Source of the DNA: an uncultured Clostridia bacterium
GTDB lineage: Bacteria > Bacillota > Clostridia > Lachnospirales > UBA5962
Direction of reading: 5' to 3'
Assembly: GCA_946481295.1 (NCBI GenBank)
Contig: CAMLLW010000004.1
Span: 1-64,000 of the forward strand
DNA length: 64,000 nt
Shown: positions 1 through 64,000 of the stretch, piece after piece
Layout: each line of letters begins with the position of its first letter
Position numbering within the stretch: the first letter of the stretch is position 1
The notes under the pieces: generated by a model
The model's input: the letters and a program-made list of their open reading frames with translations, nothing else
Told to the model about the DNA's origin: nothing
Database searches by the model: none
Translations under genes and position numbers: made by a program

Positions 1-1976
1 TTCTTATCATTATTTAGTGTATTTTTTTTTGATTTAATTTCTTCTAACTTTTCATTAAAATTAAAATTATTTATTTCATTTTGAATAACTTTTTTTCTTT
101 CAATTATTTCTTTTTTTTCATCTTCTAATTTTTCTATTTTTGTTTCTAATTCTCCTATTTTTTTTGATAACTTATCTTGCTTATTTAATAAATCTAATTC
201 TTTAATATTATTATTTTCTTTTAATAAGTGATTCTCTATATTTTTATGGTGTAATGAACCACAAACAGGACAAGGTTCATTTTCTTTAAGTTCTTCATTC
301 AAAATTTTTATATATTCATTTTTTAAGTTTTCTTTTAATTTATTATTTTCTTTTATACAATTTTCTAAATTATATTTGAATTCTTTAATTTTATCTTCTT
401 TTTCTTTTTCTTTATTAGGTATTAAGTCTAAATCGTCCTTATATTCTTTTTTTTCTTTATAAATTCTTTCTAATTCTTCAATTTCTTTTTCTTTTTCACG
501 TAAATTTTCCTCTGAAAAATAACTTTTATTTTTATTAAGTTCATCTAATTTATTATTTAATTTATTAATTTCTTCTTTATAAAAACTTATATTTAAATTT
601 TTTTGTTCTTGATCTCTTTTCAAACTTTCTTGCTTTTTTTGCATAGATTTAGAATTTTCTTCTAATTCTTCTTTCTTATTTTTCAAATCTTTTATATTTG
701 ATAAAATATTATTTGCTTTTAATATATTATTTTTATCATCTAATTTATAACATGAATCTATTTCATTTATTTTTCTTTCAATTTCATCTAATCTTTCTTT
801 ATAAGCTTTATTTTTATTTAAAATTTTATCCTTTTGAATTTCACATGTATTTTTTTGTTTCTTTAATTTATTAAATTCTTCCTCAAGTTCATCTTTTTCA
901 TTTTTGTTTTTTATTAATTCACTAATTATATCAGTAGAGTCTTTTAAATTATTAAAAATTTTTTCATCATTATTGAGAAAGTTATCTAATTCTTTTTCAA
1001 TAGAAAAATATTCTTCTTCTGTTTTTTTAAATTCTTTTTCTGTTGATTCATATTCTTCTTCTGTTTTTAATAATTTATTTTTATTTTCTTCATAATCTTT
1101 ATAAATATTATAAATTTCTATTTCTTTTAATAGTTTTCTTTTTTTATCAATTTCATTTTTAGATTTAATTAATTTATCTCTTTCATCATTATATTTTTTT
1201 AAATTTTGCAAAATATTTTGATTTATTTTATTATTTTCAATACTTTTTTCTATATTGTTATAATATTTATCTATTTTATTTATTTTATTTTCTATTTTTC
1301 TTAAATCTTCTTTTTGCTCTTCTATTTTTTCTAAAGTTACATCACCTATTGAATTTTTAGTTTTTTCTAAACAGTATAATTCTGTTTTTACGTCATTATA
1401 TCTTTTTTTAATTTTTTCAGATAAAAGTTCACCATAATCTTCTAGTTTAAAAATGCGTTCTAACATTTCTCTTCTTTCTTTATTTGCTAAAGATAAAAAT
1501 TCACTAAATTTACCTTGCGGTAAAATAACACATCGTAAAAAATCATCGTAATTTAAACCTAGTATCTCATTAATTTTTTTGTTAACAGCTATAACTCCTT
1601 CTTCTATAGGCTCATACTTTTCATTAACATTTAATAATAAAATTGTCTTTGTATTTTTTTGAATTTCATTGCTTCTTTTAAAACTTCTTTCTATTTTATA
1701 TGTTTTATATGAATTACTATTCATTATAGAAAATTCAAAAACTACATATCCAGAATTCACATTAGAGTTTAAAAAAATTTTTGATTTTTTATCTCCTTTA
1801 AATCTAGAAGCTTCACCATATAAACTTATTGTTATAGCATCTATTATTGAAGATTTACCACTTCCTGTAGGACCAAAAATACCAAATAACCCATAAGATA
1901 ATAAATCATCAAAATTTATAACTTGTTCATCTTCAAAACTATTAATTCCTTTAATTTTTAACATTATAGGTTTCAT
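1..1976 (-). CDS. sbcC: SbcC nuclease ATPase subunit (C-terminus cut off by window edge)
   Basis: Subunit of the SbcCD (Mre11-Rad50-like) complex that opens hairpins and processes DNA ends. The reading frame begins at the ATG at 1976 and runs off the left edge, so about 658 residues are visible. Residues 35-42 are the Walker A motif GPTGSGKS. The rest of the visible part is a long Lys/Glu/Asn-rich coiled coil. The zinc-hook motif CPVC falls at residues 569-572 (bases 261-272), which is where the two coiled-coil halves meet, so the returning coil and the Walker B lobe lie outside the window. The start lies 2 bases after the sbcD stop, so the two are surely co-transcribed and probably translationally coupled. 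The family is normally about 1000-1200 residues, consistent with a truncation by the window only. Confidence 0.95.
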   Translation of the reverse strand, partial: MKPIMLKIKGINSFEDEQVINFDDLLSYGLFGIFGPTGSGKSSIIDAITISLYGEASRFKGDKKSKIFLNSNVNSGYVVFEFSIMNSNSYKTYKIERSFKRSNEIQKNTKTILLLNVNEKYEPIEEGVIAVNKKINEILGLNYDDFLRCVILPQGKFSEFLSLANKERREMLERIFKLEDYGELLSEKIKKRYNDVKTELYCLEKTKNSIGDVTLEKIEEQKEDLRKIENKINKIDKYYNNIEKSIENNKINQNILQNLKKYNDERDKLIKSKNEIDKKRKLLKEIEIYNIYKDYEENKNKLLKTEEEYESTEKEFKKTEEEYFSIEKELDNFLNNDEKIFNNLKDSTDIISELIKNKNEKDELEEEFNKLKKQKNTCEIQKDKILNKNKAYKERLDEIERKINEIDSCYKLDDKNNILKANNILSNIKDLKNKKEELEENSKSMQKKQESLKRDQEQKNLNISFYKEEINKLNNKLDELNKNKSYFSEENLREKEKEIEELERIYKEKKEYKDDLDLIPNKEKEKEDKIKEFKYNLENCIKENNKLKENLKNEYIKILNEELKENEPCPVCGSLHHKNIENHLLKENNNIKELDLLNKQDKLSKKIGELETKIEKLEDEKKEIIERKKVIQNEINNFNFNEKLEEIKSKKNTLNNDK

Positions 1977-1978
1977 AA

Positions 1979-3196
1979 TTAAATATCTTCTCCTTTTTCA
2001 TCATTAGATGTTATTAGATCAAAAAATAAATCTAATGTATCCTGATTCGGTTCAATATTTTTTATCTTTTTGTAAAATTCTACAAATTCTTCTTCTATAG
2101 TTCTATCTTTATAAATATCAACTTCTTCTTCTATAGCTTTATCTATCCAATTTACATTAATTTCTAAAATATCTTTTTTTATATTTCTTATATTAACCAT
2201 ATCAGTTTTTTCTAAAGCTTTATCACTGTCAATTTCTAAAAAAACCCAACATTCTCTGTCAGAATTATTTTTACATTGTTCTATAGCATCATTTATATTT
2301 TTAAATTTCCAAACTTCTATTGGTTTATAATTTTTTAAAAATCTCTTTTTTACTTCCTTTACACCACTATTATCTAAATCTACTATATAAACTAATTTTG
2401 CATAATTTGCTTCACTTTTACTATATTGTATTGGAGAACCACTGTAATATGCATGTTCTATAGTTCCTTTTATTTGCTGAGGTCTATGTAAATGTCCCAT
2501 TGCTATGTAATGAGCATTTTTAGGAAATGCATCTGCACTTATAGCCATACTTCCTCCCAATTGAATATTTCTTTCAGAGTCTGAAGTTTCTGCTCCTATA
2601 ACAAAAAAATGTCCTACAATTAAATTTATTGTATCTTCTCTAAAATTTTCAGACAACATATGTAAAATTTTTTTAACTTTATATGAGTAATCTTTTTGTA
2701 TATTTTCTTCGTCCATCTTATAAGAAATAACTTCTTTTAAACGTGTTTCGCTAGGAAATGGCATAAGTAAAATTATAGCTTTTTCATTATTTATTTCTAT
2801 TTCTATAAATCCTTCTCCAGAATTAATAATTTTATAACTATTATAATCACCTACTGGAATAACTGTTTTTAAAGTTCCTACTATAATTATCCCCATATCT
2901 TGTAATATAGGAGTTGCAGCAATTAATCTATCAGGACTATCATGATTACCAGCTATAATAAGTATTGGTCTTTTACCATTGTTACTTAATGATTTTAAAC
3001 TTTTAAAAAATAATTTTTCTGCAGCAGATGATGGATTGCTAGTATCATAAATATCTCCAGCAACTATTATTAAATCTATATCTTCTTCATTTGCAATTTC
3101 TTCTAATTCATTTATAAATTTTTCTTGTTCGTCTATCCTACTTTGAACATCTAAATTTTTACCAAGATGCCAATCAGATGTATGTAAAATTTTCAT
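1979..3196 (-). CDS. sbcD: SbcD exonuclease subunit
   Basis: Metallophosphoesterase nuclease partner of SbcC. I choose the ATG at 3196 (405 residues, MKILHTSDWHLG) over an upstream in-frame start at 3256 because GAAAGGAA lies just before it and the family begins exactly with this motif. Metal-ligand motifs are visible: DxH at residues 8-10, GDIYD at 47-51, GNHD at 83-86, and GH / GHLHRPQ motifs further on. Length matches the family (about 380-410). It is the first gene of a two-gene operon with sbcC. Upstream it is divergent from the CPBP protease gene, with about 70 bases between them. Confidence 0.95.
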   Translation of the reverse strand: MKILHTSDWHLGKNLDVQSRIDEQEKFINELEEIANEEDIDLIIVAGDIYDTSNPSSAAEKLFFKSLKSLSNNGKRPILIIAGNHDSPDRLIAATPILQDMGIIIVGTLKTVIPVGDYNSYKIINSGEGFIEIEINNEKAIILLMPFPSETRLKEVISYKMDEENIQKDYSYKVKKILHMLSENFREDTINLIVGHFFVIGAETSDSERNIQLGGSMAISADAFPKNAHYIAMGHLHRPQQIKGTIEHAYYSGSPIQYSKSEANYAKLVYIVDLDNSGVKEVKKRFLKNYKPIEVWKFKNINDAIEQCKNNSDRECWVFLEIDSDKALEKTDMVNIRNIKKDILEINVNWIDKAIEEEVDIYKDRTIEEEFVEFYKKIKNIEPNQDTLDLFFDLITSNDEKGEDI

Positions 3197-3268
3197 AATA
3201 ACTTTCCTTTCTAAAATATAAATGATATAATTACATTTATTTTTTATAGTAACCAAGGAGGTCTTTTT

Positions 3269-4186
3269 TTGAATTCACCATTACGTGGTAATAAATTTAT
3301 GTTCTTTTTAATCGTATATTTTTTATTAATATCATTTTTTTATGGTTTTATAGCTAATTTTTTTGGATTTACTAATCTTTCACTACCTATAAACATAATT
3401 ATATCCCAAAGCATACAATTCGGAATACCTTTTTTACTATATATTATAGTAACTAAAAATAAGATTTCAGATGTTTTATTAATAAGAAAATTAAGCTTAA
3501 AAAATATATTTTTTATATTATTAATGGGATTAACAATACAACCTGCTATGATGTTTTTATCAGCTATTGGTAATATATTTGCAGATAATAATGCTTCTCA
3601 AATGGTTTCAGTTTTAACTCAGTTTCCATTTATCACAGGGCTTTTAACAGTTGCTCTTACACCTGCAATTTTTGAAGAAATTACATTTAGAGGTATTATT
3701 TTTAATGAATATAAAAACAGTAGTATTAAAATAGCAGCTATCGTTAATGGTTTATTTTTTGGTATTATGCATTTAGATTTACAACAATTTTTCTATGCAT
3801 TTCCTTTAGGAATCATTATGGTATATATTATTTATTACACAAAATCTATACTTGCAACTTCTTTAATGCATTTTACAATTAATGCTTCTCAATTTTGTAT
3901 GGCATACTTTTTTAATTATTTATCAAAAATATCAGATACAGATAATTTTAATAAAATAAATACAGACGATATTTTATATTCAAGTACTACAAATATAATT
4001 TCTATAACTATTATCTCTTTAATATTTATTTATATATTTTCATATATCTTTAAAAAATTTAAAGACTATAATATAAAAAATATTGATAAAAATGGCATCC
4101 AACTACAACAAAATCATTTTTTTGATATATTTTTTATCGGTATAATTATATTTTATATAATATATATAATTTTAACTATTATATAA
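3269..4186 (+). CDS. CPBP family intramembrane metalloprotease-like protein
   Basis: Multi-pass membrane protein of the CPBP (CAAX protease and bacteriocin-processing, Abi) family. The diagnostic EExxFR motif is at residues 136-141 and the second conserved histidine is in GIMHLD (H168); a third conserved block, SLMHFTINA, follows. About eight hydrophobic segments are visible, including a C-terminal one after a charged stretch at 225-275. Translation starts at a TTG at 3269, preceded by AAGGAGG with good spacing. Substrate is unknown: family members process prenylated proteins, give bacteriocin immunity, or act in regulated proteolysis. It stands alone between divergent sbcD and a convergent small gene. 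Confidence 0.85.
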   Translation: MNSPLRGNKFMFFLIVYFLLISFFYGFIANFFGFTNLSLPINIIISQSIQFGIPFLLYIIVTKNKISDVLLIRKLSLKNIFFILLMGLTIQPAMMFLSAIGNIFADNNASQMVSVLTQFPFITGLLTVALTPAIFEEITFRGIIFNEYKNSSIKIAAIVNGLFFGIMHLDLQQFFYAFPLGIIMVYIIYYTKSILATSLMHFTINASQFCMAYFFNYLSKISDTDNFNKINTDDILYSSTTNIISITIISLIFIYIFSYIFKKFKDYNIKNIDKNGIQLQQNHFFDIFFIGIIIFYIIYIILTII

Positions 4187-4190
4187 ATCG

Positions 4191-4243
4191 AATAATAAAA
4201 AATAAATGGAGTTAATTTCTAACCCCATTTATTTTTTATTATT
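4191..4243. terminator. Bidirectional terminator
   Basis: Long inverted repeat: arms of 24 bases (4191-4214 and 4220-4243) with a single mismatch around a 5-base loop. A-rich and T-rich flanks give a U-run on both strands, so it can end both the CPBP gene and the convergent small gene, whose stop codon lies inside it. Confidence 0.85.
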
Positions 4244-4451
4244 CTTTATCTTTATTATCTTTACTTTTATCATCATTATCTTTATCATCTTCATTTTCAT
4301 TATCTTCATTAGAATTCTTTTTATTAGATAATTTTTTCATCTTTTCTTCTAAAAAAGATTCTATTTCTTCTAAATCTTTAAGACTAAGTTTTTTCTTCCT
4401 AGGTTTATAAAGTTTTTGCAACATTTTATATTTCATTTTAGAATTAATCAA
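4239..4451 (-). CDS. Small highly charged protein of unknown function
   Basis: 70 residues from a TTG start at 4451, preceded by AGGGGGT at good spacing. The N-terminal half is basic (KYKMLQKLYKPRKKK) and contains a short amphipathic helix (LEEIESFLEEKMKKL). The C-terminal third is almost only Asp, Asn, Lys, Glu and Ser, presumably disordered. There is no signal peptide, membrane segment or cysteine. I do not recognise a family. It has its own terminator and a 14-bp palindrome upstream (4479-4492), which favours a real gene over a shadow, but low-complexity AT-rich DNA can produce such frames by chance. Confidence 0.55.
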   Translation of the reverse strand: MINSKMKYKMLQKLYKPRKKKLSLKDLEEIESFLEEKMKKLSNKKNSNEDNENEDDKDNDDKSKDNKDKE

Positions 4452-4478
4452 ACTAATACCCCCTATAAAGTTATAACT

Positions 4479-4492
4479 TACTTATATAAGTA
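4479..4492. promoter_or_regulatory. Palindrome upstream of the small charged-protein gene
   Basis: Perfect 14-bp palindrome TACTTATATAAGTA, centred about 34 bases upstream of the TTG start at 4451. It could be an operator overlapping the promoter. It is almost purely A/T, so chance is a serious alternative. Confidence 0.3.
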
Positions 4493-4546
4493 TGTTTCTA
4501 ATAGACAATAATTTACCTTAAATTTTATATTCCCACCACTTACCTA

Positions 4547-4575
4547 TTGTACTGTTATTACTTTCGTAATATACT
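4547..4575 (+). promoter_or_regulatory. Sigma-A type promoter of the secreted CIHF-motif gene
   Basis: TTGTAC at 4547-4552, a 17-base spacer and TATACT at 4570-4575. The predicted transcription start is near 4582, leaving a leader of about 38 bases to the ATG at 4620. Confidence 0.6.
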
Positions 4576-4619
4576 GTTAATAATTTGTTAATTTTTTTAA
4601 TATTGTGGAGGTATTATTA

Positions 4620-5273
4620 ATGAAATGCTTTTTAATTTTTATGTTGACATCGTTACTGAATTTTAATAACTATAGTACTAACATAACAGAACATAATCCA
4701 AATTTTGCTTATACTTCTGTACATAAACATAAAAATTCAAATCTTATGGAAAATAAATATAAAGATAAACAAAGTAGTGCTGTGAATTGGTCAAAAGCTA
4801 ATAAGCTATTTCCTAGAAATTCAAATGCAACTATAATAGATGTTGATACAAAAAAAATATTTAAAGTAAAAAGAACTTTTGGTTCAAATCATGCGGATGT
4901 AGAACCTTTAACTACTAAAGATACAAAAATAATAAAGGAAATTTGGGGAGGATTTAATTGGAATAGAAGAGCAGTAGTTGTTGTAACCCAAAAAGGCAAT
5001 ATGTTAGCAGGAAGTATGACATCTTTTCCCCATGCTGGAGTAGATAATAAACCTGCATTAGCTTACGTACATAATAGAAGTGGTAATTATGGCTCAGGTA
5101 TAAATCTAGATGCTGTAAAAAATAACGGTGTAAATGGTCACATGTGTATACATTTTTTAAATAGTAAAACACATGGTTCAAAACATGTTAATAAAAAGCA
5201 TCAATATATGGTGAAAAAATCTGCAAATTATATAGATAAACATTATTCAGAAATAAAAAAGTTGCTAAAATAA
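4620..5273 (+). CDS. Secreted protein with GHxCIHFxNSxTH motif, function unknown
   Basis: 217 residues from the ATG at 4620; an in-frame GTG at 4605 overlaps the GGAGG ribosome site and is rejected. Residues 1-20 look like a signal peptide (MKCFLIFMLTSLL), followed by a low-complexity linker. The C-terminal domain (about residues 60-217) carries conserved-looking blocks: FGSNHADVEPLTTKD, WGGFNWNRRAVVV, SFPHAG and GHMCIHFLNSKTH, then HQYMVKKSA. From memory, the same blocks occur in uncharacterised secreted Firmicutes proteins, often next to peptidoglycan-binding or SH3 modules. The Cys/His spacing hints at an enzyme active site, perhaps on the cell wall, but no activity is assigned. It has its own promoter and terminator. 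Confidence 0.75.
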   Translation: MKCFLIFMLTSLLNFNNYSTNITEHNPNFAYTSVHKHKNSNLMENKYKDKQSSAVNWSKANKLFPRNSNATIIDVDTKKIFKVKRTFGSNHADVEPLTTKDTKIIKEIWGGFNWNRRAVVVVTQKGNMLAGSMTSFPHAGVDNKPALAYVHNRSGNYGSGINLDAVKNNGVNGHMCIHFLNSKTHGSKHVNKKHQYMVKKSANYIDKHYSEIKKLLK

Positions 5274-5289
5274 AGCAACTTTTTTTATT
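5255..5289. terminator. Terminator between the secreted protein gene and psuG
   Basis: Perfect 12-base arms (5255-5266 and 5274-5285) around a 7-base loop, followed by a T-run on the plus strand. The A-run on the other side allows use in both directions. Confidence 0.85.
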
Positions 5290-6208
5290 TTTTACTTATA
5301 TTTGATAGATCTTTTGCAATGTTAGCAGCAACTTTAGCATTATTATAAACTAATTCAATATTAGAATCTAAACTTTTACCATCTGTTATATTTTTTATTC
5401 TATCTAATAAAAAAGGAGTAAATTTTTTAACAGTTATATTATTCTCTTTTGATTCTTTTAAGGCATTATTTATGGCATTATTTATAATATTGTAATCCAT
5501 TTCATACTGTTGTGGTATAGGATTTGCTATAACCATACCACCTTTTAAATTTAAATCCCATTTAGCTTTTAGAGCTTCTGCCACTTCCATAGAAGAATCT
5601 ACTTTATAGTCAACAGAAAATCCGCTTTTTCTCGTATAAAATGCTGGCATTTCATCGGTTTTAAAACCTACTACAGGCACACCATTAGTTTCTAAATATT
5701 CTAATGTTAAACCTATATCTAATATAGATTTAGCTCCTGCACATACAACAGCCACATTAGTATTTGCTAATTCTTGTAAGTCTGCAGAAATATCAAAACT
5801 AGTCTCTGCACCCCTATGAACTCCACCTATTCCTCCTGTTGCAAATACCTTTATTCCTGCAAAATTAGCAAGTATCATTGTAGTAGCTACAGTAGTTGCA
5901 CCTGTTAATTTTTTTGATATTACAAATGGTAAATCTCTTCTACTAACTTTTACAACATCTTTACTTGTTGCTAAAAATTCTATTTCATCTTCTGTAATAC
6001 CAACTTTTAAAACTCCATTTATTATAGCAATAGTAGCTGGAACTGCTCCATTTTCTCTTATTATTTTCCCTACAGTTTTTGCCATTTCTACATTTTTAGG
6101 ATATGGCATTCCATGGGATATTATAGTTGATTCCAATGCAACAACTGGATCACCATTATCTAATGCTTTTCTTACCTCACTATGTATCTCTAAATATTTG
6201 TCTAACAT
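5285..6208 (-). CDS. psuG: Pseudouridine-5'-phosphate glycosidase
   Basis: Cleaves pseudouridine 5'-phosphate to uracil and ribose 5-phosphate, the second step in salvaging pseudouridine from RNA turnover. 307 residues, the usual family length. Family signatures are visible: [41 protein letters not shown] and [13 protein letters not shown]. By position, E26, K87 and D143 should correspond to the catalytic Glu, Lys and Asp known in the E. coli enzyme. Its ATG overlaps the last codons of psuK by 7 bases, so the two are translationally coupled. Confidence 0.95.
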
Positions 6209-7173
6209 ATTTTCATTTCCTCCAATTTATTTTTTATATTTTCTACTGATATATTAGAGTTTACAGTATCTTTATGTAATATAGTTAATATAGATGCCGC
6301 CATTGAAAATTTTGCACTTTCTATTAAATTAAATTTATTTATATAACAATACACTAAAGATGCAGTAAATGAGTCTCCTGCACCAGTTGCATTTAAAACT
6401 TTAATTTCAGGAGATTTTAATCTATATTTTTCATTTAAATTAGCGCAAAAAACACCATCTTTTCCTAATGTTATAAAAATATTTTTTGTTCCTTTATCTA
6501 AAAAATAATTTGAGCATTTAATCAAATCATTTTCTGAATTAATAGAAAATCCTGATAAAGTTTGAGCTTCATATTTATTTACTTTTACTGTATGAAATCT
6601 ACCTAAAATATTTTTTATATTTTTACATTTTGCTACAGAAATTGCATCTACAAAAATAGGTAAATGATTATAATTAGTAGTTATATAATTTAAAACTTCT
6701 TCTGTACAATTAGTATCAACAACAATAACTGTTGAATTTTTTAATAAATTATCTTTAGCTAATATATAGTCTATATCAATATTTTCAATAATATCCATAT
6801 GAGATATTGCTAATTGCATATCTTTTTCTTCATTTAAAATTGCTAAATATATAGAAGTAGGTAAATTATTAGATATAAAACAATTATCCATATCTATTCC
6901 ATATTCTTTACATTTTGATAAAATTAAATTTCCATATGTATCATTTCCTAAAGCTGAAATTAATTTTGTACTAATACCTAATCTACATATATTTTCTGCT
7001 ATATTTCTACCTACACCGCCAAGTGATATGTTTATTTCTCCAGGATTAGAATTATTCATTAATAATTTATTTTTGGGAAATCCTTGTATATCTATATTAG
7101 AACCACCAATAACTGTAACATATGTTTTATTATCTATTGAACTTATTTTTTCACTATTTTTTAACTCCTTCAT
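6202..7173 (-). CDS. psuK: Pseudouridine kinase (PfkB/ribokinase family)
   Basis: Phosphorylates pseudouridine to feed psuG. I choose the ATG at 7173 (323 residues) with GGTGGTGATT before it, rather than the in-frame start at 7185. PfkB-family features are visible: N-terminal [11 protein letters not shown], a [15 protein letters not shown] block, and the C-terminal anion-hole/catalytic motif [12 protein letters not shown]. Assignment as PsuK rather than another sugar kinase rests on the coupling to psuG. No transporter gene adjoins the pair, so pseudouridine may come from internal RNA decay or from uptake encoded elsewhere. Confidence 0.9.
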
Positions 7174-7520
7174 AATCACCACCAAAATTTAAATTTTATT
7201 TATATTATAAATATATATCATTAAATATAATAGTATTTTTTTTAAAATTAGCTAATTAATGTAATATTTTATTATTTTGCCTTAATTATTTTCATATTAT
7301 ATATTTTGATATCTATATTTATTAATAAATAATTATTATTTATATAATATACTTCGGAATAAATTAAAATTTATAAAATTTATATTACATTAATAATTTT
7401 ATATATACTAATTTTATTTAAAAAGTATATAATTATATATTAAATTTTTAATAAAGTTGAAATGTATTTTAAAATGTGATAGCATTAAAACACTTTAATA
7501 GTCTGAGGAGAAAGTTGTTT
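7174..7520. other. Divergent intergenic region between psuK and trmB
   Basis: About 350 bases of almost pure A/T holding both promoters. A weak candidate for trmB is TTGAAA at 7457-7462, a 17-base spacer and TAGCAT at 7480-7485. No small ORF with a ribosome site, RNA element or clear operator was seen. Confidence 0.5.
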
Positions 7521-8168
7521 ATGCGTAATAGAAAAAAACCATGGGCACAAGGGGAACTTGAAAATAATAATTTAATAATAAAAAATGCAGAAGAATTTAA
7601 AGGAAAATGGCATTTGTATTTTAACAATTCTAATCCTATTCATTTGGAAATTGGTTGTGGTAAGGGAAGTTTTATAACTAAACTGTCTCAAAAAAATCCT
7701 AACATTAACTATATTGCACTAGAAAGAGCATCTCAAGTAATAGTAACAGGTGCAAGAAAATTAAGAGAACTATCTGAAGAAAATAATTTTTCTGGTAACT
7801 TAGTATTTGTATTGGGAAATGTTACAAATTTAAAGGATTATTTTAAAGAAGAAGAATTAGATAGACTATATATAAATTTTTGCGACCCATGGCCACGTAA
7901 AAAATGGGCAAAAAGAAGATTAACATATAGAGAGTTCTTAAATACTTATAAATTATTATTAAAACAAAATTCTGAAATACATTTTAAAACAGATAATAAA
8001 CAGTTATTTGAGTTTTCACTAAATGAATTTTGTAATCAAAACTGGCACTTAAAAAATATAAGCTTAGATCTTCACAATAGTAATTTTGAAGAAAATATTA
8101 TGACAGAATACGAAAAGAAATTTTCTGATATGGGAATGCCTATATATAGATTAGAGGCATGGTATTAA
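7521..8168 (+). CDS. trmB: tRNA (guanine-N7)-methyltransferase
   Basis: SAM-dependent enzyme making m7G46 in the variable loop of tRNAs. The start is the ATG at 7521 (215 residues), preceded by GAGGAG; an earlier in-frame start at 7476 adds 15 codons with no ribosome site. Motifs: SAM-binding EIGCGKG at residues 43-49, the DPWPRKKWAKRR signature at about 122-133, FKTDN, and the C-terminal TEYEKKF block. Monocistronic, ending in a shared hairpin with the convergent hemerythrin gene. Confidence 0.95.
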   Translation: MRNRKKPWAQGELENNNLIIKNAEEFKGKWHLYFNNSNPIHLEIGCGKGSFITKLSQKNPNINYIALERASQVIVTGARKLRELSEENNFSGNLVFVLGNVTNLKDYFKEEELDRLYINFCDPWPRKKWAKRRLTYREFLNTYKLLLKQNSEIHFKTDNKQLFEFSLNEFCNQNWHLKNISLDLHNSNFEENIMTEYEKKFSDMGMPIYRLEAWY

Positions 8169-8198
8169 AAGGAAGGTTTAATTAACTTCCCTTTTAAT
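8164..8198. terminator. Bidirectional terminator, trmB / hemerythrin gene
   Basis: Imperfect inverted repeat with ATTAAAAGG on one side and CCTTTTAAT on the other, with a small internal mismatch, between two convergent stop codons. T-rich on the plus-strand exit. Confidence 0.65.
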
Positions 8199-8748
8199 AT
8201 AATTTTTCTAACATATCTATAATATCTAAATATTTCAAACAATTATTTTTTTCTTTATTAATTTTTTCAATTTTTTCTGATTCTAAGTCAATTTTATCTA
8301 AAATATCTTTATTTAAATTTTTTTCTGCATATGTATAGACTAATTTATTTTCTTTTTCTATATGTCTCCTAATTAAATAAACATAGGCCATCATATTAGA
8401 AATTATACTTAATTTATCTTTAGTATTAAAATTTTTTTCATAACTAATTATAGAATTTTCTATTTCTAAAATATGTAATCTTGCTAAGTCATGTTCAACT
8501 AACATACCACTACTTATAAGATTTTTAGCTATAGATCCTAAATTTTCTAACATATATTTAAATAAAATATTTTCTTCTTTTTTATGATGATAATTATCTG
8601 CATACTCTTTCATAAAAATTACTGCTTTTTTAAAAATATTTATATCTAAAATTTCTCCTTCAATAATTTTTACACATATATTTTCTATAACATTTGTAAA
8701 TCGCAAAATATTATCATGTTCGATTAATAAAATATCTATACTATACAT
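8194..8748 (-). CDS. Hemerythrin-domain protein
   Basis: 184-residue four-helix protein with the expected diiron ligand pattern: H11 (IEHDN), H54/H55 with E58/E59 (HHKKEEN), H86 (VEHD), and H129 with E133 (RRHIEKEN). Such proteins bind oxygen or nitric oxide, or aid Fe-S repair in anaerobes. Its stop and start fit a position directly downstream of hcp on the same strand (26 bases between them), so it is probably co-transcribed with hcp and part of the nitrosative/oxidative defence unit. A short linker rich in Lys/Glu ends the protein. Soluble, no signal peptide. Confidence 0.88.
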   Translation of the reverse strand: MYSIDILLIEHDNILRFTNVIENICVKIIEGEILDINIFKKAVIFMKEYADNYHHKKEENILFKYMLENLGSIAKNLISSGMLVEHDLARLHILEIENSIISYEKNFNTKDKLSIISNMMAYVYLIRRHIEKENKLVYTYAEKNLNKDILDKIDLESEKIEKINKEKNNCLKYLDIIDMLEKLY

Positions 8749-8774
8749 AATTATTTACCTTCTTTTTATAAATA

Positions 8775-10403
8775 TTATATTTCTTCAAAAAAATTTTTAA
8801 TATCTTTTTCTACTGTTTCTATTCCTGAAATATTAAATTTTTCAATTAATAAATCAAGAACATTTTTTGATAAAAATGCTGGTAAAGTTGGACCAAGATG
8901 TATATTTTTAACTCCTAAATATAATAATGATAATAAAACTATAACAGCTTTTTGTTCATACCAAGATATATTATAAATTATAGGTAAGTCATTTATATTT
9001 TCAAGTTCAAAAATTTCTTTTAATTTAAGTGCTACTAATATAATAGAATAACAATCATTACATTGACCTGCATCTAAAACTCTAGGAATTTCTCCTATAA
9101 ATCCTAAATTTAATTTATTATATCTATACTTTGCACAACCTGCAGTAAATATAACTGTTTTTTTAGGCAAAGCTTTTGCAAATTCTTCATAATAAATTCT
9201 ATTATTTTCTCTTCCATCACAACCTGCCATTACTACAAATTTTTCAATATCTCCTTTTTTTATAGCGTCAATAATTTTATCTGATAACTCTAAAACTTGG
9301 TTATATCCAAATCCCCCTAATATTTCTCCAGATTCAATTTCTTTAGGTGGATTACATTTTTTTGCATGTTCTATTATAATACTAAAATCTTTTTTTTCAT
9401 CTATATCTCCAGATATATGTTTACATTCTGGAAAATTAACAGGTCCTGTTGTATAAATTCTATCTTTATAACTTTCTTTTGGTGGAACTATGCAATTTGT
9501 TGTTATAAGTATAGGTCCATTAAATGCATCAAATTCTTCTTTTTGATTACACCATGATCCTCCATAATTTCCTATAAAATTTTTATATTTTTTTAATTTA
9601 GGATAATAATGAGCAGGTAACATCTCTGAATGTGAATAAACATCTATGTTTGAATTTTTTGTTTGCTCTAATAACATTTCTAAATCTCTTAGATCATGTC
9701 CTGAAACTAATATAGCTGGATTATTTCTAACTCCTATATTAACTTTTGTTACAGTAGGATTGCCATAAGTATTAGTATTTGCATTATGTAGTAATTCCAT
9801 AGCTTTTATACCAACTTTACCAGTTTCTAATGTTAAATTTATTAGATAATCTAATGTCAAATTATCATTTATAGTATCTGCTAATGCCTTTTGTATAAAT
9901 TTATCAATTTCATCATCATATTCTAAAAGTATATTTGCATGTCTATAATATGCAGATATACCTTTTACTCCAAAAGTTATTAATTGTCGTAAACTTTTAA
10001 TATCTGGATTTTCAATTTTTTCAAAATGATCTAATTTTGATTTATTTAAAATATAGTTATCACATAGTGAAATTTCTGATAAATTACTTTTATTTGATAA
10101 TTCATTTAATAATTTATTTTTTATTAATAAAGTTTTATTTATTTTATTATTTATATCTTCAATATCAAAATTAACATTTGTAATTGTAGAAAATAAATTT
10201 AAATTTATTAAATCATTTACTTCTTTACTCACTAATTTTTTTTCTTCTCTAAGTGTTGTTGTTATTTCTGATAATCCTTTTGTAATTAAAATTAAAAAAT
10301 CCTGAGCATTTGAAACATCAGCATTTTTCCCACATATTCCACATACTGTACAGCCTTTGTTTTCTTTTGTTTCCTGACATTGATTGCAAAACATTTTATC
10401 CAT
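8775..10403 (-). CDS. hcp: Hydroxylamine reductase / hybrid-cluster protein
   Basis: 542-residue hybrid-cluster protein. It reduces hydroxylamine to ammonia in vitro and acts on nitric oxide in vivo. The N-terminal Cys motif C6-x2-C9-x8-C18-x5-C24 has the spacing known from strict anaerobes such as Desulfovibrio, which bind a [4Fe-4S] cluster there, rather than the spaced form of facultative enterics. Later hybrid-cluster ligand blocks are visible ([27 protein letters not shown], and an IxWYEQKAV segment). ATG start with AGGAGG. It heads an operon with the hemerythrin gene, and a class II Crp/Fnr-type site plus TATAAT lies directly upstream (10445-10487). Confidence 0.95.
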
Positions 10404-10444
10404 ATATTAAAATTTCCTCCTAATATTTATTATAATAATTTAAA

Positions 10445-10487
10445 ATTATAATTTAATCTAATAATATAGTCTGTAACATATGTTACA
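10445..10487 (-). promoter_or_regulatory. Crp/Fnr-type operator and -10 box of hcp (class II geometry)
   Basis: Perfect 16-bp palindrome TGTAACATATGTTACA at 10472-10487. On the minus strand a perfect TATAAT lies at 10450-10445, so that the palindrome centre sits at -41.5 relative to a start at about 10438. This is the spacing used for class II activation by Crp/Fnr proteins. The GTAAC...GTTAC core resembles the HcpR-type motif described for clostridia. The adjacent Crp/Fnr gene (10495-11160) is the obvious regulator. Confidence 0.8.
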
Positions 10488-10494
10488 AAATAAT

Positions 10495-11160
10495 TTAGGA
10501 GTTAATTTTTAAATTATCTATATCTATTATAGTTATTATATTTTTTTCAACTTTAATTAATCCTTCTCTTTCCATTTTCATTAATTCTCTAGAAATTGAT
10601 GGACGTGTAACACCTACATAATCTGCTAATTCTTCTCTATTAAATTCTAAATATATTTTATTTGAATTTTTATTTTTTTGTAAAAAAAAGTTTATTAATT
10701 TTTGTCTTATTGAAAAACTACCTAAAATTATGTTTTTTTGATTTAAGTAAAATGCTTTCTCTGCAAGTACTTCAATCATATTTCGTGTTAACTTTTTTTG
10801 TATTTCTAATTCACTATTATCTTTATAAAATAATGATTTATTAATTAATAATAATTTTGTATCTTCTAAAGTTATGCAAGAATAATCATAATTATAATTA
10901 TTTATAAATAAGTATACTTCACCAAAAATTGTACCAGTTTCTCTAAAAATATTTACAATCGTTGTTCTACCATTTAAATCAACCTTTTCTATTTTTACTG
11001 ATCCACTTAATAAAATATATATATGTTTTGGTATATCATTTACTTGAAAAATATAAGAAGATTTATTATAAGTTTTTTCATTTATTTCTAATAAATTTAT
11101 CAGTCTATTTATTTCATATTTATTTAAATCTTTAAAAAGTTTACAATTTAAATAATTCAT
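10495..11160 (-). CDS. Crp/Fnr family regulator, likely HcpR-like activator of hcp
   Basis: 221 residues from the ATG at 11160, preceded by GGAGGAGA; an in-frame start 17 codons upstream has no ribosome site. The N-terminal cyclic-nucleotide-binding-type beta barrel spans about residues 15-125 (SYIFQVNDIPKHIYILLSG, then FGEVYLF), followed by a dimerisation helix and a winged-helix DNA-binding domain (REELADYVGVTRPSISREL). Only one cysteine (C6) is near the N-terminus, so there is no Fnr-type [4Fe-4S] ligand set. Haem or another NO sensor, as proposed for HcpR proteins, is possible but cannot be seen. Located directly upstream of hcp, with the predicted target site between the two genes. Confidence 0.85.
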   Translation of the reverse strand: MNYLNCKLFKDLNKYEINRLINLLEINEKTYNKSSYIFQVNDIPKHIYILLSGSVKIEKVDLNGRTTIVNIFRETGTIFGEVYLFINNYNYDYSCITLEDTKLLLINKSLFYKDNSELEIQKKLTRNMIEVLAEKAFYLNQKNIILGSFSIRQKLINFFLQKNKNSNKIYLEFNREELADYVGVTRPSISRELMKMEREGLIKVEKNIITIIDIDNLKINS

Positions 11161-11484
11161 ATTCTCCTCCAAATATAATTTATTATAATATATAACAAAA
11201 TAAAAAAGCACTATTATAAAATTATAATAATGTTCTTGTTTTTGTCTAACTTATATTTAATCTTTATAATTATATCATTATTAAATAAAGAAATAATATA
11301 ATTTATAAAATTTAAATTTATTGTACGATTATACTGTTAAATATTTTTATAATATAAATTCAAAACATTTATGTATATAAAATTTTATTAGTAATAAATA
11401 TATTTAAAATAAGCTTTATTAAAATAAATAAAAAATATATAATATATTTTGCAATTTTATATAATATAGCGAAGGAGTTAATAA
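11161..11484. other. Divergent intergenic region, Crp/Fnr gene and yihY
   Basis: 324 bases, nearly all A/T. A TATAAT on the minus strand at 11182-11187 may serve the regulator gene. An all-A/T inverted repeat of 8-base arms lies at 11212-11229. No ORF or RNA element recognised. Confidence 0.4.
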
Positions 11485-12339
11485 ATGAAAAAAAATTTGG
11501 AAAATATTTTTTTGTTCTCTATGGAAATTTTAAAAGAAATGAAAAGTAATGATCTTATATTCTTTGCAAATAATCTAACATATAAAATGATTTTTTCAAT
11601 TTTTCCATTAATAATATTTTTAATGACAATAATAGGATATTTAGAACTAGATATTTCTTTTTTATTTAATGACTCTGCATTTAATATACCAAAAGAATTT
11701 AGTGATATAATAAATAATTTTTTAATAGAAGTTTTTTATACAAAAAGACCAAAATTATTGCAGATTAGCTTAGCAATAAGTATTTTATCTGCATCTTCTG
11801 GATTTAGATCTTTAATATATGGTATAAACAGAGCTTATGATCAAGAAGAAACAAGAAATATTTTTTTTATAATATTTTTAAGTATAATTCTTGTATTTAT
11901 ATTTGCATTAATAATAATATCTTTTTCTTTGCTTTTTGTTTTTAATGATATAATTATAAAAATATTAAATAATTTTACTCTAATTTCAAATACTATTGAC
12001 GAAATTTATAGAATAACTACTTATTTATCTATATTAGTTATTATGATTATTTCAATAATGTTTATAAATAAAATTTCATTAGCAAAGAAAGTTTCTGTAA
12101 TTTCTTTAATGCCTGGTTCTATATTTACAGTTTTAATTTGGATTATAGCTAGTAAACTATTTAACATTTATATAAATAATTTTTCAAAATTTTCTAATGT
12201 ATACGGTAGTATAGGAAGTATAATTATACTTATAATTTGGTTAAATATAATATCTATTGTTTTTTTATTAGGAACGCAAATAAACTCTCTTATTAACAAA
12301 AAAAATATAAAATTTAAAATTTTTAAAATAAAAAAGTAG
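11485..12339 (+). CDS. YihY/BrkB family inner-membrane protein
   Basis: 284 residues with about six membrane segments and the family blocks NDLIFFANNLTYKMIFSIFP near the N-terminus, ASSGFRSLIYGINRAYD in the middle, and YGSIGSIIILIIWLNI near the C-terminus. The family (once wrongly called RNase BN) has no firmly known role; links to transport and envelope maintenance have been proposed. ATG start with GAAGGAG. Single gene, convergent with the rplT operon. Confidence 0.85.
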   Translation: MKKNLENIFLFSMEILKEMKSNDLIFFANNLTYKMIFSIFPLIIFLMTIIGYLELDISFLFNDSAFNIPKEFSDIINNFLIEVFYTKRPKLLQISLAISILSASSGFRSLIYGINRAYDQEETRNIFFIIFLSIILVFIFALIIISFSLLFVFNDIIIKILNNFTLISNTIDEIYRITTYLSILVIMIISIMFINKISLAKKVSVISLMPGSIFTVLIWIIASKLFNIYINNFSKFSNVYGSIGSIIILIIWLNIISIVFLLGTQINSLINKKNIKFKIFKIKK

Positions 12340-12357
12340 GTCATAACCTACTTTTAT
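12332..12357. terminator. Bidirectional terminator, yihY / rplT
   Basis: Perfect 10-base arms AAAAGTAGGT (12332-12341) and ACCTACTTTT (12346-12355) with a 4-base loop, between convergent genes. Confidence 0.85.
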
Positions 12358-12710
12358 TTTAAATTTGCTTTAGCAGTTTCTGCTAATTTTGCAAATGCTT
12401 TTTCATCTGTTATAGCTAAGTCAGCTAAAATTTTTCTATTAATATCGATACCTGCATTTTTTAAGCCATTCATCATTCTACTATAACTAATACCGTTTAA
12501 TCTAGCAGCAGCATTAATTCTTGATATCCAAAGACTACGATATTCTCTTTTAAGTTGTTTACGACCTCTAAAAGAATTAGCCATTGCTCTCATTACAGAT
12601 TGTTTAGCAATTCTATATTGTCTGCTTCTAGCACCTCTAAAGCCTTTAGCCATTTTTAAAACTTTTTTATGTTTTTTTCTAGCGTTTAAAGCGCCTTTTA
12701 TTCTTGCCAT
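12354..12710 (-). CDS. rplT: 50S ribosomal protein L20
   Basis: 118 residues, standard length. Typical L20 sequence: a basic N-terminal half (KGALNARKKHKKVLKMAKGF) and a C-terminal globular domain ending LAETAKANLK. Early-assembly 23S rRNA binder. In Firmicutes it also binds the leader of its own infC-rpmI-rplT mRNA to repress the operon; that leader is present here (13501-13628). Last gene of the operon, 23 bases after rpmI, AAGGAGG ribosome site. Confidence 0.98.
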   Translation of the reverse strand: MARIKGALNARKKHKKVLKMAKGFRGARSRQYRIAKQSVMRAMANSFRGRKQLKREYRSLWISRINAAARLNGISYSRMMNGLKNAGIDINRKILADLAITDEKAFAKLAETAKANLK

Positions 12711-12733
12711 TATAAAATCCTCCTTAAGTTATC

Positions 12734-12931
12734 TTAGATATATGGTAACATTTTTTTCATTTGTGTGTCCTTGGGTTTATCTACTAAAGTTGATTTTCTA
12801 AGACCTCTTTTTCTCTGAGGACTTTTCGTACCAAGAATGTGTTGTTTATTAGCTTTAGCACGTTTTAATTTTCCACTTCCTGTAGCTTTAAAACGTTTAG
12901 CAGCTGCTCTATTTGTTTTTAACTTTGGCAT
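12734..12931 (-). CDS. rpmI: 50S ribosomal protein L35
   Basis: 65 residues, full length, with the L35 pattern [20 protein letters not shown] and a C-terminal MKKMLPY block. Middle gene of infC-rpmI-rplT. ATG with AAGGAGG. Confidence 0.98.
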
Positions 12932-12972
12932 TTTAAATTACCTCCTTAAAATAAGTAATATTATTTTTTTTA

Positions 12973-13482
12973 CTATAATTTAGGTCCAAGAAACATTGCC
13001 ATGCTTCTAGCTTCCATTTTAGGTGCTTTTTCAACTATGCCATATTCAGAAACAGCATTAGCAAAGTCATTTAAAATATCGTAGGCTACGTCTGTATATC
13101 CCATTTCACGACCTCTAAAACGGATACTTACTTTTACTTTATCACCATTTTTTAAAAATTCTAAGGCTTTTTTAATCTTAACGTTAATATCATGGGTATC
13201 GATGTTTGGAGATAATCTAAGCTCTTTTATTGATATAGTTTTTTGTTTTTTACGAGCTTCTTTTTCCTTTTTTTGTTGTTCAAATTTATATTTACTATAA
13301 TTCATTATCTTACAAACTGGTGGTTTAGCACCTGGTGAAATCTTTACTAAATCCAACCCTTGTTGTTCAGCTAGTCTTAAACCTTCTTTATGATGTACTA
13401 TTCCTAACTGTTCTCCATCTGCATTAATAAGTCTTATTTCTTTATCCCTGATTTGTTCGTTAATCATTAACTCGGTAATAAT
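12973..13482 (-). CDS. infC: Translation initiation factor IF-3 (AUU start)
   Basis: IF-3 prevents 50S joining and checks start codons on the 30S subunit. 169 residues. The start needs care: AGGAGGT lies 5 bases before an ATT at 13482, whereas the first in-frame ATG (13467) is about 20 bases away and an ATG far upstream (13536) lies within the leader terminator. An AUU start is the classic IF-3 autoregulation device known in E. coli and Bacillus, so I choose ATT, giving a protein beginning (M)ITELMINEQIRDKEIR. The N-domain has INADGEQLG and GLDLVKISPGAKPPVCKIMNY; the C-domain ends in a MAMFLGPKL block. Confidence 0.92.
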   Translation of the reverse strand: MITELMINEQIRDKEIRLINADGEQLGIVHHKEGLRLAEQQGLDLVKISPGAKPPVCKIMNYSKYKFEQQKKEKEARKKQKTISIKELRLSPNIDTHDINVKIKKALEFLKNGDKVKVSIRFRGREMGYTDVAYDILNDFANAVSEYGIVEKAPKMEARSMAMFLGPKL

Positions 13483-13500
13483 CGAGCACCTCCTATAAAA

Positions 13501-13628
13501 AATAAAAAAAGTGGGCAGCATAAAGCACACCCACATCTATATAAATATTATTAATTTATTTACATATTTATATTATCAACCCTAAGCCTGTGGCAAATAG
13601 GTGAGAAGAGGTGCCTTCTGCTTTTACC
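13501..13628 (-). ncRNA. Ribosomal protein L20 leader (autoregulatory mRNA leader)
   Basis: The transcribed leader upstream of infC holds the conserved blocks GGCACCTCTTCTCACC and GGCTTAGGGTTGATA, followed by a terminator hairpin (GTGGG...CCCAC, 13511-13534) and a U-run just before the infC ribosome site. This is the arrangement of the Firmicutes L20 leader family, in which excess L20 favours the terminator. Recognised from memory of the family; a covariance-model search would confirm it. Confidence 0.85.
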
Positions 13629-13634
13629 TAAAAC

Positions 13635-13663
13635 ATACTAACATATAAAAATATTAGTGTCAA
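13635..13663 (-). promoter_or_regulatory. Promoter of infC-rpmI-rplT
   Basis: On the minus strand, TTGACA (13663-13658), a 17-base spacer and TAGTAT (13640-13635). Predicted start near 13628, exactly where the L20 leader begins. Confidence 0.8.
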
Positions 13664-13708
13664 TACAATATTATTTATAATTCTATTTTTTTAATATAAG
13701 AATTTTAA

Positions 13709-13975
13709 TTAAATGCCTATTATTTTTAAAATTAATTCTACTTGATCTTTCTGTTCTTTAGTTAAAGAATTTAAAAGAAAATTCATTATTGCTATTTTTT
13801 GATCTTCATTTATAGGATTATCTTTATTTAATTTATTATTACACTCCATTACAAGTAACATTACATCTTCTAATCCTTTACCTGGTATTTCCAGAAATAA
13901 ATCTTTAATAGTATTTATTTTTTCTTCTGATACTCCATTAAAAACTTCATTTGAAAGTAATTTATTTAAATCCAT
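13709..13975 (-). CDS. Small helical-repeat protein of the subtilase cluster (unknown)
   Basis: 88 residues, all predicted helix, no cysteine-rich, signal or membrane part. The last 30 residues (IMNFLLNSLTKEQKDQVELILKI) match the helical repeat found twice in its upstream neighbour and again in the protein at 16072: a helix, a turn, a Gln, then an amphipathic helix. The ATG overlaps the stop of the upstream gene by one base (TAATG), so it is translationally coupled to it. Function unknown. Its C-terminus is abrupt; it may be a cap or shortened version of the repeat protein. Confidence 0.75.
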   Translation of the reverse strand: MDLNKLLSNEVFNGVSEEKINTIKDLFLEIPGKGLEDVMLLVMECNNKLNKDNPINEDQKIAIMNFLLNSLTKEQKDQVELILKIIGI

Positions 13976-14463
13976 TATGATCCACCACCTATACTATCTA
14001 ATTTTTGCAATTTTGTCATCATCTCTTTAAATTCAAAAACTTGTAATATTATATCTAACTGTTCTCTTTTACGTTCTTCCATATGTGGTCTAATTGCAAG
14101 TAAAATATTTTTCTGCCAATTTTCACTATCTACTTTTTTTATACTGGCAACAGTATTATTATACTTTTTAAAAAGATTTTGTATTTCCATAATTTTTATT
14201 ATAAATCCTATGTTTTTTTGATATTTATCATCTAAATAAGGTAAAATAGCCTTCATAGTTTTCATATTTCCATCAGATAAATCATCATCAAAATATTCTG
14301 TATTTTCTTTTACTCTGTTATTATTAATATCTCCCATAACTTTCATAACTTCAAAAAGTTTTAAAACTTTTTTCATATCTAAATCATTATTTTCTTTTCC
14401 CATTAATTTAGATAACATTTGCATTCTTTCTAACATACTTTTAAAATCTATTTCTTTTTCCAA
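13975..14463 (-). CDS. Helical-repeat protein of the subtilase cluster (unknown)
   Basis: 162 residues from a TTG at 14463 with AGGTGAT before it. Rich in Met, Lys, Glu and Ile, predicted all-helical and soluble, ending in a short Gly tail. Two copies of a repeat of about 35-40 residues are visible: KAILPYLDDKYQKNIGFIIK (from about residue 69) and LLAIRPHMEERKREQLDIIL (from about 120), each followed by an amphipathic helix. The pattern is roughly A-I-x-P-x-[LM]-x4-[QR]-x2-[IL]-x3-I. The same repeat occurs in the genes at 13709 and 16072, which flank it and the subtilase gene. No family recognised. Confidence 0.75.
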   Translation of the reverse strand: MEKEIDFKSMLERMQMLSKLMGKENNDLDMKKVLKLFEVMKVMGDINNNRVKENTEYFDDDLSDGNMKTMKAILPYLDDKYQKNIGFIIKIMEIQNLFKKYNNTVASIKKVDSENWQKNILLAIRPHMEERKREQLDIILQVFEFKEMMTKLQKLDSIGGGS

Positions 14464-14472
14464 AATATCACC

Positions 14473-14510
14473 TACTTAATTTAAACATATGTATTAAGTA
14501 GTTACTTAAT
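14473..14510. promoter_or_regulatory. Repeated TACTTAAT sites upstream of the helical-repeat operon
   Basis: ATTAAGTA-GT-TACTTAAT forms an 18-bp inverted repeat at 14493-14510, and a further TACTTAAT copy lies at 14473-14480, 10 bases before the TTG start of the downstream gene. It could be an operator pair or an mRNA hairpin. A/T-rich, so only suggestive. Confidence 0.35.
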
Positions 14511-14521
14511 GATAAAGAAAC

Positions 14522-14550
14522 AAAAACCTGCAGTTTACTACAGGTTTTTA
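14522..14550. terminator. Terminator of the Met/Gly-rich peptide gene
   Basis: Arms AAAAACCTG (14522-14530) and CAGGTTTTT (14541-14549) around a 10-base loop, a few bases downstream of the stop at 14557 on the minus strand. Confidence 0.8.
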
Positions 14551-14556
14551 TTTAAT

Positions 14557-14721
14557 TTATTTTGTCTCACAAACTCCTAAACCTGGCCCCATAAACATGC
14601 TCATAATAAGCAATAACATCATCATGTTATCTCCACCAAAAGCACCTGGTCCACAGCCACCAAATCCTCCGAAGAGCATTAACATTATTATTAACATCAT
14701 CATATTATTTCCACCACACAT
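14557..14721 (-). CDS. 54-residue Met/Gly-rich peptide
   Basis: Short ORF with strong support: AAGGAGG 8 bases before the ATG at 14721, and a terminator directly after the stop. The peptide starts MCGGNNMMM and alternates Met/Leu/Ile-rich hydrophobic stretches (LIIMLMLF; MMMLLLIMSMFM) with Gly-rich turns (GGFGGCGPGAFGGDN), ending GVCETK. About a quarter of the residues are Met; Cys are at positions 2, 23 and 51. Two short near-repeat units (Gly-Asp/Asn-Asn-Met-Met-Met followed by a hydrophobic run) suggest internal duplication. It could be a small membrane or self-assembling (spore- or coat-like) protein, or a copper-type Met/Cys metal binder. It is divergent from the subtilase gene. No family recognised. 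Confidence 0.7.
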   Translation of the reverse strand: MCGGNNMMMLIIMLMLFGGFGGCGPGAFGGDNMMMLLLIMSMFMGPGLGVCETK

Positions 14722-14927
14722 ATTACGTGCCTCCTTATACTATAAACATGAATTTGTAAATTAACTTAGTAGTATTTTATGAAGTGTATAAAAAAATATT
14801 GCTAGTCTTGTAAAAATTTTGCACTATTTCGGACACGCTGTAGTATTTTATAAGTTAAGATAGTATCAAAAATAATCTTAAATTCATAAAATATCAGCAA
14901 TAGAACAATTAAGGAAGGTTGTTGTTA

Positions 14928-16082
14928 ATGGATATATTGCAAGTAATTATAGAATGTAATATAGATACAGAAAAAGAAAAAAAAATGAGTTCATTAGGTA
15001 AAATAAAATATAGATTACCTATGATAAATTCTTATGTTCTAGAAATTCCAGAAAGTGCATTGCCTAAAATACAAGCTTTAAGTAATGTAAAATCTATCTA
15101 TAAAACTACTCATATTACAGCTCAAATGCATTCTGCAAGAAAAATAGTAAAAGCATCATATGCTCATAAAAATGGATTTTCTGGCAAAGATATAGGAATT
15201 GCTATTTTAGATACAGGTGTAGGGCCAATAGAAGATTTGAGATTTCCTAAAAATAGAATTATAGCTTTTAAAGATTTTGTTAATAACAAAAGTGAAGCTT
15301 ATGATGATAATGGGCATGGAACTCATGTTGCAGGTATAGCAGCTGGTAATGGATTTTTATCTAATGGTAAGTATATGGGTATTGCACCTGAAGCTAATAT
15401 AATAGGTATAAAAGTATTAGATGAATTTGGTAAAGGTAATTCTGTAGATGTTTTAGCTGGCATTCAGTGGATGATAGATAATAAGGAAAAATATAATATA
15501 AAAATAGCTAATCTCTCTGTTGGTACACCTGATAATGGTATAAATGATCCTCTAGTAAAAGCTGCAGAAATAGCTTGGGAAAATGGAATTGTAGTAAATG
15601 TAGCAGCAGGTAATAACGGTCCTAATCCTAATACAATTACATCTCCTGGAATAAGTAAAAAAGTTATCACTGTAGGCTCAGCAGATGATAACCAAAAAGT
15701 ACAAATTTGGGATGATACTTTAGTTAATTTTTCAGGCAGAGGTCCTACATCAGAATGTATAGTAAAACCCGATTTAGTTGCGCCAGGTTCTAATATAATT
15801 TCTTGTCTAAGTCCAACACCTAATCAACATAAATTAAAAAATAAAGAATTTAATATTATATCTCAAAATTATTTACAACTTAGTGGTACTTCTATGTCAA
15901 CGCCTATTATATCTGGATCTATTGCGTTATTAATACAAAAATATCCTGATTTAAAACCTGATGATATTAAATATATGCTTAAAAAAAGTGTTGATAATCT
16001 TAATTATCCTAAAAATCAGCAAGGTTGGGGACTTATAAATATAGAAAAACTTTTATCTCAGGAGGCTTATCATGTCAGATAA
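14928..16082 (+). CDS. Subtilisin-like serine protease (S8), no signal peptide
   Basis: 384 residues from the ATG at 14928 (AGGAAGG before it; in-frame TTGs at 14919 and 14922 are less likely). Catalytic triad: D95 in ILDTG, H130 in NGHGTH, S322 in SGTSMSTP; oxyanion Asn in AAGNNGP. Residues 1-70 look like an I9-type propeptide/chaperone domain (DILQVIIECNI...YVLEIPESALPKI). No signal peptide or membrane segment, so it resembles cytoplasmic or spore-type subtilases (AprX/Isp, Csp) rather than exported ones. It overlaps the next gene by 11 bases. It is divergent from the Met/Gly peptide gene. Substrate unknown; the co-encoded repeat proteins are candidates as substrate, inhibitor or scaffold. 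Confidence 0.92.
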   Translation: MDILQVIIECNIDTEKEKKMSSLGKIKYRLPMINSYVLEIPESALPKIQALSNVKSIYKTTHITAQMHSARKIVKASYAHKNGFSGKDIGIAILDTGVGPIEDLRFPKNRIIAFKDFVNNKSEAYDDNGHGTHVAGIAAGNGFLSNGKYMGIAPEANIIGIKVLDEFGKGNSVDVLAGIQWMIDNKEKYNIKIANLSVGTPDNGINDPLVKAAEIAWENGIVVNVAAGNNGPNPNTITSPGISKKVITVGSADDNQKVQIWDDTLVNFSGRGPTSECIVKPDLVAPGSNIISCLSPTPNQHKLKNKEFNIISQNYLQLSGTSMSTPIISGSIALLIQKYPDLKPDDIKYMLKKSVDNLNYPKNQQGWGLINIEKLLSQEAYHVR

Positions 16083-16575
16083 TATCTATGAAATAGCTAA
16101 AATGATGCAAAATAAAAATATATTACAAGAAGATTTAAATGAAGCTATTAATCTTATTACAGGTCACTTTCAAAAAAAATATACAAATAAAATATATGAT
16201 GTTCTACAACACAAACAGCAGGAATTTACTAATAACCCTAATGAACATGTAAAACTTTTAAATGCTCTAAAACCTTTTATGCCTGAAACACAACGTCCAA
16301 ATATAGATAAAACAATAAATATGTTAATTATGTTTGATACAATAAATAGTATAAAATCTGAAATAAATCCTAACCAAAATAAAAATATATCATCACCAAA
16401 TTTTGAAAAAAGAGTCTCATCATCATCTCTAAATATGCGAAGCAAAGATTCTGCTATACACGAAGATGGAATTTATGAATTTGATAATAAATGTTTACAA
16501 CAAGAAAGTTTTAAAAAAAAAGAAAATAATTTTGTAAATGAACTTTTTTTAATATTTATAATGTTATGTAGATAA
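16072..16575 (+). CDS. Helical-repeat protein coupled to the subtilase (unknown)
   Basis: 167 residues; the ATG lies inside the subtilase gene's end (11-base overlap) with CAGGAGG before it, so it is coupled. Residues 20-105 hold two helical repeats (EAINLITGHFQKKYTNKI and LLNALKPFMPETQRPNIDKT) of the type seen in the divergent genes at 13709 and 13975. From about residue 110 the sequence becomes Ser/Asn/Lys-rich and disordered, and it ends in a hydrophobic tail (FVNELFLIFIMLCR) that could be a tail anchor. Function unknown. Confidence 0.72.
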   Translation: MSDNIYEIAKMMQNKNILQEDLNEAINLITGHFQKKYTNKIYDVLQHKQQEFTNNPNEHVKLLNALKPFMPETQRPNIDKTINMLIMFDTINSIKSEINPNQNKNISSPNFEKRVSSSSLNMRSKDSAIHEDGIYEFDNKCLQQESFKKKENNFVNELFLIFIMLCR

Positions 16576-16576
16576 T

Positions 16577-16605
16577 TTGACACCAAAATATCTTAATGCT
16601 ATCAT
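16577..16605 (+). promoter_or_regulatory. Promoter of asd-dapA-dapB
   Basis: TTGACA at 16577-16582, a 17-base spacer and TATCAT at 16600-16605, starting right after the previous stop codon. No lysine riboswitch fits in the short leader of about 45 bases. Confidence 0.8.
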
Positions 16606-16654
16606 AAATTATCTGTTACTTCTATTTTAAATAATTTAAAAAAAGAGGGATTTA

Positions 16655-17653
16655 ATGATGAAAAAATTCAATATTGCTATTGTCGGTATAACAGGAATGG
16701 TTGGTAGAAGTTTTTTACAAGTTTTAAGTGAAAATAAATTCCCAATAAATAAAATATATGGTTTTGCATCATCAAAAAGCGCAGGTATAAATATAGATTT
16801 TAATGGTCAAAAAATAATTGTAGAAGAACTTACAGAAAATTCTTTTAAAAATAAAAATATAGATATAGCACTATTTTCAGCTGGAGGTCAAATAAGTGAA
16901 AAGTACGCCCCTATAGCTGTAAAAGATGGAGCTATTGTAATAGATAATAGTTCTGCATGGAGAATGCATAAAGACGTTCCTTTAGTAGTCCCAGAAGTAA
17001 ATCCTGAAGATATAAAACTTAATAATGGTATAATAGCAAATCCAAACTGTTCTACAATACAAGCAGTTGTTGCTTTAAAACCTCTCCATGATAAATATAC
17101 GATTAAAAGAATAGTATATTCTACTTATCAATCTGTCTCTGGAGCAGGATATGAAGGTGTAAAAGACTTAGAAAATGGTATTAAAGGAGAAGCTCCAAAA
17201 AAATTTATTTATCCTATAGCTTATAATTGTATACCTCATATTGATATATTTTTAGATAATGGTTATACAAAAGAAGAAATGAAAATGATTAATGAAACAA
17301 AAAAAATTCTACACTGCGATTCTATAGGTATAACTGCAACTACAGTTCGTGTTCCTGTATCTGCAGGTCATAGTGAAAGTATAAATGTAGAATTTAAAGA
17401 TAGTTTTAAACTAGAAGATATATTCAATATTTTAAAAAATTCTGATGGTATTATAGTAGAAGATGATGTTAAAAATAATATCTATCCTATGGCAATAAAC
17501 TGTAAAGGTAAAAATGATGTTTTTATTGGACGATTGCGTAGAGATGAATCAATTGAAAATGGCCTTAATATGTGGGTAGTTTCTGATAATATAAGAAAAG
17601 GTGCTGCGACAAATGCTGTTCAAATAGCAGAAAAATTGTTACAATATTTATAA
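16655..17653 (+). CDS. asd: Aspartate-semialdehyde dehydrogenase
   Basis: Reduces aspartyl phosphate to aspartate semialdehyde, the branch point to lysine/diaminopimelate, threonine and methionine. 332 residues, normal length. NADP-binding GITGMVGRS near the N-terminus, active-site Cys132 in NPNCSTIQ, and the acid/base block RVPVSAGHSES. Two ATGs stand in tandem (16655 and 16658); the second has the better spacing from GAGGG. First gene of asd-dapA-dapB. Confidence 0.96.
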   Translation: MMKKFNIAIVGITGMVGRSFLQVLSENKFPINKIYGFASSKSAGINIDFNGQKIIVEELTENSFKNKNIDIALFSAGGQISEKYAPIAVKDGAIVIDNSSAWRMHKDVPLVVPEVNPEDIKLNNGIIANPNCSTIQAVVALKPLHDKYTIKRIVYSTYQSVSGAGYEGVKDLENGIKGEAPKKFIYPIAYNCIPHIDIFLDNGYTKEEMKMINETKKILHCDSIGITATTVRVPVSAGHSESINVEFKDSFKLEDIFNILKNSDGIIVEDDVKNNIYPMAINCKGKNDVFIGRLRRDESIENGLNMWVVSDNIRKGAATNAVQIAEKLLQYL

Positions 17654-17678
17654 AATAATTATATTTAGGAGGTTTTTT

Positions 17679-18563
17679 ATGAGTCTATTTACTGGTTCTG
17701 CTCCGGCAATAGTTACACCATTTACATTAGATAATAAAATAGATTTTGATAGCTTAGAAAAGCATATTAATTTTTTAATAGAAAATAATTCTGATGCAAT
17801 AGTAGCATGTGGAACTACAGGAGAAGCTTCAACTTTAAATAATAATGAAAGAGCAGATGTTATATCTTTTATTGTAGAAAAAGTTAATAAAAGAGTTCCT
17901 GTTATTGCAGGGGCAGGCTCTAATAATACAACTACATGTATAGAATTTTGCGATATTGCAAAAAAATCTGGCGCTGATGGATTATTAATTGTAACACCTT
18001 ACTATAATAAAACTACACAAATGGGATTAATAGAAAACTATAAATTAATAGCTAAAACTACTGATCTACCTATAATAATTTACAATGTACCTAGTCGTAC
18101 AGGTGTTAATATAGAAGCTTCAACTGTTTATGAACTTTCTAAAATTTCTAATATAATAGGTATAAAAGAAGCTAGTGGAAATATATCTCAAGTTGCAGAA
18201 ATATCAAATTTATGTGGTAATAATTTTGATATTTATGCAGGTAATGATTCTGAAATTTTACCTGTATTATCTTTAGGTGGAAAAGGTGTAATATCTACAG
18301 TTGCTAATATAATTCCTAAAGATACACATAATATAATAGAAGAATTTAATAAAGGTAATATTAATGAAGCTAGAAATTATCAACTAAATATGTTAAACCT
18401 TATTAACGCATTATTTTCAGAAGTTAACCCTATTCCAGTTAAACAAGCATTACAAAGAATGGGATTTAATAATGGTATTTTAAGGGCACCTTTATTTAAA
18501 ATGGAAGATAAAAATGTAGAACAATTAATTAAAGAAATGAGAAATTATAAATTAATTTCTTAG
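17679..18563 (+). CDS. dapA: 4-hydroxy-tetrahydrodipicolinate synthase
   Basis: Condenses pyruvate with aspartate semialdehyde. 294 residues, TIM barrel. Schiff-base Lys163 in GIKEASG, Tyr135 in YNVPSRTG, and Thr46-Thr47 in GTTGEAST, the full catalytic set. ATG with AGGAGG, 25 bases after asd. The product feeds DapB for lysine and cell wall, and in this organism also dipicolinate for spores (dpaA/dpaB at 46840-48290). Confidence 0.97.
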   Translation: MSLFTGSAPAIVTPFTLDNKIDFDSLEKHINFLIENNSDAIVACGTTGEASTLNNNERADVISFIVEKVNKRVPVIAGAGSNNTTTCIEFCDIAKKSGADGLLIVTPYYNKTTQMGLIENYKLIAKTTDLPIIIYNVPSRTGVNIEASTVYELSKISNIIGIKEASGNISQVAEISNLCGNNFDIYAGNDSEILPVLSLGGKGVISTVANIIPKDTHNIIEEFNKGNINEARNYQLNMLNLINALFSEVNPIPVKQALQRMGFNNGILRAPLFKMEDKNVEQLIKEMRNYKLIS

Positions 18564-18592
18564 GCTAATTATTTTGTGAAAGAGATGATCAT

Positions 18593-19360
18593 ATGACAAA
18601 AATAATTGTAAATGGTTTTCAAGGAAGTATGGGAAAAGTAGTATGTTCATTAATAAAGGAAGATAAAAATTGTGAAATTACAGCTGGCATTGATATTTAT
18701 GATGAAAATTCTATGATGCCATTTCCTACTTTTATTGATATAAATAGTTGTGATATGATGGCTGATGTCATCATAGACTTTTCTACTAATACAGCTACTT
18801 CAAATCTTATAGACTACTGTTTACGCCAAAAACTTCCTTTAGTATTATGTACAACAGGTTTAAGTGAAGATAATTTAAAAAAAGTAGAAGATGCATCAAA
18901 ACATATTCCAATTTTTAGATCTTCAAATATGTCTATGGGCATAAACTTAATCTGTAATATACTAAAAAAATATTCAAAAATACTCTCAGAATCTGGATTT
19001 GATATAGAAATTATAGAAAAGCATCACAATAAAAAAATAGATGCTCCTAGTGGTACTGCATTATTACTTGCAGAAACTATAAATAATTCTATGGATAATA
19101 AATTTAATTATATTTATGATAGATCTAAAGTAAAAGAAAATCGCAATACAGACCAAATAGGAATTTCTTCTATACGTGGTGGTACAATAGTAGGAGAACA
19201 CTCTATTATTTTTGCAGGTAATTGCGAAACTATAGAATTTAAGCACTCTGCACTATCTAAAGAACTTTTTGGAGTTGGAGCAATAAATGCAGCAAAATTT
19301 ATTGTAGGTAAACCTCCAAAAATTTATAATATGGAAGATTTAATTGAAAATTCAATATAA
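18593..19360 (+). CDS. dapB: 4-hydroxy-tetrahydrodipicolinate reductase
   Basis: 255 residues. N-terminal Rossmann fold (VNGFQGSMGKVV), and the catalytic HHNKKIDAPSGTA block in the C-terminal domain (EKHHNKK gives the His pair and Lys). IRGGTIVGEHS is also typical. Third gene of asd-dapA-dapB, with 29 bases before it. It competes with dipicolinate synthase for the same substrate. Confidence 0.96.
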   Translation: MTKIIVNGFQGSMGKVVCSLIKEDKNCEITAGIDIYDENSMMPFPTFIDINSCDMMADVIIDFSTNTATSNLIDYCLRQKLPLVLCTTGLSEDNLKKVEDASKHIPIFRSSNMSMGINLICNILKKYSKILSESGFDIEIIEKHHNKKIDAPSGTALLLAETINNSMDNKFNYIYDRSKVKENRNTDQIGISSIRGGTIVGEHSIIFAGNCETIEFKHSALSKELFGVGAINAAKFIVGKPPKIYNMEDLIENSI

Positions 19361-19386
19361 AAAAGGACGTTAAACGTCTTTTTTTA
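19359..19386. terminator. Terminator, dapB / epimerase
   Basis: 12-base arms (19359-19370 and 19374-19385) with one mismatch and a 3-base loop; A-run and T-run flanks suit both directions. Confidence 0.8.
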
Positions 19387-20293
19387 TATTTTTATAATAT
19401 TCTATAGTTTCTTCTAAGCCACGTCTTAAATTATACTTAGGCTCAAATCCTATATTTTTTATTAATGTATTATCTAAAACTGAATCTTTTATGTCACCAG
19501 CTCTTTTATCTTCATATATTACATTTACATTGGAATTTAATATATCTTTTATTTCTCTAAAAAGTTTATTTATATCTATACTTATATTGTTAGAAACATT
19601 TAAAATAGTATTATCAGAGCTATCTAAAACAGATAAATTTGCATTCACTATATCTTTTATAAATATAAAATCTCTAGTTTGAGTACCGTCACCAAATATT
19701 CTAGGAGATTCATTATTAAGTAATTTATTTATAAATATAGCTATAACTCCGCCTTCTCCTTTGGCATCTTGTCTTATTCCATATGCATTGGCATATCTTA
19801 GTATTGAATACTTAAAATTATATAAATTTGAATAATTTTTTATATATAATTCAGGAGTAAGTTTTGATATACCATAAAATGATATAGGTTCTGTACTATG
19901 TTTTTCATCTATTGGCAAATAATTTGGAACACCATATACAGCAGCAGATGATGAATATATTATTTTTTTTACATTATGATTTTTCATAGAATCTAAAACA
20001 TTTATTGTACCTAAAATATTATTTTTTGCATCTAATATTGGATCTTTAACAGAAAGTTGAATATCTATCTGTGCTGCAAAATGATAAACAACTTCTGGTT
20101 TTTCTATTTCAAAAATTTTATCTATATTTTTATTATTAATATCTTCTAAATAAAATTTTGCATTTTTATTTAAATTTTCTTTATATCCTGTAGATAAATT
20201 ATCTATAACTACAACGTCATGACCATTTTGTATAAGTGAATCCACAGTATTAGAACCTATAAAACCACAACCGCCTGTTACTAATACTTTCAT
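19370..20293 (-). CDS. NAD-dependent nucleotide-sugar epimerase/dehydratase
   Basis: 307-residue extended SDR. NAD-binding GGCGFIGSNT at the N-terminus, catalytic Y-x3-K in FYGISK, Ser in YSSSAAVYG, and a substrate block RYANAYGIRQD. Overall most like UDP-glucose/UDP-GlcNAc 4-epimerases (GalE-like), but the exact sugar cannot be read from sequence. ATG start with CGGAGGAG just upstream. Stands alone, so probably supplies a precursor for surface polysaccharide made elsewhere. Confidence 0.85.
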   Translation of the reverse strand: MKVLVTGGCGFIGSNTVDSLIQNGHDVVVIDNLSTGYKENLNKNAKFYLEDINNKNIDKIFEIEKPEVVYHFAAQIDIQLSVKDPILDAKNNILGTINVLDSMKNHNVKKIIYSSSAAVYGVPNYLPIDEKHSTEPISFYGISKLTPELYIKNYSNLYNFKYSILRYANAYGIRQDAKGEGGVIAIFINKLLNNESPRIFGDGTQTRDFIFIKDIVNANLSVLDSSDNTILNVSNNISIDINKLFREIKDILNSNVNVIYEDKRAGDIKDSVLDNTLIKNIGFEPKYNLRRGLEETIEYYKNIKKDV

Positions 20294-20370
20294 AAAACTC
20301 CTCCGATAAAAAAATTTACTACATTATAATTAAAATTATAACATAAAAAATATTAATACTAAATATATTT

Positions 20371-23043
20371 TTATTTTGTTTGATATACTTCTTTATAATT
20401 ATCAAAATTTTTCTTTGTAGATAATTTCTTCTCTAATTCTACAATTACTATTGGAGAAATACATAAGATAGATACAATTATCCATTGAACAAAATTTAAA
20501 TTACAAACTTTAAAAAATTCATTTAATTTAGGAACAATTATTACTGATAATTGTAATATTAGCCCAAGTATAAAAGAATATATTAAATACATATTTTCAA
20601 AAATACCTACTTTAAATAAACTTTTTTCTGTACGTACATTAAAAGCATGTATTAATTGTGAGATACTTAACGTTGCAAAACACATTGTACGACCAATTAC
20701 ATGAGAATTATAGTCATCAAAATAAACTGTTCCTATGCCAAATGCTAAAAGAGCAAGCATTCCTATCATACATCCTTCAAATGCAATTTTTTGCCATAAA
20801 CCGTCACTAAAGAAACTCTTTGTGCTACTAAATGGTTTTTTCTTCATTATATCTCTATCTGCAGGATCTAAACCTAATGCTATTGCAGGAAAAGAATCGG
20901 TAACTAAATTTATCCATAACAATTGTGCTGCAAGTAATGGAGTATCCCAACCTAGTAAAATTGCTATAAAAATAGTAATAATTTCTCCAACATTACTTGA
21001 AAGTAAGAAATGAATAGCTTTTCTTACGTTAGAATATATTCCTCTTCCTTCTTTTACTGCAGATACAATTGTTGCAAAATTATCATCTAATAAAATCATA
21101 TCAGAAGCACCTTTTGCTACATCTGTACCAGTTATACCCATAGCACATCCAATATCTGCAGCCTTTAATGCTGGTGCATCATTTACTCCATCTCCTGTCA
21201 TTGCAACTATATTACCTTTTTCTTGAAAAGCTTTTACAATTCTAACTTTATGTTCTGGTGAAACTCTAGCAAAAACAGAATAATCATCTATAATTTCACA
21301 TAATTTATCAGAACTTATTTTTGATAATTCTTCTCCTGTCATTGCCTTATCACCTGGCTTCATTATTCCTAACTTATGTGCTATTGCTTTTGCAGTTACT
21401 ATATGATCTCCTGTTATCATAACAGGTTTTATACCTGCTTCTTTACATACCTTTACTGCGTCCTTAGCTTCTTTTCTAGGTGGATCCATAATTCCTATAA
21501 GCCCTAAAAAAATTAAATCTTTTTCTATATTTTCACTATCTATTTTACTAGGTTTATTATTATATTCTTTAAAAGCTAATGCTAAAACTCTTAAAGCTTT
21601 ATCTGCCATTTTTATATTATAATTCTCTATTTCTCTTAATTTAATAGGAGTTAAATCTTCTACTTGTCCATTTTCATAGTAATATTTACATCTTTTTAAT
21701 AAAATGTCTGGTGCACCTTTTGTAATAGCTATAAATTTATTATTATCAATATGTAATGTACTCATTAATTTTCTTTTGGAATCAAATGGTACTTCACCAA
21801 CTCTTTTATATAATTTTTCTAAGTTTGTTTTATCTATATTATTAGATATTGCTAAATTAACTATAGCTGTTTCTGTAGGATCACCTTTTACTGTTAAATC
21901 TCCATCTATAACTTGAACTGTAGAATCATTGCATAAACTACCGTATGTAAGAATTTTATCTAATCTTTTATCTCTTGTAGATAAAATACCTAATACATCA
22001 CAAACTTCTACTACTTTCATTTTATTTTGTGTTAAAGTTCCTGTTTTATCAGAACATATTATATTAGCACTACCTAGTGTTTCTACAGCTGGTAATTTTT
22101 TTATTATTACATTTCTTTTTACCATACGTTGTACACCTATAGCTAGCATTATTGTTACAATTGCAGGTAAACCTTCTGGTATAGCTGCAACAGCTAAACT
22201 TACTGATGTCATAAACATTGTAAAAGGTGAAAAATGCCTAACTATTCCTAAAGCAAAAATTATTATACAAATTATTATTGCAGTTATTCCTAAAACTTTG
22301 CCAACATGTTCTAATTTAATTTGTAAAGGAGTTTCTGGAGATTCATCTTTAATTATAAGATCTGCAATTTTTCCTACTTCTGTGTCCATACCTGTTGATA
22401 CAACTATAGCTTTACCTCTTCCATAACTTACACTACTACCTGCAAATACCATATTTATTCTATCTCCTAATGAAGAATTTTCGGGTAAAATTACTTCATC
22501 ATTTTTTTCTACATGTATAGACTCGCCTGTTAAAGCTGATTCTTCAACTTTTAAATTATTGCAGCTTATTAATCTAGCATCTGCAGGTACACTATCTCCA
22601 GTTTCTAAAACAATAATATCACCTGGTACTAATAATTTGCTTTTTATTTCTTCTAATCTTCCTTTTCTAATAACTTTACAAGTAGGAGAAGACATATTTT
22701 TTAAAGCTTCTAAAGATTTTTCTGCTCTATTTTCTTGAAAAACTCCTAAAATAGCATTTAATGTTACTATTAAAAGGATTATTATAGGATCTACAAAATC
22801 ATTTTCATCTTGCATATAAGAAATAAAAGCAGATAAAGCAGCTGCTAATAATAATATAAATACCATAAAATCATTAAACTGCAAAATAAATTTTTTAAAT
22901 AAACTTTGTTTTTTTACTTCTTTTAAAGCATTTTCTCCATATTTTTTTCTTAATATTTCTACTTTACTTTCTGACAAGCCATAATTAGAATCACTTTCTA
23001 GTAAAACTAAAATTTCTGATACATTTTTGGAATGCCACTTCAT
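20371..23043 (-). CDS. Calcium-type P-type ATPase (P2 family)
   Basis: 890 residues, ten-helix P2-type layout. Phosphorylated Asp332 in SDKTGTLTQ, actuator LTGES at 171-175, PEGLP at 289-293 (Ca-binding site in M4), the hinge MVTGDGVNDAPALK-type block (here MTGDGVNDAPAL), and the M6 block NLVTDSFPAIALGLDP. The PEGL and N/D in M6 favour Ca2+ export as in SERCA/PMCA-like bacterial pumps such as LMCA1, though other divalent ions are possible. ATG with AAAGGGAG. Single gene, divergent from the TPR gene. Confidence 0.9.
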   Translation of the reverse strand: MKWHSKNVSEILVLLESDSNYGLSESKVEILRKKYGENALKEVKKQSLFKKFILQFNDFMVFILLLAAALSAFISYMQDENDFVDPIIILLIVTLNAILGVFQENRAEKSLEALKNMSSPTCKVIRKGRLEEIKSKLLVPGDIIVLETGDSVPADARLISCNNLKVEESALTGESIHVEKNDEVILPENSSLGDRINMVFAGSSVSYGRGKAIVVSTGMDTEVGKIADLIIKDESPETPLQIKLEHVGKVLGITAIIICIIIFALGIVRHFSPFTMFMTSVSLAVAAIPEGLPAIVTIMLAIGVQRMVKRNVIIKKLPAVETLGSANIICSDKTGTLTQNKMKVVEVCDVLGILSTRDKRLDKILTYGSLCNDSTVQVIDGDLTVKGDPTETAIVNLAISNNIDKTNLEKLYKRVGEVPFDSKRKLMSTLHIDNNKFIAITKGAPDILLKRCKYYYENGQVEDLTPIKLREIENYNIKMADKALRVLALAFKEYNNKPSKIDSENIEKDLIFLGLIGIMDPPRKEAKDAVKVCKEAGIKPVMITGDHIVTAKAIAHKLGIMKPGDKAMTGEELSKISSDKLCEIIDDYSVFARVSPEHKVRIVKAFQEKGNIVAMTGDGVNDAPALKAADIGCAMGITGTDVAKGASDMILLDDNFATIVSAVKEGRGIYSNVRKAIHFLLSSNVGEIITIFIAILLGWDTPLLAAQLLWINLVTDSFPAIALGLDPADRDIMKKKPFSSTKSFFSDGLWQKIAFEGCMIGMLALLAFGIGTVYFDDYNSHVIGRTMCFATLSISQLIHAFNVRTEKSLFKVGIFENMYLIYSFILGLILQLSVIIVPKLNEFFKVCNLNFVQWIIVSILCISPIVIVELEKKLSTKKNFDNYKEVYQTK

Positions 23044-23129
23044 TTGTTCATCTCCCTTTGTTTAGTATAAATATATGTTCTATAAATTATATTTAACATG
23101 TCCCATTTTTATTACTAAAATTATTTTTG

Positions 23130-23158
23130 TTGCATAAAAAATTTACTCATGTTAAACT
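23130..23158 (+). promoter_or_regulatory. Probable promoter of the TPR gene
   Basis: TTGCAT at 23130-23135, a 17-base spacer and TAAACT at 23153-23158. Confidence 0.45.
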
Positions 23159-23191
23159 CTAAATAATAATATAATGTAGGTGAAATTTATT

Positions 23192-24016
23192 TTGAAAAAA
23201 TTTTTAAATATTAAATTACTTATATTTTTTGTTTATGTATTTTTATTTTTTTACGCATTAACTTTTAAAATATTTCCTTTACCAATTTTGATATTAATAT
23301 ATATTATAATTACTTTTATATTAGCAATAATTTTTAAAGCAGATTTATATGCTTTTTTAGGTAATATATATTTATCAAAAGGTAAAATAGATAAAGCTTT
23401 AGAATTATATGAATTATCAATAAAAAATAATACAAAAGTACCTACAGCATATCTAAATTTAGGTGTGTTTAGATTAAATCAAGGAAATGCAAAGGAAGCT
23501 ATAACTTTGTTAGAAAAAGCGGAAAGTCTAAATAAAAATATAATTTTAGACAAAAACATAAAAGTTAGTATAGCTAGTTGTTACTGGGCACTTAATGATA
23601 TAGATAAAGCAATAGATATTTTAGAAAATTTAAGAAATAGTTATGAATATGTAAATATAAATGTAATAACTACTTTAGGTTATATGTACTTTTTAAATCA
23701 TGATTATAAAAAAGCATTAGAAATAACAAATAAAGCATTAGAAGAAGATCCAAATTCTGCAGCAGCTTGGGATTCATTAGGACAAATTTACTTTGCAAAA
23801 CAAGATTTTAATAATGCAAAAAATGCATTTATAAAAGCTTTATCAGAAAATAATTATCTTCTAGAAAGCAACTATTTTTTAGGTGTAATCTATGAACAAG
23901 AAGAAAATTTTGAGGAAGCAAAAAAATGTTTTATTCAAAGTAAAAACTGTAAAATAAGTACTTTAAGCTATATTACTAATAAAGAAGTAGAAGAAAAATA
24001 TAATTTATATAAATAA
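23192..24016 (+). CDS. Membrane-anchored TPR protein
   Basis: 274 residues if the TTG at 23192 is used (AGGTG 8 bases upstream); a GTG at 23180 overlaps that site and is less likely. Residues 5-50 hold two hydrophobic segments, so the rest is probably cytoplasmic. Six tetratricopeptide repeats follow, with clear cores such as YLSKGKIDKALELYELSI, AYLNLGVFRLNQGNAKEAI, LGYMYFLNHDYKKALEI and SLGQIYFAKQDFNNAKNAF. A protein-interaction scaffold; partner unknown. Confidence 0.85.
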   Translation: MKKFLNIKLLIFFVYVFLFFYALTFKIFPLPILILIYIIITFILAIIFKADLYAFLGNIYLSKGKIDKALELYELSIKNNTKVPTAYLNLGVFRLNQGNAKEAITLLEKAESLNKNIILDKNIKVSIASCYWALNDIDKAIDILENLRNSYEYVNINVITTLGYMYFLNHDYKKALEITNKALEEDPNSAAAWDSLGQIYFAKQDFNNAKNAFIKALSENNYLLESNYFLGVIYEQEENFEEAKKCFIQSKNCKISTLSYITNKEVEEKYNLYK

Positions 24017-24053
24017 AACTGCTAATTATAAAATAATAATTAGCAGTTTTTTA
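24015..24053. terminator. Bidirectional terminator, TPR gene / murA
   Basis: Perfect 15-base arms (24015-24029 and 24036-24050), 6-base loop, T-run following. Confidence 0.9.
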
Positions 24054-25334
24054 TGATGATTTCATTCTTGTTATTTTCCCTCCAAGCAATCTAATTTTTT
24101 CATCAAAAGAACAATATCCTCTATCTATATGATGTATATCTGATATTTCTGTAATTCCATCTGCATTAAGTGCCGCTAATACTAAAGCCGCACCTGCTCT
24201 TAGATCTGTTGCTTTGACACTTGCACCACTTAATTTTGACTTTCCTTCGATAAATGCAGTTCTAGAATCTATTTTTATTTCTGCACCCATTCTTTTAAAT
24301 TCTGATACATGCATAAATCGATTTTCAAATACTGTCTCTGTTACCATACTAGAACCTTCACCACATAATAATAAACTCATAAACTGTGCTTGCATATCTG
24401 TGGGAAAACTTGGATATGGCATTGTTTTTATGTCTACACCTTTTAATACAGTATTTTCATCTTTGTATACTCTTAATGCATTTTCTAACTCTTCTACATT
24501 AACATTAGTTTCTTTTAATTTAGCAATGATAGGCTTTAGATGTTCTACTAGTACATTTTCTAAAATTATATCTCCATTTGTTATAGCAGCAGCTATCATA
24601 AAAGTGCCAGCTTCTATTCTATCTGGAATAATTGTATGCTCCGCACCTTCTAATTTTTTAACACCATTTATTTTTATTGTATCTGTTCCTGCACCTTTTA
24701 TTTGAGCTCCTAAGCTATTTAAAAAATTTGCTAAATCAACTATTTCAGGTTCTATTGCACAATTTTCTATTACAGTTTGTCCTTCCGCATATACAGAAGC
24801 CATCATAATATTTTCAGTTGCACCTACGCTTGGAAAATCTAAATATATTTTAGCACCCTTTAACATATTTGCCCTTGCAATAACATATCCATGTTCTTGT
24901 ATTACTTCAGCTCCTAAATTATGAAATCCTTTTAAATGTAAATCTACAGGCCTTGCACCTATACAACATCCACCTGGTAAAGCAACTTTTGCATAACCAT
25001 ACCTTGCCAGAAGAGGCCCCATTATTAAAAATGATGCTCGAATTTTATTAATTAATTCAGTATTAGCCTCAGTCTTAGTTATATTTGACGATTGTACATG
25101 TATTACATTATCTTTTTCATCCCAAATTACAGTAGCACCTAAATCCTCTAATATTTTTTTCATAATGTCAATATCTTGTAATTTAGGAATATCCTTAATA
25201 GTACAGCTTTCTTGAGTTAATAAAGATGCAGCTAATATTGGTAATGCTGAATTTTTTGAGCCTCCTATTTTAACTTTACCTTTTAAGGGGGGACTTTTTT
25301 CAACTATAAATTTTTCCAATTTTTTCAACTCCAC
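24051..25334 (-). CDS. murA: UDP-N-acetylglucosamine 1-carboxyvinyltransferase
   Basis: First committed step of peptidoglycan synthesis, target of fosfomycin. 427 residues. Conserved K27-N28 in GGSKNSALP; catalytic Cys123 in GGCCIGARPVDLH, the fosfomycin-sensitive Cys form. Inside-out alpha/beta barrel repeats are evident. The start is uncertain: a GTG at 25334 or, better spaced after GTGGAG, a TTG at 25319, which removes five residues. Single gene. Confidence 0.95.
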   Translation of the reverse strand: MELKKLEKFIVEKSPPLKGKVKIGGSKNSALPILAASLLTQESCTIKDIPKLQDIDIMKKILEDLGATVIWDEKDNVIHVQSSNITKTEANTELINKIRASFLIMGPLLARYGYAKVALPGGCCIGARPVDLHLKGFHNLGAEVIQEHGYVIARANMLKGAKIYLDFPSVGATENIMMASVYAEGQTVIENCAIEPEIVDLANFLNSLGAQIKGAGTDTIKINGVKKLEGAEHTIIPDRIEAGTFMIAAAITNGDIILENVLVEHLKPIIAKLKETNVNVEELENALRVYKDENTVLKGVDIKTMPYPSFPTDMQAQFMSLLLCGEGSSMVTETVFENRFMHVSEFKRMGAEIKIDSRTAFIEGKSKLSGASVKATDLRAGAALVLAALNADGITEISDIHHIDRGYCSFDEKIRLLGGKITRMKSS

Positions 25335-25455
25335 AAAAGTTTATTGACTTAACTTTTATCTTCAATTATATTATGTTCAAATTTTTTAAATTTAAAATTA
25401 TAAATTATAAAATATTTATATTTTAATTTCATAAATATAACTTTTTTTACAATTA

Positions 25456-28400
25456 CTATTGTAAAATAATATCTAAAATATACATAAAATCTCCCATTTT
25501 TAAGCTTTCTTTAGGATTAGCATTTAAATCTCTAAAGAAACCTAATTCACCAGCTTTTAATAATTCGTTATGATATTTAGAATCACTATTTTTAATATCT
25601 TTATATGGAGTATCATCTAAAGATGGAAAATACTTTATAGGTGTACCAGTTTTATTTTCATAAACTTTTACTAAAGAGCTAATACCTGCTTCTCTCGAAA
25701 CAATTGAACCACTAACTAAGATTTTAGCTCTGCCTAAAGCATCAAAATTATCTTTACTTAATTGTTTATTCATTAAAACAGATTTATCTCCTTTAATAAC
25801 ACTTGCTATTATTTGATTAAATTGGTTAGCATGTATATAATCATTTTCATTATAAACACCTAAATCCATTATATCTAATTTATTAGTTACTCTTAACATA
25901 TTTTCTTTTGTTTCACCATAACCTAAAACACTTAAAGGTTTATCTTTTAATGCAACACTATAAACTGCAGGTTTATAAATTTCAAAACTTACTAAATTAT
26001 CTAAATTATTATATTGATAATCTACAGGTATCCATCCTTCTAATCCACTATAATTAACATAAGTACAGATATTATCATATGTTTTATTTATATTTTTATT
26101 AATAACCATATTTGCTTTTAATGGTTTTTGAAATTTATTAATATTTATAGAATTAGAATTATTAGATACTTTTATATCTATACCTTGTGGCTTAGATATA
26201 TATGAGTTATTTGAATTATCTATAAAATTTTCTGTAATAGTTATAACTATTTTAGTTGAATTATTTAAATCTTTCATATTTTTAACTTCGTCATTTATTA
26301 TTGCTTTATATGGTATTGTAACTATAAAATTATCAGCTTTTATCTTTAATTCTATTTTACGCTCATCAAAAGCTTTAATTATACTATAAGGTAGTTCAAC
26401 TAATCTATTGTTAATTTCTCTATTATTATAGTGAGAAATATCTACTTCATGTATATATACTCTATTAGCTATAAGTCTAGAAATAAATCTTTCATCAACA
26501 TTATTATCTCTATTGCCTTTAGAGTCTAATTGATTAGATCTTAATCTATAAATTAAAGATTTTGATCCTCCATCATAATATAATTCAAAATCTTTATCTG
26601 GTAAAGGATACATATCTGGATTTTTATCTCCATCATAATCACCTTTACTTTTTTCTGTAATTATCTCTATATATGACCAATCAGATTCTTTTATTATTGT
26701 ATTATTTTTATTGTTTGTAATATCTGTATCTACTGGTACTTCTATTTCTATAATATCTTTATAATCTTTATCTAAACTTATTTGTACTACATATGTATAT
26801 GATTTTTTTAATTTACCATCTGTATCTTTTGTTGCTATAAGTCTAGTTTTTGCTCTTATATAGTAACGCTTATTAATATCTAATTTATTAAACTTAACCA
26901 TATAAGAATTTTTTTCTATATTATCGCTATATAAAAATTGTGCATTATCATTATCTGTACCTTTAGGAGCTATTTCTGTAGTTAAGTCACCACTATGTCT
27001 TAACCACTGAATAATTAAATAAGTATCAGATGATGGAGTATAATTAGTATTAGAGTCTTTATTATATAAATTTACATTTTTACTTGATGCTATTCCTAAT
27101 CCTTTTGGAGCGTATGGTCCTTGTAATTCCTTAGTATTCATTTCTATAGGATTTGACCAAGAAGAAAATACGCTTTCTCCCTGATCTTTATTAGCAATAG
27201 ATCTTATCCAAATAAAATAACTAGACTCTGGAAACATATTTTCTATAGTAAAATACATATATACTTTTCCGTTTTCATCTTTTAACTCACCATTTTTCTT
27301 AATATCTTCTGAATTTATAATTATTCCTCCATCTGGATAATCAGAAAATTTTTCAGAAAATTTAAGTTCATAATTTAATTCTTGTACATACTCCCATTTT
27401 ACAGTTATAGTTGTATCAGTAGAAGATACAGGATGTAATATTGGTACAATAGGAACTATATCTATAGGCTTTTCAGTATTTAATGTTGTAGCAGAAATAT
27501 AATTTGGAAAATAAGCTAATAAATTATTGCCATTTAAATTATTATATGGTCTTAAAAATATAACATAAGAAGATGCAGGTTTCATTGTGCCAGCTACATT
27601 TTCTACTGTATTTACAATATAATCTAATGTTGTTTCTCCTGATGGATTTATATCTTTCCAATTATATTTTTCTGGATTATTACTTATTTCCTTTACATAC
27701 TTTTCATAACCAAATTTACTTATAATGCTAAAATCTACTGTATGTATTTTATAATTTGCTCCATTTAAATCTATAAGTCTAATTACAGGAATATCTATAT
27801 AACTAGAAAGTTCTTTTATAATTTTATTTTTTGTAACATTGTAATTTAATGTGCCATCTTCATTTATTACCCTATTTTTATATAATATATTGTCCTTATC
27901 TTTAACAACATCTCCAAAAACTAACTTACCATCTACTAATCCTACTTTAGAATACCACTTTTGATCATTATATACTTCAAACCATTGTTCATCCCACTCT
28001 ATTCCTATTGTATTTGAAGTAATAGCTTCTACTCCATTTTCTTTTTTTATTCTTAATGGAGGCTTAGATAGCATATTTGCATTTGTAGGAATTTTATTTA
28101 TTGGAATAATATAATGTGCCCCATATGCATCTAAAGATTTTTCTCCTGTTTCATTTCTTATTGCAGAAATTTTAATGTAATAAATTTTATTCTCAATAAA
28201 TTCTTCTTGAATAAATTCTCCTAAATCATTTTTATAGTAATAATTATTTAAAGTTGTATTAAAATAAGGTACATTATCTATATTAGTAACAGATAATGTA
28301 TTACCATCTATAATAGTTGCCATCTCATCTGTCATAAAATTAAAATTTGCTTTATCATCTGTAACCCAAATTTTATATGTAACATTTTTATCTAAATATT

Positions 28401-29736
28401 TACCATATTTCGGATCTTCTACTTCAGTTTCTTTGAAAGCTTTTCTTAAAAAAGCTTCCCATGTTATATTTAAATTAAATGGAATTTCTCTATTGTCTTC
28501 TATATTATATATTGTAGGTCTATATGGACTAAAGTTATCATCTTCATTTTTATAGGTAGCTTCCTGCGATTCCATAGTAAGATTAAAGTTGACTATTCTT
28601 CCATTTTCATCTTGATAACTTACATTTTTAAATTCAACAAAAAACTTATATATAGCTACTTTTTCTTCAGGTATAGGGACTCTTTCACTTGTAATAGTCC
28701 TCGCTGTTTCACCTTGTAAAGTTTTTATAATATTTATTGCTTCTTCACCGTTTTCATCTTTACTTGTTTTTATTATTTGTAAATTTTGTATTTGTTCTCC
28801 TACAGATGATCCACTAAGCTTAGGCCAAACTAAATTTATATGAGTAATACTAAATGGATTTATATTTAAAGGAGGTTTTATATATGCTTTATCATAAATA
28901 AAAAGCTTAGTTCTTTCTGGTATAGTAGAAAATATATTCTCATTAATAGTATTTCCATTTTGTATAGTTACAGTTGTATTTATTAAAGAATCTCTCTTTG
29001 TATCTTGATATAAAGGTTCTACTTTAACAGCATAAATACTTCCAACTTTAAAATCTGATCTTGATACAACGTAAGATGCAGTTTTATTATCTATAGTTAA
29101 TTCATCTTTATTAACTATTTTAGACTCTATATTTTCAAAATTTAATTTTTTATCTTGTGATATTTCTGTAAAATTTATTTCATATGCGGTAAAAAATTGA
29201 TTCCCATCTATTGTTGGTAAAGTCCAACTAACTTTCATTTTATCTAAATCATTTTCACCTATAGCTTTAACTTCAATTTCTGTCATAAATAAAAATTCAG
29301 ATATTATAGAGCCTGGTTTATCTACTGAAATAGGAGTACCATCTGCAGTAAATTCATTTTCCTTATATACTGGAACTATTTTAAATTGATAAAAGCTACC
29401 TTTATCTAATTCAAGATCTAAATCATATCTAAGTATTTCATTTTCATCACCTTGATAATCTATATTATTCTGAGATGAAAAATCAGGGTATTGTTCTGAT
29501 TTTGTTGCATTTCTATAATAAATTCTATAACCTTGTAATGTTCCTCCAGTAGGAGATTTATCATTAGCTTTTTTCCAACTAAAAATTAATTTATATCGAT
29601 TATTCTCTAAAGAATTTACCTCTAATTTAGATTTAAAATTTTGACTAGCTCCAAAAACTTTTATATTAGGTAAATAAGTAATTATAAAAGAAACAATTAA
29701 GATAAATGATGTTAGTCTTTTTAATATATCTTTCAT
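25456..29736 (-). CDS. Giant secreted fibronectin type III surface protein
   Basis: 1426 residues. Signal peptide at about 1-30 (ILIVSFIITYLPNIKVFGA). A long array of fibronectin-III-like beta domains follows; typical cores are RYKLIFSWKKAN, MKVSWTLPTIDG, HINLVWPKLSG, NLNITWEAF, TIGIEWDEQWFE and TITVKWEYVQEL. Near residue 1031 an acidic GDYDGDKNPD linker leads into another beta domain (FIVTIPYKAIINDE). The last roughly 160 residues resemble a degenerate SLH (S-layer homology) region. A GGAGG site precedes the ATG. It lies 51 bases after an even larger protein of matching architecture, so the two form an operon. Probably a cell-envelope or adhesive protein; ligand unknown. No LPxTG motif. Confidence 0.8.
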   Translation of the reverse strand: MKDILKRLTSFILIVSFIITYLPNIKVFGASQNFKSKLEVNSLENNRYKLIFSWKKANDKSPTGGTLQGYRIYYRNATKSEQYPDFSSQNNIDYQGDENEILRYDLDLELDKGSFYQFKIVPVYKENEFTADGTPISVDKPGSIISEFLFMTEIEVKAIGENDLDKMKVSWTLPTIDGNQFFTAYEINFTEISQDKKLNFENIESKIVNKDELTIDNKTASYVVSRSDFKVGSIYAVKVEPLYQDTKRDSLINTTVTIQNGNTINENIFSTIPERTKLFIYDKAYIKPPLNINPFSITHINLVWPKLSGSSVGEQIQNLQIIKTSKDENGEEAINIIKTLQGETARTITSERVPIPEEKVAIYKFFVEFKNVSYQDENGRIVNFNLTMESQEATYKNEDDNFSPYRPTIYNIEDNREIPFNLNITWEAFLRKAFKETEVEDPKYGKYLDKNVTYKIWVTDDKANFNFMTDEMATIIDGNTLSVTNIDNVPYFNTTLNNYYYKNDLGEFIQEEFIENKIYYIKISAIRNETGEKSLDAYGAHYIIPINKIPTNANMLSKPPLRIKKENGVEAITSNTIGIEWDEQWFEVYNDQKWYSKVGLVDGKLVFGDVVKDKDNILYKNRVINEDGTLNYNVTKNKIIKELSSYIDIPVIRLIDLNGANYKIHTVDFSIISKFGYEKYVKEISNNPEKYNWKDINPSGETTLDYIVNTVENVAGTMKPASSYVIFLRPYNNLNGNNLLAYFPNYISATTLNTEKPIDIVPIVPILHPVSSTDTTITVKWEYVQELNYELKFSEKFSDYPDGGIIINSEDIKKNGELKDENGKVYMYFTIENMFPESSYFIWIRSIANKDQGESVFSSWSNPIEMNTKELQGPYAPKGLGIASSKNVNLYNKDSNTNYTPSSDTYLIIQWLRHSGDLTTEIAPKGTDNDNAQFLYSDNIEKNSYMVKFNKLDINKRYYIRAKTRLIATKDTDGKLKKSYTYVVQISLDKDYKDIIEIEVPVDTDITNNKNNTIIKESDWSYIEIITEKSKGDYDGDKNPDMYPLPDKDFELYYDGGSKSLIYRLRSNQLDSKGNRDNNVDERFISRLIANRVYIHEVDISHYNNREINNRLVELPYSIIKAFDERKIELKIKADNFIVTIPYKAIINDEVKNMKDLNNSTKIVITITENFIDNSNNSYISKPQGIDIKVSNNSNSININKFQKPLKANMVINKNINKTYDNICTYVNYSGLEGWIPVDYQYNNLDNLVSFEIYKPAVYSVALKDKPLSVLGYGETKENMLRVTNKLDIMDLGVYNENDYIHANQFNQIIASVIKGDKSVLMNKQLSKDNFDALGRAKILVSGSIVSREAGISSLVKVYENKTGTPIKYFPSLDDTPYKDIKNSDSKYHNELLKAGELGFFRDLNANPKESLKMGDFMYILDIILQ

Positions 29737-29787
29737 CTATTGTCCTCCATTTATTGTTTTAAAATAATAAAATTTGCTATAAAATTT

Positions 29788-32700
29788 TTATAAATTTACT
29801 TTACCATCTAAAGTAGTTAATAATTCTAACATTTTATTTATGTTTATTGTTGATCGTGGATTTAAATTTGTATCATTATAAATATTTAATTCTAATGCTA
29901 CTTTTATACTTTTTTCAAATTTAGGATCTATATTTTTTATATTAGAAGTTATTCCATAATTTCTAATTGATATTGAATCAATTTTAGTATTCGTCCTAAT
30001 CTCATAACATACCATTGTTAAATATATAGATTCTTGTAAATAAATATTACTTTGTTTGTTACCTAATAATTCAGTATATCCTTTAGATAATAAAAATTCT
30101 GTACTATTAGTTCCACTTTTTGCACCTGATAATCTTGCAATTGTATCTAAAAACATCTGTCTTGTAACAACTTTATCTAAGTCTATATATCCATTTATAC
30201 CTAAAATATCATACAAATCATATTTTGATATTATTGAAAATGTTTTACTAGCATTATCATTTCCAACAAGACCAGGTATAACTAATATTTGTCCAACAAA
30301 AATATATATACCTGGCTTTTTAGTGAAAATGCCCTTGTTTTTTCCAAAGTTTTGTATTTCTAAAGTGTTTCCAAAATTTGAAGATGATAAGTCATATCCT
30401 TTTATAGCAAGAGTTTCATCTGTAGATTTATATAAAATATACATATTAAGATCTAATTCATTAATATTTAATTTCTCTTTTAATGTTCTTGTAAAATAAT
30501 TATCTGATCTTTGTATCATTTCTTGTTTAAAAACTTCAACTGATTTCAAAAAATATCTTACCATTTCTTCAAAACTAATATTATTATCTAAACTATCTTT
30601 TATATATTTTTCTATCGAATTTGATGAAGAATGCTTTTCTATATTTTCTAAATACATATTAAGAATTTCTTCATCCCAATTTAAATTAAGTATTTCACTT
30701 CCAATTAATTCAAAATTTATTTTTATTTCATCAGATAAAGTGTTTTCTTCATTTCTAAAATTATGTGGAGTAGATGTTTCTATAAATATTTTTATATAAT
30801 AATCTTTTATATCTTTATTTTTTACTTTTCTAGACATTGTAATTAAATCTTCGTTTAACTCAGCATTTATCGCTTTTGTTGGTATAATAATATCTATATC
30901 ATTATTTAAAATAATTTTAAATCCTTTTTCAGAATTATTTGCATTTATTAAAATTTGAGCAGGTATATAATAAGTTAATGTTCTTGCTCCTTTTTTACTT
31001 GTTATAAGTTCTATATTTGAGTCAATAGAATTTTTAATTAAATCATCAAATTTACTTTGTCTATATACTGTTACAAAATTTTCTGTAGAATCTGCAATTG
31101 TCCAATAAGGATCTTTAATAACTTTTAATAACTCTTCTTTAAAATAATCTTTCCAATCACTTACGTTTTTATCTTTATCATAATCACCTTGTTTTTGATT
31201 TGTTCTTGTTATAGCTGTATTTGAATAAGCAGATATATCTTTAGTAGATATACTATACATTCTTACTCTTATACTATAATTTGTATTGGACTTTAATCCA
31301 CTAATTCTATAAGTAAAATGTATATATCCTTCTTCTTTAGATTTCTTTGCATCCTTTTTAAGTAAGGAACTATCTAATTTTCTAGGTTCAGAAAATTCAT
31401 TATTTTCTTCTTTTATTGAATACTCTATTTCATACTCTTTTCCTAACAAATCTAAATTTTTTATAGGAGCATCAAATCTTATAATAAATTCTGATTCTGG
31501 ATCATAATCTTCTCTATCATTATCTACATATAAATTTATAGGAGCTTTTAAAGTAGATGTTGTTCCTGAAATAACACTCCAATTAGAATACTTAGTATCA
31601 TTACCAATAACTCTTACAGTCCTTACATAGTAAAAATATATTTGATTAGATATTAATGTATTATCAATAAGATCTAAATCTAAATCTTTATATATTATTT
31701 GAAATTTATCTGTATCTGCAGGTACAAAACTACTTCCATTAAAAATATCAGGTGAATATTTTTTATTATCTCTCTCAATTTCACTAGTTCTTAAAAATAA
31801 TTTATCTATATCTGGCATAGTTTTTTGTAATTTATCATAATATGATTTTAAATCTTCTCTTTCGATAAGATTTGAATTATCTATTTGTTTATTTCTTGTT
31901 CTTATTATTTCATAATTAATCTTAACTTTGCTATTTTCTTCTGGGATTTCTACATAAGGCCAAAATATTGTTGCTGTATCTAATCCAATATCTTTAATGC
32001 CTAGTACTGGAGATGCGGGTACTTTATCAGAGTCATCAGGTATATTTGGAGTAGAACCTGTAAGAGTAGCAATTAAATTAGAAAATAAAGATTCTAATAT
32101 AATATTATTATTTTCTTTATCTTTTGGTATATACTCTGATCCTAAAGCTACATAAATATAATACTTTTGATTTTCATCTAATCCACTAATAATGATTTCT
32201 GGAGTAAAATCTATACCATTTGAAAGCATATTATAATATTTGCTTAAGTCTAAACCTTCAAATCTTAAAACTTTACTATCTCTTAACTCTGTTAGTTGTG
32301 AATTAGTTATTTCTATTTCTTCTTTTGAATTTAATTTATAATTTTTAACTAAACTTAACTTTTTATCTAGATTATTTTCTTCTGCAACTTCTTTTATTTT
32401 ATCTTCATTTTGTGATATATAAATATTTGTAAAAAAGTTCAATTTATCGTTAAGTAATTCTTTACTATAATCATTTTCTTTCATAAAACTTAAAATTTCT
32501 TTACTTGCATGTCTCCAACTAATAGTAAACTTCTTTATATCTTCTTTTTTACTATGTAAATCATAAGGTGCAGGTAATTCTTGTTTTAATAAATCACTTA
32601 ATGTCATACTATCATATTTAGATTGCATATCTTCATTTTGATTTGTCATAACATTTAAAAAATAAATTCTAGGATAGTAAAAATCAATAGAATTATTTTC

Positions 32701-34677
32701 ATTAGGCTTATCTTCTAATGCCCTTTGAGCATCAACTTCAAATGCTACATTAGCATAAAATTTACCATTTATATCTGTTAAATTGTAACTACCTTGAGCT
32801 ATTTCCTCTTCAGTTTTTAAATCTATAACTTTATAATTTAAAACATAACTTGTTTCTGACTCTTTATTAATTTTTATATTTACTCTTGCAAATGCTTTTC
32901 CTTGACCTACTGGTTTAGAATATAAACTTTTTTTAATATCATAAGTAACATTAATTTCTTTTTCTTCTCCTTCTTGTGAATCTATCATCGATATAATATC
33001 TTTACTATTACCCATACTCCACTCTAAATTCATGTATAATTTTCCTTTTGTGCCGTATAAATCTTCACTTGGATAAGAGTCTAAAGGTTTTAAAATATAA
33101 TCTAAAATTTTAAAGTCTGTTGCTGTATCTAATTGCATGTGTTTTGCTGAATGATTAAAAATAGTTTTTTCTGAATAAATATTTTTATCTCTTTCTTTAC
33201 TATTTTCAGGATTAAAAAAAATCTGATAACAACCACCTGCAGGTTGTGAAGATAAATTAAAATAAACTTCTTCTTTTCCATCACTATATTCTTCTAAAGA
33301 TTTTGTATTATCTAATTCTAAACTATAAGTTCCTTTTATATTTTTATATTGATCCAATGCTAAAAAGAAACCTGATCTATATGTAAATTTATACTTTAAA
33401 AATGTAAATATAGTTCCATATGGAACAGATGTAGAACTTATAGAATTTATATTTGAATTATTATAGTCTAAAACATTATATCTTATATTTACATCTGTAA
33501 ATAATGTACTTGGTTGTAAATCTTCTAATCTTAATTCTATTTTTCCTGAATCTAAACGTTTTATAAAACTTTTATTTTTATCAGGTTTTGTAGAATTAGA
33601 ACCTATTATATTTATTCCTTGCTCATTTTCATTTAAATTTAAAATATTATCTATTGTTACTGTTAAAATACCTCCACTACCTTCTTGATTTATATTATCG
33701 TTCATAGTTAAAGTAATACCTATTTTATAATTTTCTTTAGTAGCAGGTTCTTTTTTTGGACTTCCATTATTATCTAAAAATAATATTTCTGGTTGATTAA
33801 ATCTTATAGATACACCAACTTTTTCTGATGCAGGCTTTTCACCATTATCATAATCTAATTCATATTTATCATTTCTAGTATCAGAATCATTTAGTTTATT
33901 TAGTTCATCAACTTTGTTAGTTGAATATGGTATTGACACTAAATTTTTCATATCTATTCCTAAAAAAGCTAATTTATTTTCTATTGTATCTGATTGATTA
34001 TTTACATAAAAATTATATATATTACCATCTGATAAAGAATCTATAGAAAAATCAACAGTATCTAATGATAATTTAACATGAAACTTACTGTCACCTAACT
34101 TTAGTGAAACTCCTTTAGAAATATTCTTTATATCAATTACTGGTGTATTCTCTCCTTCTTTAACAGATATATCATATTTATTATTATTATTTGAATTTAT
34201 GAAAGTTTCTACATTTACATAATTATTATTACCTTCATGAATATCTAATCTGTCATTTATATTATCTTGTTGCCAATTATTATTATTCCAACTATAAGTA
34301 AAATATCTTAATTGAATACCATTATCAATATTTTCTAATTTTTTTACTTTAATTTCTATCTTTGTTTTTTCATCTTTTAAATATACAACTGAAAGTTCTT
34401 GATTATTAGATAAATTTGCAATTTTTAATTTTCCTAATAATGATCCTATTTTTCTGTCAGCATCTACAGGTGCATATTGTCCTGCGCTACCTTCTTTAAG
34501 ACTTTTTTCTAAATCTAATTCTAATATATTACTATTTTTTAATTTACTATTATCACTAATAACTTCTATGTTATTATGTTTAATATTTTTAGCATATACT
34601 TTTAAAACTGCCATATTAGGTAAAATTGCATTAATACACATAGTTAATAGTATTAAAATAGATAATACCTTTTTCAT
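29788..34677 (-). CDS. Giant secreted surface protein with fibronectin III domains
   Basis: 1629 residues, the largest gene here. Signal peptide at about 1-30 (ILILLTMCINAILPNMAVLKVYA). Residues 30-700 are beta-rich, Asn/Lys/Ser-rich, of unrecognised type. Fibronectin-III-like domains lie at about 890-1160 (DTATIFWPYVEIP; NTNYSIRVRMYSIS). An acidic GDYDKDKN linker occurs near residue 1162, followed by a beta domain (DIDIIIPTKAINAE) that matches one in the downstream protein, then a C-terminal degenerate SLH-like region (VVTRQMFLDTIARL, SIKVALELNIYND). ATG with AGGAGG-type site. First gene of the pair. No sortase motif, so attachment would rely on the SLH-like tail. Confidence 0.78.
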   Translation of the reverse strand: MKKVLSILILLTMCINAILPNMAVLKVYAKNIKHNNIEVISDNSKLKNSNILELDLEKSLKEGSAGQYAPVDADRKIGSLLGKLKIANLSNNQELSVVYLKDEKTKIEIKVKKLENIDNGIQLRYFTYSWNNNNWQQDNINDRLDIHEGNNNYVNVETFINSNNNNKYDISVKEGENTPVIDIKNISKGVSLKLGDSKFHVKLSLDTVDFSIDSLSDGNIYNFYVNNQSDTIENKLAFLGIDMKNLVSIPYSTNKVDELNKLNDSDTRNDKYELDYDNGEKPASEKVGVSIRFNQPEILFLDNNGSPKKEPATKENYKIGITLTMNDNINQEGSGGILTVTIDNILNLNENEQGINIIGSNSTKPDKNKSFIKRLDSGKIELRLEDLQPSTLFTDVNIRYNVLDYNNSNINSISSTSVPYGTIFTFLKYKFTYRSGFFLALDQYKNIKGTYSLELDNTKSLEEYSDGKEEVYFNLSSQPAGGCYQIFFNPENSKERDKNIYSEKTIFNHSAKHMQLDTATDFKILDYILKPLDSYPSEDLYGTKGKLYMNLEWSMGNSKDIISMIDSQEGEEKEINVTYDIKKSLYSKPVGQGKAFARVNIKINKESETSYVLNYKVIDLKTEEEIAQGSYNLTDINGKFYANVAFEVDAQRALEDKPNENNSIDFYYPRIYFLNVMTNQNEDMQSKYDSMTLSDLLKQELPAPYDLHSKKEDIKKFTISWRHASKEILSFMKENDYSKELLNDKLNFFTNIYISQNEDKIKEVAEENNLDKKLSLVKNYKLNSKEEIEITNSQLTELRDSKVLRFEGLDLSKYYNMLSNGIDFTPEIIISGLDENQKYYIYVALGSEYIPKDKENNNIILESLFSNLIATLTGSTPNIPDDSDKVPASPVLGIKDIGLDTATIFWPYVEIPEENSKVKINYEIIRTRNKQIDNSNLIEREDLKSYYDKLQKTMPDIDKLFLRTSEIERDNKKYSPDIFNGSSFVPADTDKFQIIYKDLDLDLIDNTLISNQIYFYYVRTVRVIGNDTKYSNWSVISGTTSTLKAPINLYVDNDREDYDPESEFIIRFDAPIKNLDLLGKEYEIEYSIKEENNEFSEPRKLDSSLLKKDAKKSKEEGYIHFTYRISGLKSNTNYSIRVRMYSISTKDISAYSNTAITRTNQKQGDYDKDKNVSDWKDYFKEELLKVIKDPYWTIADSTENFVTVYRQSKFDDLIKNSIDSNIELITSKKGARTLTYYIPAQILINANNSEKGFKIILNNDIDIIIPTKAINAELNEDLITMSRKVKNKDIKDYYIKIFIETSTPHNFRNEENTLSDEIKINFELIGSEILNLNWDEEILNMYLENIEKHSSSNSIEKYIKDSLDNNISFEEMVRYFLKSVEVFKQEMIQRSDNYFTRTLKEKLNINELDLNMYILYKSTDETLAIKGYDLSSSNFGNTLEIQNFGKNKGIFTKKPGIYIFVGQILVIPGLVGNDNASKTFSIISKYDLYDILGINGYIDLDKVVTRQMFLDTIARLSGAKSGTNSTEFLLSKGYTELLGNKQSNIYLQESIYLTMVCYEIRTNTKIDSISIRNYGITSNIKNIDPKFEKSIKVALELNIYNDTNLNPRSTININKMLELLTTLDGKVNL

Positions 34678-34841
34678 TTAATACCTCCTATTTTTTATTT
34701 TTAAATAATACTTTTATTTTATCGACTATTTTATATATACCTTATAAGCATACATAAAAATTTATCTAATTTTTGTAAAAATTTCTAAATTTATTATATT
34801 TCTATACAATTTTTATATAAAACATACATAATTATTTGTAT

Positions 34842-34870
34842 TTGACATACACTTTTAATAATTATAAAAT
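34842..34870 (+). promoter_or_regulatory. Promoter of tRNA-Arg
   Basis: TTGACA at 34842-34847, a 17-base spacer and TAAAAT at 34865-34870. Predicted start about 4 bases before the tRNA. Confidence 0.85.
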
Positions 34871-34880
34871 AATATTATAA

Positions 34881-34952
34881 ACATTCTTAGCTTAATGGAT
34901 AAAGCGTTTGGTTCCGAACCAAATAATAGGGGTTCAATTCCCCTAGAATGTA
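34881..34952 (+). tRNA. tRNA-Arg (anticodon CCG)
   Basis: All arms close: acceptor ACATTCT (34881-34887) with AGAATGT (34945-34951); D stem GCTT/AAGC; anticodon stem TTTGG/CCAAA with loop TTCCGAA, anticodon CCG at 34914-34916; T stem AGGGG/CCCCT with loop TTCAATT. Discriminator A at 34952; CCA is not encoded. Reads CGG, a codon that must be very rare in this AT-rich genome. Confidence 0.93.
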
Positions 34953-34956
34953 TAAA

Positions 34957-34988
34957 AAAAAACTATATTTTTAAAATATAGTTTTTTA
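34957..34988. terminator. Terminator of tRNA-Arg
   Basis: 15-base arms (34957-34971 and 34973-34987) of A-run, CTATA core and T-run; the loop takes a few inner bases. Also serves the convergent gene ending at 34986. Confidence 0.8.
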
Positions 34989-35669
34989 ATTCCATATTAA
35001 ATTATTTAAATATCTATAATAAGGTCTTCTAAAAGAATATAATTCACATAGTATATGTTTTTCTATTAATGCTCTAAGGAGGCTATATCTACACCAATGT
35101 CCTCTCTTTGTATCCATATTTATATCATCTGCTTCCTCTATAGAATTTATAATATTATCTAATACTTTATCAACTAATTGAGCAATATATTCTCTATCTA
35201 AATAATTATTATATATTGGACTTCCTTCATACTCCTCTTTATTTAAAACATTTAGCATATGTGGATAGATCCTTTTATTTATTTCACTTAATAAATTTTC
35301 AAAAAAATCCATTTCCTCTTGAACATCATTATTAGTATTCAATTTTTGTTTATCTGAATTTGAATTTTCAAAATTTATAAAATTTGATTTTCTTTGAGTA
35401 TTTTGTGGCGTTCCATACTGTTCATTTTTTTCGCAATTACATTTTTCGCTAATATATTCATTTTTAGGATTTACTTCTAATATTGTATAATCTTTATTTT
35501 CTGTACAAATATCTGGTAATTTTATTGTCGGATTATTAAATTTAATTGATTTAATTTTTTTACTTTGACTATACTTATTAAAATAATTATAGTAATATAA
35601 TTTCTTATCTTTATTATATAAATTAAAATCGTTACAACTTTCATCTACACTTCTAAAATTCAAACCCAC
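34986..35669 (-). CDS. Uncharacterised protein with conserved-looking C-terminal domain
   Basis: 227 residues if the GTG at 35669 is used. AGGAGGG lies 8 bases upstream of it, while longer in-frame starts at 35789 or inside the upstream gene have none. The N-terminal half is Asn/Lys/Tyr-rich and probably disordered, with a CNCE motif. The last 90 residues are helical and ordered (EYIAQLVDKVLDNIINSIEEA; RGHWCRYSLLRALIEKHILC; ELYSFRRPYYRYLNNLIWN). I recall no named family. It follows a membrane-protein gene in the same direction, 54 bases away, so the two are probably one operon, perhaps sporulation-related, though nothing proves that. Confidence 0.7.
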   Translation of the reverse strand: MGLNFRSVDESCNDFNLYNKDKKLYYYNYFNKYSQSKKIKSIKFNNPTIKLPDICTENKDYTILEVNPKNEYISEKCNCEKNEQYGTPQNTQRKSNFINFENSNSDKQKLNTNNDVQEEMDFFENLLSEINKRIYPHMLNVLNKEEYEGSPIYNNYLDREYIAQLVDKVLDNIINSIEEADDINMDTKRGHWCRYSLLRALIEKHILCELYSFRRPYYRYLNNLIWN

Positions 35670-35722
35670 AATACTTACCCTCCTGTTATAATATAAGACT
35701 TCATTTTTATTAATATATGCCA

Positions 35723-36391
35723 TTAAAAATAAAAAGTGAAAATATATATTAACATTAAAGTAAATCCAAAAATAAAACCTATAGCACAAAATAAAATTCC
35801 TTTTAATTTTTCATTTATAGAATATTCTAAAAAAAATGTCATATCTTCACTTATTGCATAAAGATTTAATCCACCTAAAACAGCAGTTAAAGCAAATAGA
35901 CAAAAATCATTTATAACAAAAATTCCTAAAATACTACCGATAATTAAAAAAATATTATTAAATATATTTTTATATAAATCATTATTATTTAAAATACTTT
36001 TTAAAATATTATATATAGTAAAAATTATTAGTAATTTAATTCCTAAATAAAATTCTATATCTAAAAAAACTTTTATTAATAATCCTTGTGAAAGTGCAAA
36101 TAAAATTTCTTTATATATAATATTTTTATTGTCATTAAAAGGATTATTACTTTTATTAATTAAAATATCTAAATATTCACAAAATAAAACACCTAATAAA
36201 ATAAATAAAACTATAATATATACATTATAATATATAAATATATTTGGAAAAATTTCAAATACTATTAAAAAGAATAAAATACTAGATACTATAATAATTA
36301 AGTACTTTGTAAGATTAACAAATTTATTTTTTAGAACTATACTAAAAATAATAGAAATAAAACTAAAAATAAATATAAGTATTAAATTCAT
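35723..36391 (-). CDS. Polytopic membrane protein of unknown function
   Basis: 222 residues from the ATG at 36391, preceded by GGAGGGGG; the in-frame start at 36415 is rejected for lack of a site. About seven hydrophobic segments fill nearly the whole chain, with a charged loop near 75-95 (DILINKSNNPFNDNKN). No transporter or enzyme motif is visible. It precedes the unknown gene at 34986 in the same direction. Confidence 0.7.
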   Translation of the reverse strand: MNLILIFIFSFISIIFSIVLKNKFVNLTKYLIIIVSSILFFLIVFEIFPNIFIYYNVYIIVLFILLGVLFCEYLDILINKSNNPFNDNKNIIYKEILFALSQGLLIKVFLDIEFYLGIKLLIIFTIYNILKSILNNNDLYKNIFNNIFLIIGSILGIFVINDFCLFALTAVLGGLNLYAISEDMTFFLEYSINEKLKGILFCAIGFIFGFTLMLIYIFTFYF

Positions 36392-36530
36392 AAATACCCC
36401 CTCCAAGTACTCCAATAATTAATTATATTAATTTAATATTTAATAAATTCCTATACTTGACAATAACTTTTTATTATAATAATGTTATTTAGTAAATTTT
36501 GACTTTAATGTAAAAGGAGGAATACTAAAA

Positions 36531-38588
36531 TTGAAAGTTCTAAAACTATTTAAAAAATACATACCGTGTATAATTTTAATTATTATATTTTTATTTGTTC
36601 AAGCAATGGGCGAACTTCGTTTACCTCAATATATGTCACAGATAGTTGATATAGGTATTAGCAAAAAAGGAATAGAAAATTCTATCCCATTAGTACTTAC
36701 AGAAGAAAATTTTAATAAAATATCTACTTATAATAAAAATAATAACTTGCTTAAAAATAATTATACGTTTATTAGTAAAAATAATAATGTAAAAATACAA
36801 AATTTAAAATTCATAGCAAATCAAAATTTATATATTCTTAATTCAAATACTAATGATACAAATTTAAACAAATTTTTTATAGAAACATTATCTAAAATAT
36901 ATGGAGAACAATATAATATTAATTTATCAAATCTTTCAAATAATGAAATTTCTAATTTATCAACAAATTTTATATTAAAAGAATATGAAACTATAGGTTT
37001 AGATATTTTACATATTCAAAATAATTTTATATTTAATGTAGGATATAAAATGATAATTACAACATTATTAGTTATATCTTTTGCTATAAGTGTAAGTTTT
37101 CTAGCTTCTAAAATATCTAATAAAATAGCAAAAACATTGAGAATAGATATATTTAAAAAAGTTATGTCATTTTCAAATTCTGAGTTAGATAAATTTTCTA
37201 CGGCATCTTTAATAACTAGAAGTACTAATGATATTTCTCAAATTCAAAATTTTACTTTTATTTCATTAAGAATGTTATTTTTTGCTCCTATTATGGGTAT
37301 TGGTGCTTTAATTAAAATTTTAAATTCTAATTCTAATTTAATTTGGATTATGATTTTAGCTATTTTATGCTTATTTATAATAATAATCTCATTATTTAGA
37401 TTAGTTATACCGAAATTTAAAGTTATACAAAAATTACAAGATAAATTAAATCTTGTATCTAGAGAATCTTTAACAGGTATATTAGTTATTAGAGCATTTT
37501 CTAAAGAAAATTCTGAAAAAGAACGTTTTGATAAAATTAATTCTGAAATTACAAAAACAAATATATTTGTATATAAAATTATGGGATTTATGATGCCTTG
37601 TCTAAATATAATACTTAATTTTTCAACTATTTTAATAATATGGTTTGGAGCAAAACAAGTAGAAATAAAAAATATGCAAGTTGGTGATGTAATGGCTTTT
37701 ATTCAATATTCAACAAATGTAATTATGTCATTTTTAAATATATCTATGATATCTACTAATTTGCCAAGAGCTATTATTTCTGCAAAACGTGTAGATGAAA
37801 TATTATCTACTGAATCATCTATTAAAGCCCAAAAAAATAATGAACCTTTTAAATCATCTAATGGAAGTATAGAATTTAATAATGTTTATTTTAAATATCC
37901 AAATGCTAAAGATTACTCTTTAAAAAATATATCTTTTAAAATTGATTCAGGTAAAACTACAGCTTTTATAGGAAGTACAGGAAGTGGTAAAACAAGTATA
38001 TTAAATCTTTTATTAAGATTTTATGATCCTACAAAAGGTAGTATAAAAGTTGATGATACTGATATAAAAAATGTTAATTTAAAAGAGTTAAGAAATAGAA
38101 TAGGATATGTTTCTCAAAAATCATTATTGTTTTCTGGAAGTATAGAATATAATTTAAAATTTAGTAATCCTAACTTATCAGATAAAGAACTTATAGAAGC
38201 ATGTGATATAGCTCAAGCAAATAATTTTATTTTAGAAAAAGAAGATAAATTTAAATCTAATATTTCTCAAGGTGGTTCAAATATATCAGGAGGTCAAAAA
38301 CAAAGATTATCTATAGCTAGAGCTCTTGTTAAAAAATGCAATATTTTTATTTTTGACGATAGTTTTTCAGCATTAGATTATAAAACAGATAAATCTTTAA
38401 GAGCTAAATTAAAAGAAAAAATGAAAGATAAAACATTTTTAATAGTATCTCAAAGAATTAGTACAATTAAAGATGCATCTAAAATTATTGTTCTAGATAA
38501 AAATGAAATTGTAGGAATTGGTACACATGATGAACTTTTAAAAAGTTGTTATACTTATAAACAAATTGTAGATTCTCAATCTTTTTAA
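36531..38588 (+). CDS. ABC exporter half-transporter A (degenerate Walker B Glu)
   Basis: 685-residue permease-ATPase fusion, first of a pair. TTG start with AAAGGAGG. After TM1 (LIIIFLFVQAMGELRLPQYM) comes an unusually long external segment of about 130 residues, rich in Asn/Lys/Ser, before TM2. Walker A GSTGSGKTS at 481-489, intact signature SGGQ near 586, but the catalytic Glu after Walker B is Asp (D609-D610 in IFDDSFSALD). Together with the partner's altered signature this marks a heterodimeric exporter with one degenerate ATP site, as in TM287/288 or BmrCD. Substrate unknown; drugs, lipids or peptides are possible. Confidence 0.92.
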   Translation: MKVLKLFKKYIPCIILIIIFLFVQAMGELRLPQYMSQIVDIGISKKGIENSIPLVLTEENFNKISTYNKNNNLLKNNYTFISKNNNVKIQNLKFIANQNLYILNSNTNDTNLNKFFIETLSKIYGEQYNINLSNLSNNEISNLSTNFILKEYETIGLDILHIQNNFIFNVGYKMIITTLLVISFAISVSFLASKISNKIAKTLRIDIFKKVMSFSNSELDKFSTASLITRSTNDISQIQNFTFISLRMLFFAPIMGIGALIKILNSNSNLIWIMILAILCLFIIIISLFRLVIPKFKVIQKLQDKLNLVSRESLTGILVIRAFSKENSEKERFDKINSEITKTNIFVYKIMGFMMPCLNIILNFSTILIIWFGAKQVEIKNMQVGDVMAFIQYSTNVIMSFLNISMISTNLPRAIISAKRVDEILSTESSIKAQKNNEPFKSSNGSIEFNNVYFKYPNAKDYSLKNISFKIDSGKTTAFIGSTGSGKTSILNLLLRFYDPTKGSIKVDDTDIKNVNLKELRNRIGYVSQKSLLFSGSIEYNLKFSNPNLSDKELIEACDIAQANNFILEKEDKFKSNISQGGSNISGGQKQRLSIARALVKKCNIFIFDDSFSALDYKTDKSLRAKLKEKMKDKTFLIVSQRISTIKDASKIIVLDKNEIVGIGTHDELLKSCYTYKQIVDSQSF

Positions 38589-38609
38589 TATAAGAAAGTA
38601 GGTAATAAG

Positions 38610-40436
38610 TTGAATAAAAATAGTAGATCTTACCATTCAAACAATAAATTTATGAAAACTAAACAAAAGCCTAAAAATTTTAAAAAAACTTTAAAAAAAT
38701 TTATTACATATTTAAAACCTTATAAATTTAGAATACTATTAGCAATTTTTTTTTCTATTCTAAGTTGTACTTTTACTGTTTTAGGTCCCAAATTATTAAG
38801 TCTTGCAACAACAGAAATTTTTGAAGGATATATAAGATTAAATAATAATACAGGTACTATTAATTTTAAATATATTTTTAATATAATATTAATTTTAATA
38901 TTTCTTTATATAATTAGTGCATGTTTTATATTATTTCAAAACTTTACTATGACTACTATATCACAAAAAATTTCATATTTATTTAGAAATGAAATATATG
39001 AAAAAATAAATAAACTACCTTTAGAATATTTTGATAATAAAACAACAGGCGAAACATTATCTAAAATTACTAATGTTGTTGATAACTTAACACAATCTTT
39101 ACATCAAGTATTATCTCAAAGTATAACATCTATAACAACTGTAATTTTAGTTATATTAATTATGCTTACCATATCTCCTATAATGACTCTAGTTGCTTTT
39201 TTTACAATACCTGCATCTTTAATTGTAACAGGCTTAATCGTTAAATTAACTCAAAAATACTATAAAAAACAAATAAAAAGTTTAAATACTGCTAATGGAC
39301 AAATAGAAGAAGCTTTTTCTGGTCAAAATATTATTAAAGCTTTTAATAATGAAGATGAATTTATTAATAAATTTAATGATATAAATAATGAACTATATAA
39401 TTCATCTTGGAAATCTCAATTTTTATCTAATCTAATATGGCCATTAACAATATTTATCGGTAATTTAGGCTATGTTTTAATATCTATTTTAGGTGGTATT
39501 TTAAGCGCAAAAAAACTTATTCAAGTTGGTGATATTTTAGCATTTATCCAATATATGAAATCTCTTAATCAACCACTAAATCAAATGTCTCAAGTTGCAA
39601 ATATAATTCAATCTACAATTGCCTCAGCTGAAAATATTTTTGAATTTTTAGAAGAAAAAGAAGAAGTATTTTCTAAAAATACAGATATTAATACAAAAAA
39701 TATATTAGGAAATGTAGAATTTAAAAATGTTAATTTTGGATATAATAAAGATAAATTAGTAATAAATAATTTTTCTATAAAAATAGATTCTGGCAAAAAA
39801 GTTGCTATAGTTGGTCCAACAGGTGCTGGAAAAACTACAATTATGAAAATTTTAATGCGCTTTTATGAATTAAATAGTGGAGAAATTTTAATAGATAATA
39901 TAAATATAAAACAGTTTTCAAAACATAAATTAAGAAAAATATTTGGTATAGTTCTTCAAGATACATGGCTATTTAATGGTACTATTAAAGAAAATATAAA
40001 ATTTGGTAATAGTTTTTCATCAGACGATGAAATTATAAAAGCTTCAAAAGCTGTTCATGCACATGATTTTATTATTAATTTACCAGATGGATATAATACA
40101 ATTTTAAATGAAGACTCAAATAATATTTCACAAGGTCAAAAACAACTTATAACTATTGCAAGAGCTTTTTTATCAAATCCTAAAATATTAATTTTAGATG
40201 AAGCAACAAGTTCTATAGACACAAGAACAGAAATATTAATACAAAAAGCATTGAAGGAACTAACAAATAATAGAACAAGTTTTATTATAGCTCATAGACT
40301 TTCCACAATAAAAGATGCAGATATTATTTTAGTTATAAATAATGGTGATATTATAGAACAGGGAAATCATACTGATTTACTAAAAAAGAAAGGATTTTAT
40401 TATGATCTATATAATAGTCAATTTGAAATAAATTAA
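38610..40436 (+). CDS. ABC exporter half-transporter B (degenerate signature)
   Basis: 608-residue partner of the preceding gene (21 bases between). TTG start at 38610. Six membrane helices, then an ATPase domain with Walker A GPTGAGKTT from residue 402, the canonical catalytic pair D530-E531 (ILDEATSS), but the signature loop reads S507-Q-G-Q instead of SGGQ. So the active ATP site uses this Walker A/B with the SGGQ of protein A, and the other site is degenerate. N-terminal basic extension (NNKFMKTKQKPKNFKK). Confidence 0.93.
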   Translation: MNKNSRSYHSNNKFMKTKQKPKNFKKTLKKFITYLKPYKFRILLAIFFSILSCTFTVLGPKLLSLATTEIFEGYIRLNNNTGTINFKYIFNIILILIFLYIISACFILFQNFTMTTISQKISYLFRNEIYEKINKLPLEYFDNKTTGETLSKITNVVDNLTQSLHQVLSQSITSITTVILVILIMLTISPIMTLVAFFTIPASLIVTGLIVKLTQKYYKKQIKSLNTANGQIEEAFSGQNIIKAFNNEDEFINKFNDINNELYNSSWKSQFLSNLIWPLTIFIGNLGYVLISILGGILSAKKLIQVGDILAFIQYMKSLNQPLNQMSQVANIIQSTIASAENIFEFLEEKEEVFSKNTDINTKNILGNVEFKNVNFGYNKDKLVINNFSIKIDSGKKVAIVGPTGAGKTTIMKILMRFYELNSGEILIDNINIKQFSKHKLRKIFGIVLQDTWLFNGTIKENIKFGNSFSSDDEIIKASKAVHAHDFIINLPDGYNTILNEDSNNISQGQKQLITIARAFLSNPKILILDEATSSIDTRTEILIQKALKELTNNRTSFIIAHRLSTIKDADIILVINNGDIIEQGNHTDLLKKKGFYYDLYNSQFEIN

Positions 40437-40447
40437 AATAAATCTTT

Positions 40448-40475
40448 TTGTTACAATATAAAATTATGATATACT
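40448..40475 (+). promoter_or_regulatory. Promoter of hflX
   Basis: TTGTTA at 40448-40453, a 16-base spacer and TATACT at 40470-40475. Confidence 0.55.
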
Positions 40476-40508
40476 AATAAAATATCATTTTATTTAGGAG
40501 GTCTATAA

Positions 40509-41774
40509 GTGACATTAACTTATAAAACAGAAGATAAAATTGAAAAAGTAATTTTAATAGCTATAGATTTTGATGATTCTAAATCTGATATAAATATGAA
40601 CTTAGAAGAATTAGCAGAACTTGCTAAAACATCAGGTGCAGAAGTTGTAGGTATTTTAACTCAAAAAAGAAATTCAGTAAATAATGCCCACTACTTTGGA
40701 AAAGGTAAAATTGAAGAACTTAAAAATTTAATTTTAGAGCTTAATGCAACTAGTGTAATATGCGATGATGAACTTACAAGTACACAACTTAAAAATTTAA
40801 GTGATATGTTAGATATAAAAATTATAGATAGAACACTTTTAATTTTAGATATATTTGCTAAACATGCAAATTCTTCAGAGGGAAAAGTTCAAGTAGAACT
40901 TGCACAACTTAAGTATAGATTATCTCATTTATCTGGAATAGGTTCTAGTATGTCTAGACTTGGAGGAGGCATAGGTAGTAAAGGGCCTGGAGAGAAGAAA
41001 TTAGAATTAGATAGAAGACATATAAAAGATAGAATTTCAGAACTTAATAAAGAACTACAGGAAATAGAAACACATAGAAATTTATTAAGAGAAAAAAGAA
41101 CTAAAAATTCTATACCTATAGTTTCTTTAATTGGATATACAAATTCTGGAAAATCTACTATTATGAATTACTTTACAGAAGCAAATGTATTATCTCAAGA
41201 TAAATTATTTGCTACATTAGATACAACTATAAGAAAATTAAAACTCCCAATAGGAGAAGAAATTTTAATGACAGACACAGTAGGATTTATACAAAAACTA
41301 CCTCATACATTAATAAAATCATTTAAATCTACACTAGATGAGTTGAAAAATGCTGATATACTTATACATGTAGTAGATTCATCTAATCCATATAAGGATA
41401 AACATATAGAAGTTGTATATAGCTTACTAAATGAATTAAATTGTATAAATAAACCTATAATAACTGTTTTTAATAAAATTGATAAATGCATTGAAGAATT
41501 TTCATGTAATGATGAAAAAGCTACAAAAATAATAAAAATATCTGCAAAAATGGGTACAAATTGTAATCTTCTATTAGAATCCTTAGAAGAAATTTTACAA
41601 TCTTTTAAAAAACCATTAAAAATATTAATACCATTTTCAGATGGATTAATTCTAAATTATATATATAATTCTACTCAAATAATTTTAAAGGAATATAGAG
41701 AAGAAGGAGTTTATATTGAATGCTTTGTAGATAACGAAGCTTATAATAAATTAAAATTATATTCTATAGATTAA
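40509..41774 (+). CDS. hflX: GTPase HflX
   Basis: Ribosome-associated GTPase that splits stalled or heat-damaged 70S ribosomes. 421 residues, GTG start with TAGGAGG. N-terminal HflX domain with AHYFGKGKIEELK and a glycine-rich linker GIGSSMSRLGGGIGSKGPGE; GTPase G1 GYTNSGKST at 209-217, DTVGFIQKLP (G3) and FNKIDK (G4). Separate promoter and terminator. Confidence 0.95.
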   Translation: MTLTYKTEDKIEKVILIAIDFDDSKSDINMNLEELAELAKTSGAEVVGILTQKRNSVNNAHYFGKGKIEELKNLILELNATSVICDDELTSTQLKNLSDMLDIKIIDRTLLILDIFAKHANSSEGKVQVELAQLKYRLSHLSGIGSSMSRLGGGIGSKGPGEKKLELDRRHIKDRISELNKELQEIETHRNLLREKRTKNSIPIVSLIGYTNSGKSTIMNYFTEANVLSQDKLFATLDTTIRKLKLPIGEEILMTDTVGFIQKLPHTLIKSFKSTLDELKNADILIHVVDSSNPYKDKHIEVVYSLLNELNCINKPIITVFNKIDKCIEEFSCNDEKATKIIKISAKMGTNCNLLLESLEEILQSFKKPLKILIPFSDGLILNYIYNSTQIILKEYREEGVYIECFVDNEAYNKLKLYSID

Positions 41775-41780
41775 CAAAAT

Positions 41781-41811
41781 AAAAAATAACTAGTAACTAG
41801 TTATTTTTTTC
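41781..41811. terminator. Bidirectional terminator, hflX / chemoreceptor
   Basis: Perfect 14-base arms AAAAAATAACTAGT (41781-41794) and its complement (41796-41809). The inner bases form the loop. Confidence 0.85.
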
Positions 41812-44076
41812 TATTTTAAAATTTCCAATTAAATTTTTTAAAGTTTCTGTTTGAGATAGTAATTCTTGTGTTGCAGAGGCAGTTTCTTCTGAAACAGCAG
41901 TATTACCTTGAGCTACACTAGCAATTTGAAGTATTCCTGTATTAATTTGTTCTAGTGATTTATATTGTTCATCAAATGCATTTGCAACTTCTACTATTAA
42001 ATCTGTAATATTATTAATATTTTGTACTATATCATCTAATGTTTCAGATGTTTTATTTGCCATTTTAGAACCTACTAATGCTTTTTCCATAGATGTTTCT
42101 ATAAGTTCACTTGTTTCTGATGCTGCTGCTTTACTTCTTTGTGCTAATGCTCTAACTTCTTCTGCAACTACTGCAAAACCTTTTCCATGTTCACCTGCTC
42201 TTGCAGCTTCTACTGCAGCATTAAGAGCTAATAAATTTGTTTGAAATGCTATATCATCTATTACTTTTATTATTTTTGAGATGCTTTCTGATGCTTTATT
42301 AATTTCTCCAATAGAAGATAACATTTTTTTCATGTCGTCACTACCTTTTGATGCTCTTTCTTTAGATTCTAATGCTAATTTTCTTGTTTTGTTTGCATTA
42401 GCAGTATTTATTTTAGTTTGCTCAAAGATAGTATCTATTGAAACATTAAGTTTTTCTACGGCTGTAGCTTGTTCTGTTGCTCCTTGTGCCATTTCCATAT
42501 TAGAATCTGATATCTGTGAAACATTTGATGCTACTTGTATACTAGAGATATTTATCATTTTTGTAAGCTCACCTAAATTAGATGTAATTTGATTGATAGA
42601 CTCTTTTATACTTGTAAATTCTCCTAAATATTCTGAGTCTATTGATATAGTTAAATTTTTATTTGCTATTTCTTGTAATGCTGTAGAAATATCTACTATA
42701 TAATTTTGTATTGTTACGACTGAAAAATTTGCTGCTTCTTTTATAGTTTCAAAATTACCTTTATATTCTCCTACTATAAATGTATTAAAATCACCTCTAG
42801 ACATATCAGAAAATACATTTGCTATTTCTTCTAAAGGTTTTTGATATTCTAACACAAACTTATTTAAATTATTAGCTAAATCTTGCCATTTACCTCTATA
42901 CTCTTTGGAATTTATTCTTGTACTTAAATTACCTTCCGAAGCAGATAATGCTAAAGAATTTATATCTGTATTAATTTTTTCTAGATTTTTTTGTAAATTT
43001 TCTGTTGTTTCATTTAGTATTGCTTTTTTACCCGGCATTTTTTTAAGATTTGCGTCAAAATTACCGTTTACATATTCACCAATAACTCCTAATATGTCAT
43101 TCTGATCTTTATTCATACCATCTATAACTTTATTAATTCCTCTAACAACATCTTTATAATCACCTATAAACATGTTTTCATCAATTCTGTAATCTATATT
43201 TCCATTTTTCTCTAACTCTACAGATAATTTATTTATTTCAGATATTAAACTTTTAAAAACTTCTACCATTTTACCTATTGAATTAAATAGTTGGCCAAAT
43301 TCATCTTTCTTATTACTAAATATATTTGTATTTAAATCTCCATTAGAAATTTTATTTGATGAAGATATTATTGAATTTAGACTTTTTTTCATAGATAAAA
43401 CTATATAAAAGGCAGAAATAATAAGTATAACTGAAATAATAATAGTTACAATAACATCATTTATATAACTAGATTTTGTTTTATCTTCATTGTAAGTTAA
43501 TTCATCATTACACATATCTAATGATTCATCATAAAAGTTCATATATAATTTTTCAAGTGTAGAAGCTTCATTTGCTACTAGATCATATGCTTTAGAAATA
43601 TCATTTTTATCGCCATTAAGCATTTTTTCAAAGAAATTTAAAGCATATGTATAATAATTTTCAAGTGATTTTTCTAATTCATCAGAAGTGTTTTTTAACC
43701 CACTATTGTTAATATCATATTTAGTATTATACTCAATAGGGTCATTCTTTATTAATTCTTTAATTTCATTCATAATTTGATTTGCTAAACTAAATTTTTC
43801 TTCAAAAATTTTAACTTGTTCATTAATATAATTGGGATCATCTGGCATTTTATTTATTAACCGAACAGAAATAATTCTTGCATCTTTAATTTTAGCATTT
43901 AATTCAGATATCATTCTTAATCTTTTTAAAGGGTAATCTATTACATTAATATAGTCATCACTAATAATTTTTGTAGTTTTTCCTGAGTAAAGACCTAAAC
44001 CTATTAATAGCACTATTGTTATAACATAGCTAATAATTAACTTTGTTGAAACTTTAATATTTTTTATTTTAATCAT
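41797..44076 (-). CDS. Methyl-accepting chemotaxis protein with several HAMP-like units
   Basis: 759 residues. TM1 at about 10-30, an extracellular four-helix-bundle sensor (about 31-205; short, MCP_4HB type), TM2 at about 206-226, then a HAMP domain ([20 protein letters not shown]). At least four further units repeat the HAMP pattern before the signalling domain: [55 protein letters not shown] and [16 protein letters not shown]. The signalling hairpin tip ([15 protein letters not shown]) is intact. Ligand unknown. The ATG is 14 bases after GGAGGT, longer than usual. Confidence 0.93.
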
Positions 44077-44196
44077 AAAGTCAAAGGTGTACCTCCTTAT
44101 TGTTTTATTTGTATTTCCCCTTAACTATTATTTCGGAGCTTTTAGTAATTATATTAATTTCAATTTATGGTATTTTTTTGCACTTATCTGAAAATT

Positions 44197-44214
44197 ATTG
44201 TACCTTTGTACAAT
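44197..44214. promoter_or_regulatory. Inverted repeat ATTGTAC-N4-GTACAAT
   Basis: Perfect 7-base arms (44197-44203, 44208-44214) with a 4-base spacer, about 120 bases upstream of the chemoreceptor start. Shape suits a dimeric repressor or activator site; no matching second copy was noticed in the window. Confidence 0.4.
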
Positions 44215-44375
44215 TAAAATAAAAAATTTGTTTATATTATTTTAATTATATATAGAGTATTTCTACTTTTTTTGCCATTATATCTAATATATAGTGTAAT
44301 TAAAAGAATATTATTGTTTATTTTTTTATCTTATATAATTGTAATTATATTTAATAATATATGTATTTACTAACT

Positions 44376-44411
44376 AAAAAAGGATATATTTTAAAAATAT
44401 ATCCTTTTTTT
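44376..44411. terminator. Terminator of the LCP gene
   Basis: 17-base arms (44376-44392 and 44394-44410) AAAAAAGGATATATTTT and complement, U-run in both directions. Confidence 0.85.
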
Positions 44412-44433
44412 ATTATTACTATATATTAAAATT

Positions 44434-45441
44434 TTATCCTTTAAAAATATTATTTACAAGATCTCTTGCCTCATTTTGATTAATCTTTACATATGAAACA
44501 CCATTAATATATTCTGGTGTACAAGGCATAGTATATACATTTAAATTATCCATACTTACTTTATTTACAAATGAAATATATTTAGACATATCAGTTAAAT
44601 CAAAATCTGTATCAACATAATCTAAAAAAATGCTAATAAAATGTGGAATATTTTTTATAAATTCATCTGAATTTATTGTCTTTTCTATAACTGTTTTTAT
44701 AAATTGTTGTTGTACTTCTATTCTTTTTAAATCTCCTTCTCTATAACCTCTAAATCTTATTAATTGTTCAGCTTTCTTTCCATCTAACATTTGTAATCCT
44801 GGATATAAATTAATTCTTGGTAAATCATGCTTCATTCTAACTGGAACATTAAATTCTACGCCACCTATTGTATCTACTAATTTTACAAAAGCATCTAAAT
44901 TTATTTTTACATAATAATCTATTTTTAAATTTAAAAGATCTTCTATTTGTGACTCTAAATAATTTATTCCTAAATCTTTTCCAGCATAACTATTTATCTC
45001 ATTAATTTTCATATTTCCACTTTTAGGTATATTTTTCCTTCCAATGCTTCTAACTTTTTCAACTTTATCTTTAGGTAAAGTAATATATGTATCTCTAGGT
45101 ATAGACATTATATTTACTTCTCCTGTTTCAGAATTAAAATTTGCCAACATAATTGTATCTGTACGAGTATTATCTTCATCTACACCAAGTAATAATACAG
45201 TTGTTCTTTTAGGTACTTTAGTAATCATTTTAACAATTTTATTAGGTTTATTTAACTTAGTATTATCTACTATATTAAACTTATTATTAAGTACTTTTAC
45301 TACTGCTATAGCAACTACAAAACACATAAAAAAGATTAATATAGTTAAAAATATAGTGAAAAAAAATCTCTTCAGCAGACTATTTTTTTTATTCTGATTT
45401 TTTCCTTTATTGTTTTTATCCTTTTTGCTAGATTTTTTCAT
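44434..45441 (-). CDS. LytR-CpsA-Psr family cell-wall glycopolymer ligase
   Basis: 335 residues. Basic cytoplasmic N-terminus (about 1-25), one membrane helix (about 26-48), then the extracellular LCP domain: LLLGVDEDNTRTDTIMLANF, MSIPRDTY, KINEINSYAGKD, IGGVEFNVP and QLIRFRGYREGDLKRI with the Arg/Asp residues that bind the polyprenyl pyrophosphate. The family attaches teichoic acids or other anionic polymers to peptidoglycan. ATG with GAGGTGA. Single gene. Confidence 0.93.
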   Translation of the reverse strand: MKKSSKKDKNNKGKNQNKKNSLLKRFFFTIFLTILIFFMCFVVAIAVVKVLNNKFNIVDNTKLNKPNKIVKMITKVPKRTTVLLLGVDEDNTRTDTIMLANFNSETGEVNIMSIPRDTYITLPKDKVEKVRSIGRKNIPKSGNMKINEINSYAGKDLGINYLESQIEDLLNLKIDYYVKINLDAFVKLVDTIGGVEFNVPVRMKHDLPRINLYPGLQMLDGKKAEQLIRFRGYREGDLKRIEVQQQFIKTVIEKTINSDEFIKNIPHFISIFLDYVDTDFDLTDMSKYISFVNKVSMDNLNVYTMPCTPEYINGVSYVKINQNEARDLVNNIFKG

Positions 45442-45784
45442 ATACTGTCACCTCAAATTTTAGTATAACTAATCTAACTATTTTTGTACATAGGAATAAG
45501 ACTATATTATGATAAGTTAATTTTATTTTGTCGATAATTATATTGAATTATTATATAATTTAATGTAATATAATATTATACAATTAAATTAATATTTTTA
45601 CTTAAAGCAACAAAATGAATATAAATTTAATATTTATATTCATTTTTCTTAAATATTTTTAATATTTTCTTAAAAATCAAAAACTATTTAACTTATCAAT
45701 ATTATTTTTATTATAAAATAAAAAGAAAACCAATATACATTTAGGTACATTGGTTTTATGTAATAATCTTTATAATGACTAGAA
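45442..45784. other. Intergenic region between LCP and lipoprotein genes
   Basis: About 343 A/T-rich bases. Contains a hairpin near 45615-45642 (TGAATATAAA...TTTATATTCA) flanked by T-runs and the lipoprotein terminator at 45726-45757. No ORF with a ribosome site. Confidence 0.45.
45726..45757. terminator. Terminator of the lipoprotein gene
   Basis: Arms AAAACCAATATAC (45726-45738) and GTACATTGGTTTT (45745-45757) with one mismatch. Confidence 0.8.
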
Positions 45785-46021
45785 TTAATTTTGAGAATTA
45801 TTAGCATCCTCGCTATTACCTTGATTATCTCCAGAGTTTTCATTAGTATTATTATCAGTATTTGCTGATGATTCTGTTGCTGGAGCGTCTGATGATGTAG
45901 CTTCTGTTGCTGGAGTTTCTGATGATGCTGGTGTAGCTGGAGTTTCTTCAGCTTTATTACCACAACCTACTGCTCCTAAACTTAAAGCACATACCATCAA
46001 TGTTAAAATTCTTTTTTTCAT
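45785..46021 (-). CDS. Small Thr/Ser/Ala-rich lipoprotein
   Basis: 78 residues. Signal peptide and lipobox (MVCALSLGAVGC) with the lipidated Cys at about position 20. The mature chain is nearly all Glu, Thr, Pro, Ala, Ser and Asn, with repeated SSETPATEATSSDAPATE-like units, then an Asn/Asp-rich tail: a disordered surface stalk. ATG with GGGGAGG. Function unknown. An overlapping minus-strand frame (45688-45963) with Gln/His-rich composition is its shadow. Confidence 0.85.
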   Translation of the reverse strand: MKKRILTLMVCALSLGAVGCGNKAEETPATPASSETPATEATSSDAPATESSANTDNNTNENSGDNQGNSEDANNSQN

Positions 46022-46217
46022 TATATTGATCCTCCCCTTAAAAAGATATATAATAATTATACTTAAATTATATATTAACTAATTATAAAATATATTAATA
46101 AAATTTGCAAACAAAATTTTTATTTTTGTATATTAAATTACAAAAGTATGTTATTCTTATATAAAAATTATTTTAAAACTACCTAAAATTGCAATTAAAA
46201 AGGAGGCATATTTCAAA

Positions 46218-46787
46218 ATGATAATTAGAAAAGCAACTAAATCAGATGCTTCTAGTATAGCACCTCTATTATCAGTAATATTTAAAGATATGGAATTACC
46301 CATATTAAAACATATATCAATAGAAGATTTAGAAAATACTATGATTATCGCTATACAACAAGATAATTATCGTTATAGTTATAAAAATATAACTGTATGT
46401 GAAATAGATAATAAAATTGCAGGTATATTAGTTGGCTATAAAGGTTCACAAGAAAAACAACTAGATGCATCTTGGAAAGAAATTGTAAAAATTAGTCACT
46501 TAAATTACGAAGAAGATATTTTTACAGATAGAGAAAGTTTTGATAATGAGTGGTATTTAGATAGTCTTGTAACAGATTCAAATTATAGAGGTATGGGTAT
46601 TGGAACAAAACTATTAAAAGAAACAACTTCTATAGCATTAGAAAATAATGAAAATATTGTTGGATTAAATTGTGATAAATATAATTCAAATGCACAAAGA
46701 TTATATGAAAAAATGGGATTTAAAAAAGTTGGTGAAGTTTATATAGGTAGCCACTTATATAATCATATGCAATTAAAAGCAAATTAA
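46218..46787 (+). CDS. GNAT family N-acetyltransferase
   Basis: 189 residues. N-terminal IRKATKSDASSIAPLL and the acetyl-CoA loop SNYRGMGIGTKLLKE (Q/RxxGxG/A type), followed by the NAQRLYEKMGFKKVGE motif typical of GNAT enzymes. Start ATG with AAGGAGG 11 bases away. Substrate unknown; the neighbouring genes give no hint. Convergent with dpaB. Confidence 0.9.
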   Translation: MIIRKATKSDASSIAPLLSVIFKDMELPILKHISIEDLENTMIIAIQQDNYRYSYKNITVCEIDNKIAGILVGYKGSQEKQLDASWKEIVKISHLNYEEDIFTDRESFDNEWYLDSLVTDSNYRGMGIGTKLLKETTSIALENNENIVGLNCDKYNSNAQRLYEKMGFKKVGEVYIGSHLYNHMQLKAN

Positions 46788-46801
46788 ATTTATTATATTA
46801 C

Positions 46802-46835
46802 AAAAAGTATTATTGTTTTTCAATAATACTTTTTA
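46802..46835. terminator. Bidirectional terminator, GNAT gene / dpaB
   Basis: Perfect 14-base arms (46802-46815 and 46821-46834) around a 5-base loop. Confidence 0.9.
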
Positions 46836-46839
46836 TTTT

Positions 46840-47418
46840 TTATCTAATTACGGGTTGTATTTGTTTACCGTCTAAACTATTTTTAATAGTTTCTATAACA
46901 TAATCTTCTAAAAATACTAATGATTTTTCTTTTTTAATAGGATCATCTTGTGAATATGGAGCAAAATATATATTTTTATAATTCATAACCATACCTATAT
47001 TTTTTGCGCTTCCACCTAATCCATCATTAGTTGCAATAGCTATAACTAATGGTCTACTATTTCTCAAATGACTTTTTGCTGCCATAGTTACAGTAGTATC
47101 TATAATACCATTTGCAAGTTTTCCAATAGTATTACCGGTACAAGGTACTATAGCTAGTACATCAAACATTTTACTTGGTCCTATTGGTTCTGCATTAGGA
47201 ATACCCGTTATTGGCTTATAACCCGTAAGAGCTTCAAGTTTTTCTTTTATTTCTGATGCTTTAAAAAATTTAGTATCTAAATTACATACATTTTCTGAAA
47301 TTATAGTTTTTACTTTTGCTTCTAATTCAATTAATCTTTGTATTATTCTAAAAGAAACATCTATAGTACAAAAAGATCCTGTTAACGCTATACCTACTTT
47401 TTTATCTTTTAAATCCAA
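46840..47418 (-). CDS. dpaB: Dipicolinate synthase subunit B
   Basis: 192 residues, flavoprotein-like fold (SpoVFB). N-terminal KVGIALTGSFCTID and internal blocks PIGPSKMFDVLAIVPCTGNT and GLGGSAKN are characteristic. With DpaA it oxidises the DapA product to dipicolinic acid, the calcium-chelating spore core compound. It starts 2 bases after dpaA. Marks the organism as a spore former that uses the DpaAB rather than the EtfA-based route. Confidence 0.93.
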   Translation of the reverse strand: MDLKDKKVGIALTGSFCTIDVSFRIIQRLIELEAKVKTIISENVCNLDTKFFKASEIKEKLEALTGYKPITGIPNAEPIGPSKMFDVLAIVPCTGNTIGKLANGIIDTTVTMAAKSHLRNSRPLVIAIATNDGLGGSAKNIGMVMNYKNIYFAPYSQDDPIKKEKSLVFLEDYVIETIKNSLDGKQIQPVIR

Positions 47419-47420
47419 AA

Positions 47421-48290
47421 CTATACCTCCAATTCATCTATAATATTATAAATTGTATTTTTTATATATAATCCTGCTGTTTTTGGTGCAACTTTTCCAG
47501 GTAATGATCTTGCCCATAAAGCCTTTATATTCATATTTTTACAAGCATCATAATCTACTCCAAATGGAGGTGAAGATAGATCTATTACTAAACAGTCTTT
47601 CTTTAAGTATTTTATATTATCTATATCTAATACAGTACTAGGTACTGTATTAAAAATAATATCTATATTGCTTAAATTATTATTAATTTCTTTATATAAA
47701 ACACAATTATAATTATTACTTATTGACTCAGCAAAAGATTTATAACTTTTTACAACAGTAGTAATATTAGAACCCATACCATTTAATATTTTAGATAATA
47801 ACTTACCTATTCTTCCATAGCCAATAATCATTATATTACTTCCATGTAATGTAATATCTGTTTCCTCTATTGCTATTTTTATGGCTCCTTCTGCTGTTGG
47901 TATCGCATTTAGTAAAACCATTTCTTCTCTTTCTAAAATATCTATTAAATTTATATTATTTTCTCTTGCTTTATCTTTAATAGAATCTGAGATATAACCA
48001 CCTATCAGTAATTGATTATTTTTTATTTTTAAGAATAAGTCTTCTATATTTATATTTTTTTCAGAAAAAGGAGCTATAAGTGTTACATTGTCGCCAGAAA
48101 ATGGTGTTCCAGCTACTATGTAATCTACACATTTTAAAGCTTCTTGTAAATTACTAAAGTTGTCTATTACTTCTTCATTCTTTTCAAATCCATACATTTT
48201 AACTATATGACCATCTTGTTTTAAAAATTTTGCTAAACTAATATTTCTTTTATCCCCACCTATAATTAAAAATATTTTTTTATCCAACAT
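47421..48290 (-). CDS. dpaA: Dipicolinate synthase subunit A
   Basis: 289 residues from the ATG at 48290 (TAGGAGTGA before it; the GTG at 48296 lies inside that site). SpoVFA-type: N-terminal IGGDKRNISLAKFL and a nucleotide-binding GYGRIGKLLSKILNGMG, then SSPPFGVD and a C-terminal ARSLPGKVAPKTAG block. Dehydrogenase subunit of dipicolinate synthase. Expected to be mother-cell expressed (sigma-K) by analogy with Bacillus; I could only see a near match to the -10 element, not a convincing promoter. Confidence 0.93.
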   Translation of the reverse strand: MLDKKIFLIIGGDKRNISLAKFLKQDGHIVKMYGFEKNEEVIDNFSNLQEALKCVDYIVAGTPFSGDNVTLIAPFSEKNINIEDLFLKIKNNQLLIGGYISDSIKDKARENNINLIDILEREEMVLLNAIPTAEGAIKIAIEETDITLHGSNIMIIGYGRIGKLLSKILNGMGSNITTVVKSYKSFAESISNNYNCVLYKEINNNLSNIDIIFNTVPSTVLDIDNIKYLKKDCLVIDLSSPPFGVDYDACKNMNIKALWARSLPGKVAPKTAGLYIKNTIYNIIDELEV

Positions 48291-48421
48291 ATTCACTCCT
48301 AAAAACGTTCTTTACTATTTATACAATAAGCCTATGTAATGTAAATAAAAATGTTACTACAAATTTTATATTATAGATGATATATAAATACTTTCATGAT
48401 ATAATACTTTTGGTGATTGTT

Positions 48422-49075
48422 ATGTTAGATAAAGTTATTAGTGTTAATACACATGGCATTGCTGAATTTACTGAAAAAAAGTCTAAATTTATATCAAATG
48501 TTAAGCCCATCCATTCAGAACAAGAAGCTATAGACTTTATAAATAAAATAAAAAAAGAACATTACAATGCAACTCACAATGTATTTGCATATACATTTGG
48601 AGAAAAAAATGAAATAGAAAGACAATCTGATGATGGAGAACCGAGCGGAACAGCTGGAATGCCAATATTAGATTTATTACGAAAAGAAAATATTAAAAAT
48701 GTAGTAGTTATAGTGACACGATACTATGGGGGTACACTATTAGGCACAGGAGGACTTGTGCGTGCTTACAGTAAATGTGCTAAATTAGGCCTTATAAATG
48801 CAGAAATTATAGAAAAAATTTTATACACTAAATTAAATATAATATCAAATTATAATTTATCTGCAAAAATACAACATGAGATTCTAAAAAATAATAATAT
48901 TTTAGATGATACTAAATACACAGATATTGTAGAGTTTACTGTATTTGTACAAAAACAAAATGTTGAAAATTTTATAAAAAACATGATAAACTCTACTAAT
49001 AATAATATAAAAATAAAACAAGAAAAAGATTTATATTGTTTTTATATGAATAATAAATTTATTAAGGAGGATTAA
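48422..49075 (+). CDS. yigZ: YigZ/IMPACT family protein
   Basis: 217 residues from the ATG at 48422 with GGTGATT before it; an in-frame ATG at 48377 has no site. The conserved domain shows [24 protein letters not shown] and [21 protein letters not shown], diagnostic of the UPF0029/IMPACT N-domain, followed by the DUF1949 ferredoxin-like C-domain. Function in bacteria unclear, possibly translation-linked. Ends 1 base before yebC. Confidence 0.92.
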
Positions 49076-49076
49076 T

Positions 49077-49808
49077 ATGTCAGGTCATTCCAAGTTCGCA
49101 AATATAAAACATAAAAAAGAAAAAAATGATGCGGCAAAAGGACGTATTTTTACAAGATTAGGTAGAGAATTAGCTGTTGCTGTAAAAGAAGGTGGCCCAG
49201 ATCCTAATAATAACAATAGATTAAGAGATGCTATTTCAAAAGCAAAATCTAATAATATGCCAAATGATACAATTGAAAGAAGTATAAAAAAAGCTGCAGG
49301 AGATTTAAATTCTGTTAATTATGAATTAATTACTTATGAAGGTTATGGTCCAAACGGTGTTGCTATAATTGTAGAAGTACTTACAGATAATAGAAATAGA
49401 GCAGCTGCAAATGTGCGTAATGCATTTACAAAAGGTAATGGAAATATGGGTACTACAGGCTGTGTATCTTTTATGTTTGATAAAAAAGGTATAATTATGA
49501 TAGAAAAATCCAACAATATTTCTGAAGATGAACTTATGTTATTAGCATTAGAATCTGGTGCTTCAGATTTTAATGTAGAAGAAGAAGGTTTTGAAATATT
49601 AACAGATCCAGATGATTTTTCTACGGTTTATAGTTCAATAGAAAGTAAAAACATACCTATGGTATCTGCTGAAGTAACAATGGTACCACAAACATACGTA
49701 ACTTTAACATCAGATGAAGATATAAAAAGAATGCAAAAAATTTTATCTTTATTAGAAGACGAAGATGATGTACAAAATGTTTATCATAACTGGGAAAATG
49801 AAGAATAA
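49077..49808 (+). CDS. yebC: YebC/PmpR family protein
   Basis: 243 residues, standard length. N-terminal [21 protein letters not shown] and [20 protein letters not shown] are the family hallmark. Once called a transcription regulator; recent work links family members to relief of ribosome stalling at proline tracts. Co-transcribed with yigZ. ATG with AAGGAGG. Confidence 0.95.
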
Positions 49809-49834
49809 AAAAACGCCAAATGGCGTTTTTTATT
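49806..49834. terminator. Bidirectional terminator, yebC / nadE
   Basis: AAAAACGCCA (49809-49818) and TGGCGTTTTT (49821-49830) with a 2-base inner gap; A/T flanks extend the stem. Confidence 0.9.
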
Positions 49835-51761
49835 CTTCATCAAGTTGCCTTAACCAAGCATTATAGCTTGAATCTGCAGGTAAATGTAGATTACTTCTAG
49901 GTGATAAAGATAACATTGTAACTTTTGGTCCATCAGGCACACATCTTCTCTTAAATTGTTGTGTAAAAAATCTTTTATAAAATTCACGTAATCTACTTAT
50001 TAATTCTTCTTTTGTATATATATCTTTAAATGCATTTTCTGCTAAATAAATTATCTTTTTAGGAGAATATCCGCAATATACCATGTTATATAAATAAAAA
50101 TCATTTAAAACATAGGATCCTATTATTTCTTCTGTTTTTTGATTAATTTCACCCTTTTGAGAAGGAGGTAATAATTCTGGGCTTACAGGAGTATCCATAA
50201 TATCTTTTAAAGTTTCATTTATTTTTTTATCAGAACTATTGTAATTAATAAACCATGATATTAATTCTCTTACAAGAGTTTTTGGAACACCACTATTTAC
50301 AGAATACATGCTCATATGGTCTCCATTATATGTTGTAAAACCTAATGCTAATTCTGACATATCTCCAGTACCTACTACAATACCGTTTTTCATATTAGCT
50401 ATATCCATTAATATTTGTGTTCTTTCCCTAGCTTGAGCATTTTCATATACAACGTTATGTTCATTTATATCATAATTTATATCTTCAAAATGTTTTAAAC
50501 AAGATTCTTTTATATTTATTTCTTTTGTAGTAATATATAAATCATGCATTAATTTTTTAGCATTTGAATAAGTCCTACTTGTAGTGCCAAAACAAGGCAT
50601 TGTAATTCCAATTATATTTTTTCTATCTTTTCCTAAAAAGTCAAATGCTTTTACTGTAACTAATAATGCTAATGTAGAATCTAATCCACCAGAAATACCT
50701 ATTATGCAACATTCTGAATTTGTTTGTAAAATTCTTCTTGCTAATGCTGTATATTGAATTGTAAACATATGATTACAGTCTATACTATATTTTTCATCCT
50801 TACTTGGTAAAAATGGATATTTAGATATCTCTCTTTTTAAACCTTTAGTGTCATCTTTTAAATCTATATCTATAAATCTATACTTTGTATTAACATTTAA
50901 ACTTTCCATATAACTGTCATTATCAATGATTCTAGAATTATTTAAATAATCTATATCAATATCGTTAAAAATAAAGCTTGAATCTTTCAAAAACATTTCA
51001 CTTTCTTCTAATACAGTTCCATTTTCAAAAATTACATCATGTCCGCTAAAAACTATATCTCCAGAAGATTCATACATACCTGATGATGAATAAATATAAC
51101 CGCACTTCATCCTATTAGAGTGTGCTGACATTAAATTTTTTCTAACATCATATTTACCAGTAAATTCACTACTTGCAGATAAATTTAAAATTAAATTTGC
51201 ACCATTTAATGCGTGATAAGTACTTGGTGGTATTGGTTCCCAAACATCTTGACATATTTCTGTAGCTACAATTAAATTATTAAAATTACTACAGTTAATT
51301 AAAATATCTGTTCCTATTGGTACTATATCATTAGCATAATTTATTTCTTTTTTAATTAAATTTCTACATGTGGAAAACCATCTTTTTTCCATAAATTCAT
51401 TATTATTTGGTAAATATGTTTTTGGAGTAATAGATATAACTTTACCCTTATATATATGAGCTGCACAATTAAATAAAAGATTATCGATTTTTATAGGAAC
51501 TCCAACTACTATTAACATATCTATATTTTCACATGATTTTTTAATTTTTATAATTGCCTTCTCAGAATCTTCTAAAATTAAAGATTGAAAAAATAAATCT
51601 TCACAACTATATCCTGTTATGCTTAACTCTGGAAATACAATTATTTTAATTTCTTCTTTTTTAGCTTTTTTTACAATATCTATCATTTCTAAAGCATTAT
51701 AGTCACAATCGCCTAATAAAAGTTTAGGTGTTGCAGATGCTACCCTAATATAACCATTCAT
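49830..51761 (-). CDS. nadE: Glutamine-dependent NAD+ synthetase
   Basis: 643 residues, two domains. N-terminal nitrilase-like amidase with the triad E45 (FPELSITGY), K114 (TPKTYLP), C170 (TEICQDVWEP) releases ammonia from glutamine; C-terminal synthetase has the ATP-binding SGGLDS at 357-362 and later GTGDMSELALG and KRRCVPDGPK blocks. Last step of NAD synthesis. ATG with GGAGGTCG. A nicotinamidase-like gene lies 8 kb away (59410). Confidence 0.96.
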   Translation of the reverse strand: MNGYIRVASATPKLLLGDCDYNALEMIDIVKKAKKEEIKIIVFPELSITGYSCEDLFFQSLILEDSEKAIIKIKKSCENIDMLIVVGVPIKIDNLLFNCAAHIYKGKVISITPKTYLPNNNEFMEKRWFSTCRNLIKKEINYANDIVPIGTDILINCSNFNNLIVATEICQDVWEPIPPSTYHALNGANLILNLSASSEFTGKYDVRKNLMSAHSNRMKCGYIYSSSGMYESSGDIVFSGHDVIFENGTVLEESEMFLKDSSFIFNDIDIDYLNNSRIIDNDSYMESLNVNTKYRFIDIDLKDDTKGLKREISKYPFLPSKDEKYSIDCNHMFTIQYTALARRILQTNSECCIIGISGGLDSTLALLVTVKAFDFLGKDRKNIIGITMPCFGTTSRTYSNAKKLMHDLYITTKEINIKESCLKHFEDINYDINEHNVVYENAQARERTQILMDIANMKNGIVVGTGDMSELALGFTTYNGDHMSMYSVNSGVPKTLVRELISWFINYNSSDKKINETLKDIMDTPVSPELLPPSQKGEINQKTEEIIGSYVLNDFYLYNMVYCGYSPKKIIYLAENAFKDIYTKEELISRLREFYKRFFTQQFKRRCVPDGPKVTMLSLSPRSNLHLPADSSYNAWLRQLDEE

Positions 51762-51976
51762 TTTTCGACCTCCAATAATAAAATTTTAAATTTGATATAT
51801 TATAGCATAATTATATTTTATTAAAAGTCTAAGTTTTACTTTTTACATTTTTATTTTTATAAATACTATACTTTTCTAATATTATCTTAAATATACTATC
51901 TTTTGCATATTATATTATTAGGATCGTATTTATATTTTAATATATGTTTATTTTATATCATAGGGGGGTAAATTTT

Positions 51977-53398
51977 ATGATTTCATTTTTTATTGCTATT
52001 ATAGCTCTTATTTTGGGATATATATTTTATGGAAAACTTACAGAAAAAATATTTAAAATAAATCCTTCAAATATAACTCCTGCAAACAGATTAAAAGACG
52101 GTGTAGATTATGTTCCTTTATCTAAAAACAAAGCTCTTTTAATACAATTTATAAGTATTGCAGGTACAGGACCAATTTTTGGGGCTATACAGGGAGCTAT
52201 GTGGGGTCCTGCTGCTTTTATATGGATTGTATTTGGTTGTATATTTGCAGGAGCTGTACATGACTACTTATCTGGTATGCTATCATTAAGAAATGATGGT
52301 GCAACTATTGCAGAAGTAGTTGGCAAATATCTTGGTAATACTGCAAAAAATGTAATGCGTATATTTTCAGTAATTTTATTAATTTTAGTAGGTGCAGTTT
52401 TTACAACAAGTCCTGCTGACTTACTTTCTTCTGTAACTAGCATAAATAAAGAAATGTGGTTATTAATTATTGTTATATATTTTATAATAGCTACAATTAT
52501 ACCAATAGATAAATTAATAGCTAAATTATACCCTATTTTCGGCGCTGGAATGATACTTATGGCTATTAGTATTGGAGTATCTATGTTTACTTCAAAAACA
52601 GCTTTAAATATACCAGAATTTCAATTTACAAATTTTCATCCTAAAGGACAAAATATATTACCTTATCTCTGTATAACAATAGCATGTGGTGCTATATCAG
52701 GATTTCATGCAACACAATCACCTTTAATTGCAAGATGCCTTAAAAATGAAGAACATGGGAGAGCTGTATTTTATGGAGCAATGATAGCAGAAGGTGTTGT
52801 TGCATTAATCTGGGCAGCTATTGCAATGTCATTTTTTAATGGAACAGAAGGACTATCAAAAGCAGGTGCTCCATCTATAGTTGTTAACACTATATCTAAT
52901 AGTTTATTAGGTCCTATTGGTGGAGCTTTAGCAATTATATGCGTAGCTATATGCCCTATTTCTTCAGGTGACACAGCATATCGCAGTGCAAGATTAGCAA
53001 TCTCTGATGCTTTCAAAATAGATCAATCTAAATTAAAAAATAGATTTTTAATAGCAATTCCTTTATTTGCGGTAGGTATATCTTTATGTTTTATAGATTT
53101 TACAATAATTTGGAGATATTTTGCTTGGGCTAATCAAACACTAGCTACTTTTGTTCTATGGGCAGGAGCTTCATATCTTGCTAAAAATAAATCATTTCAC
53201 TGGATAGCAACTATTCCTGCAACATTTATGACATTTATAGTAACATCCTATATATTAGTTGCAGATGAAGGATTTAATATAAATTATACTATTAGTACAA
53301 TTACTGGTTTATTTGTTGCAATTTCATTTTTTATATTATTTATAAAAAGTAATATTAATTTCAAAAAATCAGCTATAAGTAATAAAAAGATTAGGTAA
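51977..53398 (+). CDS. Short CstA-family transporter
   Basis: 473 residues from the ATG at 51977 (GGGGGGT before it; the in-frame ATG at 51944 lacks a site). Multi-pass membrane protein with CstA blocks GPIFGAIQGAMWGPAAFIWIV, HDYLSGMLSLRNDGATIAE, and CGAISGFHATQSPLIARCL. The classic CstA/BtsT proteins are about 700 residues; this belongs to the shorter clostridial form. CstA members take up pyruvate or peptides; substrate here unproven. Monocistronic. Confidence 0.9.
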   Translation: MISFFIAIIALILGYIFYGKLTEKIFKINPSNITPANRLKDGVDYVPLSKNKALLIQFISIAGTGPIFGAIQGAMWGPAAFIWIVFGCIFAGAVHDYLSGMLSLRNDGATIAEVVGKYLGNTAKNVMRIFSVILLILVGAVFTTSPADLLSSVTSINKEMWLLIIVIYFIIATIIPIDKLIAKLYPIFGAGMILMAISIGVSMFTSKTALNIPEFQFTNFHPKGQNILPYLCITIACGAISGFHATQSPLIARCLKNEEHGRAVFYGAMIAEGVVALIWAAIAMSFFNGTEGLSKAGAPSIVVNTISNSLLGPIGGALAIICVAICPISSGDTAYRSARLAISDAFKIDQSKLKNRFLIAIPLFAVGISLCFIDFTIIWRYFAWANQTLATFVLWAGASYLAKNKSFHWIATIPATFMTFIVTSYILVADEGFNINYTISTITGLFVAISFFILFIKSNINFKKSAISNKKIR

Positions 53399-53982
53399 AA
53401 ATGTCATAAAATCTTGACATAAATTTATGATATTTTTATTACACAAAAACCAATTTAATTTCATAACATATGAGTGAATTATTTAAATATTTAAAGACGT
53501 TTATAATTCTTTAATTTAAAATACAAAATGTAAATAAAAATATATAATTTATATACTTTTAATACAGAAATAAAAAAGTAAACTGAAATTAAAAGGTATT
53601 ATAAAATCTTTATTAATATTAAATAATATAAATTTACATTAAAATAACAAATTTAAAAATAAGTTGCTTTAGCAAATTATAAATAGTGTGTTCGTACTGT
53701 CACTTTAGTTTTTACTAAATAATAAGCCAAATTATTAATAATATTATAACGAACATAATAATTTCTGTTTTATAAAATTTAATTAAAATGATATATCAAA
53801 TATATATACAAAAATTGATATTTTAGATATTAATATAAATTTATAAAACTAACTTAGACTATATATTTAATAGCTTAAATTTTAAATATATCATGGTTAA
53901 TATAGAGTCTTTAATTATATGTATAAAATAATAATATAAGTTGAAAATAAATAAAATAATTTTTAAGGATGTGTTTTAATAT
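53399..53982. other. 584-base intergenic region before the SDR pair
   Basis: No gene seen. It has several small hairpins in a row around 53662-53720 (TTGCTTTAGCAA; TTTAGTTTTTACTAAA) and an inverted pair TGTTCGT (53689-53695) / ACGAACA (53749-53755). A 14-codon ORF (MSELFKYLKTFIIL) at about 53471 has no ribosome site. A regulatory RNA or an unusually long promoter region is possible. Confidence 0.4.
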
Positions 53983-54885
53983 ATGGCAAATTTATACTAT
54001 GATAGCATAGGATATACAGAAAAATGTCAACAAGTAGCTGTTAATTTTCTTCCTCAACATCAACCAACTCAACCTGGTATTGAAAGTATTATGGATCCCC
54101 CTCCAATTTTCGAAAATTCTGAGTATAAGGGGACAGGAAAATTAAAAGATAAAGTTGCTATAATAACTGGTGGTGATAGTGGTATTGGTCGTGCTGTTGC
54201 TGTAGCTTTTGCTAAAGAAGGAGCAGATTTATGTATAGTTTACTATGATGAACATGACGATGCTAATTTTACAAAGAAACTAGTAGAAGCACAAGGTAGA
54301 AAATGTATACTTATATCTGGAGATGTAAAACAATCTGAATTTTGTAAATTTTCAGTAGAAGAAACTATTGCAAAATTAGGTAAGTTAGATGTTTTAGTAA
54401 ATAATGCAGGTGTTCAATTCCCTCAAACTAATTTAGAAGATATTTCTGATGAACAATTTGCAACAACTTTCCATACAAATATTTTTGCTATGTTCTATAT
54501 GGCAAAACATGCAAGACCTTATTTAAAAGATGGTAGCTGTATAATTAATACAACTTCTGTAACTGCATATATAGGTCAACAAAACTTAATGGATTATTCA
54601 TCTACTAAAGGTGCTATAGTAAGTTTCACTAGAGCTTTAGCTAGATCTCTTGCAGATAAACACATACGTGTTAATGCTGTTGCTCCTGGGCCTATTTGGA
54701 CTCCTTTAATTCCTGCAAGTTTTGATGATCAAGAAATTGAAACATTTGGTTCTTCTGTACCAATGAAAAGACCTGCTCAACCAGTTGAACTTGCTCCAAC
54801 TTATGTATATCTAGCTTCAGACGATTCTAGCTATGTAACAGGACAAATTTTACATGTTGATGGCGGTCAATCTATGCAATCTTAG
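53983..54885 (+). CDS. SDR-family oxidoreductase (YghA-like), copy 1
   Basis: 300-residue classic SDR with an N-terminal extension of about 50 residues containing PQHQPTQPGIES, typical of the YghA/YhdF subgroup. NADP-binding TGGDSGIGRA, NNAGVQFP, catalytic Ser (NTTSVT), YSSTK (Y-x3-K) and a C-terminal VTGQILHVDGGQSM. Likely general-stress or alcohol/aldehyde oxidoreductase; substrate unknown. Followed by a strong hairpin and then a paralogue. Confidence 0.92.
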   Translation: MANLYYDSIGYTEKCQQVAVNFLPQHQPTQPGIESIMDPPPIFENSEYKGTGKLKDKVAIITGGDSGIGRAVAVAFAKEGADLCIVYYDEHDDANFTKKLVEAQGRKCILISGDVKQSEFCKFSVEETIAKLGKLDVLVNNAGVQFPQTNLEDISDEQFATTFHTNIFAMFYMAKHARPYLKDGSCIINTTSVTAYIGQQNLMDYSSTKGAIVSFTRALARSLADKHIRVNAVAPGPIWTPLIPASFDDQEIETFGSSVPMKRPAQPVELAPTYVYLASDDSSYVTGQILHVDGGQSMQS

Positions 54886-54975
54886 TATATAATATAATTA
54901 TTAAGCTATAAAAGTTTTAAAATTATATTTAAATTTTTATAATAATATTAATAAAATTAAGTTTTCTATTTCTTT

Positions 54976-55005
54976 AAAACAACACTAATATAGTGTTGTT
55001 TTTTA
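54976..55005 (+). terminator. Terminator after SDR copy 1
   Basis: Perfect 12-base arms (54976-54987, 54991-55002), 3-base loop, T-run. Its core AACAACAC is shared with the terminator of copy 2. Confidence 0.88.
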
Positions 55006-55078
55006 CATATAGGACTTACACAAATATAATAAAAAAACATATAACTAATAATAAATGTTATAAGGAAGTGGACTCACT

Positions 55079-55975
55079 ATGTTTTATTATAAAAATATAG
55101 GCTATAAAGAAAAATGCAAAAATGTTCCTGTACTCTTTCCTCCACAACATCAAGATACACAACCTGGTATAGAAAATATTATGGATCCTCTTCCAATTTT
55201 CGATGATCCAAATTATATAGGCACAGGAAAACTAAAAGATAAAGTTGCTATAGTAACTGGTGGTGATAGCGGAATTGGTCGTGCTGTTGCTTTAGGTTTC
55301 GCAAAAGAAGGTGCAAATATATCTATAGTTTATTATGATGAACATGAAGATGCAAAAATTACAAAAGAATTAATAGAAAATCAAGGTGTAAAATGTATAC
55401 TTATTTCTGGTGATGTATCAAAAGCTGACTTTTGTAAATGTGCAATTGAAAAAACAATTGATATATTTAATAGATTAGACATACTAGTTAATAATGCAGG
55501 AGTACAATTTCCTCAAAAAAATATAGAAGACTTAACAGATGAGCAATTTTCTATCACTTTCCATATAAATATATTTTCTGTATTCTATATGACAAAATAT
55601 AGTTTACCTTATCTAAAATCTGGCAGTTCTATAATTAGTACTTCTTCATTATTTGCATATAGAGGATGTAAAGAATTACTTGATTACTCTTCTACAAAAG
55701 GTGCTATTGTATCTTTTACAAGAGCTGTTGCTAGATCTCTTGCAGAAAAAAATATACGCGTTAACGCTGTTGCTCCTGGACTTATTTGGACACCTCTTGC
55801 TGTCTCTAGTTGGAGTGCAGATGAAATACCAACATACGGTACAGATAATCCAATGAAAAGACCTGCTCAACCAGTTGAACTAGTTCCAACATATATTTAT
55901 CTTGCATCAGATGATTCTAGTTATGTAACAGGTCAAGTTTTACATGTAGATGGTGGAAATACTATGCAATCTTAA
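55079..55975 (+). CDS. SDR-family oxidoreductase (YghA-like), copy 2
   Basis: 298 residues, clearly a tandem duplicate of the gene at 53983: same N-terminal extension, TGGDSGIGRA, NNAGVQFP, catalytic TSS and YSSTK, and VTGQVLHVDGG end. It differs in the substrate-side loop (SLFAYRGCKELL against SVTAYIGQQNLM) and in the segment after APGLIWTP, which suggests different substrates. Own ribosome site (GGAAGTGG) and terminator. Confidence 0.92.
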   Translation: MFYYKNIGYKEKCKNVPVLFPPQHQDTQPGIENIMDPLPIFDDPNYIGTGKLKDKVAIVTGGDSGIGRAVALGFAKEGANISIVYYDEHEDAKITKELIENQGVKCILISGDVSKADFCKCAIEKTIDIFNRLDILVNNAGVQFPQKNIEDLTDEQFSITFHINIFSVFYMTKYSLPYLKSGSSIISTSSLFAYRGCKELLDYSSTKGAIVSFTRAVARSLAEKNIRVNAVAPGLIWTPLAVSSWSADEIPTYGTDNPMKRPAQPVELVPTYIYLASDDSSYVTGQVLHVDGGNTMQS

Positions 55976-55999
55976 AACAACACTTATGTGTTGTTTTTA
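55974..55999 (+). terminator. Terminator after SDR copy 2
   Basis: AAAACAACAC (55974-55983), 4-base loop, GTGTTGTTTT (55988-55997), overlapping the stop codon, then a T-rich run. Confidence 0.85.
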
Positions 56000-56159
56000 T
56001 TTTTTACTTAAAATTTTCAAATACAGGTTTAATTTTATCAGAAATTATGTTAATATCTAATTTTCTAATAAAATAACAATTATTACATTGATTTTTACAT
56101 TAATTTTATATTATTAAAATAATGTTTAGATAAAATTAAAATGGAAAAGAGATAAGTTT

Positions 56160-56681
56160 ATGGATTACATGATTGAAAAACTAATATCAGAAGAAGAAAT
56201 TTCAAAAAGAATTATTGAACTAGCAAATGAAATTAACAATGATTATCACAATGAAGATTTGATCTTAGTAGGATTACTTAAAGGATCTGTAATATTTTTA
56301 TCTGATTTATCAAGAAAACTAACATTAAATTGTAAGCTTGATTTTATGATTATTTCAAGTTATGGTAATAATATGGAAAGTTCAAAAGATGTTCGTTTAT
56401 TAAAAGATCTAGATGAATCAATAAAAAATAAAAATGTGTTAATTGTAGAAGATATTATTGATACAGGATATACATTAAAAAAAGTAATAGAATTATTAGA
56501 AACTAGAGAACCTAAAAGTTTAAAAATATGTACTCTTTTAGATAAGCCTGAAAAAAGAGAAGTTTCTGTAAATGTAGATTATGTAGGTTTTAAAATTCCA
56601 GATGAATTTGTCGTAGGATATGGTATAGATTACGCTCAAAATCACAGAACTTTACCATACATAGGTAAAGTTGTATACTAA
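56160..56681 (+). CDS. hpt: Hypoxanthine phosphoribosyltransferase
   Basis: 173 residues. PRPP-binding [11 protein letters not shown] motif, [14 protein letters not shown] near the N-terminus, and the C-terminal [22 protein letters not shown] block. Converts hypoxanthine/guanine to IMP/GMP. Followed 14 bases later by purA, so purine salvage and AMP synthesis are co-expressed. Confidence 0.95.
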
Positions 56682-56695
56682 TAGGAGGAATATTT

Positions 56696-57976
56696 ATGTA
56701 TAATACTTATGTTGTTGTAGGAACTCAATGGGGAGATGAAGGTAAAGGTAAAGTAATTGATGTTTTATCACCAAAATTAGATTATGTAGTTAGATTCCAA
56801 GGTGGTAATAACGCGGGGCATACAGTTGTAATGAATAATGATAAATTTATTTTACAATTATTACCTTCCGGTATAATAAACTCAAAAGGTAAGTGTATTA
56901 TCGGTGCTGGCGTAGTTGTTGATATAGATGTTTTATTAAAAGAAATAGATCAATTAGAAAAAAGAGGTAAAAATTTAGATAATTTATTTATAGATGAAAG
57001 AGCCCATATTATCATGCCATATCATATAGAAATTGATAAAGCTAAAGAAGAATCTCTTGGAGAAAATAAAATTGGTACTACTCAAAGAGGAATTGGACCT
57101 TGCTATGTTGATAAAATATCTAGAAGTGGTATTAGAATAGGTGACTTACTAGATTTAAATATTTTTAGAGAAAGACTTACTATAACACTTAAAGAAAAAA
57201 ATGATATATTAAGAAGATATAATAAAAATGAATTTAATCTAGAAGAACTTTTTAACAAGTACTCAATATTATCTGAAAAAATAAAAAATAGAATAATAGA
57301 TGCTACAGCAGAAATAAATTATGCTATTGAAGATAATAAAACAGTATTATTCGAAGGTGCACAAGCTCTCATGTTAGATATAGATTATGGTACTTATCCA
57401 TATGTTACATCATCATCACCAACAGCTGGTGGATCAACTGTAGGTACAGGAGTTTCTCCAAAAAAAATCAATAAAATTTTAGGTATAATGAAAGCATATA
57501 CTACTAGAGTTGGTGAAGGACCTTTTCCAACAGAACAAGAAAATGAAATTGGTGATTTACTTAGAAATATAGGTCATGAATTTGGTTCTAATACAGGACG
57601 TCCTAGAAGATGTGGATGGTTAGATTTAGTTATAGGTAAATACGCAACTATGATAAATGGTCTAACAGATATAGTTCTAACAAAATTAGATGTTCTAGAT
57701 TCCTTTGATAAAATTAAAGTTGCAGTAGGTTATAAAATAGATAATAAAGTTTATACTACTTATCCATCAAGTATAAAAGATTTTAAAAATGTTGAAATTA
57801 TATATAAAGAATTTGATGGCTGGAAACAAGATATTAGTAACATTAAAAACTACAATGATTTACCAAGAAATTGTAAACAATATATTGAGTTTATACAAGA
57901 GTATTTAAACTGTCCTATATCTATGATTTCAGTAGGTCCTGATAGAACCCAAAATATATATCTAAAAGAAATTTAA
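56696..57976 (+). CDS. purA: Adenylosuccinate synthetase
   Basis: 426 residues. GTP-binding GTQWGDEGKGKVIDVL, NNAGHTV, TTQRGIGPCYVDK, the LFEGAQALMLDIDYGTYP block and TNTGRPRRCGWLD-type region (here SNTGRPRRCGWLD). Commits IMP to AMP synthesis. ATG with AGGAGGA. Confidence 0.97.
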   Translation: MYNTYVVVGTQWGDEGKGKVIDVLSPKLDYVVRFQGGNNAGHTVVMNNDKFILQLLPSGIINSKGKCIIGAGVVVDIDVLLKEIDQLEKRGKNLDNLFIDERAHIIMPYHIEIDKAKEESLGENKIGTTQRGIGPCYVDKISRSGIRIGDLLDLNIFRERLTITLKEKNDILRRYNKNEFNLEELFNKYSILSEKIKNRIIDATAEINYAIEDNKTVLFEGAQALMLDIDYGTYPYVTSSSPTAGGSTVGTGVSPKKINKILGIMKAYTTRVGEGPFPTEQENEIGDLLRNIGHEFGSNTGRPRRCGWLDLVIGKYATMINGLTDIVLTKLDVLDSFDKIKVAVGYKIDNKVYTTYPSSIKDFKNVEIIYKEFDGWKQDISNIKNYNDLPRNCKQYIEFIQEYLNCPISMISVGPDRTQNIYLKEI

Positions 57977-58282
57977 TTTAAAATAAAATTATTAATTAAT
58001 TCAAAAAATATAAAAAATAGTTCTTAATTAATAAAAATTATAGAACTATTTTTTATATTCTTTATTTTATACTTTAAATAATAAATCATATTAATTACAA
58101 TATTTGATAAAAAAACAATTTTCTATATAATATATTTTAAATAATACCTCTAAATTATGTTTATTTAAATTATATTTATCTCAAACTGTACTAAAAAATA
58201 CAAATCATAAAATTCTAAGTTTAAATCATTTCATTTTATTATATAAAATACATAACTTAAAGAAAGAAGGACAATAATAAAA
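57977..58282. other. Intergenic region with purA terminator
   Basis: 306 bases holding the purA terminator (58009-58058) and, further on, the A/T-rich upstream region of the TetR-type gene. Nothing else recognised. Confidence 0.5.
58009..58058 (+). terminator. Terminator of purA
   Basis: 13-base arms AAAAAATAGTTCT (58012-58024) and its complement (58042-58054), 17-base loop, T-run. Confidence 0.85.
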
Positions 58283-58849
58283 ATGAATAAAAATGAAAAT
58301 ACTAAGTACAAATTAGCAGAAGCAATTAAAATTTGTATGAAAACAAAACCTGTAAATAAAATTACAGTTCAAAATATTGTAGATAACTGTGGTCTGACAC
58401 GTCAAACATTTTATCGTAATTTTACAGATAAATATGATTTAATAAATTGGTATTTTGACAAATTAATTATTAAATCATTTTCAGAAGTAGGTATAAATAA
58501 ATCACTTAAAGAGAGTTTAGAAGAAAAATTTAAGTTTATGGAAAAAGAAAAATTATTTTTTACAGAAGCATTTAGAGCAGATGACTATAATTCACTAAAA
58601 GAACATGATTTTAAAATAATTATGAATCTATATAAAGAACTTATTAAAACAAAAACTAAAAAACCTATAGTAGAAGAAATTGAAATTTTACTTGAAATGT
58701 ATTGTAGAGAATCTGTTTATATAACTGTTAAATGGGTATTTTCTGGTATGAAAAAAACACCAATTGAAATGACAGAAATTTTAATAGATGCTATACCGCC
58801 TAAACTTGAATACATACTAAATAATATTAACAGTAATGAATCTAATTAA
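58283..58849 (+). CDS. TetR-type transcription regulator
   Basis: 188 residues. N-terminal helix-turn-helix (KITVQNIVDNCGLTRQTFYRNFTDKYDLINWYF) of the TetR/DhaS-like subgroup, followed by an all-helical ligand/dimer domain of atypical sequence. ATG with AGAAGGA 13 bases upstream, longer than usual. The target is unknown; the inverted repeat downstream at 58885-58908 and the following genes are candidates. Confidence 0.88.
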   Translation: MNKNENTKYKLAEAIKICMKTKPVNKITVQNIVDNCGLTRQTFYRNFTDKYDLINWYFDKLIIKSFSEVGINKSLKESLEEKFKFMEKEKLFFTEAFRADDYNSLKEHDFKIIMNLYKELIKTKTKKPIVEEIEILLEMYCRESVYITVKWVFSGMKKTPIEMTEILIDAIPPKLEYILNNINSNESN

Positions 58850-58884
58850 AATTAAATAAAAATATATAATATATTTATTTAATT

Positions 58885-58908
58885 GTTACAAAAAGAATAA
58901 TTTGTAAC
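58885..58908. promoter_or_regulatory. Inverted repeat GTTACAAA-N8-TTTGTAAC
   Basis: Perfect 8-base arms with an 8-base spacer between the TetR-type gene and a 19-codon ORF. It could be the regulator's operator or a weak terminator (it is followed by T-rich sequence). The half-sites are opposite in orientation to the hcp operator, so it is not the same site type. Confidence 0.45.
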
Positions 58909-58976
58909 TTTATTATTTTAACAATAGTTATTACAATAATAACAATAGAGAATGTATTATAAAGGAGAATATTATT

Positions 58977-59036
58977 ATGACTGATAAAATTTTTAATGAA
59001 ATAAAAAAAGCTTTAAAAAGTGATTTACTGTATTAA
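58977..59036 (+). CDS. 19-residue ORF, short peptide or gene remnant
   Basis: ATG at 58977 preceded by AAAGGAG at good spacing; encodes MTDKIFNEIKKALKSDLLY then TAA. Lys-rich and amphipathic. The strong ribosome site is unusual for chance in this AT-rich DNA. It might be a leader or toxin-like peptide or the start of a decayed gene. Confidence 0.35.
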   Translation: MTDKIFNEIKKALKSDLLY

Positions 59037-59207
59037 AAATATATAATTACAAATATTTTATATTATTTATTTTAATATTAATACAAATAAAATAAACTCA
59101 TAAGATCGGTTATTCTAAATACTTAAAATTTGGATTAATAAAATTATAATATATATTGTGAAAATTTAAACTAACTTATAATTTATACTTTAAAATACAG
59201 AAAATAC

Positions 59208-59336
59208 ACTTTTTAAATAATAATTTAAAAGTTCCGTAATGCTGAAAAACTGTGGGGGTTACAAAACGGAAAATTATATATGTATTAAGCATAGTAAGAA
59301 ATTGTATAATAAATATATAATTTCTTACGTAATTTG
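59208..59336 (+). ncRNA. Candidate structured RNA upstream of the nicotinamidase-like gene
   Basis: Three structural units lie in the 5' region of the gene at 59410. First, hairpin ACTTTTTAAAT/ATTTAAAAGT (59208-59232). Second, a stem TTCCGT (59232-59237) / ACGGAA (59266-59271) enclosing a conspicuously G-rich loop with TGTGGGGG and a competing GTAA/TTAC pairing. Third, a hairpin GTAAGAAATT/AATTTCTTAC at about 59299-59335. The G-rich loop stands out in otherwise A/T-only sequence. It matches no riboswitch class I can recall. Confidence 0.4.
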
Positions 59337-59409
59337 TTATACAAAACATAAAAAATAATCCAAAAGTTTACAATGAAATATGAACTACTAGTATATTTGG
59401 AGGTATTTT

Positions 59410-59922
59410 ATGAAAAAACTATTGGTTATAGTTGATATGCAAAATGATTTTATTGATGGATCTTTAGGAACAATTGAAGCAAAAAACATAGTTAAAAATG
59501 TTAAAAATAAAATAGAAAAATACATAGATTCTAAAGATGAAATTATATTTACTTTAGATACACATTTTGAAAATTACTTAGAAACACAAGAAGGTAAAAA
59601 TTTACCTATCAAACACTGTATTAAAAATTCAGAAGGATGGCAACTACATAAATCTTTACAAAATTTTAATGCAAAAAAGTTTGAAAAGAATACTTTTGCT
59701 AGTTTAGAACTTAGTAAATATATATCTAAAAATAACTACAGCTCTATAGAATTAGTTGGCCTATGTACAGATGTTTGTGTTATTTCTAATGCTTTATTAA
59801 TTAAAGCAACTGTCCCTGAAATTCCTATATTAGTTGATTCTAAATGCTGTGCTGGTGTTACTGTAGAAAGCCATAAAAATGCTTTATATTCAATGAAAAT
59901 GTGTCAAATTCAAGTTATATAA
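59410..59922 (+). CDS. Nicotinamidase-like cysteine hydrolase (isochorismatase fold)
   Basis: 170 residues. Triad D9 (VIVDMQNDF), K93 (FEKNTF) and C123 (GLCTDVCV), plus the metal ligands D50, H52 and H69 (DTHFENY; LPIKHC) that mark true nicotinamidases (PncA) within the isochorismatase superfamily. TxEGKxLP-like EGKNLP also fits. Converts nicotinamide to nicotinate for NAD salvage, which connects with nadE at 49830. ATG with TTGGAGG. Preceded by a 370-base noncoding stretch with possible RNA structure. Confidence 0.87.
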   Translation: MKKLLVIVDMQNDFIDGSLGTIEAKNIVKNVKNKIEKYIDSKDEIIFTLDTHFENYLETQEGKNLPIKHCIKNSEGWQLHKSLQNFNAKKFEKNTFASLELSKYISKNNYSSIELVGLCTDVCVISNALLIKATVPEIPILVDSKCCAGVTVESHKNALYSMKMCQIQVI

Positions 59923-59931
59923 TTTTAAGTA

Positions 59932-59961
59932 AAAGGGATATCTTCTAAGATACCCCTTTGC
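59932..59961. terminator. Hairpin after the nicotinamidase-like gene
   Basis: AAAGGGATATCTT (59932-59944) / AAGATACCCCTTT (59947-59959), one mismatch. The T-run is weak, so it may be a poor terminator. Confidence 0.55.
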
Positions 59962-60040
59962 TTAATAATTTTACTATATAAAAGTTATTTGTCACAAAAC
60001 TTTAATATCACTATTATGTTCACTTAAAGTTTTATACAAT

Positions 60041-60985
60041 TTATTCTATTGTTTTAAATTTTAATTCTTTATATTTTTTAAGTCTTTCTGAAACTATTTT
60101 TCTTCTTTCTGGATCAGCAAAGAATGCACCTTGTGTTTGTTTAATTTCTTCTACATGTGTTTCTCTTCCTGCTACAGTTGTTCTATCTTTTAAAAGACCA
60201 TTTTCTTGAATTACAAATTTCCATTTTCCATCTTCAGTTTTTTCAAGTGTTCCACCTGCTCCACAAACTTGACATTCTACTGGATAGAATATTCCATCCC
60301 ATTGATCTTCTCCAAGAACTAATGCATTTGAATGACAATTTGGACACCATCCCATGTCTTCTTCTCCTAACCATTTACGTTCTTCAGCTGGAGTGTTTAC
60401 AGAAGTCATAATGTTTTCTCCTAATTTTCTAACTCTTTGCATCATATCATCATCAAGTAAACATTGTGCTGGAGCTGGTACACGTGTTGCAAGATACATA
60501 TCTATAACTTGGAAACTTGTCATAAACATAGCTGCTTGCATAGATTCTAACGCCATAGATTGCCATGTTCTTGTTGAACCTCCTACTGCGATTAAAGCAG
60601 CTACTCTATCTTTATGTTCTATAGCTCCAATTGATTCTAAGAATGCTGTTTCATAACTTATACTTCTTTGAGCAAATCTACTAAAAACTGAACATGCCAT
60701 TAAATCATATGTTGGTACAGAGCATATAATAGCATCAGCATCAAGTACAACTTTCATTAATTTATCTTTATCATCTTTATTTTTTAATATACAACCTTTG
60801 TCTTTTCCTTGAGACATATTTTGTGTACATACTGTACATCCTGTACAATCTAAAACTTCATAATTTCTTAAATTAATCATTGTAACATCTGCTCCAGCTT
60901 CTTGACATGCTAAAAGAGCTTCTTTTAATAAAACCTCACTATTTCCGTTAGGTCTACCTGCAGTTATTCCTAAAATCTTTTTCAT
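60041..60985 (-). CDS. Iron-sulfur flavoprotein / NAD(P)H:FMN reductase-like protein with zinc-ribbon tail
   Basis: 314 residues. Flavodoxin-like FMN domain with GITAGRPNGNSEVLLKEAL (phosphate loop), then a Cys-rich segment C-T-G-C-T-V-C (in DCTGCTVCTQ) plus a further Cys, typical of a [4Fe-4S] flavoprotein; PTYDLMACSVFSRFAQR follows. The C-terminal third has a zinc-ribbon-like CPNC...CQVCGAGG. Composition is noticeably less A/T-rich and richer in Trp than neighbours. Single gene with TATAAT at 61064-61069 on the minus strand. Confidence 0.85.
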   Translation of the reverse strand: MKKILGITAGRPNGNSEVLLKEALLACQEAGADVTMINLRNYEVLDCTGCTVCTQNMSQGKDKGCILKNKDDKDKLMKVVLDADAIICSVPTYDLMACSVFSRFAQRSISYETAFLESIGAIEHKDRVAALIAVGGSTRTWQSMALESMQAAMFMTSFQVIDMYLATRVPAPAQCLLDDDMMQRVRKLGENIMTSVNTPAEERKWLGEEDMGWCPNCHSNALVLGEDQWDGIFYPVECQVCGAGGTLEKTEDGKWKFVIQENGLLKDRTTVAGRETHVEEIKQTQGAFFADPERRKIVSERLKKYKELKFKTIE

Positions 60986-61372
60986 TATATTTTCCCCTTT
61001 TTTAAAGATTTATAATAAATTAAATCTCATTACTTTATTAAATAAAACTTGTCCAACTTATAAATTATACTATATGAGATCCGTTTAAATAAATTTTAGC
61101 ACATTTAAAATTTTTATAAAATATACATAATATTTAAAAATTTTAATCAATAAAAGTAGTTTTTAAAGCTTTATTACAATACTATTTTTAATAGTAGCCT
61201 TAAAATTTTTGTGAACTATTTATATTGCAATTTTTGAAAAATTGCTTCTCGCAATTTTATAGTAATGATAAAATTGTTATAATTTAATGTAAATAAACTA
61301 ATATTTTTATAAAAATTATACATTATAAGTAAAATAAAAAAGTATAGTTGTAAACTACTATACTTTTTTATT
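60986..61372. other. Intergenic region between flavoprotein and antiporter genes
   Basis: 387 bases. Holds TATAAT for the flavoprotein gene (61064-61069, minus), a palindrome at 61227-61245, a further half-site at 61251-61259 and the antiporter terminator (61331-61374). ATCTCAT (61024-61030) and ATGAGAT (61074-61080) flank the promoter. No ORF. Confidence 0.5.
61227..61259. promoter_or_regulatory. GCAATTTTT palindrome with an extra half-site
   Basis: Perfect 9-base arms GCAATTTTT / AAAAATTGC around one G (61227-61245), and a third copy GCAATTTTA at 61251-61259. Lies about 160 bases upstream of the flavoprotein promoter and between two genes of the same strand. Possible regulator site; not matched elsewhere in the window. 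Confidence 0.4.
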
Positions 61373-61374
61373 TT
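61331..61374 (-). terminator. Terminator of the antiporter gene
   Basis: Arms of up to 18 bases (61331-61348, 61357-61374), core AGTATAGT/ACTATACT, 8-base loop; U-run on the minus strand. Confidence 0.85.
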
Positions 61375-63388
61375 ATTTATAATCTTCATCTTGCAATAAA
61401 ACTAATTCGGCGTTAGAAATAATAATATATAATTCTCTGGCAAGTTCAGAAGAAATTTCTTTACTTGATAAACATTTTTGTACGAAAAAATATTGAAATC
61501 TAAATGCTCCTACTATTAATCTATTCTCTACTTTTATATTCTCTTCACTTATCATCATAGCATCTTTTTGAAAAATACTGTGTTTTATACTGTACATTGA
61601 AATTAAATAAGATAAAATATTATTATCTGTCTTACCAAAGTTCTGTAATTTATCAAGATAATTTTTTACTACTGTATATGCAATCATATCTAATTTAGCT
61701 AAAATTCTAGAATCTTCTTTAGAAAAGTAGTATCCTTTATTTACACCTAAACTTCTAGAACCTTTTATAGCTTCTTTTAATAACTTGCGCTCTATTACTT
61801 TAGATTTACTAATATTTTCATAAAATTTATTTTGAACACCTATATAAAAATTAATCAATCTTTCAGAAACATTATATTTACCAATATAAGTAAAAACTTC
61901 GTTGTTTTCTATTTCCTTAATTTGAACTAAAATTTTATAAAAATCTTCATTAAATTCAATATGGTGATTTACATATAAGTCTTTTTGACTTTCTATTAAT
62001 AAATATAAACTTCGTAATTCTTGCTCTGTAGCCTCTAATTTATCTAAATTTGATAATGTATAGTCTATCATTTTATCTCTATACTTAGTAAGATCATCAT
62101 TAGTAAAAGGTTTTATAGATTTAGGTAAAAATTTATAGTATATAAATGGCACAATTATGCTAAATATAACAACTAAAATAATAACATACATTAATTCTAA
62201 TTGGTCAATATATGATATCCCCTTCATAACTTCAGGTACTAAAAATAATATTGCTATTGTAATTGATCCATGTATTCCACTTACAGCAAATAATCTACTA
62301 TCGCTATCAGAAATTTTTACACTATGGTATTTTTTTGTTATATATCTTATTAAAAAATATCTTATAGATATAATTATCATATAAATTAATAATGCTATAA
62401 ACGTATATTTAATAATATCTATTCTAGTATTTTTAAGCTCATTAAAAATTTTATATATATATAGTCCTAATATTATAAAAATTATACCGTTTAAAAAATT
62501 GCTTATTATATCCCATATTGATTTGGTAACAATTTGTAATCTAGAAGAATTTAGTTGTATAAAATTTTTCTCATAAGCTTGTACATTTCCAGCTGTAACA
62601 ACAGCAATTAAACCAGAAACACCTATATGTTCTGCAAATAAATATATTATAAATGGTGTTATTAAATTATAAGGAACTAATATAGAATTTTCTGGAGCAA
62701 AATTATGTTTTAATTTTACTCTTATATAAACAACTAAACTCCCTAAAATAATACCTAAAATTAATCCACCAAATAAAATTTTTGAAAATTCAAACATACT
62801 ATTTAAAATTTTAAATTTTCCTAGTACATAAGATGTTGCAGATATAGAAAATAAAATAAGTCCTATATCATCATTAAAAAAACTATCTTTTTCTAAATAA
62901 TATTTGACTTTTTCAGGTATAATTCTTCCATTAGATAGTAAATTTACTGCATTTAAATCTGTAGGAATAAGTACAGATGCTAAGATAATACCCAAGAGAG
63001 CAGAATGGGATTCAAAAATATATTTAACTAATATACTAACTATTATAATATTAGCTATAGCTAAAACAAGCGATAAAAAAAATCCAATTTTAAAATTATT
63101 AATTAATTCTTTATGACTTGTAAAAACTACTTTATTTTGACCTTCATTAAATAATAATGGCACTATAACCATAATCATAAAAACTTCTGGGTTTATATCT
63201 ATTTCATTAAAAAATAATGTTGCAATTATAATTCCAATAAAAACTTGAATAGGAATTAATGAAATTTTATGATTTAATATTTCATAGATTAAATTAGAGA
63301 TAAATGTTGCGATAAGTAGCCATAGTAATACTGAAACATTTATATTTACCACACCTTTCACATACTTAATTAAATATAAACAGTACAA
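61373..63388 (-). CDS. CPA1-type Na+/H+ antiporter with long cytoplasmic tail
   Basis: Up to 671 residues. About twelve membrane segments in residues 15-410, including the ion-site block SVLIPTDLNAVNLL and DSFFNDDIGLILFS (NDD-type acidic pair typical of the family), then a soluble tail of about 250 residues, helical and Lys/Glu-rich, of a kind that can sense pH or bind ligands. The start is unsure: the longest frame begins at a TTG (63388) without a ribosome site, while GAAAGGTG and an ATG further on are out of frame with one another. Confidence 0.87.
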   Translation of the reverse strand: MYCLYLIKYVKGVVNINVSVLLWLLIATFISNLIYEILNHKISLIPIQVFIGIIIATLFFNEIDINPEVFMIMVIVPLLFNEGQNKVVFTSHKELINNFKIGFFLSLVLAIANIIIVSILVKYIFESHSALLGIILASVLIPTDLNAVNLLSNGRIIPEKVKYYLEKDSFFNDDIGLILFSISATSYVLGKFKILNSMFEFSKILFGGLILGIILGSLVVYIRVKLKHNFAPENSILVPYNLITPFIIYLFAEHIGVSGLIAVVTAGNVQAYEKNFIQLNSSRLQIVTKSIWDIISNFLNGIIFIILGLYIYKIFNELKNTRIDIIKYTFIALLIYMIIISIRYFLIRYITKKYHSVKISDSDSRLFAVSGIHGSITIAILFLVPEVMKGISYIDQLELMYVIILVVIFSIIVPFIYYKFLPKSIKPFTNDDLTKYRDKMIDYTLSNLDKLEATEQELRSLYLLIESQKDLYVNHHIEFNEDFYKILVQIKEIENNEVFTYIGKYNVSERLINFYIGVQNKFYENISKSKVIERKLLKEAIKGSRSLGVNKGYYFSKEDSRILAKLDMIAYTVVKNYLDKLQNFGKTDNNILSYLISMYSIKHSIFQKDAMMISEENIKVENRLIVGAFRFQYFFVQKCLSSKEISSELARELYIIISNAELVLLQDEDYK

Positions 63389-63563
63389 TTTTTATCGGAT
63401 ATTTATATTAAAGTCATTAAAAAATAATATTTAATAAAAAATATAACTTATAGTAATAATATATAAATAAATATAATTGTAGAAAAATTTAATGTTATAA
63501 TATATACTTAAGTGAAATTAAAATACAAAATATAAAATTACAATAGTAATTACAGAGGTAAAT

Positions 63564-64000
63564 ATGAATGAATATTTGTTAACTTATGAAAAATTCTCAA
63601 GTTTTATTGTTTCTATAATATATATAATTAACTTTATAACTATAGTAACAATTTTATTTCTAGAGAAAAAAGATCCTTCTAGAAGTTTTATGTGGATAAT
63701 AGTAATATCAATTATGCCAATTATAGGCTTCTTTGCATATTTATTCTTTGGACGTGGCTTTAAAGTTAGTCTGCAAAAAAAATTAAAATTAAAAAAAATA
63801 CTAGAAAAAAAGTATTCTATCCCTGAAAATAATAATAATATGTATCCTGTAAATAATATAGGACCATTTGAATTTAACGATAAATCAGCAGAAAATAATA
63901 TTCAATTAATAAATATGTTTTATAACATAAATAACAGTGTATTTACACAAAATAATACTGTAAAAGTATTTCCAAGTGCACAAGATAAATTTAAATATTT
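63564..64000 (+). CDS. cls: Cardiolipin synthase, N-terminal part (cut by window edge)
   Basis: ATG at 63564 with AGAGGT before it; 145 codons visible, then the window ends. Two N-terminal membrane helices (IVSIIYIINFITIVTILFL and FMWIIVISIMPIIGFFAYLFF) with the conserved KKDPSRSFMW and GRGF loop between and after them are diagnostic of bacterial Cls. The HKD catalytic motifs lie beyond the edge. Makes cardiolipin from phosphatidylglycerol. Confidence 0.88.
   Translation, partial: MNEYLLTYEKFSSFIVSIIYIINFITIVTILFLEKKDPSRSFMWIIVISIMPIIGFFAYLFFGRGFKVSLQKKLKLKKILEKKYSIPENNNNMYPVNNIGPFEFNDKSAENNIQLINMFYNINNSVFTQNNTVKVFPSAQDKFKY

Follow-up and report, generated by a model that had tools for sequence, protein, structure and literature searches.

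A cytoplasmic-type subtilase gene that overlaps a small repeat-protein gene, with further small genes running away from it on the opposite strand, raises the question of which cellular process such a locus serves. It lies in a window (the whole stretch of DNA analysed) of 64,000 nucleotides at the start of contig CAMLLW010000004.1 from an uncultured Clostridia bacterium (GCA_946481295.1). An earlier note on this DNA had likened the protease to the Isp and Csp subtilases and their dedicated partners, perhaps in sporulation. From sequence comparison across relatives, we consider that the locus is probably a mother-cell sporulation module whose protease gene, aprX, is split in relatives by a recombinase-bearing element that would be removed for expression.

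All reading frames listed in the earlier note are present as described (Table 1), including the 11-base overlap between the protease gene (P) and the repeat gene B, and the coupled pair on the opposite strand, A2 and A, which share a single base (TAATG). Its three small genes are real, but a fourth, C, which is conserved at the same place between A and P, had been omitted. A2-A and C are divergent from P-B in the window, and the better, and likely, start codon of P is the ATG at 14928, which AAGGAAGG precedes at 14911-14918.

Table 1. Features of the locus, in window coordinates.
Feature	Position	Strand	Description
A2	13709-13975	-	88 aa, with a single helical repeat that resembles those of A and B less closely; second in the A-A2 unit
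A	13975-14463	-	162 aa, helical repeat present twice, no Pfam family
C	14557-14721	-	54 aa, hydrophobic, Gly/Met-rich
CATAAAATA box 5' of C	14773-14781	-	mother-cell sigma-type -10
CATAAAATA box 5' of P	14885-14893	+	sigma-E/K-type -10
P	14919-16082	+	AprX-type S8 subtilase, intact; stop 16080-16082
Unoccupied equivalent of first attachment core, ACT CAT GTT (T-H-V of GHGTHV)	15321-15329	+	element sits here in relatives
Unoccupied equivalent of second attachment core, CAGATGATAA	15682-15691	+	identical to the G222 junction repeat
B	16072-16575	+	167 aa, one helical repeat, 11-base overlap with P

On sequence grounds P is an orthologue of AprX. A Bacillus AprX query (L204 from B. tequilensis, assigned to AprX on similarity) has P as its sole match at E ≤ 1e-8 in this genome, with 47% identity; P matches PF00082 (E = 2.7e-53), its Asp, His, Asn and Ser active-site positions are invariant among 17 P orthologues, and named records put it in the AprX group, where the longest orthologues are from Clostridia (Defluviitaleaceae, Vallitalea, Lachnospiraceae), followed by Bacilli. 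The Csp germination subtilases and Isp have the S8 fold in common with P, but its neighbours and promoter class are different, and the Csp family models match it weakly and partially (CspBA, 91.9 bits against a cut-off of 1250; CspC, 54.1 against 675). In Bacillus subtilis, aprX is listed in a published table as a sigma-K gene (PMC3416734), and the notion of an Isp/Csp-like control system was accordingly not borne out. The orthologous cytoplasmic subtilase AprX of B. subtilis differs from the window's P in its setting, as P adjoins A2-A-C and B, whereas the Bacillus genes examined have none of these around them.

The similarity on which the earlier note had based its reading, one repeat in three small genes, is significant for A and B in profile comparison and weaker for A2. 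Profiles of 30 A and 25 B homologues align over 44 columns, the length of one repeat, with E = 7e-6 and a probability of 84%; a profile built from the B family alone recovers 21 of the 30 A proteins at E ≤ 1, and one built from the A family alone recovers 15 of the 25 B proteins, while shuffled sequences yield none in either direction. For A2, 10 of 27 proteins are recovered, where a shuffled set yields 0.05 on average, and one of the ten is an A-A2 fusion already contained in the A alignment. The AlphaFold model of A consists of two helical hairpins, at residues 65-109 and 116-159, where pLDDT is mostly 88-96 (overall pTM 0.41), and a Foldseek search of the PDB with this model gave no match at E < 1. 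Neither A nor B has a match over the curated cut-offs in Pfam or NCBIfam, the A family having been scanned in Pfam and the window protein alone in NCBIfam; homologues of A and of B likewise fall in no Pfam family. Matches of the small proteins to Cnd1, Tle1-like, DacA, MobQ and YydF (E = 0.0006-0.06) were rejected, as they lie under the cut-offs, point to unrelated families and do not recur among homologues. A and A2 look soluble, and the C-terminal part of B carries a conserved DG(V/I)Y..D..C motif and a hydrophobic tail.

The earlier note had also proposed looking for the same gene order in related genomes, and the genes of the module are indeed neighbours there, so that neither of the two outcomes which that note had named as refuting its reading was observed. 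A homologues occur in 32 of 57 relatives and B homologues in 24, usually with A2-A (and C) divergent from P-B, a layout that recurs across the order, which appears to be Lachnospirales. B overlaps or closely follows P in most genomes, C is kept at the same place and on the same strand in many, and A2 adjoins A in many and is fused to it in one (G021, L068). As judged from these comparisons, the protease and the repeat proteins form a conserved and previously undescribed module.

Three lines of evidence, namely the AprX orthology, an association with spoIVA and a sigma-K-type motif upstream of P, argue for a mother-cell sporulation module rather than an Isp/Csp system, and the suggested link to sporulation is thereby supported. 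P was found in 118 of the 256 genomes of the order, six more matches having been set aside as other S8 proteins; it is almost confined to genomes with SpoIVA, which is present in 114 of these 118 against 72 of the 138 P-negative genomes (Fisher p = 2e-17, uncorrected for phylogeny). No SpoIVA match was found in four P-positive genomes (G028, G041, G137 and G234), some of which are incomplete. In 18 of 38 genomes, against 0.8 expected, the pattern AC-N15-19-CATAnnnT[AG] stands 5' of P; in the window's own genome the P promoter has the -10 box only, the AC of the sigma-K -35 being not evident. Of 28 genomes, 26 have CATA..[ACT]T 5' of C, against 5.4-5.6 expected, and 20 of 34 have a CATA-type -10 box 5' of A. 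Promoter motifs are not enriched 5' of B, nor full promoter patterns 5' of A2, where the loosest pattern is slightly in excess, as expected for operons P-B and A-A2. Sigma-E/K-type factors are encoded in all 21 genomes tested.

What the small proteins do beside the protease can be approached through genomes in which the two are separated. They might be dedicated inhibitors or activators of P, like other subtilase partners and with no structural role in the spore, and the translational coupling of B to P in most genomes is in keeping with this. We regard it as rather unlikely, since four loci (L088, L089, L090 and L097) of family f2, probably Cellulosilyticaceae, retain A2, A and B (and C) without P, which implies a role of the repeat proteins that is independent of the protease and not merely regulatory; Bacilli, conversely, keep P with none of A, A2, B or C within 10 kb of it, and A and C appear to have promoters of their own. 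We lean towards a role in structure or scaffolding at the spore envelope in which B tethers P, although this partner function, like the timing and the excision discussed below, is something we infer. For a helical-repeat family of spore formers that had no name, the comparison gives a first outline of family, neighbours, promoter class and likely compartment.

Whereas the window's own P copy is intact, many relatives carry the gene in two fragments, one matching P as far as residue ~138 and the other from ~130 onwards, or else as far as ~258 and from ~254 onwards. Of the 32 P-bearing genomes in family f17, apparently Anaerotignaceae, 7 have an intact gene and 25 lack any uninterrupted copy. 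In 20 genomes a single contig carries both halves, collinear and at a spacing of 2-45 kb; 17 of these genomes belong to f17 and the others are G038, G222 and, from another order, G380. The spacing is 2.2-8.2 kb for most of the f17 genomes; it is 20 kb for G120, 10 kb for G038, 7 kb for G222 and 45 kb for G380. Misassembly was rejected as the cause, as G112, G231 and G255 are single-contig assemblies. Shortened P genes in G036, G017 and G050, candidates for a split at residue ~66, proved to be complete short forms without the N-terminal part.

Breaks fall mostly at the active-site motif GHGTHV, with a second site at codon ~256. At the first site, GHGT(H)V closes the 5' half and (T)HV(T/A)GI opens the 3' half, around a common AC(C/A)CAYGT-like core, and the joined flanks read in one frame through the subtilase profile; in G219 and G182 the 5' half has HGTQ instead, and HGTH is regained on joining. 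The junction repeats are short (5-13 bp) and differ between genomes. A frame-restoring repeat was picked by the automatic longest-repeat search in 14 of 18 cases; in the other 4 that search chose an out-of-frame match, and the repeat was found by eye at the homologous codons, one of these (G182) sharing only AC.CA.

The halves evolve under constraint. Among 15 pairs drawn from 13 split genomes, the 3' half has a dN/dS of 0.05-0.13 and the 5' half one of 0.06-0.26, apart from one pair at 0.38 (short, with low dS), and no internal stop codons were found in these 13 genomes. The split loci keep A, A2 and C upstream and B downstream, and the CATAnnnTA box is kept 5' of the 5' half in 15 of 22, where 3.3 are expected. 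These values, unlike those of dead halves, are most simply read as a gene rejoined in some cells, and the sigma-K link together with the skin precedents (PMC5595907, PMC5025042, PMC10747680) would place the rejoining in the mother cell. That the gene is simply dead, with aprX an attachment site for phages and islands and the protease dispensable, would suit the splits that are plain prophage (tail genes in G022) or plasmid-like (ParA/ParB in G380), the short forms in other P-positive lineages and the many spore formers that lack P; against the low dN/dS of both halves (0.05-0.26 in all pairs but one), the absence of stop codons, the retained neighbours and promoter box, and selection acting on the recombinases too, we give this account little credence. 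Scarcely credible is the idea that the halves are made as separate proteins assembling in trans into a working split protease: it too predicts conservation of both, but neither a start codon nor a ribosome site is conserved for the 3' half at the break, which itself lies within the active-site His motif, and in G219 and G182 the HGTH motif is restored by joining only. The preferred reading is that the split represents a skin-like element in another target gene, aprX, which would be excised during development.

Nearly every gap contains a serine recombinase, often directly at a junction. In most f17 genomes it is only 298-325 residues long, with the Pfam resolvase and recombinase domains and no zinc ribbon. 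Fourteen of these short recombinases form one clade whose sub-clades follow the host genera, and those of G168 and G255 form a second pair of separate origin (support for the deep forks of this tree is moderate); the elements at codon ~256 carry a separate recombinase lineage. Searching INPHARED with the recombinase gave distant matches only, all below 50% identity, and hence no isolated phage of this type. No clear mother-cell promoter was found at the recombinase genes. A GntR regulator is present in 13 of 20 elements, in several genera, and further cargo consists of ordinary genes (TRAP transporter genes, ThiM/ThiE, ferritin, MATE); as this cargo is common to several genera, the f17 element looks vertically inherited. 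Of the intact genomes, G235 has no such GntR gene and G200 has it elsewhere. Other elements differ: that of G022 is a prophage, with tail genes and a RecE-like exonuclease, that of G227 holds little besides a recombinase, and that of G380 (L284/L285), a genome of another order with aprX split at the same codons, is a 45 kb element with ParA/ParB and a 533-residue serine recombinase. The split aprX of G380 adjoins an A-like repeat protein. At L276 (G086, 7685-13353), four serine recombinase genes stand in a row directly 3' of the P 5' half, as if elements were stacked at this site.

It seems fairly likely, on this evidence, that f17 has domesticated an aprX element, in which a recombinase that retains just the catalytic and recombinase domains would excise 2-8 kb of ordinary genes from the dying mother cell's chromosome, one-way, and so assemble the protease gene, and that phages and plasmid-like elements continue to use this site in other lineages, another order among them. 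Interrupting the mother cell's copy of P would cost little, because that cell dies. The serine recombinase would remove the element precisely, before or when sigma-K transcribes P; P and B would be co-transcribed and switched on late, most likely by sigma-K; for C and A the factor would most likely be sigma-E or sigma-K. Built on the same two-helix repeat, A, A2 and B probably come together as a helical structure at the developing spore envelope, on its mother-cell side, where the hydrophobic tail of B would hold P at a membrane or at this structure itself. That P trims the repeat proteins or coat proteins there is a guess, and one that we would sooner doubt than back.

Comparable elements are known in other genes. 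The skin element splits sigK in B. subtilis and C. difficile, and as a positive control we recovered split sigK in two genomes whose aprX is also split, G058 (G058:C12:224282-244455) and G247 (C5 and C15). Like skin, the aprX element divides a mother-cell sporulation gene and has a large serine recombinase at one end; it differs in its target, in the f17 recombinase being mostly without zinc ribbon and coiled coil, and in its cargo of ordinary genes. The gin element in gerE of B. cereus ATCC10987 (PMC5595907), excised in sporulation, is likewise a non-phage intervening element, though in another target gene, whereas the cargo of the aprX element is common to several genera. The yin element in yabG of C. 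botulinum (PMC10747680) also interrupts the gene of a sigma-K-dependent spore protease, but YabG is a cysteine protease and the case is one strain, while AprX is a serine protease and its gene is affected in about 30 species. The genes listed as assembled by programmed DNA excision are sigK, spsM, spoVFB, gerE and yabG (PMC10747680). We found no report of an intervening element in aprX in the open-access literature, to which the search was confined. A spore protease gene would join that short list, in a large group of anaerobes, with about 30 species affected and with independent elements at the same codons. In serine recombinases the zinc and coiled-coil parts normally govern direction; if the shortened enzymes do carry out excision, they would represent natural serine recombinases that lack these parts, useful for understanding how direction is set.

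Elsewhere in the window, the stretch 13540-13640, 5' of infC-rpmI-rplT, may be a ribosomal leader. Two adjoining large open reading frames (25456-34677, 1426 and 1629 residues) have signal-peptide-like starts and possibly encode secreted or surface proteins, and at 53983-54885 and 55079-55975 there are tandem, similar proteins of ~300 residues whose starts are near-identical.
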